DNA from: Succinivibrio dextrinosolvens
GTDB lineage: Bacteria > Pseudomonadota > Gammaproteobacteria > Enterobacterales > Succinivibrionaceae
Direction of reading: 5' to 3'
NCBI RefSeq assembly: GCF_011065405.1
Contig: NZ_CP047056.1
Coordinates: 1-64,000, forward strand
DNA length: 64,000 nt
The translations under genes and the position numbers were made by a program. The notes beneath the pieces were generated by a model. The model ran no database searches, was not told where the DNA came from, and saw nothing but the letters and a program-made list of their open reading frames with translations. Below, piece after piece: positions 1-64,000 of this stretch (within the stretch, counting starts at the first letter, position 1; each line of letters opens with the position of its first letter).

Positions 1-1637
1 ATGAATCAGGGAAAAATTATGAATGTTACTCAGTTACGCTCGATATGCACTGAACTTTTTTTAGGTAAACCACAGAGACAAATAGCTAGAGAGCTCCATC
101 TGGCAAGATCCACTCTTATCAGGTATTCGAAAATATTAAAAGACAAAGGGATAAGCTGTATTCAGGATATTCACGCCCTTTCTGATGAACAGCTTGTTCA
201 AATCGTTTATGGAAATACAGCCAATATAGGAGATACCCCAAGAGAAAAAAATAAAATCATAAAACACCGCAATATTGAGCCCAATTCAATGGATGTATAT
301 GAGCCAGATATTGATGAATATTTGAAAACATATTTTGAGGCAAAACTCAGCAAGGCTGATATATACGTTGATTATACAAAGGATGCAGCACGAAAAGGAC
401 TGAAGCCATTAGGAGAAACATCTTTTAGGACCAGACTTAACAAGGCAATTGAGGCTAATCAGGATCCTAAGGTTGATATGCATCGAGACCATATATACGG
501 AGATGAGCTGGAACTTGACTGGTGTGGACAGAAATTCGCTATCCTAGATAATCAAGGTAATACTGCATATTACAATGTAATGGTCTTGTGCTGGGCCTCA
601 AGCTATTTTACATACGCTAGATTTGTTCCTTCATTAACAACAGAAGATACAATTGATGGTATTAGGGATGGGCTGATGTACTTCGGCTGTTTGCCTAGAC
701 AGCTACTTGTTGATAATCCAAAGTCAATGATTGTCAAACATACTGTTGGATATGAATCCATTTTACGCCTGGATTCGAGAGGTATATGCGTAAATGTGGG
801 GTCAGTGTAAATCCAAATAATCCTTATAAACCAAACGAGAAAACCGCAGTAGAAACAGAGGTTAATCTAATTCAATCTCGATGTCTGACGCGAATGGATG
901 AAGGAATTTTATATCTCGATGAAGCAAATATAGATCTCATGAAAAAGGTAAATGAGTACATAAACTCAGCTCCTTTTAGAAGGGAGAAATTCTCACCTAG
1001 AAAGGTTTTGTTTGAGCGATACGAAAAACCTGCTTCAAGACCTTTAGAAATGATCCTTCCTCCCTTTACTGACTATATACCATCCCTAGTCATTTACAAA
1101 GACTACCATGTAGAAATCTACGAGAATTTCTACTCAGTACCGTATAAATATGTAAATAAGGTTGCAGAAGCAGAAATCTCAGGGGGAATGATCAACATAT
1201 GGTTAAATCATAAAATGATTGCAAGTCATGTCAGAATAAGTGGTACAGGTCAATATATAACAAAACAGGAACATATGCCTGAAGCCCACATGGCTGTAAA
1301 AGAAAAGGAGCTGAAATATAAAACACCAGATGATATCTACAATGCTGCGCGAGCACTGAGTCCTGATTTACTAAATTTCTGTATTGCTCTTCTTAGCAGA
1401 TCAGATAACTTTTTAGACAATAAAAAGGGTTGTATCCACCTAATCAATAAATACAGACGCAATCCTAACATGCACCTTATATATAACTGTGCCATTCAGA
1501 GTCTGCTTCACGATCCTACCTTAAAACCAATAAACAGCTATGTATTTGATGCTGCTGTTAAAGATGTTACAGCTTACGCTGACAGCCATAATGGACAGTT
1601 GCCGATTCAAACGGAACTGCAATTCGAACGTAATTGA
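1..1637 (+). pseudogene. istA: IS21-family transposase IstA, frameshifted
   Basis: DDE transposase of the IS21 family, which normally acts with the ATPase IstB. The first part (1-810) has an N-terminal helix-turn-helix (LRSICTELFLGKPQRQIAR) and the core motifs ELDWCGQKF and LLVDNPKS, giving the first two acidic residues. The second part (786-1637) has PYKPNEKTAVETE, giving the catalytic Glu, and the C-terminal beta domain (FYSVPYKY). Joining the frames near 778 by adding one base reads GFERYMRKCGVSVNPNNPY, as expected for the family, and gives about 545 aa. The break is therefore a one-base deletion. No istB follows; the stop codon lies in the IS66 remnant that truncates the element at 1630. 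The reading frame opens at base 1, so the true start could lie outside the window. Confidence 0.88.
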
Positions 1638-1955
1638 GAACTATTTAGTCCCTTTTAAATTTTGTGGCGCGATTTTATTATGACGGCTGTCAGAAATATG
1701 CTGACAGGACATCAGTTACAGATATGGCGAGCCGGCTTTATTAATCGCTGATATTATGTGCTGATGATAGAAATTGAATAACTCCCTGATTTGCATGCGG
1801 TTGGGGAGATTTTTAGAGGAGAATGTTGTTAATCTGCAGATTAAATTATCGGAATAATGATGAAGGACTGGGCTATATTCCTAGCCCTTTCTCTAAGCAC
1901 TTACGATAATCGTAAGGTGTTAAGCCTGTTACGTCAATTTTGTCATAGCCAATAT
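1630..1955 (-). mobile_element. IS66 3'-end remnant (right inverted repeat plus tnpC tail)
   Basis: This stretch is the near-exact reverse complement of 26957-27281, the right end of the complete IS66 further along. It starts with the terminal repeat (GTAATTGAGAACTATT) and includes the last codons of tnpC. Homology stops at 1955, where ISAs1 copy 1 begins. The rest of this IS66 is not found beyond the ISAs1 copy, so the junction is rearranged. It also cuts the preceding istA. Confidence 0.85.
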
Positions 1956-3785
1956 ATGGCGCCAACACGATCAGATCATTATCTCAAATCTGTTGAAGCC
2001 TGATTTTCAACCAAATCGGCAGGTAATTGTGCCAATTTACAAATTTACAAATCTTTGTCAAAAGCCATGTTTTATAGTCAGGCACGACAAAGTGCCAAGG
2101 TTATTCACTAACTTTGGCTTTGTTCTTTCAAAATATGATTCAAAGGATTAAATCTAAGTTCGTTTAGCCTTGATTTTATGTCTTCCTCTAGCAAACTTAC
2201 CAAGTGGCGTATCATCATTGATACTGGCCTCAAAACCGGTTTCTTTTAGATTGTCAGGAATGTCATTGCCTGTTGGCTCAGCCTCTTTGTAGACAATGCC
2301 GATGAGACCTTCATCGTTCTCAAGCTCTGACATATCCCTGGTAAAGAATGCTTTCATGAACTTGAATCCATAATCATCTTTCTGTGCAAGCATTCTCAGT
2401 GTCTTGAAAGACCATGGTTTATTGTAGTGGTAAGGAATATTGTCCCTGATGTAGCTAAGAATATTGAATGCCATTTTGGTGTAGATTGTGCTGTTGTTTA
2501 TATAGTCTCTATTCCTTAATGGCAGCTGATCCTGCTCAAAGACCACATCCAGTACCCAGTGCATTGATTCAACCTTCCATCTCTGGAGAATGATTTTAAG
2601 CATGGTATCGGCAAATTCCTTATCCAGTCCATCTATAACCAGAGAGCTGATATAGAATCTGTCTTCATTCTCAACTATGGTATTAGAGTTTTTGTAAATT
2701 CTTGTGGTTCTTACTCTTATCACAGAATTGACATCAGGCCACTTTTTGCGCATTTCCTTAGAGAGGGCGTACTTGGCATCAAGAATTGCAATCTCTTTGC
2801 CTTCCTTTCTGCCATGAGCCTCAAAGACCATGGTAGACGAAACAGATTCCCCTGGATATTTATCCATATCGAAGAATTGAAATCCGGTTTTACGTCATCT
2901 ATCAGATTACCCTGATTGTCTTTCAGACAAACCAGAAAGTCGGCATTGGCATCAACCACAGCCTTTACTGTATATGGTCTGGTATTTATGGCATCCCAGG
3001 TGAGGATTGCATTTCTCAGATTCAGAGCTTTAATCATATCCAGAATTACTTCTGCCTCATGATTTTTCTTGTCTACAGTTCTCTGGGAGAGAGTAATTCC
3101 GTAGGTTGAGGAATGCAGACTAACGATGTCGATGCCAGAATCTTTTCGTGCATCATTACCGTTTTTGCTTGATCTTGTTGCATTGATATTCTGTCCATCT
3201 GCTGCTATTACCTCTCTTTCTTTTAAGGGTACTGAACCCAATGGTTTCTCTGAGAGTTCTCTATGATTGGCAAAGTAGTTTGTTAGGAAGTTTACCGTTT
3301 CATTAGTATTAAGAATGCTTACTACTCTTCTTAAGGTCTGCTCTGATGGAACGTCATCATCCAAACCATAGAAACTTTCTTTAAGCCAAGGCAGCTTTTC
3401 TAACCAGAACAGTCTCTGTTCTCTTGCGTCATTACAGTTACATATTCTGGCTAAAATAACTATAGAGCATATGACACTCAGAGGATAGATAATGCGATCC
3501 TGTGCTCGAGGATCAGTTAAATTCAGCTCAACAATTCTCTGAAGAAAAGAAGCATCGTTAATAGTATTGTCAAAAGCATTCTGGTCAGTTGAAGTCATTT
3601 TTATTCTTTCGTATCCGTTACAATTACAGGGAAAGGATATTAATTATTCAACATTAAGTTTGATCCGTGAATCACATTTTGAAAGAACAAAATCAGTAGG
3701 TTAACTAACTGATTAATTTACATTAATTTTTGTAAATTACAAATTTGTAACTATGTGAGCGCCATCATATGGTGTTGACGCCATA
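1955..3785 (-). mobile_element. ISAs1-family insertion sequence, copy 1
   Basis: 1,831-bp element. The left end TATGGCGCCAACAC and the inverted right end (ending GTGTTGACGCCATA) form the terminal repeats. The same sequence, also 1,831 bp once its own insertion is removed, is found as copy 2 at 55220-61487, which fixes both ends. No direct target repeat is seen: the flanks CAATA and CGTTT differ, so one or both flanks were rearranged after insertion. Confidence 0.85.
2154..3598 (-). pseudogene. ISAs1-family transposase, frameshifted copy
   Basis: DDE transposase of the ISAs1 (H-repeat) family. The N-terminal half (2720-3598) contains the family's accessory domain and VIAADGQNINATRSS (first Asp). 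The C-terminal half (2154-2867) contains the remainder. Compared with the intact 481-aa copy at 59856-61301, it has lost one T in the run at about 2887-2890 (GGTTTTA against GGTTTTTA), which breaks the frame; adding it back restores 481 aa. The two proteins are otherwise nearly identical, so the damage is recent or a sequencing error. Confidence 0.93.
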
Positions 3786-3921
3786 CGTTTCCTAAATTTA
3801 ATATGCATTATAATTTTTTTAATTGTATAATTTATGTTTTCAGCCTGCATAATTTAACTGTTGTAAAGCAGATGTAAGACAACAAAATGGTTTCGTTTCA
3901 ATTATAGCATTGTAAAAATTT

Positions 3922-5397
3922 ATGTATTCAAGAAACAAGTATTTATTAAAAAATATAGGGGTATTAGCTTTAAGTAGTTTTTCCTCAAGAGTATTACTTT
4001 TTTTACTGATTCCTGTTTATACATCATATCTAACTACAAAAGAAGTTGGAGTTTATGACCTTATTTTATCAACTGTAACTATATTAAGTCCCATATTAAC
4101 CTGTAATATCTCAAGTGGAGTGATGCGTTTTTTTTTAGATCCTTCCATATCTAAACATGATGTGTCCATTGTTGGATTTAGATATCTTTTACTGGGGCTC
4201 TTTATTTCTTTTATACTAATTTTGTTATGCAGAAAATATAGTTCTGTTATAACAGACTATTCTGTATATATTTTTTTATTTACATTTTTTTTTACTGTAA
4301 ACCATTTTCTTATTTGCTTTGCAAAAGGCTTAGAGGCTGTATCTGCTTTAGCTGTAGCAAGTTTTTTTGAAGCGTCTTCCTTATTGCTAGGTAGCGTTGT
4401 TCTATTGAGATATCTAAATCTTGCACTTGAAGGCTTTTTCTTGGCGGCTATTATTTCAAAAGTAATATCTTCTGTATGTTTATTTACAATTCTCAGGGTT
4501 TATAAGTTTGTTAAGATAAAAGATATAATGGGATTAAATAATGTTTGTACTTTTAATAGCATTGGACCAAATCATAATTCTACTAATTCTCTTCAATGGC
4601 AAATGCTCTCCTATTCTATCCCTATAATTGCAACTTATATAGGCTGGTGGATTAATTCAACTGCAGGAAGATATCTAGTTGCTTTTTTTTTAGGCGTAGG
4701 GGCAAATGGTATTTTATCCGTTGCTTATAAAATTCCTCAGATTGTTAATTTATTTCATACTGTTTTTATTCAAGCCTGGCAGATAACTGCTATAAAGGAA
4801 TGGGATAGTGATGATAGTAAAGTTTATTATGGAAAAATGTTTTTGCTTAACAGTTTTGTTTTAAATATGGTTGGTGCTTTTACTATACTGTTTACATCAG
4901 CTATTTGTTCTCTTATTTTTTCCAGTAATTTTTATAACGCTAGATTTTATATTCCATTTCTTATTATAAGTGTCATTATTAATTCCGTAGCTGGTTTTTT
5001 GGGGCCTATTTTGTCTGCAAAAAAAAATTCAAAAGCATTAGCTTATTCTGCATTTTTGGGAACTGTTACAAATCTTTTCTTTGCTGTTATTTTTATTTAT
5101 TTTTGTGGAACCCAGGGTGCCTGTTTTGCTGCAGTTATTTCTAGTTTATCAATTTATATTGTAAGAAAATTCGCTGTAGAATCTGACATTATTATCCCTC
5201 ATTATTGGACATTATATGTTACATGGAGCCTATTGATGGCTGAAGCTTTTATCGAAATATATACAGATTATATTTGGGTAGAGAGCCTTATAGTTATTAT
5301 TATAATTATTGTTAATAATAAAGAATTTTCTCTTGTGACAAAAAAAGGCTGGGATATTTGTAACAATTTATATCATAATCTAAAAAAGATTGAGTAA
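3922..5397 (+). CDS. Wzx-type polysaccharide flippase
   Basis: 491-aa, extremely hydrophobic protein with about 12-14 predicted membrane spans, in the MATE/MVF polysaccharide exporter superfamily. The N-terminus (NIGVLALSSFSSRVLLFLLI, then PVYTSYLTTKEVGVYDL) is typical of O-antigen/capsule flippases. By family it would move lipid-linked glycan repeat units across the inner membrane. It is the first gene of the polysaccharide locus and sits just after ISAs1 copy 1, so its original promoter may be lost; AT-rich TATAAT-like boxes occur at 3805-3830. The ribosome site before the ATG is weak. The reading frame is open despite many poly-T tracts. Substrate cannot be read from sequence. Confidence 0.9.
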   Translation: MYSRNKYLLKNIGVLALSSFSSRVLLFLLIPVYTSYLTTKEVGVYDLILSTVTILSPILTCNISSGVMRFFLDPSISKHDVSIVGFRYLLLGLFISFILILLCRKYSSVITDYSVYIFLFTFFFTVNHFLICFAKGLEAVSALAVASFFEASSLLLGSVVLLRYLNLALEGFFLAAIISKVISSVCLFTILRVYKFVKIKDIMGLNNVCTFNSIGPNHNSTNSLQWQMLSYSIPIIATYIGWWINSTAGRYLVAFFLGVGANGILSVAYKIPQIVNLFHTVFIQAWQITAIKEWDSDDSKVYYGKMFLLNSFVLNMVGAFTILFTSAICSLIFSSNFYNARFYIPFLIISVIINSVAGFLGPILSAKKNSKALAYSAFLGTVTNLFFAVIFIYFCGTQGACFAAVISSLSIYIVRKFAVESDIIIPHYWTLYVTWSLLMAEAFIEIYTDYIWVESLIVIIIIIVNNKEFSLVTKKGWDICNNLYHNLKKIE

Positions 5398-5663
5398 GTT
5401 CATAAAATTTTGGGTCTGTACAGAAAAGTGTGGGATGGTAATAAAAGCTATGGCAAAACTGTCTGACGCGTCAAATCACAGAAATAAATTGACAGTGTCT
5501 GACTCCTATATAAGCCTCTGTTCCCCCAGAGTCTTGCTCATTAAAAAACTAGTTTTAATATCAGGTTGCCTGTCCTTAACATGACTTTTTAGATCTATTA
5601 ATCACCCTCTGATTTCTGTATTATCAGGGGGTATGGGTTAAAAAGTGGTTGTATAAGAATGCC
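5398..5663. other. Gap after flippase with a hairpin
   Basis: No convincing gene. A 64-codon frame overlapping the flippase end has no family resemblance and a poor start. An inverted repeat, CCCTCTGAT (5605-5613) with ATCAGGGGG (5623-5631), could be a transcription terminator, but it lacks a clear T-run. Confidence 0.4.
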
Positions 5664-5787
5664 TAGTGTAACGTCTCAATCATATTTTTAGTTAACCTGC
5701 AGATCTGCTCTGCAGGAGCTCTTTAAAAACTTGACCTATTTATTGTCATAATCATATTAAAATAACACTAAATAGACTAAATATTTA

Positions 5788-5840
5788 TTGACAAATTAAA
5801 TACTTATGCTAAACTATATTTAGTTTATTTAGCATAAGGA
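5788..5840 (+). promoter_or_regulatory. IS630 copy A promoter with overlapping inverted repeat
   Basis: TTGACA at 5788-5793, a 16-bp spacer and TAAACT at 5810-5815 form a sigma-70-like promoter. ATGCTAAA (5806-5813) and TTTAGCAT (5828-5835) form an inverted repeat across the -10 and start region, a plausible operator or leader hairpin. AAGGA at 5836-5840 is the ribosome site for the ATG at 5848. Only the sequence pattern is seen; activity is inferred. Confidence 0.55.
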
Positions 5841-5847
5841 TTTTAAT

Positions 5848-6192
5848 ATGACCATTACAAAATCATATAACAAGCACACCAATACTTGGTATGTCTATGA
5901 TACTACTTACGTCTTTGATGAAACTAAAAATAAGAAAGTTCAAAAAAGAAAATGTATCGGAAAGTATGATCCGGTAACTGATAGCATTATTGAAACTGGG
6001 AGCAGAGGAAGACCTCAAAAGGTTCTTGAGCCTAATAGAGTATCTAATTCTAAGTCTATCAATTCATCTGCTTTAGACATTGATTCAGCTCTTAAGAGAA
6101 TAGCCTCAATTGAAAAGGTTATAGCTGAACTTCAATCTGAAGTTACTGAACTAAAGGATTTTCTGCTCAACAATCAGAACTCCTCTGTTTAA
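5848..6192 (+). CDS. IS630-associated accessory protein, copy A
   Basis: 114-aa protein, the first gene of the element, ending 9 bp before the transposase. Residues 1-50 (NTWYVYDTTYVFDETKNKK then KRKCIGKYDP) resemble the short N-terminal beta domain found at the start of IS1634-type transposases. Residues 72-108 form an acidic and hydrophobic heptad pattern (IASIEKVIAELQSEVTELKD), a likely coiled coil. It may bind DNA or multimerise with the transposase; that is inference. The copy B protein is identical. Confidence 0.7.
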   Translation: MTITKSYNKHTNTWYVYDTTYVFDETKNKKVQKRKCIGKYDPVTDSIIETGSRGRPQKVLEPNRVSNSKSINSSALDIDSALKRIASIEKVIAELQSEVTELKDFLLNNQNSSV

Positions 6193-6201
6193 GGCTTAAT
6201 A

Positions 6202-7347
6202 ATGGCACGTCAGAGAGCTTACCGCATCTCTTTAGAGACTGAAGAAAGAAAAGCTATAAGAAAAATTCTTAGGCGCTCTAACTCAACAAACAGGAGAACT
6301 CGTTGTACAATTCTGCTTAATGCCGACGAATCAAAGAGTGATCCTTCAACTTATCAGCAGATAGCTGAACGTTCTGGGGTAACAGTTCCAACTGTAATCG
6401 ATACATTAAGTAAATTCTGTAAAGATGGTCCTGTTGCAGCCTTAAACCCAAGGAGAAATCCTAATTCAGATGTAGCTAATCTTAAAGCTACCGGAGATAT
6501 ACAGGCAAAGGTTATTGCAAAAGCCTGTACCAAGTCCTCTGAAGGAAGAGTTAGATGGACACTCACACTTCTTGAAGAGGAACTGGCAGTCATTTTAGAA
6601 ACAAAACTTAGCCGCTCAACCATAGGACGTATTTTGCAGAAAAATGATTTAAGACCACATCTGAGTGAATACTGGTGTATTCCCCCTCAGGCTGATGCTG
6701 AATTTGTTGCAGCAATGGAAGATGTACTGGATGTATATCAGCAGCCATATGATGAAAAGTATCCTCTGTGGTGTATGGATGAAAAGCCATTTCAGCTCCT
6801 GGATGAATCCAGAAATCCATTGCCAATGAGACCAGGAGATATTACCAGGATTGATGATGAATACATCAGAAACGGCACCGTAAGCGTATTCTGTTTTATT
6901 CAGCCTCATACAGTAAAGATTATTCATGCGGAAGGACCAACCAGAACAGCAATTGACTGGTCTGAAAAGGTTAAATTTCTGGTAGATGAAGTTAATCCTG
7001 ATGCAAAAAAGGTTATTCTGGTAATGGATAACCTAAACACTCATAACACGGCATCACTATATAAAGCCTTTCCTCCCGAGGAAGCACGTAGAATTGCAAG
7101 GAAACTTGAAATTCATTACACGCCAAAACATGGCAGCTGGCTTGATATTGCAGAGATTGGCATCAACATCATGACACGAGAGTGTTTAAACCGAAGAATT
7201 CCTGATATAGAAACATTAAGAGCTGAACTTAAAACATGGAATGAGGCATATAACAGTGCTCCAACAGAAATAAACTGGCAGTTCAGTAATGAGACTTCAA
7301 GAATTAAACTTAAGAGCCTCTACCCTGATATAGATCGTAATCAGTAA
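6202..7347 (+). CDS. IS630-type DDE transposase, copy A (C-terminus clipped)
   Basis: 381 aa. N-terminal helix-turn-helix region (residues 1-90), then the catalytic core with WCMDEKPFQ, ILVMDNLNTH and HGSWLDIAEI, supplying Asp, Asp and Glu. A CAG-TAA stop after DRNQ removes 14 residues present in copy B, where the codon is GAA. The loss lies after the catalytic domain, so activity could remain. It overlaps nothing and follows the accessory gene closely, suggesting one transcript. Confidence 0.93.
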   Translation: MARQRAYRISLETEERKAIRKILRRSNSTNRRTRCTILLNADESKSDPSTYQQIAERSGVTVPTVIDTLSKFCKDGPVAALNPRRNPNSDVANLKATGDIQAKVIAKACTKSSEGRVRWTLTLLEEELAVILETKLSRSTIGRILQKNDLRPHLSEYWCIPPQADAEFVAAMEDVLDVYQQPYDEKYPLWCMDEKPFQLLDESRNPLPMRPGDITRIDDEYIRNGTVSVFCFIQPHTVKIIHAEGPTRTAIDWSEKVKFLVDEVNPDAKKVILVMDNLNTHNTASLYKAFPPEEARRIARKLEIHYTPKHGSWLDIAEIGINIMTRECLNRRIPDIETLRAELKTWNEAYNSAPTEINWQFSNETSRIKLKSLYPDIDRNQ

Positions 7348-7531
7348 CTAAGAGATCAGCTTAGACAGAAGAAGTCCCAGATAAAATAGGTGGAGTTTTT
7401 AAAGATCTCCTGCAGAGCAGATCTGCAGGTTAACTAAAAATATGATTGAGACGATACACTAGGTATGTTTTTTTTTTGACAATTAATTGTTAGCTGTGTT
7501 TCTCTTTATTTATCCTGTTAGGTGATTTCTA

Positions 7532-8410
7532 ATGAATATTCTATATACATGTGATGATAATTATGTATGGCAAATGGGAATTTCGCTTATTTCTTTATTT
7601 GAAAATAATAAAGACTCAAAAATTATTATTTATTTAATACACAGTAATGTTACACAAAGTAATCAAAAAAAACTAATTGAAATAGTAAATAAATATAATA
7701 AATCTATTGTGTTTCTTTCATTAGATGAAATCAATATATGTCCTTTACTAAAGGAAAACGGAAGATGGCCTTTAGTTTGTTATGCGAGATTATTTTTTCA
7801 CCATGTTATAAAAGATTGCGATAGATTATTGTACTTAGATTGTGATACATTGGTTTTATCAAATATAGAAGAGCTTTTTTCTGATAGGTATTCTAAATTT
7901 GCAATTTATGGTGCAAAAGATTTTATAGCAAACTTTTATAAGAAATTGATTGGAATGCCTGTTGAAGCATCGAATATCAACGGTGGTGTTCTTCTTTTTA
8001 ACTTAAAGTTATATTGTGAATTGTCACCTGATTCTAGAATATTTTCTTTTATCACAAAATATGGAAATAGAATAAGTTATGCCGATCAAGATGTAATAAA
8101 TGGGACTTTTTGGAATGAATTTGGTTTTTTAGAAGCAAAGTATAATGTAATGTCAATTATGCGTTGCTTTAATTACAGTGAAATAATTAAATTAAAACAT
8201 CCTCGAGGGGGATATTCAGAACAAGAAGTAAATAAGGCAATTAGTTATCCTTGTATAATCCATTTTACTGGTAATTACCGGTATACTCGTCCCTGGATAC
8301 ATAACTCAAATCATCCATATAAAGATTATTTTGAACTATATAAAAAAATTAGTCCTTGGAGTGATATGCCGATGATGAAAATATTAAGTGAAAAAGTGAA
8401 GTTACAATAG
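7532..8410 (+). CDS. GT8-family glycosyltransferase
   Basis: 292-aa retaining glycosyltransferase of family GT8 (LPS galactosyl/glucosyltransferase type). It begins MNILYTCDDNYVWQMGISLISL, carries the metal-binding DxD as LDCDTL (residues 102-107), a NGGVLLFNL motif near 150 and the C-terminal HFTGNYRYTRPW near 244-255. It would transfer a hexose from a nucleotide sugar to a growing surface glycan in the cytoplasm. It lies directly after IS630 copy A and before a broken GT2 gene, so transcription may now depend on the element or on a promoter in the 70-bp gap. Sugar specificity unknown. Confidence 0.9.
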   Translation: MNILYTCDDNYVWQMGISLISLFENNKDSKIIIYLIHSNVTQSNQKKLIEIVNKYNKSIVFLSLDEINICPLLKENGRWPLVCYARLFFHHVIKDCDRLLYLDCDTLVLSNIEELFSDRYSKFAIYGAKDFIANFYKKLIGMPVEASNINGGVLLFNLKLYCELSPDSRIFSFITKYGNRISYADQDVINGTFWNEFGFLEAKYNVMSIMRCFNYSEIIKLKHPRGGYSEQEVNKAISYPCIIHFTGNYRYTRPWIHNSNHPYKDYFELYKKISPWSDMPMMKILSEKVKLQ

Positions 8411-8468
8411 CCAAAACAATTAGAAAACTTCCTGAGTGGTTGTCTTGTAATTTACTTGGTTTTTTTTA

Positions 8469-9479
8469 TTGTTATGTGAGACCTTTAAAAATATGGATAC
8501 TGTCATTTGTAAAATAAAAGTTTCTCTAATTGTTCCAGTTTATAATGTAGAAAAATATTTAGAAAAATGTGTTCAAAGTATTGTAAGACAATCTCATGAT
8601 AATATTGAAATTATTTTGATTGATGATGGTTCAACTGACTCATCTGGTGTGATGTGTGATTATTTTGCAAATTTAGATCAAAGAGTTAAAGTTCTTCATA
8701 AAAAAAATGGGGGATTGTCTTCTGCAAGAAATATGGGCATAAAATATTCTACTGGATCTTATATAGCTTTTGTTGATAGTGACGATTACATTTCTCCAAA
8801 TTTTGTTGAATGTAGTTTGGAATTGTGTAAAAAACATAATGCGCAGATTTCTATATTAAAAATGTTATCTGTTCAAGAAGATTATAACTCTTATGATATT
8901 AATAAAGTTGAAAGTTCAATTTTAATGAGTTCTGAAGATGCTATAAAAGAAAGTCTTTTACAAAAAATTTAGTTGCAGTGCAAGCGGAAAGTTATTCAAA
9001 AGAAATATTGTTGAAGATGTATTATTTCCAGAAAAAAAATTATCAGAAGATTTAGCTGTTTGTCATGTTTTTTTTGATAAAGCTGATAGGATAATTTTCT
9101 CTAATCAAATTGGTTACTATTATCGTCAAAGAGCGGGAAGTATAATGCACAAATTTAATATAAATCGCTTAGATGCATTATATTGGGCAAACAATTTAGA
9201 ATTGTATTGTATTAAAATTATCCAAAATTAGTTACTGTATCAAAATGTAGAACATTTAATGTTGCGATTAATCTTTTATTAGCTCTTCCAAAGGAAGATG
9301 TTAACAATTCTCCTGCTTATTTTAGAATACTGAATGATGTTAAAAGATGTCGAAGATATTTATGGATTACTACGGAAAGTCGTATAAAGGATAAGTTAGC
9401 TGCATTGCTGTCATTATTTGGTCCTAAATTGTTAAGATTTGTTTGGTTTATAAATATCGCTATAAGATCAGGAAAATAA
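8469..9479 (+). pseudogene. GT2-family glycosyltransferase, two frameshifts
   Basis: Family GT2 (GT-A fold) glycosyltransferase. The open 5' part (8469-8972) shows VSLIVPVYNVEKYLEKCVQS, IDDGSTD and VDSDDY. After a +1 shift near 8962-8970, reading continues as SGKLFKRNIVEDVLFPEKKL, then SEDLAVCHVFFDKADRI and GYYYRQRAGSIM; after a -1 shift near 9227 it continues to a stop at 9477-9479. Both breaks are at short A or T runs. Joined, it is about 337 aa, a normal length for the family. The ATG at 8493 is an alternative start. Unless the shifts are sequencing errors the enzyme is dead, so the glycan may lack one residue. Confidence 0.88.
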
Positions 9480-9530
9480 AATAATTAGAATTAATATTCT
9501 GATTAAATTTATTGTGTTTATATTTAAATA

Positions 9531-11261
9531 CATACCTAGGATCTTAAGAAATTTATTCTAGGTTCCGCATAAATTAAAGGATAAGCAACTGTTACAAGTT
9601 GCGATCCGTTGCTGAATTAGTTCAGCATAAAAAGTTCTTTAAAAATTTGGTATATAGATCAGTCTGTTAATAAACCATGCAATCGTTTACTCTGAGAGAT
9701 TGACGATGTTTTTATCCGAAAAACTGGATTTTTGAAAATGGAATGAAATCTTGTTGATTTGAAAGGAATTAATTGATTTATGGTTTTCTGTTTAATATAA
9801 TTAATGTGTTCAAAATCAAATAATTAAACAAGAAAACCATGGAGCAATTATCTCTATTTTTATCAACTCTGTCAAACGATTTTCAAACCTATAAAACTAA
9901 TCTGATTGATCTTCTGTCAAAGAATCATATTTCAAAACTGTCATACGATACTAAAGCTTGTGTTAGAAACCGTAAGTTTTCGGTTGCAGATTATCTGCTT
10001 GGTGCTTTAACTATGATGAGTAGTTCAATCAGTGAGCCTGAGTTTACTCTGAATTCTTTTCATATGAACTATAACAGTCATCTCGGTGATGATTTTAAGA
10101 TGACTCATAAATGCATTCACAAGCAGCTGGATTCTGAAGAAAGCCTAACTCTTGTTAAAGCTTTAGTGGTTTAGGTTATGACTCTTATAAACAGAGATTG
10201 GCAAATCAGATTAGAGCTCATTTGATAGAGTCTTTAAAGGACTTACTTTCTCTTTTGAAGGTTAAGGACATTGTTCTTATTGATGGCACAGAACTGGACT
10301 TACGTAATTCCTGCGCAGATAACTTTGAGAGCAAAGGAAAAGGCAGAGACCGACTTGACGGTTCCTCCGCGAGACCCGGGCTCAAGCTCCATGTTGCATA
10401 CTCTCTTTGTAAACAAAGCTTTATTTGTGTTGAGGTATCTGAAGCTGTTGCCTCTGAAAGAGACAGAGTCTATCAGGAATACCAGCAGGACTGTCTGGTT
10501 ATTGCTGATAGAGGTTACATCGATGAAGAGCTTGAACAGACTCTTATAAAAGCAGGGGCTCAGTTTCTTATTAAAGGCAGAGCGAATACCAACGGAACCA
10601 TCATTGATGCTTATGCCGATGACGGTTCAAGAATGAGGCAGTACATTGGTAAAAAGCTTAAAGATATCCCTCACAAGATGAATGTTGATGTAACTATCAG
10701 AACCTCAAAGGGGAATACTTTAAGGATTATTCGTCGCTACAATCCTAATGGGAAGAACAGAGATAAAATCTCTGTTCTGCGAACAAGTGTCCATCGCAAG
10801 ATTGCAGGAGCTAAACAGCTTTACCTTCTGTACAGAATCCGCTGGAACATTGAACTGTTCAACAAAGCAGCAAAGAGTGGCTGTAACCTTAAGAGCATTA
10901 ACTCAAGTAAGAAGAACATCATTCTTATTTTTATCCTGCTGTCATTACTGGTTTCGCTTATAAAGACATATTGCGCAGCCAAGACAATGATAAAGCATAA
11001 GATTGATGATTTGTCCTTACTTAAAGTCCATACATACAATGTCCTATACGAAAAGCTTTTATTTGCCTTTGCATATAGAAACAGATCAACTATATATCAA
11101 GTTTTTAAAGAACTTCTCGGTGAGATAGCTCTGTGCTGTAAACGCTCAAAGCCATCTCAGCGAGATCGATTGTTAATTAAAGATCTGCCATTACTTTTGT
11201 GGCAGATCGTGAACCAACCAGGCTTTAAAAGTAAAACTATACAACTAAAGGTCTATAAGTA
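9531..11261 (+). mobile_element. IS4-type element, right end missing
   Basis: The left end at about 9531 (CATACCTAGGATCTTAAG) resembles the left end of the second IS4 at 12410 (CATGCCTAAGATCTTAAG) and the right end at 16010 (inverted CATGCCCAAGAACTTAAG). No matching right end is found: the transposase runs straight into the next gene at 11262. The 9480-9838 leader has no gene, only the IS end and AT-rich sequence with a CAACTGTTAC/AAGTTGCGATC segment. Confidence 0.7.
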
Positions 11262-11262
11262 A
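9839..11262 (+). pseudogene. IS4-type transposase, frameshifted
   Basis: DDE transposase. The core in the second part (10198-11262) contains DIVLIDGTELDLR, LVIADRGYIDEELEQ and the IS4 signature YRIRWNIELFNKAAKSG (Y-R-E-K). The first part (9839-10174) is the N-terminal region. The frame is broken at GTGGTTTAGG (10167-10175); one extra T joins the parts as VVLGYDSYKQRLANQ, giving 474 aa, like its homologue at 12706. The stop TAA overlaps the ATG of the epimerase gene by one base. Confidence 0.88.
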
Positions 11263-12260
11263 TGAATTATTTAATATTTGGCGGAAGTGGTTTTATTGGA
11301 ACTCATCTAATTCATATGATAAATGAGATTAAAAATCAAAATGACAAAATATATTGTCTTGATCTTGTAATGCCTGGTGAAGAAGGTGTAGTTCCGGGTA
11401 TTGTTGAAAAGAACGAAGGGGTTAATTACATCAGACTGGATGTGAGACAGAAGATATATTTTGATTTTATTCCGACTAAAAATGATATTATTTTTAATTT
11501 AGCTGCAGTTCATAGAACTCCTGGGCATGAATCTTATGAGTATTTTGAAACAAATATTTCTGGAGCGGAGAATATTACTGATTTTGCAGAAAAAAATAGG
11601 ATTAATAAGATTTTATTTACTTCTTCTATTGCGCCATATGGTGCTTCAGAGGCTTTAAAATCTGAAACAACTCTTCCAACTCCTAACACTCCTTATGGCA
11701 TAAGCAAATTAGTTGCTGAAAAGATCCATATGATATGGCAAGCAAAAGATCCAAATAGAGAATTAACAATTGTTAGACCAGGTGTTGTGTTTGGTAAAGG
11801 AGAACATGGAAATATGACTCGTTTATATAATGCAATTAAAGGTCACTATTATTTTTATGCAGGCAGAAAAGATACAATAAAAGCCTGTATTTACGTAAAG
11901 GAGTTAGTGGAGTTTATTAAATACCGTATGATAGATAATTGTTTTACAGGCTCAGATATTTTTAACTGTACTTTTGAACCAGCTTGTAGTATTGAGCATA
12001 TTTGTAATAGTATGATGAAGTCAACTGGATTATATTCAAAAATCCCTTGTGTAAATGGGAGATTACTGATATTTGTGGCAAGAATTCTGTCTCCTTTTTT
12101 GAGGAAAAAAGGAATTCATCCTGACAGAGTTAAAAAACTTATGGTGAGCACAAATATATGCGGAAAAAAACTTAAAGATTCGGGCTATAAATTTCATTAC
12201 AGTTTAGATGAAAGCTATAAGAACTGGTTTGAAGATTGTGAAAAGAAAGGTTTGTTTTAA
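11262..12260 (+). CDS. NAD-dependent epimerase/dehydratase (extended SDR)
   Basis: 332 aa. Rossmann fold with the cofactor motif GGSGFIG (residues 7-13), active-site FTSSIAPYG, and the catalytic YxxxK as YGISK (145-149), followed by VRPGVVFG. These define an extended short-chain dehydrogenase of the nucleotide-sugar epimerase/dehydratase family, so it probably modifies a sugar nucleotide for the surface glycan. The ATG at 11262 overlaps the stop of the IS4 transposase, leaving no separate promoter or clear ribosome site; the original leader has evidently been removed by the element. Exact substrate unknown. Confidence 0.88.
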   Translation: MNYLIFGGSGFIGTHLIHMINEIKNQNDKIYCLDLVMPGEEGVVPGIVEKNEGVNYIRLDVRQKIYFDFIPTKNDIIFNLAAVHRTPGHESYEYFETNISGAENITDFAEKNRINKILFTSSIAPYGASEALKSETTLPTPNTPYGISKLVAEKIHMIWQAKDPNRELTIVRPGVVFGKGEHGNMTRLYNAIKGHYYFYAGRKDTIKACIYVKELVEFIKYRMIDNCFTGSDIFNCTFEPACSIEHICNSMMKSTGLYSKIPCVNGRLLIFVARILSPFLRKKGIHPDRVKKLMVSTNICGKKLKDSGYKFHYSLDESYKNWFEDCEKKGLF

Positions 12261-12409
12261 AGAATAAACTCAAGATAGCAAAATTTAAGGTATGCTCTAA
12301 ATAACTTAATAAAGATTGTTTTTGAATAAAACATCAGTATTTACTGTTTGATTTAAGATCATTTTCAGATGATTTAATGAGATCTTAAAATTATATATTT
12401 AATTTTTAA

Positions 12410-14112
12410 CATGCCTAAGATCTTAAGATATTAGGCTAGAACCTAATAAAAATGCGGTGTGTTCGCCATTGCATTTTTGCTCTTTAAAAATCTGTATTCG
12501 ATGTATTCCTGAAATCGTATATATATGCGGATGCAAAAATTTCTGATTCTGAAGTTTTAACGTGGAATTTCACAATGAATTGTGCATTTTTGCGCTTTTG
12601 TGGGGAATCTGCTTATTAACAGACTGATAAATAAGCAATTAATTGACAAAAGAGAGGGAGCTCTGTAAATTTAATTTCACCACAAAACAAACCACAGGAG
12701 CTCCCATGGCAGTATATTTATCTATTTCAGCTGATAAGTCAACAGTTATTCAGAAAAGTCTTCATGAAATCCTTTCTCCAGAGCATCTTTTAGAAGTTGC
12801 CCGTCGTGTAGGATTATTGAAAAGACTCAAGGAATTCAATGCAGCTGAATATCTGTTAACTGCCATATCTTTCTGTATGCTCTCACCTAAGGAAAGAGAA
12901 TATAGATTGGTTCGTTTTTCTCAAAGATATAATGAAAAACACGGAACCAACCTTGATCCTAAGAATATCCATAATCAGCTGCGCAAACCTGAGATGCTAG
13001 AATTCACAAGTGAAATTACTAAGGAAATTATTGCTCTCACAGCAAATACACTTAAGGTGAAACGTTCTGAACTGATGTCAGATGAGCTTTGTGCATTACT
13101 CAAAAAGCTAGAAGTTAAAGACCTTATCCTGATAGATGGAGTAGAGATAACACTCTTTCCAGGTTGTATCGATAACTTCGAGTGTAAAGGTAAGGGAAGA
13201 AAACACACTGACGGAACAGAAGCAAAGCCGGGTTTAAAGCTTCATGTTGCTTTTTCTCTTTGTAAGATGATCTTTGAGTATATTCAGGTAACAGAAGCCT
13301 GTGGAAACGAAAAAGAACAGGTGCTTCCTGAGAGTTTTCACAACTGTCTTTTAATCATGGACCGTGGGCATGTTGCAGATACTCTTGAAGACAGAATCTT
13401 CAATACCAACAGAAACAAATTCCTGATTAAAGGAAAGTGTAATATGGCTGGAACTGTCCTTAAAGCTTACGATGTAAATGGTCGGTTAAGACCTAAATAC
13501 ACTGGAAGAAAGGTAAGTCAGCTTCCCAAACATCTCCATCTTGATTTAGATGTAAAGCTAAGGAATGGTCAGGTTATACGTGTTATACAGCATGTAAAAA
13601 CCAAAAGCCGTAACAACACCAGTCCAGTAACCATACTCAGAACTAACATTCCAAGAAGGAGTATAGATTTAAATCAGCTGTTTCTGATTTATCGACTACG
13701 ATGGCAGGTAGAGCTGTATGCCAAATGCCTGAAGAGTGGAAACTCACTGCAGTCAATAAATTCAGAGATACTTAGCGTGATTTTATCTTTCATCAACATC
13801 AGCATGCTCTCTTCAATGTGCAAGAATTACTTCGGGATTAAAGCTAAGCTTAAGAGAGGAATTGCCTGTTTATCAATACTCAAGCTTAACTGCACATCCT
13901 TTGTATTTGCTGAAGCAATACTGAAGTTCTCGGTTGTATCAAGGAATACTCGAACACAGATTTTTAAAAAGCTGTTTGACTTCATAGAGTCAAACTGTTG
14001 TAGAACCTCTCCCAGCAAGAGAGATTTACGATTACTGAAAGATCTTCCTTCTTTTATCAAGAAGATCGTCAGTATGAATAACATTAGGGTAGAAAAAATG
14101 CTTAACACCCTA
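12410..14112 (+). mobile_element. IS4-type element, right end replaced by IS630 copy B
   Basis: Left end at about 12410 (CATGCCTAAGATCTTAAG), followed by a 295-bp leader without a gene and the transposase. At 14111-14112 the sequence enters the TA target of IS630 copy B. The 12261-12409 stretch before it holds no gene; part of it (about 12335-12400) resembles the sequence just before the IS4 fragment at 55022. Confidence 0.72.
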
Positions 14113-14118
14113 GTGTAA
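12706..14118 (+). CDS. IS4-type DDE transposase, stop supplied by IS630
   Basis: About 470 aa from the ATG at 12706, preceded by GGAG; the frame is open further back to 12643, but the later start matches its homologue at 9839. Motifs: DLILIDGVEI (first Asp), LLIMDRGHVADTLED (second Asp), YRLRWQVELYAKCLKSG (YREK signature with the catalytic Glu). The last codons and stop come from IS630 copy B, so a few native C-terminal residues may be altered. Sequence beyond the IS630 belongs to a different IS4, because it repeats the RDxxxxKDLP motif already present here. Confidence 0.87.
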   Translation: MAVYLSISADKSTVIQKSLHEILSPEHLLEVARRVGLLKRLKEFNAAEYLLTAISFCMLSPKEREYRLVRFSQRYNEKHGTNLDPKNIHNQLRKPEMLEFTSEITKEIIALTANTLKVKRSELMSDELCALLKKLEVKDLILIDGVEITLFPGCIDNFECKGKGRKHTDGTEAKPGLKLHVAFSLCKMIFEYIQVTEACGNEKEQVLPESFHNCLLIMDRGHVADTLEDRIFNTNRNKFLIKGKCNMAGTVLKAYDVNGRLRPKYTGRKVSQLPKHLHLDLDVKLRNGQVIRVIQHVKTKSRNNTSPVTILRTNIPRRSIDLNQLFLIYRLRWQVELYAKCLKSGNSLQSINSEILSVILSFINISMLSSMCKNYFGIKAKLKRGIACLSILKLNCTSFVFAEAILKFSVVSRNTRTQIFKKLFDFIESNCCRTSPSKRDLRLLKDLPSFIKKIVSMNNIRVEKMLNTLV

Positions 14119-14234
14119 CGTCTCAATCATATTTTTAGTTAACCTGCAGATCTGCTCTGCAGGAGCTCTTTAAAAACTTGACCTATTTATTGTCATAATC
14201 ATATTAAAATAACACTAAATAGACTAAATATTTA

Positions 14235-14287
14235 TTGACAAATTAAATACTTATGCTAAACTATATTTAGTTTATTTAGCATAAGGA
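14235..14287 (+). promoter_or_regulatory. IS630 copy B promoter with overlapping inverted repeat
   Basis: Same arrangement as in copy A: TTGACA at 14235-14240, TAAACT 16 bp later, the ATGCTAAA/TTTAGCAT inverted repeat, and AAGGA before the ATG at 14295. Confidence 0.55.
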
Positions 14288-14294
14288 TTTTAAT

Positions 14295-14639
14295 ATGACC
14301 ATTACAAAATCATATAACAAGCACACCAATACTTGGTATGTCTATGATACTACTTACGTCTTTGATGAAACTAAAAATAAGAAAGTTCAAAAAAGAAAAT
14401 GTATCGGAAAGTATGATCCGGTAACTGATAGCATTATTGAAACTGGGAGCAGAGGAAGGCCTCAAAAGGTTCTTGAGCCTAATAGAGTATCTAATTCTAA
14501 GTCTATCAATTCATCTGCTTTAGACATTGATTCAGCTCTTAAGAGAATAGCCTCTATTGAAAAGGTTATAGCTGAACTTCAATCTGAAGTTACTGAACTA
14601 AAGGATTTTCTGCTCAACAATCAGAACTCCTCTGTTTAA
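14295..14639 (+). CDS. IS630-associated accessory protein, copy B
   Basis: 114 aa, identical in protein sequence to the accessory protein of copy A, with the same N-terminal beta-rich domain and C-terminal predicted coiled coil, and ending 9 bp before the transposase. The DNA differs at synonymous positions (AGACCT/AGGCCT; TCAATT/TCTATT). Conservation in both copies argues that it is a real gene of the element. Confidence 0.7.
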   Translation: MTITKSYNKHTNTWYVYDTTYVFDETKNKKVQKRKCIGKYDPVTDSIIETGSRGRPQKVLEPNRVSNSKSINSSALDIDSALKRIASIEKVIAELQSEVTELKDFLLNNQNSSV

Positions 14640-14648
14640 GGCTTAATA

Positions 14649-15836
14649 ATGGCACGTCAGAGAGCTTACCGCATCTCTTTAGAGACTGAAGAAAGAAAAG
14701 CTATAAGAAAAATTCTTAGGCGCTCTAACTCAACAAACAGGAGAACTCGTTGTACAATTCTGCTTAATGCCGACGAATCAAAGAGTGATCCTTCAACTTA
14801 TCAGCAGATAGCTGAACGTTCTGGGGTAACAGTTCCAACTGTAATCGATACATTAAGTAAATTCTGTAAAGATGGTCCTGTTGCAGCCTTAAACCCAAGG
14901 AGAAATCCTAATTCAGATGTAGCTAATCTTAAAGCTACCGGAGATATACAGGCAAAGGTTATTGCAAAAGCCTGTACCAAGTCCTCTGAAGGAAGAGTTA
15001 GATGGACACTCACACTTCTTGAAGAGGAACTGGCAGTCATTTTAGAAACAAAACTTAGCCGCTCAACCATAGGACGTATTTTGCAGAAAAATGATTTAAG
15101 ACCACATCTGAGTGAATACTGGTGTATTCCCCCTCAGGCTGATGCTGAATTTGTTGCAGCAATGGAAGATGTACTGGATGTATATCAGCAGCCATATGAT
15201 GAAAAGTATCCTCTGTGGTGTATGGATGAAAAGCCATTTCAGCTCCTGGATGAATCCAGAAATCCATTGCCAATGAGACCAGGAGATATTACCAGGATTG
15301 ATGATGAATACATCAGAAACGGCACCGTAAGCGTATTCTGTTTTATTCAGCCTCATACAGTAAAGATTATTCATGCGGAAGGACCAACCAGAACAGCAAT
15401 TGACTGGTCTGAAAAGGTTAAATTTCTGGTAGATGAAGTTAATCCTGATGCAAAAAAGGTTATTCTGGTAATGGATAACCTAAACACTCATAACACGGCA
15501 TCACTATATAAAGCCTTTCCTCCCGAGGAAGCACGTAGAATTGCAAGGAAACTTGAAATTCATTACACGCCAAAACATGGCAGCTGGCTTGATATTGCAG
15601 AGATTGGCATCAACATCATGACACGAGAGTGTTTAAACCGAAGAATTCCTGATATAGAAACATTAAGAGCTGAACTTAAAGCATGGAATGAGGCATATAA
15701 CAGTGCTCCAACAGAAATAAACTGGCAATTCAGCAATGAGACTTCAAGAGTTAAGCTAAAGAGCCTCTACCCTGATATAGATCGTAATCAGGAACTAAGA
15801 GATCAGCTTAGACAGAAGAAGTCCCTGATAAAATAG
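14649..15836 (+). CDS. IS630-type DDE transposase, copy B (full length)
   Basis: 395 aa with the same core as copy A (WCMDEKPFQ, ILVMDNLNTH, HGSWLDIAEI) and a complete basic tail ending LRDQLRQKKSLIK. Differences from copy A include Ala for Thr in LKAWNEAYN and Val for Ile in TSRVKLK. As the intact copy, it could drive movement of both elements. Confidence 0.94.
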   Translation: MARQRAYRISLETEERKAIRKILRRSNSTNRRTRCTILLNADESKSDPSTYQQIAERSGVTVPTVIDTLSKFCKDGPVAALNPRRNPNSDVANLKATGDIQAKVIAKACTKSSEGRVRWTLTLLEEELAVILETKLSRSTIGRILQKNDLRPHLSEYWCIPPQADAEFVAAMEDVLDVYQQPYDEKYPLWCMDEKPFQLLDESRNPLPMRPGDITRIDDEYIRNGTVSVFCFIQPHTVKIIHAEGPTRTAIDWSEKVKFLVDEVNPDAKKVILVMDNLNTHNTASLYKAFPPEEARRIARKLEIHYTPKHGSWLDIAEIGINIMTRECLNRRIPDIETLRAELKAWNEAYNSAPTEINWQFSNETSRVKLKSLYPDIDRNQELRDQLRQKKSLIK

Positions 15837-15908
15837 GTGGAGTTTTTAAAGATCTCCTGCAGAGCAGATCTGCAGGTTAACTAAAAATATGATTGAGACG
15901 ATACACTA

Positions 15909-16010
15909 GTTTACGTGACAAACAGACTTTTAAAGATCTCCCTACAGTTGTGAAAACTATAGATGATTTGGTAAATGGCTAGAACTTAATTTCTTAAGTT
16001 CTTGGGCATG
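15909..16010 (+). pseudogene. IS4 transposase 3' end and right terminus
   Basis: Reads LRDKQTFKDLPTVVKTIDDL and a stop, then the IS4 right end, ending GTTCTTGGGCATG at 16010. It is nearly identical to the inverted sequence at 62530-62625. It is not the continuation of the IS4 on the other side of IS630 copy B, which already contains the equivalent motif RDLRLLKDLPSFIKK. Confidence 0.85.
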
Positions 16011-16128
16011 ATAAGGAATAATTCTTTTACAATACTATAAAGTGGTGTAACATTCATCAAATATGATTAAATCATACAGTCATTATTTGAGTTCATCTAA
16101 GTAAAATTTATGTGGAGTTTTAAGTTCC

Positions 16129-16869
16129 ATGAATATATTAGGCGTAATTCCTGCTCGTTATCATTCAACAAGATTGCCAGGAAAACCACTAATGGATATT
16201 TTGGGAAAACCAATGTTACAGAGAGTATACGAACGAGTCAGTTCTGTAAATGAGTTCAGTGATATTGTAGTGGCTACGGATGATCATCGTATTTACGATT
16301 TTTGCAAACAAAACAACATCCATGTTGAAATGACATCTTCAAGTCATCGTACAGCAGCAAATAGGCTACAGGAATTATCGGATAAATGTCCAGCTGATTT
16401 TTATATTCAGCTAAATGGAGACGAACCATTAATTGACATTAACGCTATAAGAAAGTCAATACCAGATTTTATCCCTGATGATATTGAATTTGGAACAAAT
16501 ATTATAACAAAAATACTTGATCCTGCACAGGTTTTAGACCCGTCGAATATAAAGATGGTGTTTGATGACAATATGAGATGTATTTATATGTCAAGATCTC
16601 CTATTCCATTTCCATTCATGGAAATCGACTACTCTTACTATAAGCATGTAGGTATTATTGGTTATAATAAAAAAATGCTCGATTTTTATAAAAATTCTAA
16701 ACCAGGAAGATTTGAACTAATAGAGGGAATTGACACGTTAAGATTTTTAGATTACGGAAAAATTCTAAAACTTTACGAAGTTGATAACTGTAAAACACTC
16801 TCTGTTGATACGCAAAAAGATCTAGAAATGGTTAGAAAAATTTTTTCTCAAGGCTTTTTGTCTAACTGA
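16129..16869 (+). CDS. CMP-Kdo synthetase-like cytidylyltransferase
   Basis: 246 aa, the length of KdsB. Motifs: PARYHSTRLPGKPL (residues 8-21, nucleotide-binding loop), QLNGDEPLI (94-102), YKHVGIIGY and the E-x-I-E-x-I-D-TLR segment near 206-215. KdsB enzymes activate Kdo with CTP to CMP-Kdo in the cytoplasm. One usually conserved stretch differs: H-x-SGTDR is here SSHRTAANR (71-79), so the substrate may be a related keto-deoxy sugar acid. GTGGAG precedes the ATG. It is followed by an aldolase and a KdsC-like phosphatase in the same direction, which together look like a pathway. Confidence 0.88.
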   Translation: MNILGVIPARYHSTRLPGKPLMDILGKPMLQRVYERVSSVNEFSDIVVATDDHRIYDFCKQNNIHVEMTSSSHRTAANRLQELSDKCPADFYIQLNGDEPLIDINAIRKSIPDFIPDDIEFGTNIITKILDPAQVLDPSNIKMVFDDNMRCIYMSRSPIPFPFMEIDYSYYKHVGIIGYNKKMLDFYKNSKPGRFELIEGIDTLRFLDYGKILKLYEVDNCKTLSVDTQKDLEMVRKIFSQGFLSN

Positions 16870-16981
16870 TCTTTTATAAGATTCTTTTAATGTTTATTTT
16901 TTTTCCAATAAAAGGAATTTTTAATCGTTGGTTAAAAAGAAAGAACTAATTGATAATTAACAATAAGGAATTTTTTTCAAT

Positions 16982-18592
16982 ATGAACCAATTAAATAATT
17001 TTATCCCAATAATACATGATACAAACGAAGAACCTAATGTAATGCTTTTGGACTGCACTCTTCGTGATGGAGGGTATGTTAACAACTGGAATTGGGGACA
17101 TGATAGAGCAAAATCTATAATTAGATCACTAATAAAATCTCATATTGATGTAGTAGAAGTTGGTTTTCTTAGAAATATTCCTTTTTTTGATCCTGATGTG
17201 ACGGTAGCTAATACGATTGAAGAGTTGAATACCTTTATTCCAGATAGCACTGGAAAAACAATTTTTTCAGGAATGGCTATGAGGAGTAATTATGATATAA
17301 AAAAACTTTCTCCATATTCAGGAAAAGGTATTGAGATGATAAGAATCACTGCCCATGATTACGATCTTAAAGAAGGAATGGCTTTTGCTAGAGAAGTTAA
17401 AGATAGGGGGTATAAATTAAGTATAAATCCTATCAATATAATGGGATACTCAGACGATAAAGTACTATGGATTATTGACGAGGTTAATAGAATTGAGCCA
17501 TATCAGTTTTCAATTGTTGATACTTTTGGAAGTATGAAAAGGCGAGATCTTGATAGAATAGTGAGTCTTGTTGATCATAATCTTGATAAAGAAATCAGAC
17601 TATCTCTGCACCTCCATGAAAATATGTCTTTAAGTACACTTCTTGCTCAACAATTTGTTGATAAAAGGATTAATCGCAAAATTGCAATTGATGGAAGTTT
17701 AATGGGAATGGGAAGAATTCCTGGTAATCTACCAATTGAACTTATAGCAGATTATACCAATGAATATTTAAATAAGATATATGACATAGATTTCATGATG
17801 GATGCAATTAATGAACATATTGAACCTTTAAAAGGAGAGTCTAACTGGGGATATACGCCTGCTTATTTTTTATCTGCGCACTATAATCTTCATCGAAATT
17901 ATGCTGAGCACTACCTAAAAAAAGGAGATTTAACTACAAAAGATATTAATCATATTCTTTCTCGTATTGATTTATACAAAAAAACTGTTTTTGATAAAGA
18001 TTATGCTGATCTACTTTATCGAAATTATCAAGATCATCAAATTGATGATTCTTTAGCAATAGACAATTTAAGCTCTGAATTATCTAATAAGGATATTCTT
18101 GTTGTAGCGCCTGGTTCTTCCCTAAATGATTATAATAAACAAATAAAACATTTTATTAGCGAAAAAAAACCAAAGGTGATTGCGATTAACTTTATTCCAA
18201 AATCTATTTCTTGTAATTATGCTTTTTTTAGCAATAATAAAAGACTTGAAGAGGAATCATCTTCAAATACAGATTTGATAATTACCTCAAATCTAATAGG
18301 ATCTAGTAATGCGAACAGAGCTGTTTATGTTCTTGACTATAATAGTCTCTCAAAAGCTTTTACACTAGGGTGTAACAGTTTTATTATGATTTTGAGTCTA
18401 TTGAAACGATTAACAGTTAACAATATTTATGTTTGCGGAGCCGATGGTTACGTAAAAGACTCACCAAATTATTTTTCTAACAAATATCGTACTTCAGATC
18501 TTAGAGGAAATGATTTTAATATTGCAGTAAAAGAGGCTATTCGTAAGTTAAATATAAATGTTGAGTTTATTACCCCTTCTGCATATAAATAA
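16982..18592 (+). CDS. DRE-TIM (HMG-CoA lyase-like) aldolase with C-terminal Rossmann-like domain
   Basis: 536 aa, two domains. Residues 20-300 form a DRE-TIM metallolyase barrel: LLDCTLRDGGYVNNW (22-36), the HLHEN metal-binding motif near 210, and the glycine-rich MGMGRIPGNLPIE near 242-254. Known members (HMG-CoA lyase, 4-hydroxy-2-oxovalerate aldolase) make or break C-C bonds next to a keto acid. Residues about 370-536 (DILVVAPGSSLNDY, VIAINFIP, FFSNNKRLEE, VCGADGYV) look like a Rossmann-type domain reminiscent of DUF115 or sialyltransferase-like folds; I cannot name it. Between a cytidylyltransferase and a KdsC-like phosphatase, it could form or process a keto-deoxy sugar acid. That role is inference. 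Confidence 0.8.
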   Translation: MNQLNNFIPIIHDTNEEPNVMLLDCTLRDGGYVNNWNWGHDRAKSIIRSLIKSHIDVVEVGFLRNIPFFDPDVTVANTIEELNTFIPDSTGKTIFSGMAMRSNYDIKKLSPYSGKGIEMIRITAHDYDLKEGMAFAREVKDRGYKLSINPINIMGYSDDKVLWIIDEVNRIEPYQFSIVDTFGSMKRRDLDRIVSLVDHNLDKEIRLSLHLHENMSLSTLLAQQFVDKRINRKIAIDGSLMGMGRIPGNLPIELIADYTNEYLNKIYDIDFMMDAINEHIEPLKGESNWGYTPAYFLSAHYNLHRNYAEHYLKKGDLTTKDINHILSRIDLYKKTVFDKDYADLLYRNYQDHQIDDSLAIDNLSSELSNKDILVVAPGSSLNDYNKQIKHFISEKKPKVIAINFIPKSISCNYAFFSNNKRLEEESSSNTDLIITSNLIGSSNANRAVYVLDYNSLSKAFTLGCNSFIMILSLLKRLTVNNIYVCGADGYVKDSPNYFSNKYRTSDLRGNDFNIAVKEAIRKLNINVEFITPSAYK

Positions 18593-18655
18593 TAAAACGT
18601 ATTTATTTTTTGTTTTACTATACAAACAACAGTAATCGTATGAGATTATATTGAG

Positions 18656-19168
18656 ATGCAATCTATTAAGCTTATGATCATTGACGTAGATGGAACTCTT
18701 ACGGATGGAGGTATCTACTATGACAATTTTGGAAATGAACTTAAAAAATTTTGTACTCGTGATGCGGCTGGATTTTTTGCAGCCTCAAAGTGTGGAATTA
18801 AGATCATGGTTCTTACAGGTAGAGCTTGTCAAGCTACACAAAGAAGAATGAAAGAGTTAAACGTAGACTATGTTGAGCAAGGTGTTAAAGATAAATTCGC
18901 CTTCATTAATGAGTTTCTTAATAAGAATAAAATTAACTATTCTGAAGTCGGATATATAGGAGATGATTTAAATGATCTTTATCTTATGCATGTTATAGGA
19001 TATAAAGCTTGCCCAAATGACAGCTGTAGAGAGATAAAAGAAGTGTGTGATTATATTAGTCCAATTAATGGTGGATCTGGCGCAGTTAGGGATATTATTG
19101 AGCATTATTTAAGAAAAAATGGCTTGTGGAACGATGCTATTAATCAGATTTATTTAGCAGGAATTTAA
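18656..19168 (+). CDS. KdsC-like HAD phosphatase
   Basis: 170 aa, the length of KdsC (Kdo-8-phosphate phosphatase). HAD motifs: IIDVDGTLTDGG with the nucleophile and acid/base aspartates near residues 9-11, VLTGR (motif II), and GDDLNDL (metal binding). The C1-cap-less architecture fits KdsC and the phosphatase halves of sialic-acid pathways. It would remove phosphate from a keto-sugar-acid phosphate before CMP activation by the enzyme at 16129. It is the third gene of the cassette, 64 bp after the aldolase. Confidence 0.9.
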   Translation: MQSIKLMIIDVDGTLTDGGIYYDNFGNELKKFCTRDAAGFFAASKCGIKIMVLTGRACQATQRRMKELNVDYVEQGVKDKFAFINEFLNKNKINYSEVGYIGDDLNDLYLMHVIGYKACPNDSCREIKEVCDYISPINGGSGAVRDIIEHYLRKNGLWNDAINQIYLAGI

Positions 19169-19262
19169 GATTGTTTTCTGTTGAAAAATAAAAAAAATAA
19201 ATAATAGCTTTTTTGACTATATAAAGTTCAATCATTCTGAAAAAATTAAACAAGAGAACTAT

Positions 19263-20945
19263 ATGTTAAACATAGGAAAAAAAATCATTAAACAGATTGA
19301 CCATAAATTATTTCACGACACAATTAAAAGGAAATGGACTAACTATAAATCTTCTCATGGTGAACGTGTTTATGATTTTTTGAGCATATTTCACAGAAGA
19401 TTCGTAAATGGAAAACCATTAAGGATATTGGCAAAACGGAATTTAAGCGTAAGAGATTTAATTCTAGCACAGTACTATCACAACAACTTTAGCAATTATA
19501 TGCAGTATGATATTGCATTGAGAGTGTTGGCTCTAGAGGAATATTTTGGTAATGCCCAAAATGGTTTTAATCTTTATCAAAAAATGCAATCAGGCTCAGG
19601 ATTTAATTGGAAATCTCGCTATAAAAACTTGATTCAATCTTATTCTAGTAATGGATTTAACAAAGCCAACCCAATAGAGGTTGACCATGATTTTAATATA
19701 ATGGATGGAGCTCATCGATTAGCTTTGGCGTATTACCATAAACAAGAGTTTATAGACGTAAATATCTATAACGGAGATAGAAAAAGAGTTTTTGATATGG
19801 ATTTTTTTTGGAGTAATGGTTTTACTCCTGATGAATGTAATCTAGTTAAAAATAAGACCCAACAGATTTTAAAAACAAGTCTTTACCCATTTGTTGGAGT
19901 TATTTGGCCTTCTGCATATGACATTAGAAACGAAATTTTAGCTGATCTAATACATTATGATGCAACAAATATTAAGATTGATAATATTCGGGACATTAAT
20001 TTGAATGGGGTTGATGAGTTTTCGCATCTTATCAAAGCATTATACTTTACTGATATTTTGGACGAAAAAGGGTGTGAAAAAAAAATTAAACTTATTAAAA
20101 ATAGCATGAATAGTGAACAATACAATGTCTGTATTTTTGATTTACATGTTAACTACCCTCAAATGAGCGTAAACCAAAAAAACTTCCAGTCTCAATCAAA
20201 TCTAGTTAAAAAATTAAAGTCAACATTTAGAAAAAGATTTGAAAACAAAGTGAAAAATTACAATTATGATGTTATACTTCACGTTACAGATAATTACTTG
20301 CAGAGTTTATTTTGTACAGAACTCTATAAAATTAATCAAGATTTGAATAAATTCTTTGAGAGGATAAAATATATTCCTTATTATGTAATTAGAGCTAAAG
20401 CTAGTCGCCAACACCCTGATTTTCCTAACAAATTTTATTTTAAAAGCAACTCCGATATTGTTACTATTTCAGAAAAATATTTAAATGAAATTTATAATAT
20501 CGCCCTTAACTTTTCATATGAACATTTTTGTTCTCTTCCTTATAAGACTGAACAAAATTCTGTTAATAAAAAAAGTAATGACTCATTTGAATTAATAAAA
20601 ATAAAATCAGTATCAGAAAAAGATTACAAAAAGGTTCAGATTTTTTTGATGGATTTTATGATTTTTCAATTTGAAATTCTTCTACATATTAATGGAATTA
20701 AGGATACTTTTAGAAATGAGTGTATAGAGCATAGAATTTTTGATAAATATTATTATCTACCAGATGACGATGAAATTATTATAAGACTAGTTGAGTATTA
20801 TAATAATCCACATAAGTCATGGTACAAAAATTATTTATTATCTCATTTAGCAGAACTTAATAAAGAAAGATTATTTTTAAATTTAAATGATAAAACGTTA
20901 TCTAAAAACAAATTAGAAAGATTTATTAAGAAATTAAAAGAATAA
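19263..20945 (+). CDS. Unknown 560-aa protein of polysaccharide locus
   Basis: I do not recognise a named family. Residues about 138-160 contain HDFNIMDGAHRLALAYYH, which resembles the DGxHR motif of ParB/sulfiredoxin-like folds. The region near 215-300 has GVIWPSAYDIRNEIL and VDEFSHLIKALYFTDIL. The remainder is charged, AT-coded and rich in Lys, Asn and Tyr; no signal peptide or membrane span is evident. It follows the sugar-acid cassette in the same direction and is probably the last gene of that transcription unit. A transferase or modifying role on the glycan is possible but unsupported. Confidence 0.7.
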   Translation: MLNIGKKIIKQIDHKLFHDTIKRKWTNYKSSHGERVYDFLSIFHRRFVNGKPLRILAKRNLSVRDLILAQYYHNNFSNYMQYDIALRVLALEEYFGNAQNGFNLYQKMQSGSGFNWKSRYKNLIQSYSSNGFNKANPIEVDHDFNIMDGAHRLALAYYHKQEFIDVNIYNGDRKRVFDMDFFWSNGFTPDECNLVKNKTQQILKTSLYPFVGVIWPSAYDIRNEILADLIHYDATNIKIDNIRDINLNGVDEFSHLIKALYFTDILDEKGCEKKIKLIKNSMNSEQYNVCIFDLHVNYPQMSVNQKNFQSQSNLVKKLKSTFRKRFENKVKNYNYDVILHVTDNYLQSLFCTELYKINQDLNKFFERIKYIPYYVIRAKASRQHPDFPNKFYFKSNSDIVTISEKYLNEIYNIALNFSYEHFCSLPYKTEQNSVNKKSNDSFELIKIKSVSEKDYKKVQIFLMDFMIFQFEILLHINGIKDTFRNECIEHRIFDKYYYLPDDDEIIIRLVEYYNNPHKSWYKNYLLSHLAELNKERLFLNLNDKTLSKNKLERFIKKLKE

Positions 20946-20978
20946 GCCGTTATAACTGTAATATAGTTTTATAAATTG

Positions 20979-21031
20979 GTAAAATTTAAGAAATAACTTT
21001 TCTTACCTTTTAGTTGTGTAAATTCCATGGC
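20979..21031. mobile_element. Short IS66-type terminal remnant
   Basis: GTAAAATTTAAGAAATAACT and the following bases to AATTCCATGG closely match the ends of the inverted arms at 42931-42983 and 47879-47931. Only about 50 bp of this element's end remain. Confidence 0.65.
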
Positions 21032-21095
21032 TGGAAAAAAATTTGAGTTCATGAACTTCTTGTAAACAAAGTCTTGAACCAAAAGTAGCAAAGTC

Positions 21096-21270
21096 TTGAT
21101 ACTGTCTTAAACTTCAATCGTGACACAACTTCAAAATTATTAAGTAATCATGCTACAGTTTTAAACCGTACCTTGCGACACCTGTAAATTAACCTTAATA
21201 CAGTCATAAACAGATATTGATACAATTCAAAACTAATCTTACACCACCAGTAAACAAAAACCTGAGACAC
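21096..21270. repeat. Degenerate 22-24-bp tandem-like repeats
   Basis: About seven related units follow one another, for example TTGATACTGTCTTAAACTTC, TTGCGACACCTGTAAATTAA, TTAATACAGTCATAAACAGA and TTGATACAATTCAAAACTAA. A rough consensus is TTGATACAGTNNTAAAC. They lie between the IS66 remnant and the IS1634 transposase terminator, so transposase-binding sites at the end of the IS1634 element are a plausible role. Confidence 0.5.
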
Positions 21271-21285
21271 TTTTATTATCTCAGG
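21261..21285 (+). terminator. Hairpin CCTGAGA/TCTCAGG
   Basis: Seven-base stem CCTGAGA (21261-21267) with TCTCAGG (21279-21285), followed by CTTTATAA. It could end transcription from the polysaccharide genes, though the T-run is short. A second inverted repeat (CTCGGATTT with AAATCCGAG, about 21298-21337) follows. Confidence 0.45.
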
Positions 21286-21355
21286 CTTTATAACCTACTC
21301 GGATTTTCTAAGTTTTTTATGAGACAGTGAAATCCGAGTTTTAACGAATACACAA

Positions 21356-21380
21356 AAGCCCTGCCAACAAGGTGGGGCTT
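21356..21380 (-). terminator. Terminator of the IS1634 transposase gene
   Basis: AAGCCC (21356-21361) pairs with GGGCTT (21375-21380), with CTGCC/GGTGG extending the arms. On the minus strand it is followed by TTTTGTG. It overlaps the transposase stop codon. Confidence 0.65.
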
Positions 21381-22869
21381 ATATTTCCTCCCCAGATGCC
21401 AGAGTCATGGCAGAATCTTCAGCTTCATAATCCGGATCTGCATCCGTAGCTCCATCAGCTATATTCACCTGATCCTTGTAGTCATGTTTTGCTTCTGGAA
21501 CCTCAATGCCAAGGGCATTAAAGTAGGTTCTGTATTTACCGCAGACTTCATCAAAGAAGTATCCTCCCTTATAAGAAGTGAGCATGATAGTATTGAGATC
21601 ATCAATTATTCTGGACATGGATTTGTTGGTTAGTTTGATCTTGTCTTTTCTGGCTGCATCTGTAGCTTCATATTCCTTTATTCTTCTTTCAAGGAACATA
21701 TACAGTGAGGCAGCAATGAACTGACAGAGGAATTTACCTTTAAAGGCTTTATCTGATGAGGCATAAGCACGATTAAAGTTGAGGTGATCTTTAAAGGTCT
21801 GGAAGTGTTCTTCAACCCTGCGTCTGCAGTTATAACCAAATAAAGCTTCTCTAGGCTCTGAAACATTGTCGGACAGAAGAACCATAATACCGGCATATTT
21901 TACGTGCTCATCAATTGCTACTGAATCAATAACAGCATAGCCTTCGGAATCAAACTTACAGTAGGAATCAATAAACTCCTGCATTCCTTTTTTGAGTTTT
22001 ACTTTAGAAAGCATTTCTGGTGTAACTTTGGTGTTATCTTTCTTTGCAGTTGCATAAAGATTTCTGATTTTTTCATTGTATTCATCTCTTGAGTCCACAG
22101 TGTTCTTTTTAGCAACAGAACGTGCGTTGTGGTAAATATCCTCATCAAAATACATATGAACATAGATGTTGATTACATCCCTGTTGCTTTTCTTTTTACC
22201 GTCTACAGGGAAGGAGTCATAGTAGTATTCAACAGAGGTTGTATACATATGCTGTTTAGAATAGGAATCGTAACTGTTGTCATCTACAAGCTTAGCTCTG
22301 TTCTGCTCAACAACATCCTGTATCCACTTGGATTTCATACAGGAACGCTGCAGGAAGTTAAAACCATTACGTACAAAGTCCTGCAGGTTGTCATCAGAGT
22401 CATAACCACGGTCAGTGACAACAGTAAGGTTAAGCTTCTTTTGAGTTCCCATGATGATGGCAAGGTCGGCTATAAGGTTCTGTACGGTTGAAACATCAAC
22501 CACATTGCCCTTATAAAGCTTTCCATAGATAGGAAGACCGGTAGCTTCATCGCATATATGCAAATAGTTAATCTGGCGTGTGGAATCACCATCCTTGTTA
22601 TGCCCCCATTCGCCATTGGAAAGTTTGCCAGAATAGGTAGAGATAGAAGTAGAATCAAGAGCGACAAAGACACGGTCAGAGAATATATTGCCGAATTTAT
22701 CAAGATAGAATCTATGCAGGGCTTGGTAAAAGTTTATGAGATCATCATCGGTTACAGATGAAAACAGATGATGAATCTGACCATCATTAAGAGATTTACC
22801 CCAAGGCAGCCAGGTCACTTTAGAGAATGGCTCATAGTTATGCAGGACATTAGACTGTCTGATAATCAT
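21379..22869 (-). CDS. IS1634-family transposase, N-terminally truncated
   Basis: 496 aa in the open frame. Core motifs: VFVALDSTSISTYSG (first Asp), TVVTDRGYDSDDN (second Asp), and EEHFQTFKDHLNFN (catalytic Glu region), with the long insertion typical of IS1634. Family members usually have about 80-100 further N-terminal residues. Upstream the frame hits a stop and then the IS66 left end at 22911, so the 5' end and promoter were lost. The internal ATG at 22869 is only the first available start. Probably inactive. Confidence 0.85.
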   Translation of the reverse strand: MIIRQSNVLHNYEPFSKVTWLPWGKSLNDGQIHHLFSSVTDDDLINFYQALHRFYLDKFGNIFSDRVFVALDSTSISTYSGKLSNGEWGHNKDGDSTRQINYLHICDEATGLPIYGKLYKGNVVDVSTVQNLIADLAIIMGTQKKLNLTVVTDRGYDSDDNLQDFVRNGFNFLQRSCMKSKWIQDVVEQNRAKLVDDNSYDSYSKQHMYTTSVEYYYDSFPVDGKKKSNRDVINIYVHMYFDEDIYHNARSVAKKNTVDSRDEYNEKIRNLYATAKKDNTKVTPEMLSKVKLKKGMQEFIDSYCKFDSEGYAVIDSVAIDEHVKYAGIMVLLSDNVSEPREALFGYNCRRRVEEHFQTFKDHLNFNRAYASSDKAFKGKFLCQFIAASLYMFLERRIKEYEATDAARKDKIKLTNKSMSRIIDDLNTIMLTSYKGGYFFDEVCGKYRTYFNALGIEVPEAKHDYKDQVNIADGATDADPDYEAEDSAMTLASGEEI

Positions 22870-22996
22870 GTAAATAGCAATAGAAGCAAGCTTAAGATGA
22901 CGGTGGTATTGTAATTGTTAACTATTAGGTCCCTAGCTCTACAGCCGCATAAACAGTACGATCTTAGCAAATTATTAGTTTTGCTTAGGAGTCACT

Positions 22997-23560
22997 ATGA
23001 ATAACATAGAGCCCGAGGTAGTAAAAAATATTGTAAAAGATATTACAACCTCACAACTGTCCTCGTACCAAATCGCCTATAAATATCATTTGTCAAAGAA
23101 TACTATTGACCGCCTTGGTATCTCTCATCTGGGTGAAGTTATCTACAACCAAAAAGAGAAACTAGCTTTTGAAGCTCTGATTGAACAAATCAAAGTGCTA
23201 AAAAATCAGGAATTCTCTGTAACTAAGATGTCTGAGCATCTAGGTATCTCCAAATCAACTATGTTTAAGATCGTTAACAGGTATGAAACTGATCGTAAGG
23301 AGCAGGTTCAGGTTATCTCAGTCGAGCATCCAGAGTCCAATCAGGAGATTTCTGAGCAGACCTCACTTCTCCCTCTTATAGAAAATGAAGAGCCAATGAG
23401 GCGCAACAACTTTTACAGACACAACAGATACAGGAACAATGTCAACTCAGATTCTGATTACGCCCGAATCCAGTTGAATGGCGTTCAGCTGTCATTTAAT
23501 CCCAAACAGCCACAAATCTGGGAGACTGTTAACAAGATTATGAGCTTGCTGCAGGAGTAA
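22997..23560 (+). CDS. tnpA: IS66 accessory protein TnpA
   Basis: 187 aa, the first gene of the element. Two helix-turn-helix-like segments (SSYQIAYKYHLSKNTIDRL and VTKMSEHLGISKSTMFKI) suggest DNA binding, as for IS66 OrfA. The C-terminus (YARIQLNGVQLSFNPKQPQIW) is conserved in the second IS66. It ends 3 bp before tnpB, consistent with a single mRNA. Confidence 0.85.
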   Translation: MNNIEPEVVKNIVKDITTSQLSSYQIAYKYHLSKNTIDRLGISHLGEVIYNQKEKLAFEALIEQIKVLKNQEFSVTKMSEHLGISKSTMFKIVNRYETDRKEQVQVISVEHPESNQEISEQTSLLPLIENEEPMRRNNFYRHNRYRNNVNSDSDYARIQLNGVQLSFNPKQPQIWETVNKIMSLLQE

Positions 23561-23563
23561 CCC

Positions 23564-23911
23564 ATGTCAATATTATCATCAACAGGAAAGATTTTATTGG
23601 TTCGTGAACCTGTCTGTGGCAGATTTGGCATTCATAAGCTGATGGCCATGATAAGCTCTGGCTCAATAGGTGTAAAGTGGAACGGTATTGATGAAATCAG
23701 CGTTATTACCTTTAATCGTAAAAGAAGTATCTGCAAAGTCTTGCATATAGATCAGTATGGAGTTGACTGTACAACCAGAATTCTCAATACCGGTCTGTTC
23801 CAGGTATTATTCGAGGAGGACGCTCTCCCAATTCATTTAACCAGAAATGAACTTGAATCTTTACTGGGGAATGGCTCTTTCCCAACAAGGAAACTGGATA
23901 ATGTAGCCTGA
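23564..23911 (+). CDS. tnpB: IS66 accessory protein TnpB
   Basis: 115 aa, Pfam TnpB_IS66 type: LLVREPVCGRFGIHKLMAMI, SIGVKWNGIDEISVITFNRK, and the C-terminal LPIHLTRNELESLL. TnpB is required with TnpA for efficient IS66 transposition in studied members. It starts 3 bp after tnpA. Confidence 0.93.
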   Translation: MSILSSTGKILLVREPVCGRFGIHKLMAMISSGSIGVKWNGIDEISVITFNRKRSICKVLHIDQYGVDCTTRILNTGLFQVLFEEDALPIHLTRNELESLLGNGSFPTRKLDNVA

Positions 23912-24158
23912 AATACTGTTTTAGGGGCCCGTGCTGTTGTCTCGGGCTGCCCGATTAATTTACTGAATACAGTGTAACTTTACTTATTACTTTTGCTGTA
24001 TTTAATCCACATTCAACGCCATTTCAAGAGTATAAAAATTAGATCTATTAATTGCCTCTTTTTTTCTATAAAATCAAGCATTGATGGAATCTTTATATTA
24101 AAGACTTTCCGTAACAGTATTCAATGATTTTAATTTGTTAAAAGGCAGCTAGTCATAA

Positions 24159-27038
24159 ATGTCACTCAAGCCTGATTTCTCAAACATGACTAAAGAGGAA
24201 ATCGCGGATTACTACGAGAAGAAGTTATCCGAGCAGGCTGCTGCTCAAAATAAAATCATTATGGCACTGAGAAAAGAGAACTCAGAAATTTCTGCTGACA
24301 AAAAGCAGGAGATTAAGGCTCAAAGCAAAATTATTGAAGAGCAGAAAAAAGAAATCGAGATCATAAATTCCGACCGAGAAAAACTCTCTCAGCACAACAA
24401 AAACTTTTCTGATTTAATCAGAAACATCCTCAGCAACATTAAAGAGCGCCATCTCATCTGCAACAAACTCCTAAAAGAAGAGGCAATTCCATCAGTTGAT
24501 GAAGCCAATATCAAAGAATTAAATTCCTACTTTGAGAATTTCATGAGTACAGTCTTAAATGCTCTTGAAACGCTTCACCTTCACCAGACTAGAGCTCTGA
24601 ATCTGGGCAATAGTGAAAAGAATACCGGAGGAAGTCCTGACTATTCTGCAGACGATGAAGCTCGGATAGAGGGTGCTGCTGCACTAGATAGTGCAGGAGA
24701 AGCTGAGTTAAGTGATATAGATCAGGCAGATTTTATTGAGCAGTCTGAATCTGTGGTTCAGAAAGACAGGAATGGCAAAAAGCGTGAAGAAAAGACTTCT
24801 TTAGACAATGAAACTGTAAAAGACTTCCTAATCTCAAACTGCTCCAATCAGGTAAAAGATAACGTTTCCCAGGAAGCTGACGTCACTGCCCTGGTAATTG
24901 ATGAATTCCAGCGCTCACAGAGTCAAGATCTCGAGAAAGCAAAAGCCACAACTCCCGAAAAACGTTTTGTAAGTCTATGCAATTCAGAGAGAGTTGCGGG
25001 TATTATTACTAATGCCGGTAAGACCACCATTACAATGGAATGTCCGTCCTGTCATAAACAGGGGTGCTTTAAAATCAATGGCAAGAAAAAGAGGATTAAC
25101 TCTACTCTAACTCTTACTGGTGGATTCGGCTCTTTAGGAACAGTCCTATCATCAGTTCATCTTGCCACATGTCCTTACTGTGGAGAGAACTTTGAAATCA
25201 ATCCTGCAACCTTAACAGATGTATCTCTGACTGTTTCAAATGAGGATGCCTTAGACGGGGGTGAGACACAGCCTGAACAGGGGTTAGAAGATGCGGAGAC
25301 TAAAGAGAAACGTGGCGTAAACACAGTCAAAAACACACAAAGTGCATTAGAAAGCGATTTCTCTGAGGTACAAAAGTCAGGCGTAGACAAAGCTGTAAAC
25401 AATCCTGATAAGGCTTCTGATGAGACAGGTTACACTCAAGAAACGTCTCAGAATCATGCAGGAAACGTTTCTGAACAGAAATATCGTAAGGAGATATTCA
25501 ACAAAATCAAAAATTCTGAGAACAGAACTCAAACAGATTGTCTGGTCTCGGGTAACCTGCTGCAAGAAGATCATTCGACACTTCCTGTTATTGATCCAAC
25601 CAATTTCAATGCCTACGTCTTTGGTATGACTCCTGCTTTTAGCAAGTCCAGAATGTCTGTTGCCTTACTTACTGCCTGCGGAACAATTTTTGCGCAGTTA
25701 GGTGCGCCAAAAAACAGAGCATTTAATTTCTTTGAAGGCAATGGCTTCCCAATGACCAGAGAGCATCTGACTGGCTGTATTAACGCCTTTGCCAGAGCTT
25801 ATCTGCATCCGGTTTGTAAGCAAATCCGTAAAGAGATCATTCTGAACTGTCCTGCAGTCGTCATGGATGAGTCGACTTTACTTGTCAGAGAAACCGCTAC
25901 CCGCAAACAGGCTCAGAAAAAAGGTAGAAAATCTCAAATCTGGGTATTAAGCACCAACTGGACTTCAGAGTATAAGGGCTCATGGTACTGCGTCAGTGAA
26001 AACCGCTCCAAGCAGAATGTCATTGATATTCTGGAGAATGAGCTAAAATCAGAAAACTCTCCTTTGAAATATCTGATCTCTGATGGCTATGCCGGATATG
26101 ACTCAGCAATTAAAGTTCTGAATGAGCAAGGCGTAACTCTAAAAAGCTGCAGATGTTATGCTCATGCCAGAAGACCTCTGCATTATTACTTAAAGAACAC
26201 AGGCCTTCTAAAAATTTATAATAACTACCTTTTACCAACAGGTGCAAGGTTCAGTGATTTTAATGAAAACCTGAAGAAATACCGTGCCACCAAGAAAGGC
26301 GAAAAACTTTCCGACAGCGCAGCAGAACCGCTGACAATCTACTGGATGATAAATGCTCTGTTTGTGATTGATTCCACTGTGGTCAAGAAATACCACTTTG
26401 CATGTACTACTGAAGAATTCAAAAAAGAGCTCCTCGAGGTCAGACGCAAGATGTCATCAAAGATTGTTGATGCCATCTTTGATTCTGTGAGACTGTATAT
26501 TGCAGCAAGGCCTGATATTGTACTCAGCATGATCAACAGTACCGGTGAAGTTGTATTCAATCAGAAGAATACAAAATCAGAATCTAGAGCTTTAATATAT
26601 CTGCTTAACTTTGAGGAAGATTTAAGAAAATTCATTGAATCAACTGATATTGAGCTAACCTCATTGAAGGCCGAACGCCAACTAAAACTTGGCATCATTG
26701 CCAGGAAATCCTTCAATTGGCTTTCCAGTGAAGATGGAGCCCATGCCTTTGCTGATTATCAGACCATTATCAACAGCTGCATCCTAAATGAAGTACCTGC
26801 ACAGCATTATATGGAATGGCTGGTTGCAAACATTAAGTGGCGCATGAATAAAAAACGCATTGAAGGTCACGATGATCCAACATTCTTTCAAATGCCTGGA
26901 AGAAGAAAAATGGTTGGAGCAAAAGAAACAATATCAATGTATGACAGCCGAAACAATATTGGCTATGACAAAATTGACGTAACAGGCTTAACACCTTACG
27001 ATTATCGTAAGTGCTTAGAGAAAGGGCTAGGAATATAG
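24159..27038 (+). CDS. tnpC: IS66 transposase TnpC with long N-terminal extension
   Basis: 959 aa, about twice the usual TnpC length of 500-550. Residues 1-110 are a charged predicted coiled coil; 130-290 are acidic and low-complexity; a zinc-binding region lies near 294-340 (CPSCHKQGC and CPYCGENF), followed by another low-complexity linker to about 470. The DDE core has VVMDESTLL (Asp near 570), LISDGYAGYD (Asp near 641) and SLKAERQLKLG (Glu near 839), followed by the C-terminal HAFADYQTIINSC. The 247-bp tnpB-tnpC gap has no other gene. The frame is fully open. Confidence 0.92.
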   Translation: MSLKPDFSNMTKEEIADYYEKKLSEQAAAQNKIIMALRKENSEISADKKQEIKAQSKIIEEQKKEIEIINSDREKLSQHNKNFSDLIRNILSNIKERHLICNKLLKEEAIPSVDEANIKELNSYFENFMSTVLNALETLHLHQTRALNLGNSEKNTGGSPDYSADDEARIEGAAALDSAGEAELSDIDQADFIEQSESVVQKDRNGKKREEKTSLDNETVKDFLISNCSNQVKDNVSQEADVTALVIDEFQRSQSQDLEKAKATTPEKRFVSLCNSERVAGIITNAGKTTITMECPSCHKQGCFKINGKKKRINSTLTLTGGFGSLGTVLSSVHLATCPYCGENFEINPATLTDVSLTVSNEDALDGGETQPEQGLEDAETKEKRGVNTVKNTQSALESDFSEVQKSGVDKAVNNPDKASDETGYTQETSQNHAGNVSEQKYRKEIFNKIKNSENRTQTDCLVSGNLLQEDHSTLPVIDPTNFNAYVFGMTPAFSKSRMSVALLTACGTIFAQLGAPKNRAFNFFEGNGFPMTREHLTGCINAFARAYLHPVCKQIRKEIILNCPAVVMDESTLLVRETATRKQAQKKGRKSQIWVLSTNWTSEYKGSWYCVSENRSKQNVIDILENELKSENSPLKYLISDGYAGYDSAIKVLNEQGVTLKSCRCYAHARRPLHYYLKNTGLLKIYNNYLLPTGARFSDFNENLKKYRATKKGEKLSDSAAEPLTIYWMINALFVIDSTVVKKYHFACTTEEFKKELLEVRRKMSSKIVDAIFDSVRLYIAARPDIVLSMINSTGEVVFNQKNTKSESRALIYLLNFEEDLRKFIESTDIELTSLKAERQLKLGIIARKSFNWLSSEDGAHAFADYQTIINSCILNEVPAQHYMEWLVANIKWRMNKKRIEGHDDPTFFQMPGRRKMVGAKETISMYDSRNNIGYDKIDVTGLTPYDYRKCLEKGLGI

Positions 27039-27286
27039 CCCAGTCCTTCATCATTATTCCGATAATTTAATCTGCAGATTAACAACATTCTCCTCTAAAA
27101 ATCTCCCCAAACGCATGCAAATCAGGGAGTTATTCAATTTCTATCATCAGCACATAATATCAGCGATTAATAAAGCCGGCTCGCCACATCTGTAACTGAT
27201 GTCCTGTCAGCATATTTCTGACAGCCGTCATAATAAAATCGTGCTGCAAAATTTAAAAGGGACTAAATAGTTCTCAATTACCAACA

Positions 27287-27352
27287 AACGCGTTCGTTGG
27301 ATAATCTCAGATACATGATTAGATCCCGGGAACGCGTTCATTGGAATAATCC
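27287..27352. repeat. Direct repeat pair AACGCGTTC(G/A)TTGG
   Basis: AACGCGTTCGTTGGATAATC (27287) recurs as AACGCGTTCATTGGAATAAT (27331), 44 bp apart, just outside the IS66 right end. The 27282-27440 stretch has no gene. A paired operator is possible but nothing nearby confirms it. Confidence 0.45.
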
Positions 27353-27444
27353 CTGAAACTAAATCACAGAAACTCGTTTCAGTGATAAGCAATAGCTTTA
27401 TTTAAAAGTGAGAAAAAACAGGTTTGGGGAAGTTACCTTAAATC

Positions 27445-27640
27445 GATGTATGACGAACGAAACATCATAGACTTTGACAAGATTGACGTTAAAGGTCTGG
27501 CTACATACGACTAAAGAAGATACCTTGATGCTACTTCGGAACAATTGTTGTTTATAATCTTGTTCTCCTAAACATCATTTCTCTGTTATTTATTTTAGAG
27601 GGCCAAGCCTCATCAGCAGAGCCGGTGTGTCATTTAGGTA
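27445..27640 (+). pseudogene. IS66 tnpC 3'-end remnant
   Basis: Reads MYDERNIIDFDKIDVKGLA, a stop, then RRYLDATSEQL, matching the C-terminus of the second TnpC (MYDKRNVIDFDKIDVKGLA then PYDYRRYL at 31040). The following CAGAGCCGGTGTGTCATTTAGG resembles sequence downstream of that gene in inverted form near 30940. Only the tail of the element is left. Confidence 0.8.
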
Positions 27641-27890
27641 AAAATTCCTAAACATACTTCATATGATCCTGAATGAGTGTCTGAAAAGATCTTTTTCTCA
27701 AATAGGCGATTATTTCAACTAATCTTAGAGCTATAGATAAAGTATAGTTATGTATAATACATATACAATATGTTCCATAGTACAGAATCTATGTTATTAG
27801 AGTAATTGGAGTTATCCATGGAAGGTAAAGTCACACCTTATGTAATCTTAGATGAAATAATATTCAACTTACCTAAAAACACCATCTCAG

Positions 27891-28259
27891 ATGCTTGATG
27901 AATACTTTTGCAGAACCAATATTGAAACCGCTTTTAAGACGGATAAAGAGTACCTGAAGCTACTGCCTTTATGTAAATGGAGTGATTTGACTGTAAGAGG
28001 AAAAATCCTCAGTGATGTTATAGATTCCATCTTAAGAAGCAAAATTCAGCAGATAAGAAAAGGCTCAGTATACTCATTGTCAGCAATGATTGGTAAATGT
28101 CAGTCACTAATGTGTTTCCGAGACAAAAACTCTGAGCAGGTATATGTTGAGGTGGCAAACAAGCAGGTTAGGACCTGCTATGAGGAATTGGGAGTAACAG
28201 TACCTCAAAAGATCGATCTGAAATCATATATGAACGATCTTTTTGAACAAAATTTATAG
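27891..28259 (+). pseudogene. Transposase C-terminal fragment
   Basis: 122 codons, RTNIETAFKTDKEYLKLLPL then WSDLTVRGKILSDVID, which resemble the C-terminal part of DDE transposases of the IS1634 type (the Glu-containing helix and RGxxLxxxI motif). No N-terminal two thirds are present upstream. A weak TATAAT-rich region lies at 27745-27780. Nothing supports function on its own. Confidence 0.65.
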
Positions 28260-28337
28260 TGTTACTTTTGTGTTTATCTTAGTTTTAGTCATCAATGATA
28301 TAATTATCATATTGAAATCAGTTGATAGGTCGTGTAA

Positions 28338-29960
28338 ATGAAAAATATTGCTCAGTCAGAAAACATTGAAGATTTTTTAGATAGTGATTATATCTATGTA
28401 GATAAGACTGAATATATCTATAATCTTACAAAAAATTATAAAAGAGTTTTCTTTTCACGTCCTCGCCGTTTCGGTAAGTCTCTGACTCTAAACACCATCG
28501 GAACTCTTTTTGAAAAAGGAGTTGATCCTTATTTCAAGGGAACATGGATTTATGACAAATGGGATCAAATGAAGTATCCCGTTCTTCATTTAAGTTTTCT
28601 TGAATACTCTGCAACAGATTTATCTGAATTTAAAAGACAGCTTTGTTTATCTATCTATAAATTCGCCAGAGCTCAAAAAATACAAGATGTTCTTGATGAT
28701 AAAGAACCGAATGTTTACATATCAAATCTTTTTGATGCTATGAATGATGGTGAGCAGCTGGTTCTGCTAATTGATGAATATGATCGTCAGCTAACAGCCA
28801 ATATTAACAATACAGAATTTTATGAGAAGTTCAGAATCTGTATCAGAGATTTCTATGGTGCTATTAAAGGCAAAAAGCAGATTAAATTCATGGCCGTTAC
28901 TGGAGTAACTCGCCTCAAAGATGTTTCTATCTTTTCTGTTGGATCAGATATTATGGACTTAAGCTATGAATACGCCTTTTCTAACATGATAGGTTTCACT
29001 AGAGATGAAATAAAAAAATTCTATATTGATTACCTAAGACTCGGCGTATCTTACGAGAATAATAAATCAACCGATAAGGTAACAGATGCAGATTGCGAAG
29101 AATTCATCGATAGAATGGCTGCGCATTATGATAGTTACTGCTTTGATAGAAAATATCGTAATAAGGTATTCTCTACCTATTCTGTTAATAATTTTCTTCA
29201 TAGTATTGTTTCCGATAAAGAAGTATATTTCGGAGATTACTGGTACGAAGTTGGTGGACTTCCATCTATTCTTATGAACTATATGGAATCACACAATCTG
29301 AATATAGAGAATCTTCTGACCTCAGAGATTGAAATTCCTTATAACGATTTTGCGAACCCAACCTCTCTTATTGATATTAATGAAAATGTTCTGATGTGTC
29401 AGACCGGATACTTAACTTTAAAATCAGACCTAGATCCTAATGATAACGTGATTCTTGGTGCGGCAAATTTAGAAGTTAAATCTGCTCTATTCAGACTTTT
29501 AAGTTTAAAAGTCTTTCAGAAGAATATTTCTCCATATTCCACCGGTAAAAATTATGTTCTTGAACAAGGCTCTGTTGAAGATATTATCTCGCTTTTCAAT
29601 GAAGTATTAGCAGCCCTATCTTATGATAAATATCCTGTTGATAATGAGTCTGTTCTAAGAGCACTTCTGCAGGTCTATCTGATTGGCAAGAATCATGATG
29701 TTCAAGTCGAGCAGCATAACAGCAGAGGCAGAAGTGATATTCTTGTAAACTTCCCAAAGCGCAGAGTTGTACTTGAACTGAAATACACGGATATAAATAG
29801 TGAAGAACAGAAAAAGCTTGAGGATGCGGAGCAGCAGATTATTGAAAAACGCTATGGTTTTGAAAATCTTGGAGACAGAGAGTTAATCCAAATCGCGTGC
29901 GTTTTTAATGGCGGTAAGGACAAACGTCAGATTACCTTGTACAAGAAAGTTGAAAAATAA
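28338..29960 (+). CDS. AAA-ATPase-like protein with PD-(D/E)XK nuclease domain
   Basis: 540 aa of the AAA-ATPase_like plus PDDEXK_9 family, abundant in gut bacteria. Residues 40-52 (SRPRRFGKSLTLN) form the P-loop-like motif and LVLLIDEYDRQL (140-152) the Walker B. Residues 460-485 (GRSDILVNFPKRRVVLELKY) form the D-ELK nuclease core. The biological role of the family is not settled; mobile-element or defence association is often suggested. It has its own gap upstream and is not in an operon. The gene is intact amid debris, which argues for retained use. Confidence 0.9.
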   Translation: MKNIAQSENIEDFLDSDYIYVDKTEYIYNLTKNYKRVFFSRPRRFGKSLTLNTIGTLFEKGVDPYFKGTWIYDKWDQMKYPVLHLSFLEYSATDLSEFKRQLCLSIYKFARAQKIQDVLDDKEPNVYISNLFDAMNDGEQLVLLIDEYDRQLTANINNTEFYEKFRICIRDFYGAIKGKKQIKFMAVTGVTRLKDVSIFSVGSDIMDLSYEYAFSNMIGFTRDEIKKFYIDYLRLGVSYENNKSTDKVTDADCEEFIDRMAAHYDSYCFDRKYRNKVFSTYSVNNFLHSIVSDKEVYFGDYWYEVGGLPSILMNYMESHNLNIENLLTSEIEIPYNDFANPTSLIDINENVLMCQTGYLTLKSDLDPNDNVILGAANLEVKSALFRLLSLKVFQKNISPYSTGKNYVLEQGSVEDIISLFNEVLAALSYDKYPVDNESVLRALLQVYLIGKNHDVQVEQHNSRGRSDILVNFPKRRVVLELKYTDINSEEQKKLEDAEQQIIEKRYGFENLGDRELIQIACVFNGGKDKRQITLYKKVEK

Positions 29961-30446
29961 TTTCGCGAGAATTTTTAATTTAGGTTCTGTGAACTGCAAG
30001 AAATTGAGCTATTTTTTAGCATAAGCATGATTAATAGTTATTACAAACGCACTACATTTTCTCCCAAAAATAGAAGAAACAGCCAAGTTTTTCTCCTCAT
30101 TACAGATAATTTCTAATGAGTTATCTTGAGCAATTATTGTCTAGTCTAAATAAAGCGTCCTTCAAATAAACATTCTGTATTTATATAATTTCCTCATTCG
30201 GCTAGACCCGTCTATATCGGTTACGTTATGTAAGATTAGGACTTGTTTAAAGGCATCTGGCGATAAAAATATAATTGAATGATGTGATAGCGCTTTCCTA
30301 TATAGGCTCATCTGATTTTATATTCTAAGGATGCTGAAAACTACACTTTGATTACAGACGGACAGTTTTCCTGAATATGACGTCAATTCAGGAAGCAACC
30401 TTGAAGGAGGAAATAATTTTGAGTCAGCAGCTTAGCTGCTGACATT
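29961..30446. other. Gene-free gap with a perfect palindromic hairpin
   Basis: No supported gene. At 30423-30443 GTCAGCAGC and GCTGCTGAC form a perfect stem with a 3-base loop, just beyond the tnpC remnant on the minus strand and probably its terminator. AAGGAGGAAATAATTTTGAG precedes it on the plus strand without a gene behind it. Confidence 0.5.
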
Positions 30447-30851
30447 CTAAAGCCTATCTTTCAGACACAGTTTTTTATAATCTAGAATACCAAGTCCAGT
30501 GAAATCAATATCATCTGTTATGGCTTGATATCTCTTGTCATATATACCAATCTCTGCATATTCTCCTGCAGGCAGATCTTTTATATCCGTTCTGATCTTA
30601 TACTTAGATATTTCATCCTCAGGTATTTCCTTTGCCGGTATATATTGAGGCGATGGCGAGGTTATGCGACCAGTAGGATATTTGCTCATGTATCTTTGGT
30701 AAACATTCCATCCCAGCCAAATCATGTAATTATGAGGATCGACTCCATTGTTAATGCAGGATCTGCATATTGTCATCTGATCTGCAAAGCTGTGTGTGCC
30801 ATCAATTGAATCTATGAAATAAAAGCCATGCTTGGCAACCGCAAAATCTCT
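30447..30851 (-). pseudogene. 3' half of interrupted IS66 tnpC
   Basis: Encodes DFAVAKHGFYFIDSIDGTHS, FADQMTICRSCINNGVDPHN and YMIWLGWN, the C-terminal part of an IS66 TnpC. Removing the element at 30852-40653 and one 8-bp repeat joins it in frame to the 5' half at 40654-42125 as SLCERGFRDFAVAKHGFYF, the normal context of the catalytic Glu. The apparent N-terminus MKQVPIDLRSDPDQKSRY belongs to the inserted element. Confidence 0.92.
30844..30851. repeat. 8-bp target duplication AAATCTCT, left copy
   Basis: AAATCTCT here and at 40654-40661 directly flank the IS66 inserted into an older tnpC. Eight base pairs is the size known for IS66. Confidence 0.9.
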
Positions 30852-31039
30852 GTAACAGTGAACTATTAGGTACCTCGATTTTTGGTCAGGATCTGATCTA
30901 AGATCAATGGGGACCTGTTTCAATTATTCTAGCCTAAATGACACAGCTGTTCTGCTATGGTAACGTGTTTTTCTTTGAAAAGTGATGACTAAGCGGAGAT
31001 TTGAGGAATAGAGTAATGCTCTAATCTTTGGTGTGTAGG

Positions 31040-34000
31040 TTAGACTCTTGGATTATGTTCATCAAGGTATCTTCTGTAATCGTATGGAGCAAGCCCTTTA
31101 ACGTCAATCTTGTCAAAATCTATGACGTTACGCTTGTCATACATGGCTATAAGCTCTTTAGTCACAGAGCCATCGGCATGTGTCACAACGTATTTTTCTT
31201 TCTTTGGCATCGTCAGTCCCATAGCACAGCCTCGACCTTCTCGTTCTAAAAGCTGCATGCGGTATTTAATATTGGCAACCAGCCAGATTATATAGGACAG
31301 AACAGGAACTCTGTTTAAAATACAGGTGTTAACAATAGTCTGATAATCTGCAAAGGCGTGACCGCCATCCTCAGAGGCAATTGTCATGAAGGCTTTTCTT
31401 GAGCAGATACCTAACTTCAGACTACGTTCTGCTTTAGAGGTTGAAAGCTCAATATCCGCACTTTCAGTGAAGCGCTTAAGCTCAGTTTCATAATTGAGCA
31501 GATAAATAAGGGCAGCAGATTCAGGATAACGTTTATTCTGAGTAAATCTGATTACTCCTTCCTTAGAGACTCTAGGTACAATAATTTTAGGATTGTTGGC
31601 AATATAAAGTCTGATGGTATCAAACAGAGTATCTACAATTGGTCGGGAATACTTATTTCTGGCCTGGAGTAAATCCTGTTTAAATTCTTCGGTGGTGCAG
31701 ATATAGTCATGCTTTCTGACTACACAGGAGTCAATAACAAACAGAGCGTTTATCAGATAGAATATGATCAGCAGAGCTACACTGTTATCAGTCAGTTTCT
31801 TTCCTTTTTTAGTCTGGCGGTACTTCTCCAGATTATCCTTGAAATCAAAGAAAGAGGAGCCTTCAGGCAACAGCTGGCTGTATATATCAAGCATTCTGTT
31901 ATTGCGTAGGTATTTCCACAGACCTCGTCTTCCATGAGTCATACAGCGGCAGCTCTTCAGAAATACGCCTTCAATTTCATTTAACTCTTTGATGCCGGCA
32001 TCATATCCTGCAAAGCCATCTGTAAGCAGATATTTTGTTACAACACTGCCGTCCTGATTTTTTAAATCATTCTTGAGTATATCAATTACCACATCAGCAC
32101 TGCGGGATGGAGATACACAGTACCAGGAAGCCTGTAATGCTGAAGTCCAGGATGAATTCAGAGTCCAGATTTGAGATTTAATGCCTTTGCCTTCTGCCTG
32201 TTTTATCCTGGCAGTCTCATTTACCCTCAGAGTGCTTTCGTCCATGATAATGACAGGACATTTGCTCAGGATATCCTTTTTAATCTGCTTGGTAACAGAA
32301 TGCAGATAAGCTCTGGCGAAGGCGTTGATTGCGCCTGTTAAATGCTCTCGTCCCAAGTCAAAGCCGTTTCCTTCAAAGTAACAGAATATTCTGTTCTTAG
32401 GAGCTCCAAGCTGAGAGAACTGGGTTCCGCAGATGGCAAATAAAGCTGTAGAGAGTTTTGATTTTATAAAGGCAGGTGCATGTCCAAACACTTCAGCGTT
32501 AAAACCGAAAGGATTGATGACAGGAAGCTTTCCTTCTTCATGGATAAAAGCGTTCTCTGATGGCAGACTGTTGTCGGTAACTGCGTCCTGAGTGTTTCTG
32601 ATTTGTCTGTAAAGCTTCTTTCGATTGCGTTGGACTATCGCTGTATTGCTTACAGAATCTGCGTCTGAACCAGAATGCAGAGTACCTGCTAAAGCTGATT
32701 CATTAGCGGTTTTATCTGTCTTAGACGCATTCTGAACGAGTTCAGAGTGTATCTCGGATATGTTCTGAACGTGTTCTGAACTTGCCCCGGATGCATTCGA
32801 AGCATTGTCTGAATTCTCAACCTGGGAGACAGAATTTCTGGTGAAACTTACCTGAGTAAATTCAGCAGGATTGATTTCATACTGGGCTCCACAGGTGCAG
32901 CACCTGACAAGCTGTACAGAGGTCAGGACCTTTCTTATACTCTGCAGACTGCCATCCGCAGTAAGTGTTTCATTAATGCGCTTGTTCTTATGCAGATATT
33001 TGAAATCACGCTGACATCCACATTCCTCGCAGTACATTGTAATATCCTGCTTGCCGCCGAAGGAGATAATACCTGCTACTGTATTGCCGGAGGTTGTGGA
33101 GACATAGTGTTTTTCTTTTCTTAAGGTTTCATTAAGACTGCTGGTATCATTTTTTATTTCTTCGGCTGAATTCTTAAGTAGAGAGGTTACTTCTGAAAGA
33201 CCTTCAGCTCCTGATTTTATTCTGGTAGTACAGCCTGAGAGAATGACATTGTCCACCTGCTCAGGTGTCAGGCCCTCAGGATTGTCTTTAACAGAAGCCG
33301 CTTTTATTTTATCTGCAGGAACCTTTAATTCAGAGGATTGTTCTTCAAAATCCTTCTCATCACTATCTTCTCGGGTAAATGAAGCTGCTTTTTCAAGTTC
33401 AGAAGCTCCATCCTTCTGGGCTTCTGCATCAGAACTGTACTCATTATTATCCGTCAGGACCTGTCCTTTCTTAGTCTTTTCAGAAGTTCCAAGTGACAGG
33501 GCTACATTGCGATGAGTGTAAAGGGCAGAAAGGCTGTTTAAGAGAGTGGTTATCAGCCCCTCAAAGTAAATATTTAGTGATTTGAGGTTGTAGATGTCAA
33601 CCGATGGGATATTTTCATCCTTGAGGCAGTCAAAGAAATCGTAATGACGCTCACGGACGTTATCCAGAGCGTTGGTCATCAGATCTTTGAAACTGTTAAC
33701 TGTTTTGGTTAGTTTTGAAATTTCATCCTGCTTTTTTGAAATTTCTTCTTTATTTTTGGAAATTTCTGTTTGTTTTTGGTCGATTTCAGCCTGTTTTTGG
33801 TCAATTTCAGTCTGTTTTTGGTCGATCTCTGCCTGTTTTAGGGAAATCTCTCGTTGAGCTTTAGTATTTTCTTCCTTTGATTTTTCAAGCTCATTGGTTG
33901 TAAATGAAAGCTCGCTGAGAGTGGATTTGAGCTTGGATTCTGTATTGTTGAGGTTTTGTTTTACAGTAGAAAGCTGTTCTCGGGTCTGAGTTAAGGTATC

Positions 34001-34204
34001 TTCCTGATTCTGCAGCTTTTCATTGCTTTTAGTCAGTTCGCCTCTGAGATTCTGAATGATTTTTGTTTGATTTTCAGCCTGTTGCTGCATCTTCTTTTCA
34101 TAATAAGCTGCTATTTCCTCTTTAGTCATTGAGGAAAAATCTACCTCTCCGGATTTAGTTCCGGAAGGTGAATTCTTAGCTCTTTTTCTGAAAAACTTAA
34201 TCAT
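31040..34204 (-). CDS. tnpC: IS66 transposase TnpC, giant form with heptad repeats
   Basis: 1,054 aa. N-terminal predicted coiled coil (about 25-180) with seven near-perfect heptads of the type EIDQKQ(A/T) at residues 119-165; acidic linker; zinc-binding cysteines in CEECGCQ near 395 and CCTCGAQY near 435; long Ser/Asn-rich linker. The DDE core has VIIMDESTLRV (Asp near 655), LLTDGFAGYD (near 730) and TSKAERSLKLG (Glu near 925). It shares architecture with the 959-aa TnpC but differs in linker sequence. Separated from tnpA and tnpB by inserted elements, it may no longer be co-transcribed with them. Confidence 0.92.
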   Translation of the reverse strand: MIKFFRKRAKNSPSGTKSGEVDFSSMTKEEIAAYYEKKMQQQAENQTKIIQNLRGELTKSNEKLQNQEDTLTQTREQLSTVKQNLNNTESKLKSTLSELSFTTNELEKSKEENTKAQREISLKQAEIDQKQTEIDQKQAEIDQKQTEISKNKEEISKKQDEISKLTKTVNSFKDLMTNALDNVRERHYDFFDCLKDENIPSVDIYNLKSLNIYFEGLITTLLNSLSALYTHRNVALSLGTSEKTKKGQVLTDNNEYSSDAEAQKDGASELEKAASFTREDSDEKDFEEQSSELKVPADKIKAASVKDNPEGLTPEQVDNVILSGCTTRIKSGAEGLSEVTSLLKNSAEEIKNDTSSLNETLRKEKHYVSTTSGNTVAGIISFGGKQDITMYCEECGCQRDFKYLHKNKRINETLTADGSLQSIRKVLTSVQLVRCCTCGAQYEINPAEFTQVSFTRNSVSQVENSDNASNASGASSEHVQNISEIHSELVQNASKTDKTANESALAGTLHSGSDADSVSNTAIVQRNRKKLYRQIRNTQDAVTDNSLPSENAFIHEEGKLPVINPFGFNAEVFGHAPAFIKSKLSTALFAICGTQFSQLGAPKNRIFCYFEGNGFDLGREHLTGAINAFARAYLHSVTKQIKKDILSKCPVIIMDESTLRVNETARIKQAEGKGIKSQIWTLNSSWTSALQASWYCVSPSRSADVVIDILKNDLKNQDGSVVTKYLLTDGFAGYDAGIKELNEIEGVFLKSCRCMTHGRRGLWKYLRNNRMLDIYSQLLPEGSSFFDFKDNLEKYRQTKKGKKLTDNSVALLIIFYLINALFVIDSCVVRKHDYICTTEEFKQDLLQARNKYSRPIVDTLFDTIRLYIANNPKIIVPRVSKEGVIRFTQNKRYPESAALIYLLNYETELKRFTESADIELSTSKAERSLKLGICSRKAFMTIASEDGGHAFADYQTIVNTCILNRVPVLSYIIWLVANIKYRMQLLEREGRGCAMGLTMPKKEKYVVTHADGSVTKELIAMYDKRNVIDFDKIDVKGLAPYDYRRYLDEHNPRV
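33710..33850 (-). repeat. 21-bp coding minisatellite in tnpC
   Basis: Seven consecutive 21-bp units encode heptads beginning EI(D/S) with QKQ or KKQ (residues 119-165). Neighbouring units are nearly identical in DNA as well, suggesting recent expansion by slippage that preserves the coiled-coil register. Confidence 0.85.
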
Positions 34205-34260
34205 GCTCTTTAGGTCTGAAAGTAAAATAGTTTTACTATCTTACTTAAAATTAAGAGCAC

Positions 34261-35766
34261 ATACACGGGATCTTAAATACTATACGGGTAATTAGCTGAT
34301 TAATTTAGAAAAGATATCGATCTAAAAAGATGAGGCTTCAAAGAAGCGGTTGTTCATTTTATTATAAATAGCAATCAACAAAAACAAAATGGAGCAACCG
34401 CATGTCCTCATTGTACCCTAGATCAGATCTTTCTTCAAATTCCCTAAGCTCATTACTACAGTCTGTATTATCAGATCTCGAAATTTATAATCTGGCTTAT
34501 GACACAAAACTTGTTGTCAGAAGCCGCCTGTTTGACCCTGCTGAATTTATTCACACGGTCATTGGTATTTTAAACAGAGACAAGGAATTTACTCTCAGGA
34601 ATATTCACTACGAATACACCTGCAACATGCTTAAGAAAGGTAAAGAGTCTCTATCCTGGGAGCCTTTTTACGATTTTCTTGATAAAAAGCAAATGCCAGT
34701 ATTCCTTAAGTCTCTTTGTGACAGACTCAATGAAATTAGTATCAAAGAGGTTCTGTCAGATACAAAAGAGCTTGTTGATGCATTAAGGTTAAAATTGCCT
34801 AACCTTACTGATATCGTGATTCAGGACGGCAGTGAAATAGCTTGCAACTGCAGAGAGTACAAAGGCAAATTTGAAGATGCCAATGAAGCCAAACTGCATC
34901 GTACACTGTCTTTAAGTTCATTTACAGAGCTGAGTTCTTCTATAACCTCAGGAGTTGCCTCTGAGAGAAAAGAAATCAGCCTGTATAAACTTGAAAACAG
35001 ACTACTGCTGGCCGATGCCGGATATCCATCAAAAAAGCTGTTTCCTAAGATAGCCCATGCAAAGGGATACTATCTTATAAAGCTCAAATCAGGTTCTGCT
35101 CTGGAAGTTGTCAGTTACAATCAGTACAACACCGATGGAACAGTTACCGAATTTAAAAATGTTAAAACAAGGTTTAATACCTACTACAGAATCAAAGATG
35201 AATTCTTTAACAAAAAATGCACCTTTGATTTTGAAGTATTAACTGCTGAAGGCTCAATACAGAGAATTGTTGCCGTATACAATGAAGCTTTGGATAAACA
35301 TGTATACTTCGCAACAAATATCCCGAAGGATACTCTTGATGCCATTCAGATAGGAGAACTGTACCGAGCCAGATGGCAGGTCGAAATCTCCTTCAGAATA
35401 CTTAAGGGATTCTGCTCACTCAAAAAGTGTAATACCCGTAAATCAGGTATTGTGCAGTCCCTAATTTACCTGAGCCAGATTGTTTATCTGCTCAAGCTGA
35501 TTATTGGTCAGCAGCTGCAAAAAGTTGCTGATACAACCTTTTCACCAAAGAAACTGGTGAATCGTATAAAGTGCCACTTCATTGATATAATAGAATTGGC
35601 ACTTGATAGCGCAGAACGCTTGAAGTTATACATTGAACGTCATCTAGAACTGTTCAAAACGTATACCAAAAGCGCTCCTAGTTTTACTAACCGCATGAGA
35701 GGTAAAAGCATTAGACATATAATTGAAGTTGTATCTAAAACTCCAAGGATGCCTGTAAATGCTTAA
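34261..35766 (+). mobile_element. IS4-type element inside IS66, right end not found
   Basis: The left part (from about ACACGGGATCTTAAATACTA at 34264) recurs at 55024-55219, which fixes its left end within a few bases. No right terminal repeat matching it is seen after the transposase, so the IS110-type insertions may have removed it. Confidence 0.65.
34402..35766 (+). CDS. IS4-type DDE transposase
   Basis: 454 aa, open throughout. First Asp in DIVIQDGSEIACN, second in LLLADAGYPSKKL, and the YREK signature YRARWQVEISFRILKGF with the catalytic Glu. GGAGCAACCGC precedes the ATG at 34402. It is more distant from the IS4 proteins at 9839 and 12706 than these are from each other. The same gene's first 45 bp occur again at 55174-55219, where ISAs1 cuts it. 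Confidence 0.9.
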   Translation: MSSLYPRSDLSSNSLSSLLQSVLSDLEIYNLAYDTKLVVRSRLFDPAEFIHTVIGILNRDKEFTLRNIHYEYTCNMLKKGKESLSWEPFYDFLDKKQMPVFLKSLCDRLNEISIKEVLSDTKELVDALRLKLPNLTDIVIQDGSEIACNCREYKGKFEDANEAKLHRTLSLSSFTELSSSITSGVASERKEISLYKLENRLLLADAGYPSKKLFPKIAHAKGYYLIKLKSGSALEVVSYNQYNTDGTVTEFKNVKTRFNTYYRIKDEFFNKKCTFDFEVLTAEGSIQRIVAVYNEALDKHVYFATNIPKDTLDAIQIGELYRARWQVEISFRILKGFCSLKKCNTRKSGIVQSLIYLSQIVYLLKLIIGQQLQKVADTTFSPKKLVNRIKCHFIDIIELALDSAERLKLYIERHLELFKTYTKSAPSFTNRMRGKSIRHIIEVVSKTPRMPVNA

Positions 35767-36310
35767 GCAACTATATAGAGAATTGGCGCAGGTCAAGAGA
35801 TTTTCTCAGTGTTCGCAGAACTTTTGACGGACTTCAAATTTTCGTTATCCTTTAATCTGTTCTCAGGCCTTTTCCTGACAGGCTTAACACCTAATTTTAC
35901 TGTATAATATTTTATCATTGTTTTGATGTTTTTTCAGACAATAATAAAACTATCTGCAACGGCAGACATGTATTGGATCAATTGATTAAAACATGGTGTT
36001 AAGTTATTGCTATAGCGTTTATCCCTGTTGTTCTGATTCTGACTGTCACTGCCGATCCTTTTACGCGATTTCTATATAATGTGTTTTTGCAATATTTTGG
36101 TAAAGACCATTTTATTGCCACGAGCTTGTGCCTTTCAGCCATTTAGCCATACTTACGATTTCAATTTAAAAACAGAGAAGTTTGTTAAAAAACAAATCAG
36201 GCTCTGATTGTCTGCGTTTAACTAAGTTATGGCTTTCTCATAGGAGCGATCTTGTCGGTGATGATCAAAATGATTTAAATATTGTTGTACGGTTAAATAA
36301 ATTCTTTCTG
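35767..36310. other. Non-coding region between IS4 and IS110-type genes
   Basis: No supported gene in 544 bp. It is downstream of the IS110-type transposase on the minus strand and should contain that element's left end. IS110-group elements carry a bridge RNA in a non-coding flank; candidate pairing could not be folded by eye. GTATAATATTTTATC at 35901 and TATATAATGTG at 36073 are promoter-like on the plus strand. Confidence 0.4.
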
Positions 36311-37768
36311 TTAGTCCAAAGCCGCCTCATAAACTGAGCAGTCTTCGTTATATCCTGTGCCACTCTTTATCTCTGCAATAAGCTGGTTCTGCCAGGGGGT
36401 ACTTTCATTTACCGAGAGTTTTATACTGTTCAAGAGTGATTGCAGCTGTTCCCCAGCAGTGTCTTTTAAAAACTCATAAAGAACAGGATCAACAAGCGCA
36501 GAGCGAATACTGTTTTCAAGTTTCTTTAACTTCGATCTGAATTTACTGACTTTGTTTCGTGCGATCTTTTTATCTGATGTTGAAAGAGCAATCTCTGACG
36601 AGGTATTACATTGTGCAGGATCATTTTTCAGTTCTTGAACTGGTTCAGATTTAAGAGGAGCATCAGTTGCCACCTTAAAGATTTGTCTGGCTATATCCTT
36701 GGCATATGCAATCTTAAGACGCTTGTCCTTTAAGTCTAGTTTCTTGTCATCAAGCTTATTATTGGAAATGAGTTTGTTATGCGCCACCACAAGAGAGTTA
36801 CCGCCTTCATAGAAAAGCGCCTTTAAAATCTTATTTCCCTCCGGGGAGTGTTTACCAACCTTGTTCTTGCCTCCCGTGCCGTGATGCACTGGCACTAACT
36901 GCATAAACGAGACGAAGCTGTTGGCATTTCTGAATCTGTCAAATTTATCCTGAGTATAAACACTTACCGCCACAGCTAGCGGAACACCTACGCCACGTAC
37001 CGACAGATATTTCTCACAGCTCTGGTGGGTGCTGGCATAATTTTCAAAGAATTCATTCTCAATTCCTGCAAGGCTTATGGCATACATCTCAAGCATTGCA
37101 CATTGCCGTTCCAGATAACCGCAAAGTCCGCTCACCTTGTTTTTACAATGCTCATATTCACTGATAAAGTCTCTGATGTGTCTTATGGTCTGAGATGGTG
37201 TCATCTCATAGCTGTAACCTTTAAGTGCATCCTGCTCTCTGAGGAATGCTATTAGATTTCTGTTTGTGGCTGTGATATTGCTTTTAATATCTGAATAGCT
37301 TTTAACCAGAAACATCTCCTGCCGGTTCACCTCATCTCTGATTATGCAGTGCTTAAAGGTAGCTGAGTTCGGATATGTTTTATAAATCAGCAGCGCATTT
37401 CTGACACCACGGGCATCTCCCTTATCATCCTTGTTCTTGCTGCAGTTATGATTTCGACAGGATTTTGCAGGAAAGATATATACCTCAGCCCCAAGTCTTT
37501 GTATAAGAGTTGCCCAGTAGTTTGAACCGCCACAGGCTTCCATGGCAAAAACATAGTTCTGATTAGCATGTTCAGTGATGAACTTAAAGAAATTTTTAGG
37601 ACTAAGCTTGAAATCGTGTTCAATTCCATCTAAGTCTGCAAGACTTAGCTGAATTTCTTTTGACGCCAGGTCAAAACCTACTAAAACCTTATTAATTTCA
37701 TTTGCAAAGGTTGTAAGATTATTGGTAGTATTCATTTGCGATTTCTCCCTTAAGTTGTTTTTTCGCAA
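36311..37768 (-). CDS. IS110-family DEDD transposase with long C-terminus
   Basis: 485 aa. RuvC-like DEDD domain: KVLVGFDLASKEIQLSL (Asp), VFAMEACGGSNYW (Glu), KNKDDKGDARGVRN (two Asp). The Transposase_20 domain follows: LSVRGVGVPLAVAVSVYT then FRNANSFVSFMQLVPVHHGT and GKHSPEGNKILKAL. About 120 extra C-terminal residues are charged. Such recombinases act with a bridge RNA encoded in the element's flank. A likely start is the ATG at 37735 (MNTTNNLTT) or the upstream one at 37768. Confidence 0.9.
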   Translation of the reverse strand: MRKNNLREKSQMNTTNNLTTFANEINKVLVGFDLASKEIQLSLADLDGIEHDFKLSPKNFFKFITEHANQNYVFAMEACGGSNYWATLIQRLGAEVYIFPAKSCRNHNCSKNKDDKGDARGVRNALLIYKTYPNSATFKHCIIRDEVNRQEMFLVKSYSDIKSNITATNRNLIAFLREQDALKGYSYEMTPSQTIRHIRDFISEYEHCKNKVSGLCGYLERQCAMLEMYAISLAGIENEFFENYASTHQSCEKYLSVRGVGVPLAVAVSVYTQDKFDRFRNANSFVSFMQLVPVHHGTGGKNKVGKHSPEGNKILKALFYEGGNSLVVAHNKLISNNKLDDKKLDLKDKRLKIAYAKDIARQIFKVATDAPLKSEPVQELKNDPAQCNTSSEIALSTSDKKIARNKVSKFRSKLKKLENSIRSALVDPVLYEFLKDTAGEQLQSLLNSIKLSVNESTPWQNQLIAEIKSGTGYNEDCSVYEAALD

Positions 37769-38215
37769 TATAAATTTTACCTAAGAGAGAATTGCAAAAG
37801 GCGGAGCTCTGTCAAAGAGTTTCCGCCTTAAATTTTTCCATTCAAATGTGACCAGAACTATATACGCAGTTAATCTCCTAAGGATTACATCTTTATAGAA
37901 ATCTGAAATGAATTCCCAACTGCAGTTTTAAACCGGAAATAGGGGCCAATTCATGTAATGCGATTCAATGTTATCAGTTGCTTAAAAGACATCACTATCT
38001 CCGATTTAAAACCACAGTCAGTGAACCAGAGGTTCAGCTCAGACTGCATTTGGAAGGACGCTGTCTGTCAATTCGATTTTCACTTTTATAGTAGGAGAAG
38101 CGACATGTACAACGACCTTCATAATGCAGTCTGAACGAAATTCATGGTGCACCAACTCCACGGACGCAGGAAGCTTTAGCACTTTCACTTATGATGGTTA
38201 TTAAACAGTACTGAG
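37769..38215. other. Non-coding flank between two IS110-type genes
   Basis: 447 bp without a gene, upstream of one IS110-type transposase and downstream of the other, both on the minus strand. It may hold the bridge-RNA segment of one of them and the junction of the two elements. GAGGTTCAGCTCAGACTGCA and AATGCAGTCTGAAC (around 38031 and 38120) are partly complementary and could pair. Confidence 0.45.
37799..37830. terminator. Hairpin AAGGCGGA/TCCGCCTT
   Basis: Eight-base stem AAGGCGGA (37799-37806) and TCCGCCTT (37823-37830), followed on the plus strand by AAATTTTT and on the minus strand by TTGCAATTC. It looks like an intrinsic terminator, perhaps shielding the IS110-type gene from upstream transcription. 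Confidence 0.55.
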
Positions 38216-39376
38216 TTACCTCAGCTTCTTAATCAGATTACATTTTGACTCATCAAATACTTCTCCGTTCTTTACCACCGCATAAGCGATTCTGGCAAGG
38301 CGATTCATAATGGCACAGATAATCACTTTCTTCTTTTTGGTCTTAAGCCTGTCCTTAACCCATGACGATTGTGTACCGTTTTTCACGGCGTAGGTCAGGT
38401 ATACCATAGCTCCCATATAAAGGCTCTTCTTAAGTGAGCGAATACCTGATTTACGAATCCCCATAACGGTAATTTTTCCGCCACTCCCGGTAATAATCGG
38501 AGCCACTCCCACATAGGCCGCGAACGCTCTGGCACTATGAAATCTCTCAGGATCACCTAAAGCTGAATTCAATGCTACCGCTGTCTGTAAACCAATCCCA
38601 GGAATGGTTGTAAGATTAAGACAGGTTTTATTCGAGCTTCCGTACTTTAGTATGTACTTATTGATTGTATCAATCTGCTCCTTAAGGTTATCGAGGATAT
38701 TGAATACAGCGTTTTTGATGACAGAGAAATGAGCTGATGACATAGGATCATGCTCAAAGCTCTCCTGCGCATCAGTAAATCCCAGAGTGATCTTTGCAGA
38801 TGTTTCAACACCAGCACTTCCTGCCACAATACCATGCTCATAAAGAATACCGTGTGCAGCATTCAGACACTGTGTATGCTGTTTTACAAGCAGGTCTCGT
38901 ATGGTAAAGATATTCATTAGCAACTGGTTTTCAAGACTCTTTGCAGGGATACTTTCAACCGAGGACAGCATTGCCTTGAATATTCCTGAAGCATCAATCT
39001 TATCGTTCTTATCAAGTTTTAAGAACGCTTTGACCTTTGATGCCGGAATTATTCTGCACTGATGACCTTTGCTTTCAAAATATCTGCTAAGGTAGTTGCA
39101 AGAACCACAGGCTTCTATTCCGAAAAGTAACGGCTCAGGAGCTTTTTCCACAAACTCAAAGAATTTACTGCGGGTAAGCTGAAAGTTTTTGAGCAGCTTC
39201 TTATCTCTGTCATAGTAACAGACCTGCATAACTCTGCTTGCCACATCAACAGCAACAGGATTTACTCCAAGCGTGTCACGATGGTAAGCAATGGTTGCAA
39301 GTTCATAATCACTAAGCTTAGGTTTCATATGAAAGGTAGCTCCGATTAAATGTCTGTTGATTACAACTTCAATCAA
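38216..39376 (-). CDS. IS110/IS1111-family DEDD transposase
   Basis: 386 aa. AVDVASRVMQVCYYD (Asp), LFGIEACGSCNYLSRYF (Glu) and KLDKNDKIDASGIFK (two Asp) form the DEDD site; TIPGIGLQTAVALNSAL and FAAYVGVAPIITGSGGK form the C-terminal Transposase_20 domain with its serine-containing region. It is only distantly related to the 485-aa IS110 protein next to it. Starts at 39376 or at the internal ATG at 39328 (MKPKLSDYE). It lies inside the IS66, after tnpB. Confidence 0.9.
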   Translation of the reverse strand: MIEVVINRHLIGATFHMKPKLSDYELATIAYHRDTLGVNPVAVDVASRVMQVCYYDRDKKLLKNFQLTRSKFFEFVEKAPEPLLFGIEACGSCNYLSRYFESKGHQCRIIPASKVKAFLKLDKNDKIDASGIFKAMLSSVESIPAKSLENQLLMNIFTIRDLLVKQHTQCLNAAHGILYEHGIVAGSAGVETSAKITLGFTDAQESFEHDPMSSAHFSVIKNAVFNILDNLKEQIDTINKYILKYGSSNKTCLNLTTIPGIGLQTAVALNSALGDPERFHSARAFAAYVGVAPIITGSGGKITVMGIRKSGIRSLKKSLYMGAMVYLTYAVKNGTQSSWVKDRLKTKKKKVIICAIMNRLARIAYAVVKNGEVFDESKCNLIKKLR

Positions 39377-39555
39377 AGCTATGATGAACCTAGGAATACA
39401 AGCTTATTTTGAAGTACCTAGAGTCTGGAAATTGCGTCCGTTAAATTTATTTCCATTCTCTACATACTATTCATGCATGTTAAGAGCAATTAATAGATCC
39501 AAAAACTATACATATATTTCTACAGTAAACATATGCACTATAGTTTCTGGTTCAG

Positions 39556-39909
39556 CTAACAGGCTATCTTGAGAGGAAAAGCTTTGTCTGGTGCCGTACC
39601 TTCCATCAGAAGTGTCTCCAGCTCGTCGCGGGTCAAATGAATTGGTATCTGGTCCTCATCAAGCATTACCTGGAATCTGCCCGTGTTAAGAATACGAGTG
39701 GTACAGTCCACACCGCAGGGATCTATATGAAGTATCTTACAAATCGTTTTACGCTTATTGAAGGTAACCACTGTTATCTCATCGATACCATTCCATTTGA
39801 CACCAAGTGAATTTGAGGAAATCATGGCTAATAGTCTGTGCATGCCAAAACGACCACAAACTGGTTCACGAACCATATAGATTCTGCCGGTTCCGGATAA
39901 AATAGACAT
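39556..39909 (-). CDS. tnpB: IS66 accessory protein TnpB (second element)
   Basis: 117 aa, clearly homologous to the TnpB at 23564: IYMVREPVCGRFGMHRLLAM, SLGVKWNGIDEITVVTFNK, DCTTRILNTGRFQVM. It begins 10 bp after tnpA on the minus strand. The IS110-type element now lies between it and tnpC. Confidence 0.93.
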   Translation of the reverse strand: MSILSGTGRIYMVREPVCGRFGMHRLLAMISSNSLGVKWNGIDEITVVTFNKRKTICKILHIDPCGVDCTTRILNTGRFQVMLDEDQIPIHLTRDELETLLMEGTAPDKAFPLKIAC

Positions 39910-39919
39910 TCATTCCTCC

Positions 39920-40567
39920 CTATGAGTTTATTCCACTGAGGATTCTGGTAATGACTTCCTCTGCTTCCCTTTGGGCAGGATTAAAGGTGATCTGAATGTC
40001 GTTGAGGCAGATTTTTATATAGCCATGGGGACTTCTGCTGTTTTTAAGGCTTTGCCTTGGTCTGTTTGAATGATGCTTATTTCGCTGAGGATACCAGCGA
40101 TGAAAGTTCCTACCATCGAATCTCTCAGTTTTTGCGGGATGTGCTTCTTTTGCTACTTGTGGTGTTATGCGTCCTGCTGGTAATTTAGGTTCGCCCTCAA
40201 CTTTAGATTCAATAGAAATCACCTGCACCTCGTTATCTTCAGCAGAAGTAGCTTCTTCAGATGTCTGGCTCTTCATCTTTTTGCTGATATCAAAAATACT
40301 TGATTTGGAGATACCAAGCTGATCAGCAATTGAAGTCAGAGAATAATTTCTGTCACGCAACTCTTTTATCTGGGCACAAAGACTTGCAAAGGCAAGCTTC
40401 TCTCTTCTAGAATAAATGTCTGTACCAAGATGATCTCTGCCAATACGGTCAATAGTCATTTTACTGAGCTTATACTTTTGTCCAAGCTGATATGCACTAA
40501 GAGTAGAGGTGGTGATATCTTTAATGATCTCTCTGGTTTTTTGAGGATCGATTTTAATTGTTGCCAT
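39920..40567 (-). CDS. tnpA: IS66 accessory protein TnpA (second element)
   Basis: 215 aa, homologous to the 187-aa TnpA at 22997: LSAYQLGQKYKLSKMTIDRI and YSLTSIADQLGISKSSIFDI are the two helix-turn-helix-like segments; the C-terminus YIKICLNDIQITFNPAQREA matches too. The middle (about 95-170) is a longer, basic and proline-containing linker. GGAGTG precedes the ATG. First gene after the IS66 right terminal repeat. Confidence 0.87.
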   Translation of the reverse strand: MATIKIDPQKTREIIKDITTSTLSAYQLGQKYKLSKMTIDRIGRDHLGTDIYSRREKLAFASLCAQIKELRDRNYSLTSIADQLGISKSSIFDISKKMKSQTSEEATSAEDNEVQVISIESKVEGEPKLPAGRITPQVAKEAHPAKTERFDGRNFHRWYPQRNKHHSNRPRQSLKNSRSPHGYIKICLNDIQITFNPAQREAEEVITRILSGINS

Positions 40568-40653
40568 GGTGATACACTCCTTAACAAATTTCGTTGCTTG
40601 AAGTGTAGTTTTTTATCAACTGAAAAAATAGGTACCTAATAGGCAACTGTTAC

Positions 40654-42125
40654 AAATCTCTGAAGCCTCGTTCGCAAAGTGAATTGGTAAGAGGGATCTC
40701 AGGATCACTTAAAAACTGTTTTAAACCTTCCAGTCGTTTCAAGGCATAGGCAATTGAATTACCGTATACTTCCTGCTTGTTTGATTTATAATTTTTAATG
40801 CCGTTTCTTTCTATGACATGGACTGATTTCTGTGCCAGCTCTTTAACGATTTCTTCAATATTATTTATAAAAAAGCTACTGTGCCTGGTTCTGATTTCCT
40901 TAACCTGCTCCAGATAATCATCCTGAGTTATATCTAAATCATGCTCTAATGCAAACAGACAGTTGATGTTAAAAAAGAGCGCCATCATCAGTCCTTCTTC
41001 ATCGCTGATTTCATGTTTTTTACCGAATTCAGGAAATTTCTTGGAAACCTCTTCATAGCAGCTACGATCAGAGATAAGCTCCTGAAATAAATCTTTCAGT
41101 TTCATATCCGTTAAATCATTAAGTACGGCACGACGCAGGTGGGCATAGCAGTAGGCATGTGTCGCAGATAATTCTTTTAACACCTTGTCATAGGTCTGAT
41201 TTCCATCTGTTAGAACCACTGACTTGGAGATATTCCCATCTTTAAGAATGTTATACGGAACATCCTGACTTCGTGACTCGTTTATATCGTACTAGGCATA
41301 CCTGGCTTCATCGAGGTGGGAGTTACATAACTGCCAGCAGGTAAACTGTCTGTTTTCTCTGCCTTCACTGTCTGCAGTTCTGACATGAACCTGGCTTTCA
41401 TCAGCATGAATGATATGAGATTTTAAAATTTTATCCCGGATTATTTCTGCTTCCTTATGCAGTACCAGTCGGTCAAAAGCCTTGATTGCGGCAAATGCTG
41501 TAGAGCGTTTTAGGCCTGAATGCCTAAAGTTAGAAAAAATACGACTGTAAGGCATGTTGTTAAAGTTATGCTCAAATATAAATGTTGCCACGGTACCTAA
41601 GGTCAGTTTGCCTCCTGTAATCACAGGAAACATGGTGGCTGTTTTTAAATTGAAATAAGCTGGGAGCATCATTCCAATATCGCAGTAGGCAAACTGTTTT
41701 GGTGATAGCCTGCTGTTTTCTTCAAGCTGCTGCTGATTTTTCTGAACCAGCTTTGATTCTGAGGCTAGAGTATTCAGGAGAGTTTCCTGCAGCTTAACAT
41801 CCTGTTCCTGCTGTTCCATTATTTCTGCTTCTGATAAGTCAGATTGAGCGGAGAGAGTCTCAGAGAGTGACGCATCGACTTTATCTGACTCTACAGACTT
41901 ATTTTCATCAAAAACGGTTTTGCTGCTGTCAGGTGTCAGTTTATCAGAAATAATGCTTCCGCATTTTTTACATTTAAATTTCCTTACCAGTCTTTCAATA
42001 AGCTCAAGCCTGTACCTGCTGATATTCATCATATGGTCGTTTTCATTACCATTGTGTATGACTTCAGCCTCTTCGTAACGCCTGCAGATTGGACAGTAAA
42101 CAATGGAGCCATTTGAACTGGACAA
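40654..42125 (-). pseudogene. 5' half of interrupted IS66 tnpC, with amber codon
   Basis: The minus-strand frame runs from 42125 with zinc-type cysteines (YCPICRRYEE, FKCKKCGSI), core motif SHIIHADESQVHVRT (first Asp), then an in-frame TAG at 41292-41294 (EARYA, stop, YDINESRSQD), and continues with VVLTDGNQTYDKVLKEL (second Asp) to NSLCERGFRD at the insertion point. The 3' half is at 30447-30851. It is thus doubly dead: nonsense codon and IS66 insertion. Upstream, 42144-42395 holds another open minus-strand stretch without a start (NACASDGYKRLVEYMNVCNH), perhaps the lost N-terminus. Confidence 0.9.
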
Positions 42126-42443
42126 GCTTCCTCCTACAGCAACTTATTCTGCCTCCAGATTTAAAGAGTTTTCATTCTGATTTTTTGAACAGCGGTTATC
42201 TGGATTGAAATTCTTATTCAGTGGCTCTTTAATTTTGAGATGATTGCAGACGTTCATATATTCTACCAGTCTTTTATAACCATCAGAGGCACAGGCATTG
42301 TTTTTCGTTGAAGGTGGAACGTGAGCATTAACTCTTGAGTATCTCCTGTTAGGATTACCTTCGGAGACTTTAGGTTTAGAGACTTCTCCTTTATTATTTT
42401 GTTACTATTTAGTCTTGTGCTGAGGTGGAATAGCAGTATCATG

Positions 42444-42895
42444 AATATTGTTCTCTTACAGTTGGCTCCATGGAAAACAGAACCTCAATTGCCCTTGGAA
42501 TTGCTATAAACAAGCTTGAGCAGAGAATCTGGTGTATTGACGGTGATGGTGATGGTGATGGTGCTGTGCTTATGCATATGGGAGCAATGGCAGTTATAGG
42601 TTCCAATAAGCCAAAGAATCTCATTCACATCGTTATAAATAATGGTGCTCATGAAACAGTTGGTGGAATGCCAACAGTTGCTGCTGATATTGATGTTGTC
42701 GGAGTTGCTATAGCCTGCGGTTATCCAAATGCCGTATCAGTTGATTCCTTTGAGCTGTTAGACATAGCTTTAAAAGATGCAAAGTCTAGAAGTGAATTAA
42801 GTCTGATTGAATTGAAGTTCTCTACAGGTGCTAGAGATGATTTAGGTAGACCTACTACAACTGCGATGGAGAATAAGCTGAACTTTATGAAGTAG
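42444..42895 (+). pseudogene. Phosphonopyruvate decarboxylase 3' fragment (A)
   Basis: Open frame with SLTVGSMENRTSIALGIAI, the thiamine-diphosphate motif region RIWCIDGDGDGDGAVLMHMG, LIHIVINNGAHETVGGMPTV, ACGYPNAVSVDSFELL and GARDDLGRPTTTAMENK. These are C-terminal motifs of phosphonopyruvate decarboxylase (Ppd/AepY), which makes phosphonoacetaldehyde. The usual DGDGA is expanded to DGDGDGDGA by repeated GATGGT. A TAG stop follows FMK, removing the last few residues seen in the other fragment. The N-terminal two thirds are missing, and no PEP mutase is present. A relic. Confidence 0.85.
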
Positions 42896-42962
42896 TTAAA
42901 ATTCTCGTAGATAATTTTTTTTTTAATTTTGTAAAAGGTAAGAAATAACTTTTCTTGCCTTT

Positions 42963-43655
42963 TTAAATGTGTAAATTCCATGGCATTACACTTTCCAATA
43001 CCTCTTTTGAGATTGAGTCGGATTTATAACCAATGATGGTGCCTCGGTTATCCTTTTCAAATTCAATCTCACTCATATGCTCGGTCATAACTGAAATAGC
43101 TTTTCTCATGTATGTTTCAAATTCAACACCGTGCATCTGGGCAGTTTTATATAGTGAATAAAATAATGCCAGATTATCTGCTCCTCTAAAGGTATCTGAG
43201 GCAAGCATACTGTTTCTCAGGATATCCAACTCTCTGAATCTGGATTCAACTGCATTGTTATGCATCAGACCATATGGTGAATCCAGGAAAGTCTTCAGAG
43301 CTGCTTCATTGTTTACAATATAACCAATTGCTGCTTTTAACTTTTTAGAGCATTGCCTTTTTGGCTCTTCATCTTTCTTTGTGGTTATATCTGCATAGAT
43401 CCTTCTTGCATCTGCGCAGATTTCCTCAATCAGAGGCCGCAGCTCTCTGTTCTTTAGTACAACTATGTCCAAAGATGGATTTTGCTTACACCTTGCAGTG
43501 ATATCATTACAGATATGAAATGCATTAGAGATTTTGTCTACGAAACTTTGGGCATCCTTCAAGTCCTGCTCCCATTTCATCTTTTCAAATTCTCTGCATG
43601 GATTTCCATCCTCATCCATTCCATAATTCAACAGAATACAATAGTATCGCTTAAC
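42963..43655 (-). pseudogene. IS66 tnpC 3' part in left arm
   Basis: The minus-strand frame reads from HVKRYYCILLNYGMDEDGNP at the RIT border to NAVESRFRELDILRNSM, GADNLALFYSLYKTAQMHGV and a stop at 42963. This is the C-terminal portion of an IS66 TnpC, from the HAHVRR-type motif onward, including the catalytic Glu (NAVESRFREL). The part before HVKRYY is missing. It ends just inside the IS66 terminus (GTAAAAGGTAAGAAATAACT at 42931). Confidence 0.88.
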
Positions 43656-43689
43656 ATGAATCTTATTCGAGATCTCGAATAAGATTCAT
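43656..43689. repeat. 34-bp perfect palindrome, left copy
   Basis: Half-site ATGAATCTTATTCGAGA followed by its exact reverse complement. It marks the border between the IS66 tnpC sequence and the RIT element. Same sequence at 47173-47206. Confidence 0.93.
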
Positions 43690-43828
43690 TATCCTAATGT
43701 TTTTATTATCCTAAAAGAATTCTGCAACTGGCTTAAAATCGCCGTTTTTTTTTTATTTTACTCGAATAATAGCAATCCACTTTTAAACTTAAAAATAGGA
43801 GTATTTTCCTATTTTGGAGGTTGTTATT

Positions 43829-45057
43829 ATGAAATGTTCCAGCTGTGATTTAACTATTTTATCAGCCTTACTTATAAAACGTTTAAAAAAACTTTGTTTT
43901 AAAAACAGTTCAATAAAAATATATGAATGGGGACTGAATAAATTAGACCTGTACATGAGACAGCTTAATCTGTCTTCTTTTTCTAAATCTGTTGGATTAA
44001 AGTTCATAGAGTATCTAGAAAAACTTGATCCTAAGGTATGTCCAAAAACTGTTATAAAATTTTCTAAAACGCTAATAAATAGACTTGTAGATGAGTTAAA
44101 TAATGATTTTAAAATATGTCATTTCCCTTCAGTCTTACCGGTTGTTAATGAAAACTTTCAAACAGTAATTGATGAATATTGTAATTATGTTAGCACTTTT
44201 AATAGTCCGGGCTCGGTAAGACATAAAAGAGATACAATTACAAAACTATGCGCATATTTTGAACAGGCCGGAGGGTATTCTTTTTTAGAGCTTAATCCTG
44301 TTCTAGTTGGTCAAGCTTGTCTCAAATTTCAAAACCATGGAATCCTGTGGATTGTAAGGGATTTTTTAAGGTATCTCTTTGATAAAAAAATCCTGTTGGC
44401 TGATTTTTCTGCTATTGTCCCCAAGCATAAACAACCTCAGACTGTTCCTTCCATTTATACAGAGGAAGAGCTTTTAAAAGTAGGGAAAGCTATAAAGTCG
44501 GAAGGTGAGACAGTAAAAGAAAAACGAGATTTCGCAATGTTTATGCTAGCAGCAAAATTAGGTCTTAGATGCGGTGATATTGTCAGATTATCCATAGATA
44601 ACTTTAATTTTTCAGATAAGACGTTAGTTTTGACTACGCATAAATGTCCAACATTTTTACAGCTTGCGTTGACTGATGACATTATCGATGCTGTTCAAGA
44701 ATATTATTCAGTACGCCCAAAGTCTGAATACAAGGAACTATTTTAAGTTTACGAGCTCCATTCGGAAATGTTACAACCAGTGCATTTAGATTCAGTCTAC
44801 AGAACGCCTTTATCAAAGCTGGGATTAATACAGAGAATAAAAAGAAGGGACCGCATGTATTAAGATCATCTCTTGCTTCTGCCATGATCAATAAAGGTGT
44901 TTCTTATAAAACAGTACGTAATATTCTCGGTCATCGAGATCCAAAAGTCATGAAACACTACGCCAAAGTTGATATAGAAAATTTAAGAGAATACGCATTA
45001 CCAGCTCCAAAAGCTACAGGAAAATTCTTAATGTTTCTGAACGGAGGTGGAATATGA
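43829..45057 (+). pseudogene. RIT tyrosine recombinase A, frameshifted
   Basis: Start chosen at ATG 43829, behind GGAGG at 43816-43820; an inverted repeat AAAATAGGA/TCCTATTTT (43792-43815) precedes it and may regulate it. The N-terminal SAM-like domain leads to the catalytic domain with LGLRCGDIVRLSIDNF (Arg). A one-T loss at 44741-44746 (GAACTATTTTAAG) breaks the frame; the other frame then gives GPHVLRSSLASAMINKG (HxxR), VRNILGHRDPKVMKHYAKVD (H and the nucleophile Tyr) to the TGA at 45055. Restored length 409 aa. The stop overlaps the next ATG (ATGA). Confidence 0.87.
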
Positions 45058-46039
45058 GTTTTTTCAGTATATTTTCTGGTTATATTTCTGATTTTTTAGC
45101 TTTTAGGAAACAGACAAAAGTCTGAGCTGTTATCTCCATGATCAGGCGTATTTATCTGATTTTGATTCTTTTTTAGTAGCTCAAAATTGGAATAAGAACT
45201 TTGTTTCAGAAACTATCATGCAAAAGTGGATTTCTCAATTAAAAGGGAAAACTAGTACAATTGCCAACAAAGTTATTACAGTCAGAAATTTTCTTGTTTA
45301 TCTAAATACAATTCATAACGAGAATTTAAATTTTCTGCCAATAACACCTAAAGTTCATGATGATTACCAACCATTCATTTTTACAGATGAACAGCTAAAA
45401 TCTTTTTTAGAATATGTTGATTCTTTACCTCACTATGTAAAATTAAAAAATCCGAAAACCCAAATAGGATATTGCATGCTCCTTAGACTAATTATCGGGT
45501 GTGGTCTAAGAATTGGTGAAACCCTTAAGCTAAGAGTGAAAGATGTTGATTTTATAAATGCAATTTTGACAATGAGATTTGCAAAAAATAATAAACAGCG
45601 CTTTGTTCCAATGCATGAGAGTCTTAACCAGATGCTAAAGAGCTATTGCATCGCATTGGGCATTATTAACTCTCCTGGTAGTCTCCTATTTTGGGATCAT
45701 TCAAAAGGAACGCCATTACCTCCCCAAAAAATCGGTGGATATCTAAGAAAACTGCTTATCCAATTTGGCCTTAGAACAAGAGATAAAAAGGATCATGAAC
45801 GAGGAGTATGTATTCATATACTCAGACATTATTTTGCTTTTAAGTCATTTAAGCAGGCACAATTAGCAGGGAGAAATTTTAACGATTCAGTGCCTTTCCT
45901 TTCAGTATATCTAGGTCATGAGTCATTTAAAGAAACAGAGAAATATCTGAAATTTACTTCAGAAATGTATCCTGAAGCGATAGAAAGCTTTAATGACTAT
46001 ACATCCCAACTTTTCCCAGAGGTAATTTTCTATGACTAA
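45054..46039 (+). pseudogene. RIT tyrosine recombinase B, frameshifted
   Basis: Starts at ATG 45054, overlapping the previous stop by 4 bp. After MSFFSIFSGYISDFLAFRKQ the frame is lost by one missing A in ACAAAAGTC (45114-45121); restored it continues as SLSCYLHDQAYLSDF. The catalytic domain has IIGCGLRIGETLKLRVKDVD (Arg), GVCIHILRHYFAF (HxxR), LSVYLGHESFKETEKYLKFT (H and Tyr). Restored length 328 aa. Confidence 0.87.
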
Positions 46040-47077
46040 AAAAGTTTATGCTTTTATGAGGCTTCTTGAAGAATATTTTACAAACTATCTTCCTGTCTGC
46101 GCAGGTCTTAGCAAGAATACAATTAAGTCCTATAAATATACCTTTAAACTTCTTCTACAGTATATTTTTAAAGAGAAAACGTAAGTGCAGACCACGTCAA
46201 ATTTGAAGACCTTACAGTTGAACTGATTGAAAATTTTTTAAAATGGCTAGAGTCTGAAAGAAATTGCGGAATTTCAACCAGAAATCAGAGACTAGCTGCA
46301 TTAAGCGCATATTCTAAATATGCTCAAGATCGCAACACAGAAGCGGCTCTTGTTTTTAGAAATGCCATTACCCAGATCCCAATCAAGAGAGGTGTAACAC
46401 ACAAAAGAAGTGTATTTTCCAGGGAAGAAATAAAGATTCTGTTAGAATTGCCTAATGAAAAATATGCTTCAGGGCTGAGAGATAAGGTTCTTCTTTCTGT
46501 GCTTTATGGATCAGGTGCAAGAGCTCAGGAACTTTGTAATTTAAAAGTAAAAGATGTCATAAACGACAATAATAAAATCAAACTTAGATTGATAGGAAAA
46601 GGTAATAAGTCAAGAACTGTATTACTTCCTGAAAATTGTGCCAAGCTACTAAAGTGTTTCATGAATCATCGGAAATTACAAGGTCAGCTAGAACGCCACG
46701 TCTTTTCAAGCCAAACACATGAACAAATGACGGTATCCTGTATTGAAATGATACTAAAAAAATATGTAGCTATAGCCAAAAACAAGTATCACGACAAATT
46801 TACAGAGAAATCATATTCTCCACATTCACTTCGCCACAGTTTTGCAACACATTTGATTGAAGCAAAGGTTCCTCTTATTGTTGTAAAAAATATACTTGGA
46901 CATGCATCACTTTCAACGACCGAAGTGTATATACAGATATCACAGGAGCAAACTGACAATAGTATAATGGAGTGGAATAAAAATTGGATTAGTAATTTTA
47001 AAACTGAGGTATCAAAAGAATCTCAAGAAAAAGACAGTTATCCAACAGGAGAAGTGCCAGATTTCTTAGCTACCTGA
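46032..47077 (+). pseudogene. RIT tyrosine recombinase C, frameshifted
   Basis: Starts at ATG 46032, overlapping the end of recombinase B by 8 bp, so translation is probably coupled. One missing A in GAGAAAACGTAAG (46174-46186) breaks the frame. Restored, VSADHVKFEDLTVELIENFL leads to VLYGSGARAQELCNLKVKDV (Arg), SYSPHSLRHSFATHLIEAKV (HxxR) and VKNILGHASLSTTEVYIQIS (H, Tyr), a XerC/D-like catalytic domain. Restored length 348 aa. Confidence 0.88.
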
Positions 47078-47172
47078 AAAATTTGACTATAGATTATCTT
47101 AAGAGAATTCTGATTTAAGTCTATTTTAAGCCAGTTGCAGAATTCTTTTAGGATAATAAAAACATTAGGATA

Positions 47173-47206
47173 ATGAATCTTATTCGAGATCTCGAATAAG
47201 ATTCAT
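47173..47206. repeat. 34-bp perfect palindrome, right copy
   Basis: Identical to 43656-43689. It is preceded by TTAGGATAAT at 47148-47157 and 47165-47174, a 17-bp-spaced direct repeat. Confidence 0.93.
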
Positions 47207-47899
47207 GTTAAGCGATACTATTGTATTCTGTTGAATTATGGAATGGATGAGGATGGAAATCCATGCAGAGAATTTGAAAAGATGAAATGGGAGCAGGACT
47301 TGAAGGATGCCCAAAGTTTCGTAGACAAAATCTCTAATGCATTTCATATCTGTAATGATATCACTGCAAGGTGTAAGCAAAATCCATCTTTGGACATAGT
47401 TGTACTAAAGAACAGAGAGCTGCGGCCTCTGATTGAGGAAATCTGCGCAGATGCAAGAAGGATCTATGCAGATATAACCACAAAGAAAGATGAAGAGCCA
47501 AAAAGGCAATGCTCTAAAAAGTTAAAAGCAGCAATTGGTTATATTGTAAACAATGAAGCAGCTCTGAAGACTTTCCTGGATTCACCATATGGTCTGATGC
47601 ATAACAATGCAGTTGAATCCAGATTCAGAGAGTTGGATATCCTGAGAAACAGTATGCTTGCCTCAGATACCTTTAGAGGAGCAGATAATCTGGCATTATT
47701 TTATTCACTATATAAAACTGCCCAGATGCACGGTGTTGAATTTGAAACATACATGAGAAAAGCTATTTCAGTTATGACCGAGCATATGAGTGAGATTGAA
47801 TTTGAAAAGGATAACCGAGGCACCATCATTGGTTATAAATCCGACTCAATCTCAAAAGAGGTATTGGAAAGTGTAATGCCATGGAATTTACACATTTAA
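47207..47899 (+). pseudogene. IS66 tnpC 3' part in right arm
   Basis: Same 3' part as in the left arm (from HVKRYY to the stop at 47899), now on the plus strand, followed by the IS66 terminus ending CCTTTTAC at 47931. A normal insertion would leave the 5' half of the gene on one side; no 5' half of this tnpC is seen anywhere in the window. Confidence 0.88.
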
Positions 47900-47938
47900 A
47901 AAGGCAAGAAAAGTTATTTCTTACCTTTTACAAAATTA

Positions 47939-48204
47939 TGATTCTTCCTTTCCTACTCTCAGGAAAGGTGTTCTTTTACAATTTATCCTAAGTTCTTGAT
48001 TTACGATCATTTCCTCGTATTACGATCGTATAATACATAATTATCTTTATTTATCAATAAGATAATTGTAGTTTTGTGATTCCAGGATCGCTTTGACATT
48101 CTCTTATTTTAAGATTGTGCGACTAGGATCAAAACATCTGTTCAGCCCTGTTATTTACTTGTCTATTACGGTATAACACCAGTGCTAAGTACAGGAGTAT
48201 ATAC
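47939..48204. other. Gap with likely IS1634 left end
   Basis: No gene. Contains TTACGATCATTTCC/TCGTATTACGATCGTATAAT repeats near 48000-48032 and AACACCAGTGCTAAGTACAGGAG before the next start, with AGGAG at 48195-48199 as ribosome site. The IS1634 left terminus is probably in here but cannot be placed exactly. Confidence 0.4.
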
Positions 48205-49185
48205 ATGACTGACTTTGATGATTCTCTTATCAACACCAATGAGAAAATTCTAAATATAGGTACCACAGGTCTGACTGCAACCGCCTTTGATTATTTTGAA
48301 TTGAAGGATGTCATCAGACCTGCAATAGGAAAAATCGGTTTCAACGTTAGCATTGATAATCCTGAGATAGTACAGGCTCTAGTAATGCAGGTGTTAAGTG
48401 TTCCTTATCAGTCACTATATGGGACAGCTGAATTCTTTCAGGATAAGCCCCTATCAGCATTGCTCGGCGTTGAGAATGTTGAGTTTGAGGACTTGAATAG
48501 AGTTAATCTGGCAAGATGTTTAGACGAGGTTTACAACTTTGGACCTGAGCGGCTATTCCTCAGATGTGCAAAACAGGTAGCAATAAAGCTTGGGGCTCAA
48601 ATCAAAGAGTGTCACATAGACAGTACCTCCTTACACTATGATTGTAAGACCAGAGAGGAAGAAGGTGTAGATTTACTTTTGGATAAGGGCTATTCTCGAG
48701 ATGGTCATCCTGAACTGAATCAGATCAATCATCTGCAAATCTGCGATGCCGTCACCAAGATACCTTTCTTTTTCAAGTCAGTAAGCGGTCATATTCACGA
48801 TAAGACCTCATTCAAAAACCTTCTGATTGACGATATGCCTGTACTTAAGAAAGAATTCAGTGAACTGAAATATCTCGTAGGAGACAGTGCCTTATGCACC
48901 GACCCCATTGCAAATGGTGCCCATGAAACAGTTGGAGGAATGCCAACAGTTGCATCCGATATCAATGTTGTAGGAATTGCTAAAGCCTGCGGTTATCCAA
49001 ACGCAGTATCTGTTGATTCCTTTGAGTTGTTAGATAAAGCTTTAGAAGAGGCAAAGTCCAGAAATGAGCTAAGTCTGATTGAGGTGAAATGTTCTATTGG
49101 TGCCAGAGATGATCTTGGCAGACCTACAACAACTGCGATGGAGAATAAACAGAATTTTATGGAGTATTTGAAATCTTTACTGTAA
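48205..49185 (+). pseudogene. In-frame chimera: IS1634 transposase 5' part + phosphonopyruvate decarboxylase 3' fragment (B)
   Basis: 326 codons. Residues 1-235 are the N-terminal part of an IS1634-type transposase (HIDSTSLHYDCKTREEE with the first Asp, YLVGDSALCT with the second). At about 48910 it passes directly into NGAHETVGGMPTVASDINVV, ACGYPNAVSVDSFELL, GARDDLGRPTTTAMENK and NFMEYLKSLL, the C-terminus of phosphonopyruvate decarboxylase. The transposase lacks its Glu and the decarboxylase lacks its cofactor motif, so no activity is expected, though the frame is fully open. The decarboxylase part is a close but not identical relative of fragment A at 42444. Confidence 0.87.
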
Positions 49186-49321
49186 TTTCTTCATTGATTT
49201 GATTTCAGAAATAAAGATGAGGCATAGCACAGATAATGTAATACATCATTGATCATCAAAATAACCAACCCTAAGATCAAATAGGTAGATTGGTCTGAAA
49301 TAATTTTCTGAGAGGAACTGC

Positions 49322-51025
49322 ATGTCTGAAGCAAAATTTAAATTTTTTTCAGTAGGACATGGTTTGTTCCATGCAGGTAAGATAACTGTAGCAGACGGTA
49401 ATTTTTTTACCTTTATCTATGACTGTGGTTCTCGGACCCCCTCTGTTTTAAAGTCTTCTATAGATTCCTGTATTGAATTTTTTAAGGGTAAAAATAACTC
49501 AGATAATATCAGTAAAATTGATTTTCTTTTTGTTTCACATCTTCATTATGATCATATCAATGGCATTCGTCCTCTTATAGAAAAACTAAGTCAAAATCAT
49601 ATAAGCGTATCAAACGTCGTTTTGCCTTATGTTGATTTGTACCAGAGAGTAATACTTTTATTAGAAGCTTTAAATCATGAGGAACAATCACAAGATAAGT
49701 TTCTTCATAATAATTTTGATGCAGCCTTTGTTGATTACCTTGATTTCTATAAGAATCCTTGTAATTATCTGAAAAAGCTTTTTGTTAATAAAGATAATCC
49801 TCAGGAAGAACCACCTGTCTTTTATATTGTAAATGCGCCTTCGGACTGTTTCATATCTTATATAAGAATTCCTATTGATCTAGAACTATTTGATCTCATA
49901 TATAGTATTAAACAAGATAATAATAAAAATACCAATTCGTTATATTCATATGACTCGAAATCTTATTTTTTTGATGATTATATGATCACTCTTGGTTCTG
50001 GTGGGCGAAATGAGTTTTCTTCTGAAAATAGGTCTGATTTTGATTTTATATTAAAGATTTTTTATTCTGAAGAGGAAGATAATTGTGAAAAACATAAAGC
50101 TTCATATCAAAGAAAAAGAGTTGAGCTTAAAGTTGCAAATGGGGCTCTTGGCATAATTGTAAAAGACACGTGGAGATTTATCTGTTTCAGCACTCCTCTT
50201 CCTTTGGATAAAAAAGTCTGTATTCAGAGTCTTTATGATGAATTTGTAGATATTACGCGAGCTAATGGCTTTAAATTAGTAGATGTTTTCCGAAAAGATA
50301 ATATTGAGCGTCTAAGAAAACATTATAAGAAAATGTCGCCCGATTTAAATTCAACTTCTCTGCTCATATATCATTTTCCATTAGACTGTAAAGATAACGT
50401 AATTCTACATCGAGCATTTCATTTTCAAAGAAAACACTGTTATTTCTTTAGAAAACAAGGATCTTCTCTAAGGAAAAAAAGTTACTTCTTGAGGAAACAT
50501 GGTTGCTTCCTAAGAAAACACAATTCTTTCCTGTTGTTAGGAGATGTGAACTTAAATACATCTGTAATATATAAAAGTAAATATCAGGAAAATAGTAATA
50601 AGAGTTTTCTTCAGTACCTTTATAAAAAATTACTACCTCTGCAGGATCCTGCTCACATGAGAGGCTTTATAGAATTTGAAAAACGTCTGAATATTCATCA
50701 TGAGAGCTCGGTGAACTATGTACTTGTGCCTCATCATGGATCTGATAACTCCTGGAATGAAAATATCTTCTATTTTCTTAATTATTTTAATGAGTCTTCT
50801 GTCTATATTGTATCCTCTGCTGTTGATGGAAAACATCATCCAGGCAGGGAGTTTATGAAATCATTTCTTAATAAAAAGTATGTTTCGAGTGATGTTAATT
50901 ATGAAGAAATGAACTGTCTGTTTATTTCGGAACTTTGTTCTGCTGAAGAGTTTTTGCTTTTTCTCAGGGGAAATAATTGTTTGAAGTGGTGTAATGAAAA
51001 GCAGTTTGTCGATATAGTCAAATGA
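49322..51025 (+). CDS. Metallo-beta-lactamase-fold protein, first gene of putative three-gene system
   Basis: 567 aa. It begins with FSVGHGLFHAG, like the VGqGd start of ComEC-type MBL domains; the metal motif HLHYDHINGI is at 73-82; the metal-bridging Asp is in LLLGDVNL near 408; and VPHHGSDNSW near 471 supplies the final His. Between the usual secondary elements is a long insertion with five 7-residue repeats (369-403). No signal peptide or transmembrane segment, so probably cytoplasmic; by family a hydrolase, possibly nuclease or phosphodiesterase. GAGAGGA precedes the ATG. It is followed by two same-strand genes at 75 bp and 1 bp spacing. Confidence 0.85.
   Translation: MSEAKFKFFSVGHGLFHAGKITVADGNFFTFIYDCGSRTPSVLKSSIDSCIEFFKGKNNSDNISKIDFLFVSHLHYDHINGIRPLIEKLSQNHISVSNVVLPYVDLYQRVILLLEALNHEEQSQDKFLHNNFDAAFVDYLDFYKNPCNYLKKLFVNKDNPQEEPPVFYIVNAPSDCFISYIRIPIDLELFDLIYSIKQDNNKNTNSLYSYDSKSYFFDDYMITLGSGGRNEFSSENRSDFDFILKIFYSEEEDNCEKHKASYQRKRVELKVANGALGIIVKDTWRFICFSTPLPLDKKVCIQSLYDEFVDITRANGFKLVDVFRKDNIERLRKHYKKMSPDLNSTSLLIYHFPLDCKDNVILHRAFHFQRKHCYFFRKQGSSLRKKSYFLRKHGCFLRKHNSFLLLGDVNLNTSVIYKSKYQENSNKSFLQYLYKKLLPLQDPAHMRGFIEFEKRLNIHHESSVNYVLVPHHGSDNSWNENIFYFLNYFNESSVYIVSSAVDGKHHPGREFMKSFLNKKYVSSDVNYEEMNCLFISELCSAEEFLLFLRGNNCLKWCNEKQFVDIVK
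50426..50530 (+). repeat. Five 21-bp repeats in the metallo-beta-lactamase gene
   Basis: Encodes QRKHCYF, FRKQGSS, LRKKSYF, LRKHGCF, LRKHNSF. The RK at positions 2-3 is invariant, giving a strongly basic, aromatic stretch directly before the catalytic LLLGDVNL. The DNA units are degenerate but in register. Confidence 0.8.
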
Positions 51026-51100
51026 TTATGTATTGTGCGAGAATGTTTTGGTAGAGTCTAAAAAATTGATACTAATGAATTGTTTTTTTGAGATTAAATC

Positions 51101-52552
51101 ATGATAAAGAATTCAACAAAAGATTTTACTTCTGATATTTTGAATTATATTAATAAAACTAGGCCTATTTATCTAGATTTTGATGATTCTATAGATAATA
51201 TTGATGTTGACTGTTTTCTAGTAATACATAATTTAAATAAAAAAAAATATGTTCTTAAAGCAAAAGCGAGCTTTTGTTTTAATAAAATGAAATGTGTGGT
51301 TACTGTGGATAATCTAGAGTTAAAGAGTAAAAAACTTTATATTAGAGATAAATTCTATAATTATTTACCTGGTAATTATGTTTCAATTTACAGTAATAAA
51401 GCTTATATTCCTAGAGCTTTTATTTGTTCATTTAATTATTCTGAAGACTTTAATCTTATTTTTGAAGTTTCTTCAAATCAGATTATTCGAAATAAAAAAG
51501 CAATTTCTGATAATAATATTGATGTTATTGAAAGAAAATACTATGTAATTATGTTTCATGCTTCGTGGAAAATAGGGGATTTTGAATACGAAGAGTCAAC
51601 TGATAATTATTTTTTTAAGCTTGTTAAAGTAAGGTCTTCACAAAATATTGTTAGGACATTTGGTTTTATTTTATTTTATACCCCTGTTGGGCTAAGTCAG
51701 TGTCTCAATAAAATTTATGAAATAAATAATTATTTTTCATTTATATACAGATGTGTTTCAAAAATATCTGAGATATATGTTTTGTCTGATGATGTTTACC
51801 TGTTAGATAATCACTCTTTTGAAAAGGTTTACAACAGCGATACTGTAGAATATCAGGACCATTGCTTTAATCCTTTTTCAATTCCTCCACTTCAAAGATT
51901 TCCTGTATTTGAATTATCTAATAAAAAAAATTTTCTGTTTTACAGTTGGGATATTTTTTTTAGATCATACAAAAAACATCTATGGTTCGTAGATAGTTTT
52001 TCCTCAACTTTGGCTAGATATAATGACGAGATTCTTTACCCTCAAAATAATTTTTTATTGTCGTTATTTTATATTGAATCAATATGGAGAGCTTTATATA
52101 ACACACAAAAACATAATAAGAAATATAAAGAAACTTCAGAAAAGAAAAAAAGAATAACTTTTAAAAGACTGCTAAAAGAAGCTTGTTCTATCTGTATTAC
52201 AGAACAATTACAGAGTTTTTTTACAGATATTATCCCAGAAAAAAACGATGGATTAATAGAAGATTATTCTAATAAGCTACAGGATAAAATAGCGGATTAT
52301 CTTTATTATTGTTATAAACAGTTTAAGGTTGCATCTTCTAAAAATAATAGAAAAGTAAATTATGATTTTTCATCTGAAGATAACTATATTGTTCAATATA
52401 ACCAGGCAATATGTGCATTTAATCTTTTGTTGATCTCTTTGTTATATGCTTATTTTGGTGGAAGTATCAGATATGTAGAGCATTGGATTATGCAGAGGCA
52501 AAATTTTTTGGTCGAACCTGTAAAAAAACGATTTTACAATCTGGGCTTATAA
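51101..52552 (+). CDS. Unrecognised 483-aa protein, second gene of putative system
   Basis: I do not recognise the family with confidence. The N-terminal half (about 1-230) is beta-rich by composition (KKKYVLKAKASFCF, CVVTVDNLELKSKKLYI). The C-terminal part (about 300-480) looks helical, with NNFLLSLFYIESIWRALYN and QAICAFNLLLISLLYAYFGG. This beta-then-helix layout recalls ApeA-like HEPN proteins, but no clear Rx4-6H motif is visible (NNRKVNYD is the nearest), so this is a weak comparison. Very AT-rich codon use. It ends 1 bp before the kinase gene, so co-translation is likely. Confidence 0.75.
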   Translation: MIKNSTKDFTSDILNYINKTRPIYLDFDDSIDNIDVDCFLVIHNLNKKKYVLKAKASFCFNKMKCVVTVDNLELKSKKLYIRDKFYNYLPGNYVSIYSNKAYIPRAFICSFNYSEDFNLIFEVSSNQIIRNKKAISDNNIDVIERKYYVIMFHASWKIGDFEYEESTDNYFFKLVKVRSSQNIVRTFGFILFYTPVGLSQCLNKIYEINNYFSFIYRCVSKISEIYVLSDDVYLLDNHSFEKVYNSDTVEYQDHCFNPFSIPPLQRFPVFELSNKKNFLFYSWDIFFRSYKKHLWFVDSFSSTLARYNDEILYPQNNFLLSLFYIESIWRALYNTQKHNKKYKETSEKKKRITFKRLLKEACSICITEQLQSFFTDIIPEKNDGLIEDYSNKLQDKIADYLYYCYKQFKVASSKNNRKVNYDFSSEDNYIVQYNQAICAFNLLLISLLYAYFGGSIRYVEHWIMQRQNFLVEPVKKRFYNLGL

Positions 52553-52553
52553 T

Positions 52554-53369
52554 ATGATGAGTAAGATCCTATCGCTTAAGACAGAAACGTTAATTCCTTA
52601 TAGTTCTTTTGAAGTAATAGATCAAGATTCTTCATGTGGCTTGGTTGCAAAAGTTAAAAAAAATGGAGAATTTATTGCTATCAAAATTTTTCTGAATTTT
52701 GAGCTCAATCAGCTCATATCAGAATACAAGTGTTTACATATTTTAAACTCAAAAAAAAGTAAGAATATCGTCAAGTTTAGGGCTGCTCACAAATATGATT
52801 TTAAGTCTTTACTTGATACAGAAGGATTTAAAACTAACAAAGCTTTAAATGAGCGTTATAATTCTGCTTATGTATCGTCTGATATTTATGTCTTTGAGTT
52901 TGATTATTACTATGGATTTAATCTTGAAGATATTATTTATTGCGAACCTTTATATAATGCTCGTAATGTTCATAAAATCATATTTGAATTAGTTAATGCA
53001 CTAAAATTATGTCATAACAGTAAGATAGTTCACCACGATCTTTCTTCCAAAAACGTTTTTTTTGACTCAGAGAATAAAATGACAGTTCTTTTAGATTTTG
53101 GAAATGCTGAACTTAAAAAATCCAATTATGACCAATTATATCGAGAAGATATTATTATGTTGGGGAGAGTATTGTACTATTTGATATCAAAAAAGACATC
53201 AGATTATTTTTCCGAATTTACATGTAATGAAAAACAACAAATCATGATAGAAGATATGGATGAGTGTAAGTGCTATTATACAAATCTTATTAAAAAGTGT
53301 ATTACAGAGACCTCTTGCTGTAATGATGCTATTAATTTGATTTATAACTGGGTGTTATTTAATAAGTAG
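52554..53369 (+). CDS. Eukaryotic-like protein kinase, third gene of putative system
   Basis: 271 aa, a minimal kinase domain. FIAIKIFL gives the VAIK lysine (Lys44) and ISEYKCLHIL the alpha-C Glu; the catalytic loop is VHHDLSSKNVFF (Asp162, Asn167) and the metal loop is LLDFGNAE (Asp181). The HRD Arg is replaced by His (HHD), as in some atypical kinases. No transmembrane or PASTA region. Overlap-like spacing to the unknown protein suggests the kinase acts on, or is controlled by, the two upstream products. All key residues for ATP binding and transfer are present. Confidence 0.87.
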   Translation: MMSKILSLKTETLIPYSSFEVIDQDSSCGLVAKVKKNGEFIAIKIFLNFELNQLISEYKCLHILNSKKSKNIVKFRAAHKYDFKSLLDTEGFKTNKALNERYNSAYVSSDIYVFEFDYYYGFNLEDIIYCEPLYNARNVHKIIFELVNALKLCHNSKIVHHDLSSKNVFFDSENKMTVLLDFGNAELKKSNYDQLYREDIIMLGRVLYYLISKKTSDYFSEFTCNEKQQIMIEDMDECKCYYTNLIKKCITETSCCNDAINLIYNWVLFNK

Positions 53370-53512
53370 TTTAACTTGATATTTTATCTTTGATTTTTAC
53401 TATAAAAACTTGAGATGAAACTTTTTGAAATCTTTTATTGCTTGATTCTTAAGATGAATCATATATAACTATATAATATCAAGTGACATAAATAGACTCT
53501 AAGGACTAAACA

Positions 53513-53605
53513 ATGAGACGACTCTGTTTAAAAAATATTTGCCCTATTACAGAAGAGGCCAGAATTGAATTTGATCGATTCTGTGTTCTTATTGGACCTC
53601 AGAGC
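53513..53605 (+). pseudogene. 5' stub of a P-loop ATPase gene
   Basis: From the ATG at 53513 the frame reads MRRLCLKNICPITEEARIEF then DRFCVLIGPQS, the start of an AAA/ABC-type ATPase, and then enters IS110 sequence where a GKST motif is expected. AAGGA precedes the start. The remainder of the gene is not in the window. Confidence 0.6.
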
Positions 53606-53896
53606 ATTTGTAAAACCTATATCTTCCAGAGCCTCATATAAAGACTGCCAATATACTCCTGTGGACTCCATTATCAGAACCTCAGGATCTTTGCTTTTAC
53701 ACCATTCAGCAAATTTCACTAATTCAGGTTTTGATTCGGTTCCTGACCAGGTATCACCTTCAACAACTTTATTTCCAAACACTCCTCTCTGGAATACAGC
53801 AACAATCAAATTCGAATGAACATCGATCCCGATTGCACTTTGATGAAGAGCATGGAAAACCGCCATCCTTTTATTCTTATTATGCGCTATACTCAT
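53528..53896 (-). pseudogene. IS110-family transposase N-terminal fragment
   Basis: Residues HQSAIGIDVHSNLIVAVFQR (first Asp) and VLIMESTGVYWQSLYEALED (Glu) are the N-terminal DEDD half of an IS110 recombinase. After EDIGF the frame runs into the ATPase stub on the other strand; the DD pair and C-terminal domain are missing. A third, distinct IS110-type member in this window. Confidence 0.85.
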
Positions 53897-54221
53897 AGTG
53901 CTCCTCCATTAAAAGACTGTAGGAGTGAAGCTCTTCTCTATGAGTGCAGTATAAAGAAACTTAAATTACACCTTAGAATCCAAGATGCTAAGATGTATTC
54001 CGTTTTTTTATACGGGATCATAAATAGGTTGTTATGTCTTCAAGCTGTTGTACAGCACAGCACTCGCCTTAATTTTTTGTCGGAGTAATCGTATGCTCAC
54101 AAAAAAAGCGACAAGGTCTGAGAAGAGCTTCTTTCTTAAGCATAGTTCAACTAAGACTCAGCTTTCATGAACTGTTGTGAACGTAACTGCGCTCATGATA
54201 TTTTTTTGAGGAAAGTATAGT
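53897..54221. other. IS110 upstream non-coding region
   Basis: No supported gene. It is the upstream flank of the minus-strand IS110 fragment, the place where IS110-subgroup elements encode their bridge RNA, and contains short complementary segments (GAAGCTCTTCTC, AGAAGAGCTTCTTTC). The ribosome site for the next gene (GAGGAAAG) is at 54208-54215. Confidence 0.4.
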
Positions 54222-54822
54222 ATGAGTAACTTTATGATAATCAGAGCCAATTTTTCTGTTTTGTTCTTTTCTTCTTTGATTAGACTTTTTTTGCATTTTG
54301 CATTTTTGTTTTTGATTATTTTTTTTTTCATTGTTTTTTTATACGTTGTTATCTTCAGATAATCAGCATATTGATAATTTAAGTTTTGAGTCTTTTGGGG
54401 CTTTTATTTGTTCTAATTACTTAATGTGTTTCTTCTTTGTAGGACTTGGAGGGATTTTATTTATGATATTATCCTTTATTTGTGCTTTAAAGATGTATTT
54501 TGACAAAATTTCCCCTCTTATTTTAGATAAAAGTTATAAAAGTTTTCCTTTTTGTTTAAAGACGTTTTTAAAAAAAAATCTTATTTTATCTTTTTATTTT
54601 TGTTTTTTTGTTTTTTTTAATTCATTTGTTATTTATCAATTTGATAGCTTAAAACCTAGCGCTACTTTCTCAAAAGAAAACCTTGAACTGTTTATTTTTA
54701 CTTTTTTGTGTTTGATGGTAACAATTTATTTCTATATTTTTATAGATAATTTAAACATAATTGATGAGTATTTGAATACCCCAGAAAAACCTAGTAAGAA
54801 AAACACTATTTCTTATCTTTAA
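54222..54822 (+). pseudogene. Small membrane protein, probably frameshifted
   Basis: The best start is ATG 54222 behind GAGGAAAG; the frame MSNFMIIRANFSVLFFSSLI then RLFLHFAFLFLIIFFF gives a first membrane span. In a T10 or T7 run at 54310-54340 the frame shifts, and 54331-54822 continues with three more spans (GGILFMILSFICALK, LILSFYFCFFVFFNSFVI, LFIFTFLCLMVTIYFYIFI) to a 163-codon end. Together about 200 aa with four spans. No family recognised. Whether the shift is real or a poly-T sequencing error cannot be told. Confidence 0.6.
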
Positions 54823-55023
54823 CTTCTTCAAAGTTTGATTGTGATTTTAAGGAAAAACATGTGAGTATTATAGCAGTTAGTACTGATTGTTTTTGTTTTT
54901 GTTTTTGACTCCCTAACAGACATTGGTCAGTAAATTTTTGGAATAAAACTTTGGTAGTAACTGTTTGATTTCAGATCACTTTATACTAATTTATGGTCAT
55001 CATGAAATTATATATTCATCATC
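54823..55023. other. Gap before IS4 fragment
   Basis: No gene. TTTTTG is repeated three times at about 54890-54907. The sequence ACTGTTTGATTTCAGATCAC to AAATTATATATTC (54959-55015) resembles 12340-12400, in both cases directly left of an IS4-type element, suggesting related insertion targets or a shared outer segment. Confidence 0.45.
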
Positions 55024-55219
55024 ATACACGGGATCTTAAATACTATATGGGTAATTAGCTGATTAATTTAGAAAAGATATCGATCTAAAAAGATGAGGCT
55101 TCAAAGAAGCGGTTGTTCATTTTATTATTAAATAGCAATCAACAAAAACAAAATGGAGCAACCGCATGACCTCATTGTATCCTAGATCAGATCTTTCTTC
55201 AAATTCTCTAAGCTCATTA
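55024..55219 (+). pseudogene. 5' fragment of an IS4-type element
   Basis: Nearly identical to 34264-34452: left end, leader, and the first 15 codons of the transposase (start changed from MSSLYP to MTSLYP). It is cut at AGCTCATTA by ISAs1 copy 2. The remainder of the IS4 is not on the far side of the ISAs1, so a deletion followed or accompanied the insertion. Confidence 0.88.
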
Positions 55220-55305
55220 TATGGCGCCAACACGATCAGATCATTATCTCAAATCTGTTGAAGCCTGATTTTCAACCAAATCGGCAGGTAATTGTGCCAA
55301 TTTAC

Positions 55306-55313
55306 AAATTTAC
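55306..55313. repeat. 8-bp target duplication AAATTTAC of the IS21-type element
   Basis: AAATTTAC at 55306-55313 and 59743-59750 flank the insertion; the undisturbed ISAs1 copy 1 has it once (about 2041-2048). A further shared C before it makes the exact border ambiguous by one or two bases. Confidence 0.88.
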
Positions 55314-55450
55314 TGCAAAATACTTTAGATCAGGTGCATTAATTTTGTAGTAAGTGTGCACTTTTTCTTGTTCAATGTGGTCAGCTGATCTTGTTCTTCT
55401 GAGGCAGAAAGCTGGTAGTTTTTTTTCAAAACTACCAAAAACAATAAAAC

Positions 55451-55933
55451 CTATTTTTTCTCTTTTATTTTCATTTGTTGCACTTTGTTTGAATACCAGG
55501 TTCTAATTTCATATATTTCCTTAAGTATTGAGTTGGCCCCCATATACATTGTTTCTAATTGTCTGCAGAGCTGTACGGATTTAGCATACAAATCGATATT
55601 AAACATTATAGGCATGACTCTGTTTTCTGTTTCGTTTCCCCTAGTAGCCAGACTCTCGCTATCCTTTTGTATAGAGAATAAATCATAATGTATAGAATCT
55701 AGAACGCCCTGTACCTGAGATAGCAATTCAGAAATTACTCTCATTTTTTCTGTGTCATCAATGGCAAACAGAGTTTTTTCAAGCTCATCTTCATCATTTG
55801 GATAACAGTCATAATCTGAATAATTCTCGTCATATTGAGGATTGAAATTTTCATAACAGGAACTATCCCAGGGAACGCTATCATCAGTAATTTTGCGGTT
55901 GTCCAATGCAGTCATTTCATTGCTCCTTAACAA
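55451..55933 (-). CDS. Accessory protein 2 of the IS21-type element
   Basis: 160 aa, last gene of the element, overlapping the previous gene by 7 bp. Acidic, tyrosine-rich N-terminus (about 15-50: YENFNPQYDENYSDYDCYPN), then helical segments with coiled-coil potential, ending in a basic tail (KVQQMKIKEKK). No family recognised. Position inside the element, with translational overlap, suggests it belongs to the transposition unit. Confidence 0.65.
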   Translation of the reverse strand: MLRSNEMTALDNRKITDDSVPWDSSCYENFNPQYDENYSDYDCYPNDEDELEKTLFAIDDTEKMRVISELLSQVQGVLDSIHYDLFSIQKDSESLATRGNETENRVMPIMFNIDLYAKSVQLCRQLETMYMGANSILKEIYEIRTWYSNKVQQMKIKEKK

Positions 55934-56343
55934 ATGTCCAGTTTCATTCTCATCAGTTCACCTTCAAGCTTTGAGATTTCACTTTTAAGCTCGGTGATCT
56001 TCTTTACATATTCAATTTCGTTTTTTTTCATATTTATCTCACTCTCCTTACTCTCCAAGAGGCTTTTGATAGCAGAGTTATAGGTCTGAATAAGGGCTTC
56101 GTTATTTTGACGTAACTCAGCGTTTTCTAGTTTTAGACCGCTGATTGTTTTAATTTCTTTTCCTTTTTGTGCACAGTCACAGGCGGTTATATAAATACAA
56201 AGCATGTCTAAAAGCTCATAGGAATTGATATCAGAATTTGTAATTCTGACTAAAAAATCTGCTGTTAAAGGAACCTCCTTTTTCAAAGCCTGTTCAATAA
56301 CAGCATTCATGCTAATCTTTCTGCTATTCATCTTTGAACCCAT
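55927..56343 (-). CDS. Accessory protein 1 of the IS21-type element
   Basis: 138 aa from ATG 56343, or 134 aa from ATG 56331; the start overlaps the istB end. Residues 65-135 are a long predicted coiled coil (ENAELRQNNEALIQTYNSAI, ITELKSEISKLEGELMRMK). The N-terminal half (TADFLVRITNSDINSYELLD) is globular. No family recognised. Unlike istA and istB next to it, the frame is intact. Confidence 0.65.
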   Translation of the reverse strand: MGSKMNSRKISMNAVIEQALKKEVPLTADFLVRITNSDINSYELLDMLCIYITACDCAQKGKEIKTISGLKLENAELRQNNEALIQTYNSAIKSLLESKESEINMKKNEIEYVKKITELKSEISKLEGELMRMKLDIC

Positions 56344-57106
56344 TTAATTCTCCTGCAGAGCCTCTCCAGGATGTTCCTTTCAGAACCACCTCAATATCAC
56401 AGTCTCTAAAAAGTCTGTCAGCCAGCGCATCGCGGATAGGACTTTCATCTATCACATTTTGAGAGATTTCTTCTTTAGCTGAGTCGTTATAATGGTTGAG
56501 CCTATGCCATATCTGATATCAGCTATTTCATTAAGAGCACAAACGGCCTTGTCGTGGATGGTCTCTAAACCATAGTCGTCAAGGATAAGTAGCTCTATTT
56601 TTCTGAGCCTTTCTTTGAATCTGGAGAACGCAACTGGATTTTTTGCCTCGATTAAACTTATGAAATCAGACATGCGATAAAAAAGTACCGAATGTCCCTT
56701 AAGCATCGCTTCAACTCCAGTAGCACAAGCCAATAAGGTCTTGCCCGTACCTGTAGGTCCTGTAATCACTATGTTGATAGCCTTATTTAAAAATCACCAT
56801 CCTTCAGTTTCAAAAGGAGTTCATTACTTAATCCTCTTGATGGTGCAGGTGAAATCTGCCTTAAATAAACTTTGTTACGGATTTTTGAATTTAAAAGAAG
56901 TCTCTTAAAACGATTATTGCTTACATGCTCGTTATAAGCCTCGAGGCAGCGTTTTAATCTATCTTCAAAAGACATGTCTTTAAATAAGGCCTCATTACTG
57001 AACTGCTCTACAATTTCACTGTAAAACCATCGAGCTTGTTCTCCTGAATCATCGTTAATATTTCTTTCTGTTCAGGAAGTAAAACTACATTAGATAGACT
57101 GCTCAT
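56324..57106 (-). pseudogene. istB: IS21-type ATPase IstB, three frameshifts
   Basis: Starts at ATG 57106, overlapping the istA stop region. Parts: MSSLSNVVLLPEQKEILTMI; then EQARWFYSEIVEQFSNEALF and FEDRLKRCLEAYNEHVSNNR (to 56787); then NIVITGPTGTGKTLLAC with the Walker A and LLILDDYGLE with the Walker B (56452-56769); then EEISQNVIDESPIRDALADR and EVVLKGTSWRGSAGELNGF to a TAG at 56324. Three one-base losses restored give 261 aa, the normal IstB length. As it stands the ATPase is broken. Confidence 0.88.
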
Positions 57107-57109
57107 TGC

Positions 57110-58772
57110 TTAATTCTCCTGATTTTCATCGTTTTCGGTTGTGCGAATATAGGCAGAATCATCATCCTGAGGCCTGAATATCTCAGTCTGATGCTCATAC
57201 TGTCGGTCATGCTGATATTGATCTTCTAGCTGTTTATAAAGATCCTGTATTGAATAGATATTCCAAAAGTTTGTTGACATATTTAGCACAGACAAACAGG
57301 CCTCAGAATAAAGAAACTTGTAAGCACTGCGTTTAAATCCATTGATCACGGCTATGCACGAACGGATGGTGATTTTTTCTGATCTATTGTTATTCTTATC
57401 GAATTTGATTTTTGATATGCAGTAACGATATAAGCCGTCATCCAGACTTTTACTGATTTCAAGCACATCATCAGTTGAATTGTAGATGCGGTTTTTTCTG
57501 TCAATGTTCTGATGAGCTTCAGGCTTGTGAGAATCGACAACAGTCCTGCCTTCGCCATCTGTTCTAAGGTGTCGGCATATTTCCTTGCCTTCATATTTAA
57601 CGATTATGTAATCATTACTGGTATACACATCAACCCGCTTGCCTATATACAGATAAGGCACGGAATAATAATGCTCATTAATCTGTATCTGGTAGGACTG
57701 AGGAACTATCATGGAGATACTGTCCCCTGATACTGTGGTATTTTGATGCTACTGTAAGTAGGGGCAACTCATGGGTTTTAAACAGATATTCTCTGGTTTT
57801 ATCCGAGCTTTTTCTGAAAGGAGCCTGATTTATAAGGTTGTTTACTAATCCTGTCAGAACCTTGTTATGCTCACTTATAGTTCTCTGATTGTTACTGAAT
57901 TCGTTGCGTTTAGCTTCAAGTCTACGTTCTATTAAACCAATTGATGACTCAACTGCACTTTTAGCCTGAGGGTGTCTTACTGGACATGCCTCGGCACACA
58001 TTCCTAACTGCTGTATGTAGTAAGCAAAGTTTTCGTTGATTACAGCTTCTGCTCCATTATGTCTGTTAACCCAGCAGCGGGCATTATCTACAACCAGAAC
58101 AGATGGATGTCTATTCTCAATATATCTGCAGGCATTGCCAATAACTCTGCAACTTTCGGCAGTAGACTGAGCTGTGACAAATTCGGCATAAACGTAATAT
58201 GATGCAGGAAAACATATAGCCATTATCCAGCAGGATACTCTACCGTTATATGTCAGAAGCTCATATTTATCTCCGCTAAAATCAAGCTGAGCATATACTC
58301 CATATGGAAAGGATTGTGCATAATAGTATTCAGGCTCACTTTCCTTAAGTTTCTTTTCTATTTCGTTAACCCTGGCTGAATAATAAGAAAGGCTTAAAGG
58401 TGTTAGCTGTTTTAGCTGTGAATCATATAGATAATCTTTATAACTGTCTGTTATTGTCTGTTTGTTCTCATGAATCTTTTCAACAATTTCGTTAAAATCA
58501 GGCAAATTTTTACTTTCACTGTCACTTCTTACTGTTTTTCGTGGTTCTAGTGGATACAGCGTATTGTATAGCTCCTGAGGACTCATATGATTAAATGTCA
58601 TAGGATCATTTATTTTTAATACCTTAATCTTTTTTCTGATCCGCTCTACAGAGGTGGGAGATACTCTTGCGATTTTGGCAATATGCCTATTAGAAAAGCT
58701 TGAGGAAAGGATATTTGCACAGATCACTTTCAACTTAGCTGCACTCAAATATGAATTTTGCTTCGAACTCAT
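57110..58772 (-). pseudogene. istA: IS21-type transposase IstA, one frameshift
   Basis: The N-terminal part (57678-58772) has a helix-turn-helix (FSNRHIAKIARVSPTSVERI), YAQLDFSGDKYEL (first Asp), VLVVDNARCWV (second Asp) and RHPQAKSAVESSIGLIERRL (Glu). After a +1 shift at the A-run near 57741 it continues as TTVSGDSISMIVPQSYQIQI and HYYSVPYLYIGKRVDVY, the C-terminal domain (to 57110). Restored length about 553 aa. It is clearly diverged from the istA at the left edge of the window. Confidence 0.88.
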
Positions 58773-58889
58773 AGGTTAAATTCTCCATTTTCTCCTCAGA
58801 TTTGAGGTAAAAATAAGGATAAAGCCTATCCTGAGTTGTTATATGAAACTGTGTTGCTAAGATAAGTTAATGGACTGATATACCATGTT

Positions 58890-59435
58890 TTATTTGTAAT
58901 AAAATAGTAAGGTCTCAAGTGGATGCAACTGCCTTTTTGAAGGAAGTCTCTCAGTTCTTTTCTGCCAATAAAAAAGCTCGTCACGAAACAGGATATATCT
59001 TTTCAAAAGCTGTTCCTTTCTTGATTTTATATACAGCATTTTCAAAAGAAATCTGCTCTGGAAACGATGAGAGTTTAGATAATCCCATTGCTTAACAGTA
59101 AGTTTGATGGCTGTATGCTGGCTTATAAAATCGGTGAAAACCATAAAAAGAGATTTAACTGTATAGTTTGAATAAGGAAGGACAAAGTCAGGTAGTACTA
59201 CATGGGAGCGCTGAGAAGTTGAATCTGTAAGAACTCGAGGTAGAAGTAAATTCCTATCGGGAACTGTTACATGCTTTATGATTCTTTTACAGGTACCATT
59301 CCGTTTTATCTTATTGCAATGGAGAAGCTTTTTTAACCAGACTAAAACATCATCAGAGATCTCAATTCTGGTAAATATAACCGGTCCTCTAGGGACAAGA
59401 CTTATCCGAAAGAATTTATATGGTAGAATGATCAT
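58890..59435 (-). CDS. DUF6431-like protein of the IS21-type element
   Basis: 181 aa. The middle section (LPRVLTDSTSQRSHVVLPDF then VLPYSNYTVKSLF) resembles the transposon-associated DUF6431 proteins, in which a short zinc or HTH region precedes an LP-x-x-PY motif; the usual cysteines are not all evident, so the match is tentative. First gene of the element on the minus strand, 117 bp before istA. A target or end-binding function would fit; that is inference. Confidence 0.5.
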   Translation of the reverse strand: MIILPYKFFRISLVPRGPVIFTRIEISDDVLVWLKKLLHCNKIKRNGTCKRIIKHVTVPDRNLLLPRVLTDSTSQRSHVVLPDFVLPYSNYTVKSLFMVFTDFISQHTAIKLTVKQWDYLNSHRFQSRFLLKMLYIKSRKEQLLKRYILFRDELFYWQKRTERLPSKRQLHPLETLLFYYK

Positions 59436-59447
59436 GACGTTAGTCAG

Positions 59448-59487
59448 CCACGATCCCCGGGTCTGCGAAAACTTTGGGGGATCGTGG
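59448..59487 (-). promoter_or_regulatory. Strong hairpin in the IS21-type element leader
   Basis: CCACGATCCCC (59448-59458) pairs perfectly with GGGGATCGTGG (59477-59487) around an 18-base loop. It lies at the start of the leftward gene cluster, so it could stop transcription entering from outside or act as a leader structure. The remaining 59490-59740 is gene-free and contains the element's right end. Confidence 0.5.
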
Positions 59488-59855
59488 TCTATCCAAAAAT
59501 AACTAAAACTTCTTTAAGTTTAGTTAACTCATCATAAATACACCTTTCAAAGACAATAATCCTAAAGAAATAAAGATAAAAATGTTGATCTATTCCAAGA
59601 AAATGCGTTAGAAATAAAAGTGTCTGGAGATAAAAATAGAAGTTTTTCAGTGAACCTGAAAAGCAATAAAAAGTGCACACATAGAACAGTAGAAAGTGAT
59701 CACTATAAACAAAATTAATGGTTCAGATTAAGAGGATCTTTCAAATTTACAAATCTTTGTCAAAAGCCATGTTTTATAGTCAGGCACGACAAAGTGCCAA
59801 GGTTATTCACTAACTTTGGCTTTGTTCTTTCAAAATATGATTCAAAGGATTAAAT

Positions 59856-61301
59856 CTAAGTTCGTTTAGCCTTGATTTTATGTCTTCCTCTAGCAAACTT
59901 ACCAAGTGGCGTATCATCATTGATACTGGCCTCAAAACCGGTTTCTTTTAGATTGTCAGGAATGTCATTGCCTGTTGGCTCAGCCTCTTTGTAGACAATG
60001 CCGATGAGACCTTCATCGTTCTCAAGCTCTGACATATCCCTGGTAAAGAATGCTTTCATGAACTTGAATCCATAATCATCTTTCTGTGCAAGCATTCTCA
60101 GTGTCTTGAAAGACCATGGTTTATTGTAGTGGTAAGGAATATTGTCCCTGATGTAGCTAAGAATATTGAATGCCATTTTGGTGTAGATTGTGCTGTTGTT
60201 TATATAGTCTCTATTCCTTAATGGCAGCTGATCCTGCTCAAAGACCACATCCAGTACCCAGTGCATTGATTCAACCTTCCATCTCTGGAGAATGATTTTA
60301 AGCATGGTATCGGCAAATTCCTTATCCAGTCCATCTATAACCAGAGAGCTGATATAGAATCTGTCTTCATTCTCAACTATGGTATTAGAGTTTTTGTAAA
60401 TTCTTGTGGTTCTTACTCTTATCACAGAATTGACATCAGGCCACTTTTTGCGCATTTCCTTAGAGAGGGCGTACTTGGCATCAAGAATTGCAATCTCTTT
60501 GCCTTCCTTTCTGCCATGAGCCTCAAAGACCATGGTAGACGAAACAGATTCCCCTGGATATTTATCCATATCGAAGAATTGAAATCCGGTTTTTACGTCA
60601 TCTATCAGATTACCCTGATTGTCTTTCAGACAAACCAGAAAGTCGGCATTGGCATCAACCACAGCCTTTACTGTATATGGTCTGGTATTTATGGCATCCC
60701 AGGTGAGGATTGCATTTCTCAGATTCAGAGCTTTAATCATATCCAGAATTACTTCTGCCTCATGATTTTTCTTGTCTACAGTTCTCTGGGAGAGAGTAAT
60801 TCCGTAGGTTGAGGAATGCAGACTAACGATGTCGATGCCAGAATCTTTTCGTGCATCATTACCGTTCTTGCTTGATCTTGTTGCATTGATATTCTGTCCA
60901 TCTGCTGCTATTACCTCTCTTTCTTTTAAGGGTACTGAACCCAATGGTTTCTCTGAGAGTTCTCTATGATTGGCAAAGTAGTTTGTTAGGAAGTTTACCG
61001 TTTCATTAGTATTAAGAATGCTTACTACTCTTCTTAAGGTCTGCTCTGATGGAACGTCATCATCCAAACCATAGAAACTTTCTTTAAGCCAAGGCAGCTT
61101 TTCTAACCAGAACAGTCTCTGTTCTCTTGCGTCATTACAGTTACATATTCTGGCTAAAATAACTATAGAGCATATGACACTCAGAGGATAGATAATGCGA
61201 TCCTGTGCTCGAGGATCAGTTAAATTCAGCTCAACAATTCTCAGAAGAAAAGAAGCATCGTTAATAGTATTATCAAAAGCATCTTGATCAGTTGAAGTCA
61301 T
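59856..61301 (-). CDS. ISAs1-family transposase, intact
   Basis: 481 aa, uninterrupted. N-terminal ISAs1 accessory domain (AREQRLFWLEKLPWLKESF, VPSEQTLRRVVSIL), then the DDE core: VIAADGQNINATRSS (first Asp), LRNAILTWDAINTRPYTVKA (second Asp) and WKVESMHWVLDVVFEQD (Glu in the VEsxHW signature). It is the only intact ISAs1 transposase here and could mobilise copy 1 in trans. The IS21-type insertion lies beyond its 3' end and leaves the gene and its promoter side intact. Confidence 0.95.
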   Translation of the reverse strand: MTSTDQDAFDNTINDASFLLRIVELNLTDPRAQDRIIYPLSVICSIVILARICNCNDAREQRLFWLEKLPWLKESFYGLDDDVPSEQTLRRVVSILNTNETVNFLTNYFANHRELSEKPLGSVPLKEREVIAADGQNINATRSSKNGNDARKDSGIDIVSLHSSTYGITLSQRTVDKKNHEAEVILDMIKALNLRNAILTWDAINTRPYTVKAVVDANADFLVCLKDNQGNLIDDVKTGFQFFDMDKYPGESVSSTMVFEAHGRKEGKEIAILDAKYALSKEMRKKWPDVNSVIRVRTTRIYKNSNTIVENEDRFYISSLVIDGLDKEFADTMLKIILQRWKVESMHWVLDVVFEQDQLPLRNRDYINNSTIYTKMAFNILSYIRDNIPYHYNKPWSFKTLRMLAQKDDYGFKFMKAFFTRDMSELENDEGLIGIVYKEAEPTGNDIPDNLKETGFEASINDDTPLGKFARGRHKIKAKRT

Positions 61302-61505
61302 TTTTATTCTTTCGTACCCGTTACAATTACAGGAAAAGGATATTAATTATTCAACATTAAGTTTGATCCGTGAATCACATTTTGAAAGAGCAAAATCAGT
61401 AGGTTAACTAACTGATTAATTTACATTAATTTTTTAAATTACAAATTTGTAACTATGTGAGCGCCATCATATGGTATTGTCGCCATAATTTGAAAAATAA
61501 GATTA

Positions 61506-62099
61506 TTACTTCAAAAATCTCATGTATTGGACTAATTCTTTATTCAACTTACTAGAATATCTTCTTCCAAATTCAAAATAATGCACGGTATTTTCATAAA
61601 ATTCTTTAAGATGAGGCTCTTCAATAGCATCTAAGTATACGATTCCTCCTCCAATTTTATGTTGAACATCAAAGAGAACGTCAAAAGCATCATCCATCAA
61701 CTCTGCTCCAGAAAACTCGATATTTTCTGGAATATTCTCATTTTTTGCAAATTGAGCTATAAGAAAAGCTGAAGCTGACCATGCTGTCCCTTCATTATTT
61801 TGTTGGGCAAATTTAGAGAGCCTTTTTATTGTATTCTTACTATATTTTTTCTCTGTTATGGGGATTTCAATTGATTTATGAGTAAGTGTAAAGTATCCTA
61901 AGATATAAGCGGACTCATCATCAAAAACAATATAAGTAATTGACTTCTTCTGAGTCGCAAAGTCTATAGCATTCTCGTGTAAGAATCTTTCTACGTCCTT
62001 ATTTTTAGAGCATCTAAAATAAGAAAGGGCTACTTTTAAAGCCCCATCTTCATCAGAATCTATTAAATCAAGAATGTTAACTATGTTTCTTTTTGTCAT
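61506..62099 (-). CDS. GNAT-like acetyltransferase, putative toxin
   Basis: 197 aa. The pattern SITYIVFDDESAYILGYFTL (beta strands of a GNAT core), WSASAFLIAQFAKNENIP near the acetyl-CoA site, and GGGIVYLDAIEEPHLKEFYE near the C-terminus are typical of GNAT proteins paired with a small upstream gene in type II toxin-antitoxin modules. Such toxins acetylate aminoacyl-tRNA or other targets. The gene overlaps its upstream partner by 23 bp. Toxin function is inferred from family resemblance and gene pairing. Confidence 0.65.
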   Translation of the reverse strand: MTKRNIVNILDLIDSDEDGALKVALSYFRCSKNKDVERFLHENAIDFATQKKSITYIVFDDESAYILGYFTLTHKSIEIPITEKKYSKNTIKRLSKFAQQNNEGTAWSASAFLIAQFAKNENIPENIEFSGAELMDDAFDVLFDVQHKIGGGIVYLDAIEEPHLKEFYENTVHYFEFGRRYSSKLNKELVQYMRFLK

Positions 62100-62313
62100 T
62101 ATTATTGATCTTATGAACTCTTGCTACATTTTCAGAAATTAGCCATTTAATTTTTTTTGAATTTGAATTGCTCAGCAAATGTCCAACTTTTCTCTTTTTT
62201 GCGACTTTTGCAATTCCTATAGAGGCTAATGATTTCTCTGCAGCTTCAATAAATTTTGAAACTTTTTCATCTGAGTCTAAGATCACATTATGAAAAATAC
62301 TTTCTGTTGCCAT
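62077..62313 (-). CDS. Putative antitoxin upstream of the GNAT gene
   Basis: 78 aa beginning MATESIFHNVILDSDEKVSK with FIEAAEKS, an N-terminus that recurs in small proteins encoded beside GNAT toxins. The C-terminus is basic. GGAGAAAACAAATG on the minus strand gives a ribosome site. No helix-turn-helix is obvious. It is first in the pair, as expected for an antitoxin that also represses the operon. Confidence 0.6.
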   Translation of the reverse strand: MATESIFHNVILDSDEKVSKFIEAAEKSLASIGIAKVAKKRKVGHLLSNSNSKKIKWLISENVARVHKINNNDKKKHS

Positions 62314-62410
62314 TTGTTTTCTCCAATTGATCTTCTCTTTATTAATTATAGCTAGTTATTATTAACTAATAAAGAAATATAATTATAAAGTATGTTCTGT
62401 AATCATTTTT

Positions 62411-62452
62411 CAACTATCCTAAAAATACAACCTTGTTTTAGGACGATAGTTG
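62411..62452. repeat. Inverted repeat upstream of the toxin-antitoxin pair
   Basis: CAACTATCCTAAAA (62411-62424) pairs with TTTTAGG-AC-GATAGTTG (62436-62452), with a two-base bulge. It lies 98 bp upstream of the putative antitoxin, so it could be an operator or a terminator between the IS4 remnant and the pair. Confidence 0.5.
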
Positions 62453-62538
62453 AATGTTTTATAAAGAAAATGTGTAATCAATACGAATCAAAAAAGCAAG
62501 AAATTGATGGTCTTGTTAGTAAAATCATGCCCAAGAAC

Positions 62539-62865
62539 TTAAGAAATTAAGTTCTCCCCATTTACCAAATCATCTATAGTTTTCACAACTGTAGGGAGAT
62601 CTTTAAAAGTCTGTTTGTCACGTAAGCTTGCTTCTTTTCTGGTACACGATTCCAATATCCTGTCTAGTTGCTTGTGGATTGCTCTATATATAGAACTTCG
62701 TACTCCATTGGTAAAAGATTTAATGAGTGCATCTGTAGCTTCAAGCACAGTGTGTATTCTTAGAATACTGAAGGAAACCTCTGATTTAGCAATCCTCTTT
62801 GCAACAGTAGCAACTAGCTGTTTAAAACTGTACGTCAGTATATTTCCTAGTACATTATTCGCTAA
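62539..62865 (-). pseudogene. IS4-type transposase 3' fragment with right end
   Basis: The minus-strand frame has NILTYSFKQLVATVAKRIAK, FSILRIHTVLEATDALIKSF and SLRDKQTFKDLPTVVKTIDD, the C-terminal region of an IS4 transposase, then the IS4 terminus (CATGCCCAAGAACTTAAG at 62527). It matches the short remnant at 15909-16010. The catalytic part is missing, cut off by the IS630 gene that begins at about 62875. Confidence 0.85.
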
Positions 62866-62874
62866 TTTCGTTTA

Positions 62875-64000
62875 CTAATCTTTATCTGCGAAAGCCCCCT
62901 GTATATCTTCTAACTTCCATTGCCATCTATACACTACAGGGGTTTCATTAGTTTCCTTTAGCCATGATTCTATATGAGTCTTCAACTCTTCTATAGAATT
63001 TACCCTTAGATGTTTTAGACATTGTTTGGCACATTTACTAAAGAAACTCTCAATCAGATTTAACCATGATGCATGCTTAGGAGTAAAAGTAAATTCAAAT
63101 CTTTCTGGCTTTGATGCAAGAAATTCCATTACATCTCTACACCTATGTACAGAATGATTATCCAAGATAATGCTTATCTTTAAATCCTTATCATATTTAT
63201 CATCGACTGTTTTTAAGAAGTCAATAAAATCTGCACTTGTATGACTTTTTCTGACCAACCCTATAACTTCACCACTCATAAGATCAATCCCAGCTAAAAG
63301 AGACAGCGTTCCGTATCTTTTATATTCATAATCTCGACCTACGCATCTTGCTCCAACTGCCGGATTGGGTCTTAAATCTGGGGCTATATTGCCAATTGCT
63401 TGAATTCCTGGTTTTTCATCATAAGATATAACAACCTCTCCAGACAGTTTTGAGGCACTTACCCTTCTTCAGTCTGCTCTCTTGTCATCTGCAAAATCCA
63501 GGCAACTCTCTTATACAACAATAAGACCTTCTTTGCTTTTCTTTAAAATCAGGATCTTTTCTCTCAAGATAATATTTGATCTTATGTGGCTTTATATCGT
63601 TGCTATTTAGGATCTCCCAAACAGTTGACTCCTGTACATTAGCAAGACATTCGTGACCTTCATTCATGCAATGCTTATGTATATAATTGCACAAACTTGT
63701 TATTGTCCATAACTGAGAATGTGGACCATCTTTATAATCCTGGGGTAAATGGCATGCAAGCTGGATGATCCATGTCCTTGCAGCAACATCAATTACCGGA
63801 GGTCTTCCAGAACGAGCTAAATCAGAGAGAGCTGCATCAAGATCAAATACAGTCCATTTCTTTAAGACCTTACATATTGTCGGTATTGAAACACCAACCT
63901 CTTTGGATATAGTTTCATTAGAATTACCTTGAGAAGCAAGAAGTATAATTTTTGCTCTTTGAACTTTTCTTACTTCTTCTGTTCTGGAGTTTGAGAGCTC
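62875..64000 (-). pseudogene. IS630-family transposase, frameshifted, running off the window edge
   Basis: A different IS630 type from copies A and B. The N-terminal part (63485-64000) has ETISKEVGVSIPTICKVLKK and SDLARSGRPPVIDV, and continues beyond the window. After DPDFKEK the frame shifts to VLLLYKRVAWILQMTREQTE, then again to ASKLSGEVVISYDEKPGIQA (first Asp), GTLSLLAGIDLMSGEVIGL, ISIILDNHSVHRC (second Asp) and HASWLNLIESFFSK (Glu). The large catalytic part is open (62875-63440), but at least two shifts make it inactive. Confidence 0.88.

Follow-up and report, generated by a model that had tools for sequence, protein, structure and literature searches.

Three intact genes in a transposase-rich region

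The window, by which we mean the whole 64,000-nucleotide stretch analysed, belongs to a genome of 3.47 Mb in a single contig. It contains three adjacent genes on the forward strand, and the features in and around them are as follows.

47231-47899: IS66 fragment, left of the trio, 36.6 bits (Pfam)
48205-49185: frame with a DUF4277 domain, left of the trio, 61.3 bits
49310..49316, + strand: Shine-Dalgarno-like GAGAGGA, 5' of gene 1, read from the sequence
49322..51025, + strand: gene 1, free-standing ComEC-type metallo-beta-lactamase (MBL) protein, 567 aa
51101..52552, + strand: gene 2, 483-aa middle protein without a recognised family
52554..53369, + strand: gene 3, protein kinase (Pfam PF00069), 271 aa, activation segment short
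53528-53896: 122-aa IS110-like piece, right of the trio, 27.9 bits, slightly below the cut-off of 29

The trio is real and intact. All three reading frames are open, with gaps of 75 bp between genes 1 and 2 and 1 bp between genes 2 and 3. Under a simple one-frame model with local base composition, the probabilities that frames of these lengths stay open are 9e-21, 2e-20 and 1e-11, respectively. Codon position 3 is the GC minimum in genes 1 and 2, and in gene 3 the GC fraction is 0.24 at codon position 2 and 0.25 at position 3. Promoter and terminator scans gave results at chance level, and the viral structure library gave two unnamed matches at E<=1e-3. The flanking frames are transposase pieces, apart from three small ones without a Pfam match; the frame at 48205-49185 also has a weak TPP-enzyme match (20.1 bits, below the cut-off of 21.9). 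The original prediction, which described three tightly spaced open genes on one strand among broken neighbours, thus agrees with the coordinates, the open-frame probabilities and the flanking IS66, DUF4277 and IS110-like pieces.

Such surroundings raise the alternative that the genes are chance neighbours, namely a stand-alone mobile MBL nuclease gene and an unrelated pair of middle-protein and kinase genes that were joined in an IS-rich region. The transposase frames that fill the window and the unequal gaps are in line with this alternative, while the intactness of the trio, its single orientation and the lack of debris inside it argue against it. Base composition also counts against it: the trio is AT-rich, with 25-32% GC in 1-kb windows versus 34-40% immediately to the left, and most transposase DNA in the window is less AT-rich, although a sugar locus further left and the stretch at 54-55 kb are AT-rich as well.

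Gene 1 has the metal motifs of ComEC-type enzymes

The metal motifs of ComEC-type enzymes are HxHxDH or HxDxDH, the D of GD, and HHG. All three are present in gene 1 (residues 73-78, 408 and 471-473), which bears out the original statement that HLHYDH, GDVNL and PHHGSD are kept.

49535..49555, + strand: metal motif S72-HLHYDH, residues 72-78
50540..50554, + strand: metal motif GDVNL, residues 407-411
50729..50746, + strand: metal motif PHHGSD, residues 470-475

In a 55-row alignment of the MBL family, S72, H73, D77 and H78 of the first motif, D408 of GDVNL, and H472 and G473 are invariant, and H471 is almost so. An HHPG lies at residue 505. The fold nearest to the MBL fold of gene 1 is that of ComEC, and the ComEC nuclease fold is common to the MBL family. 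The PADLOC model LmuA is matched at E<=1e-3 by 53 of the 55 family members including gene 1, which matches LmuA at E 3.7e-10 and RTasMBL at E 2e-7 in PADLOC.

Some relatives of gene 1 lie beside restriction-type genes

One search for MBL relatives found at least 124, of which 80 were kept. The set of 92 loci includes duplicates (L005/L076; L067/L102 look alike), and contig ends cut many of its loci. Restriction-type clusters are recurrent around the MBL relatives: within three frames of the MBL gene, 11 loci contribute proteins to a helicase cluster that we read as HsdR-like, and 7 loci to an HsdS-like one. Domains were scanned in 60 neighbours, hand-picked and mostly close and on the same strand, and 25 of the 84 families were listed. 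Sel1 repeats occur in 5 of the 60 neighbours (3 loci). Among the families listed, HsdS domains occur in 4 of the 60, TPR-S in 2, and McrBC and HEPN_LA2681 in 1 each, as do the housekeeping-type adenylosuccinate synthetase, glutaminase and GGDEF. These last three count against the defence reading proposed below.

Another gene on the same strand lies within 100 bp of 41 of 74 distinct MBL relatives, and the other 33 lack such a neighbour. The former number speaks against chance adjacency, since tight neighbours are common in the family, and the latter speaks for it. The neighbourhood is suggestive of the company kept by a partner-changing effector.

These data also bear on the possibility that the trio is not a defence locus and instead encodes enzymes of surface or nucleotide chemistry, among which the MBL protein would be a phosphodiesterase or esterase. 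No sugar-gene cluster was found among the neighbour clusters of three or more around the MBL relatives, which have the restriction-type clusters instead, and about 28 kb of mostly transposase frames separate the trio from the sugar locus in the window. We regard this possibility as the least probable of those weighed here.

Since the family matches defence MBL models, has some members beside restriction or TPR/Sel1 genes and shares the ComEC fold, effector nuclease is the likeliest role for gene 1. The original prediction of an MBL effector gains support for the nuclease from the LmuA matches, the fold and the restriction, TPR and Sel1 neighbours, and its effector function stands as the likeliest role only. 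Judged from its sequence, gene 1 very probably encodes a nuclease of a defence-linked family.

Long insertions separate the metal motifs

The interval from H73 to HHG spans 396 aa in gene 1, compared with a median of 275 and a maximum of 346 in 63 of 77 MBL relatives, the other 14 being omitted because one or both motifs escaped the pattern. Two insertions lie in this interval.

49865..50116, + strand: first long low-confidence insertion, residues 182-265, pLDDT <50 over most of it
50428..50520, + strand: second insertion, containing a diverged tandem repeat, residues ~369-400 (Tandem Repeats Finder)

The tandem repeat directly precedes GDVNL and has a period of 21, 4.4 copies and 66% matches. 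In the gene 1 model, pLDDT is also below 50 at residues 377-379, 381-395, 415-422 and 424-427. The MBL pro-nucleases of Hachiman, AVAST and canu are described, in an excerpted account, as having dual disordered insertions that are cut open by proteases (PMC12799240). Likened by description rather than by alignment, the modelled insertions of gene 1 appear to resemble those of the excerpted account (PMC12799240).

Residues 377-402 contain three RKxxS-like sites. This array was considered as a kinase target and set aside, as three relatives have an equal density in a 40-aa window. Phosphorylation of the insertion is thus a guess.

Gene 3 encodes an atypical kinase

Gene 3 matches Pfam PF00069 with 43.8 bits (cut-off 31.7). 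Its catalytic residues are K44, E57, D162, N167 and D181-F-G, and they include the Lys, Asp and DFG that the original prediction reported as kept. The activation segment, counted from the DFG Asp to the helix-F Asp, is only 18 residues long, versus 37-63 in 24 generic kinases (24 of 27 were measurable, and L170, at 54, was misplaced by the pattern). No APE-like motif ([AGS]PE) was found in gene 3; this pattern was found in just 17 of the 27 generic kinases, so its absence alone says little. Because its activation segment is very short, gene 3 is, by sequence, an atypical kinase and not a canonical Hanks-type Ser/Thr kinase. In short-loop kinases, of which Bud32 is one, the targets are partners bound within a complex. 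Plasmid and phage records yielded no match to gene 3, in searches that were insensitive, since they recovered no kinase of any kind.

A kinase of this kind would fit a toxin-antitoxin-like arrangement, in which an MBL toxin is kept harmless through modification by the kinase together with the middle protein. Nucleotidyl-transfer antitoxins modify HEPN toxins, and an activation segment of 18 rather than 37-63 residues suits the modification of a bound partner; the small, three-gene size is compatible as well. This arrangement leaves the middle protein unexplained, and no MBL/kinase pair appeared in the literature searched, with searches not aimed at toxin-antitoxin systems. We consider it quite improbable.

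Gene 2 has no recognised family

The middle protein had no match at E<=1 in Pfam, PADLOC or NCBIfam and a single weak PHROG match (phrog_35633, E 0.0059 over 31 residues). Only weak short matches were obtained in 369 class genomes and in 56 host-family genomes. Neither plasmid nor phage records contained a match, and none was seen in viral contigs or genome contigs, both scanned with patterns reaching close relatives only. Several candidate relatives were rejected. L002 (E 5e-4), L108 (E 0.0043) and L107 (E 0.18) look unrelated in sequence, and they were judged to be chance matches together with the weak L106 (E 0.0035), phrog_35633 and four frames near MBL relatives (E 0.33-0.9).

The single-sequence structure model of gene 2 is very poor (pLDDT 34); in it, the N-terminal half is beta-rich and the C-terminal half helical. 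This predicted layout and a similar length prompted a comparison with ApeA, whose ApeA-NTD1 is described as mainly beta strands in the excerpt of the source (PMC3710099). An ApeA/HEPN identity of gene 2 received neither profile nor hhalign support. The profiles HEPN_Apea and ApeA NTD did not match gene 2 at E<=1 in Pfam, and PF18739 had no match anywhere in the host genome. With hhalign, gene 2 scored 18.8 against nine ApeA-like proteins (a set in which L018 is below the Pfam cut-off and from which four shorter ApeA matches were omitted), versus 23.9 for the best of 40 shuffles and 26.0 for the best of 60 unrelated proteins. Against a four-protein ApeA set it scored 13.7, inside both control ranges. 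As a single-sequence query has little power, this outcome is a lack of ApeA support and not a disproof. The only R-x4-H of gene 2, at residues 288-293, is at a position that we read as not that of the ApeA motif. The original prediction cast the middle protein as the component that could recognise the signal, a putative role read from the position of the gene.

The three genes were found together once

Lack of conserved co-occurrence had been named in the original prediction as the outcome that would refute the trio as a system, and, as far as we searched, this is the outcome obtained: no convincing relative of the kinase or of gene 2 was present in 105 loci, and no second trio in the 55 other host-family genomes. 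In the 92 loci around MBL relatives, the best match to gene 2 had an E of just 0.33 and the sole kinase match (E 0.95) was the MBL frame itself. The 13 further viral MBL loci gave no kinase or gene 2 match at E<=0.1. We also used a kinase motif that detects 27 of 29 loci with generic kinases; it occurred in none of the 92 loci and once in the 13 (L185, judged chance). A 28-sequence kinase profile retrieved nothing at E<=0.01 in the loci around MBL relatives.

Within the host family, gene 2 had weak matches in 2 of the 55 other genomes. The gene 1 profile had one other match (L121, E 8e-4, 1 genome), which was rejected as it reads as a lactonase-like MBL. Excluding gene 3 itself, there were 10 kinase matches across 7 genomes. 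The kinase motif is present in L115 and L116. L111 resembles a Kdo kinase in sequence and was rejected as a counterpart of gene 3, and the remaining matches were judged generic by frame length alone (647-1431 aa).

The lack of co-occurrence in the 92 and 13 loci adds to the case for chance adjacency, which we hold to be unlikely on balance, ranking next after the partner-regulated unit proposed below. The absence of relatives may reflect undersampling, and the host-family sample is small. Because none of the genomes searched contained the combination a second time, the trio remains a candidate.

A model for a partner-regulated MBL nuclease

Together, our results make the three genes a candidate for one system and a possible virus-defence unit. 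The reading that we tentatively place first, at a little below even probability, is a probably horizontally acquired, likely anti-phage defence unit, in which an MBL nuclease is regulated by its partners and a kinase substitutes for the protease.

In our model, the MBL enzyme would be the DNA-cutting effector, held inactive by its own insertions. The middle protein would bind either the MBL enzyme or the trigger, and the short-loop kinase would act, like kinases of the Bud32 type, inside the complex on its partners. Phosphorylation might then turn the nuclease on or hold it off. With such a kinase switch on an MBL nuclease, phosphorylation would replace the trypsin-like or caspase cutting of Hachiman, AVAST and canu. 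A narrower form of the model, in which the kinase controls a phosphorylation-gated MBL pro-nuclease via its insertions and the unrecognised protein family serves as sensor or scaffold, seems improbable to us. The literature searched contained neither an MBL and kinase defence unit nor a phosphorylation-gated MBL nuclease unit.

If the model is true, at least two kinds of enzyme would serve as switches for one nuclease type, a kinase here and proteases elsewhere. The trio would then provide an example from bacteria of phosphorylation gating a death nuclease, and its middle protein would be a new family. If the trio arose by chance, the locus would still clearly exemplify the MBL nuclease genes of a mobile, partner-changing family.

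Comparison with known systems

The kinase has partial matches to components of known systems. It matches MAD6 of MADS in part (PADLOC mad6, 4.4e-11; NCBIfam MAD6, 2.6e-10), with 39.5 bits versus the NF047741 cut-off of 460. The partial NCBIfam match to Bud32 (E 3.6e-7) reaches 29.9 bits versus a cut-off of 125. A partial PADLOC match to PD-T4-6 (2e-10) involves a single-gene system; for neither this model nor mad6 is a cut-off listed in PADLOC.

A channel domain is a feature of ComEC; gene 1 differs from ComEC/Rec2 in lacking such a domain in its 567 aa and in having long insertions. The SMC-like LmuB of Lamassu is absent from the three genes and from the Pfam-scanned flanking frames. Against Avs1a of AVAST type 1, gene 1 scores 18.8 bits versus the NCBIfam NF041809 cut-off of 420.

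The closest comparison is with the gated MBL nucleases of nuclease-protease pairs, which in the excerpted account comprise HamM (Hachiman), Avs1a (AVAST), Lamassu and DRT versions, and CanC (canu) (PMC12799240). As far as that excerpt describes them, they share with gene 1 a ComEC-type MBL domain and nearby partner genes, as well as long insertions between the metal motifs, which are predicted to be poorly ordered in gene 1. The described pairs include a trypsin-like protease or a caspase, whereas the trio, with no recognised protease, has instead a kinase and an unrecognised protein beside its nuclease candidate.

Other features of the window

Two further features lie in the left part of the window:

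3922-20945, surface-polysaccharide-like genes with transposase frames scattered among them
28338-29960, intact protein of 540 aa with AAA-ATPase_like and PD-(D/E)XK nuclease domains

The frames of the first region were assigned from reading alone as flippase-, glycosyltransferase-, epimerase-, CMP-Kdo-synthase- and KdsC-like.

Outside the window, Sel1-repeat genes adjoin relatives of the metallo-beta-lactamase (MBL) protein at loci L008, L029 (Pasteurellaceae bacterium), L032 (Haemophilus) and L061 (Ursidibacter), and the two genes form a pair that recurs across loci.

Recombinase block to the left of the trio

Three consecutive tyrosine recombinase frames, together with the inverted repeats that enclose them, occupy 42924-47938, and a direct repeat has one copy on each side of this block:

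42641-42902, direct repeat, left copy
42924-43739, inverted repeat, left copy, 816 nt
43814-44746, tyrosine recombinase frame 1 of 3
45218-46039, tyrosine recombinase frame 2 of 3
46448-47077, tyrosine recombinase frame 3 of 3
47123-47938, inverted repeat, right copy, 816 nt
48913-49174, direct repeat, right copy

The direct-repeat copies share 85% identity and look like the 3' part of a TPP-enzyme gene; the right copy gives a weak Pfam TPP-enzyme match, below the cut-off, and the product, judged by its sequence, appears phosphonopyruvate-decarboxylase-like. The inverted repeats match each other perfectly, and both contain IS66 fragments. The block may represent an element of the recombinase-in-trio kind, flanked by two inverted IS copies.
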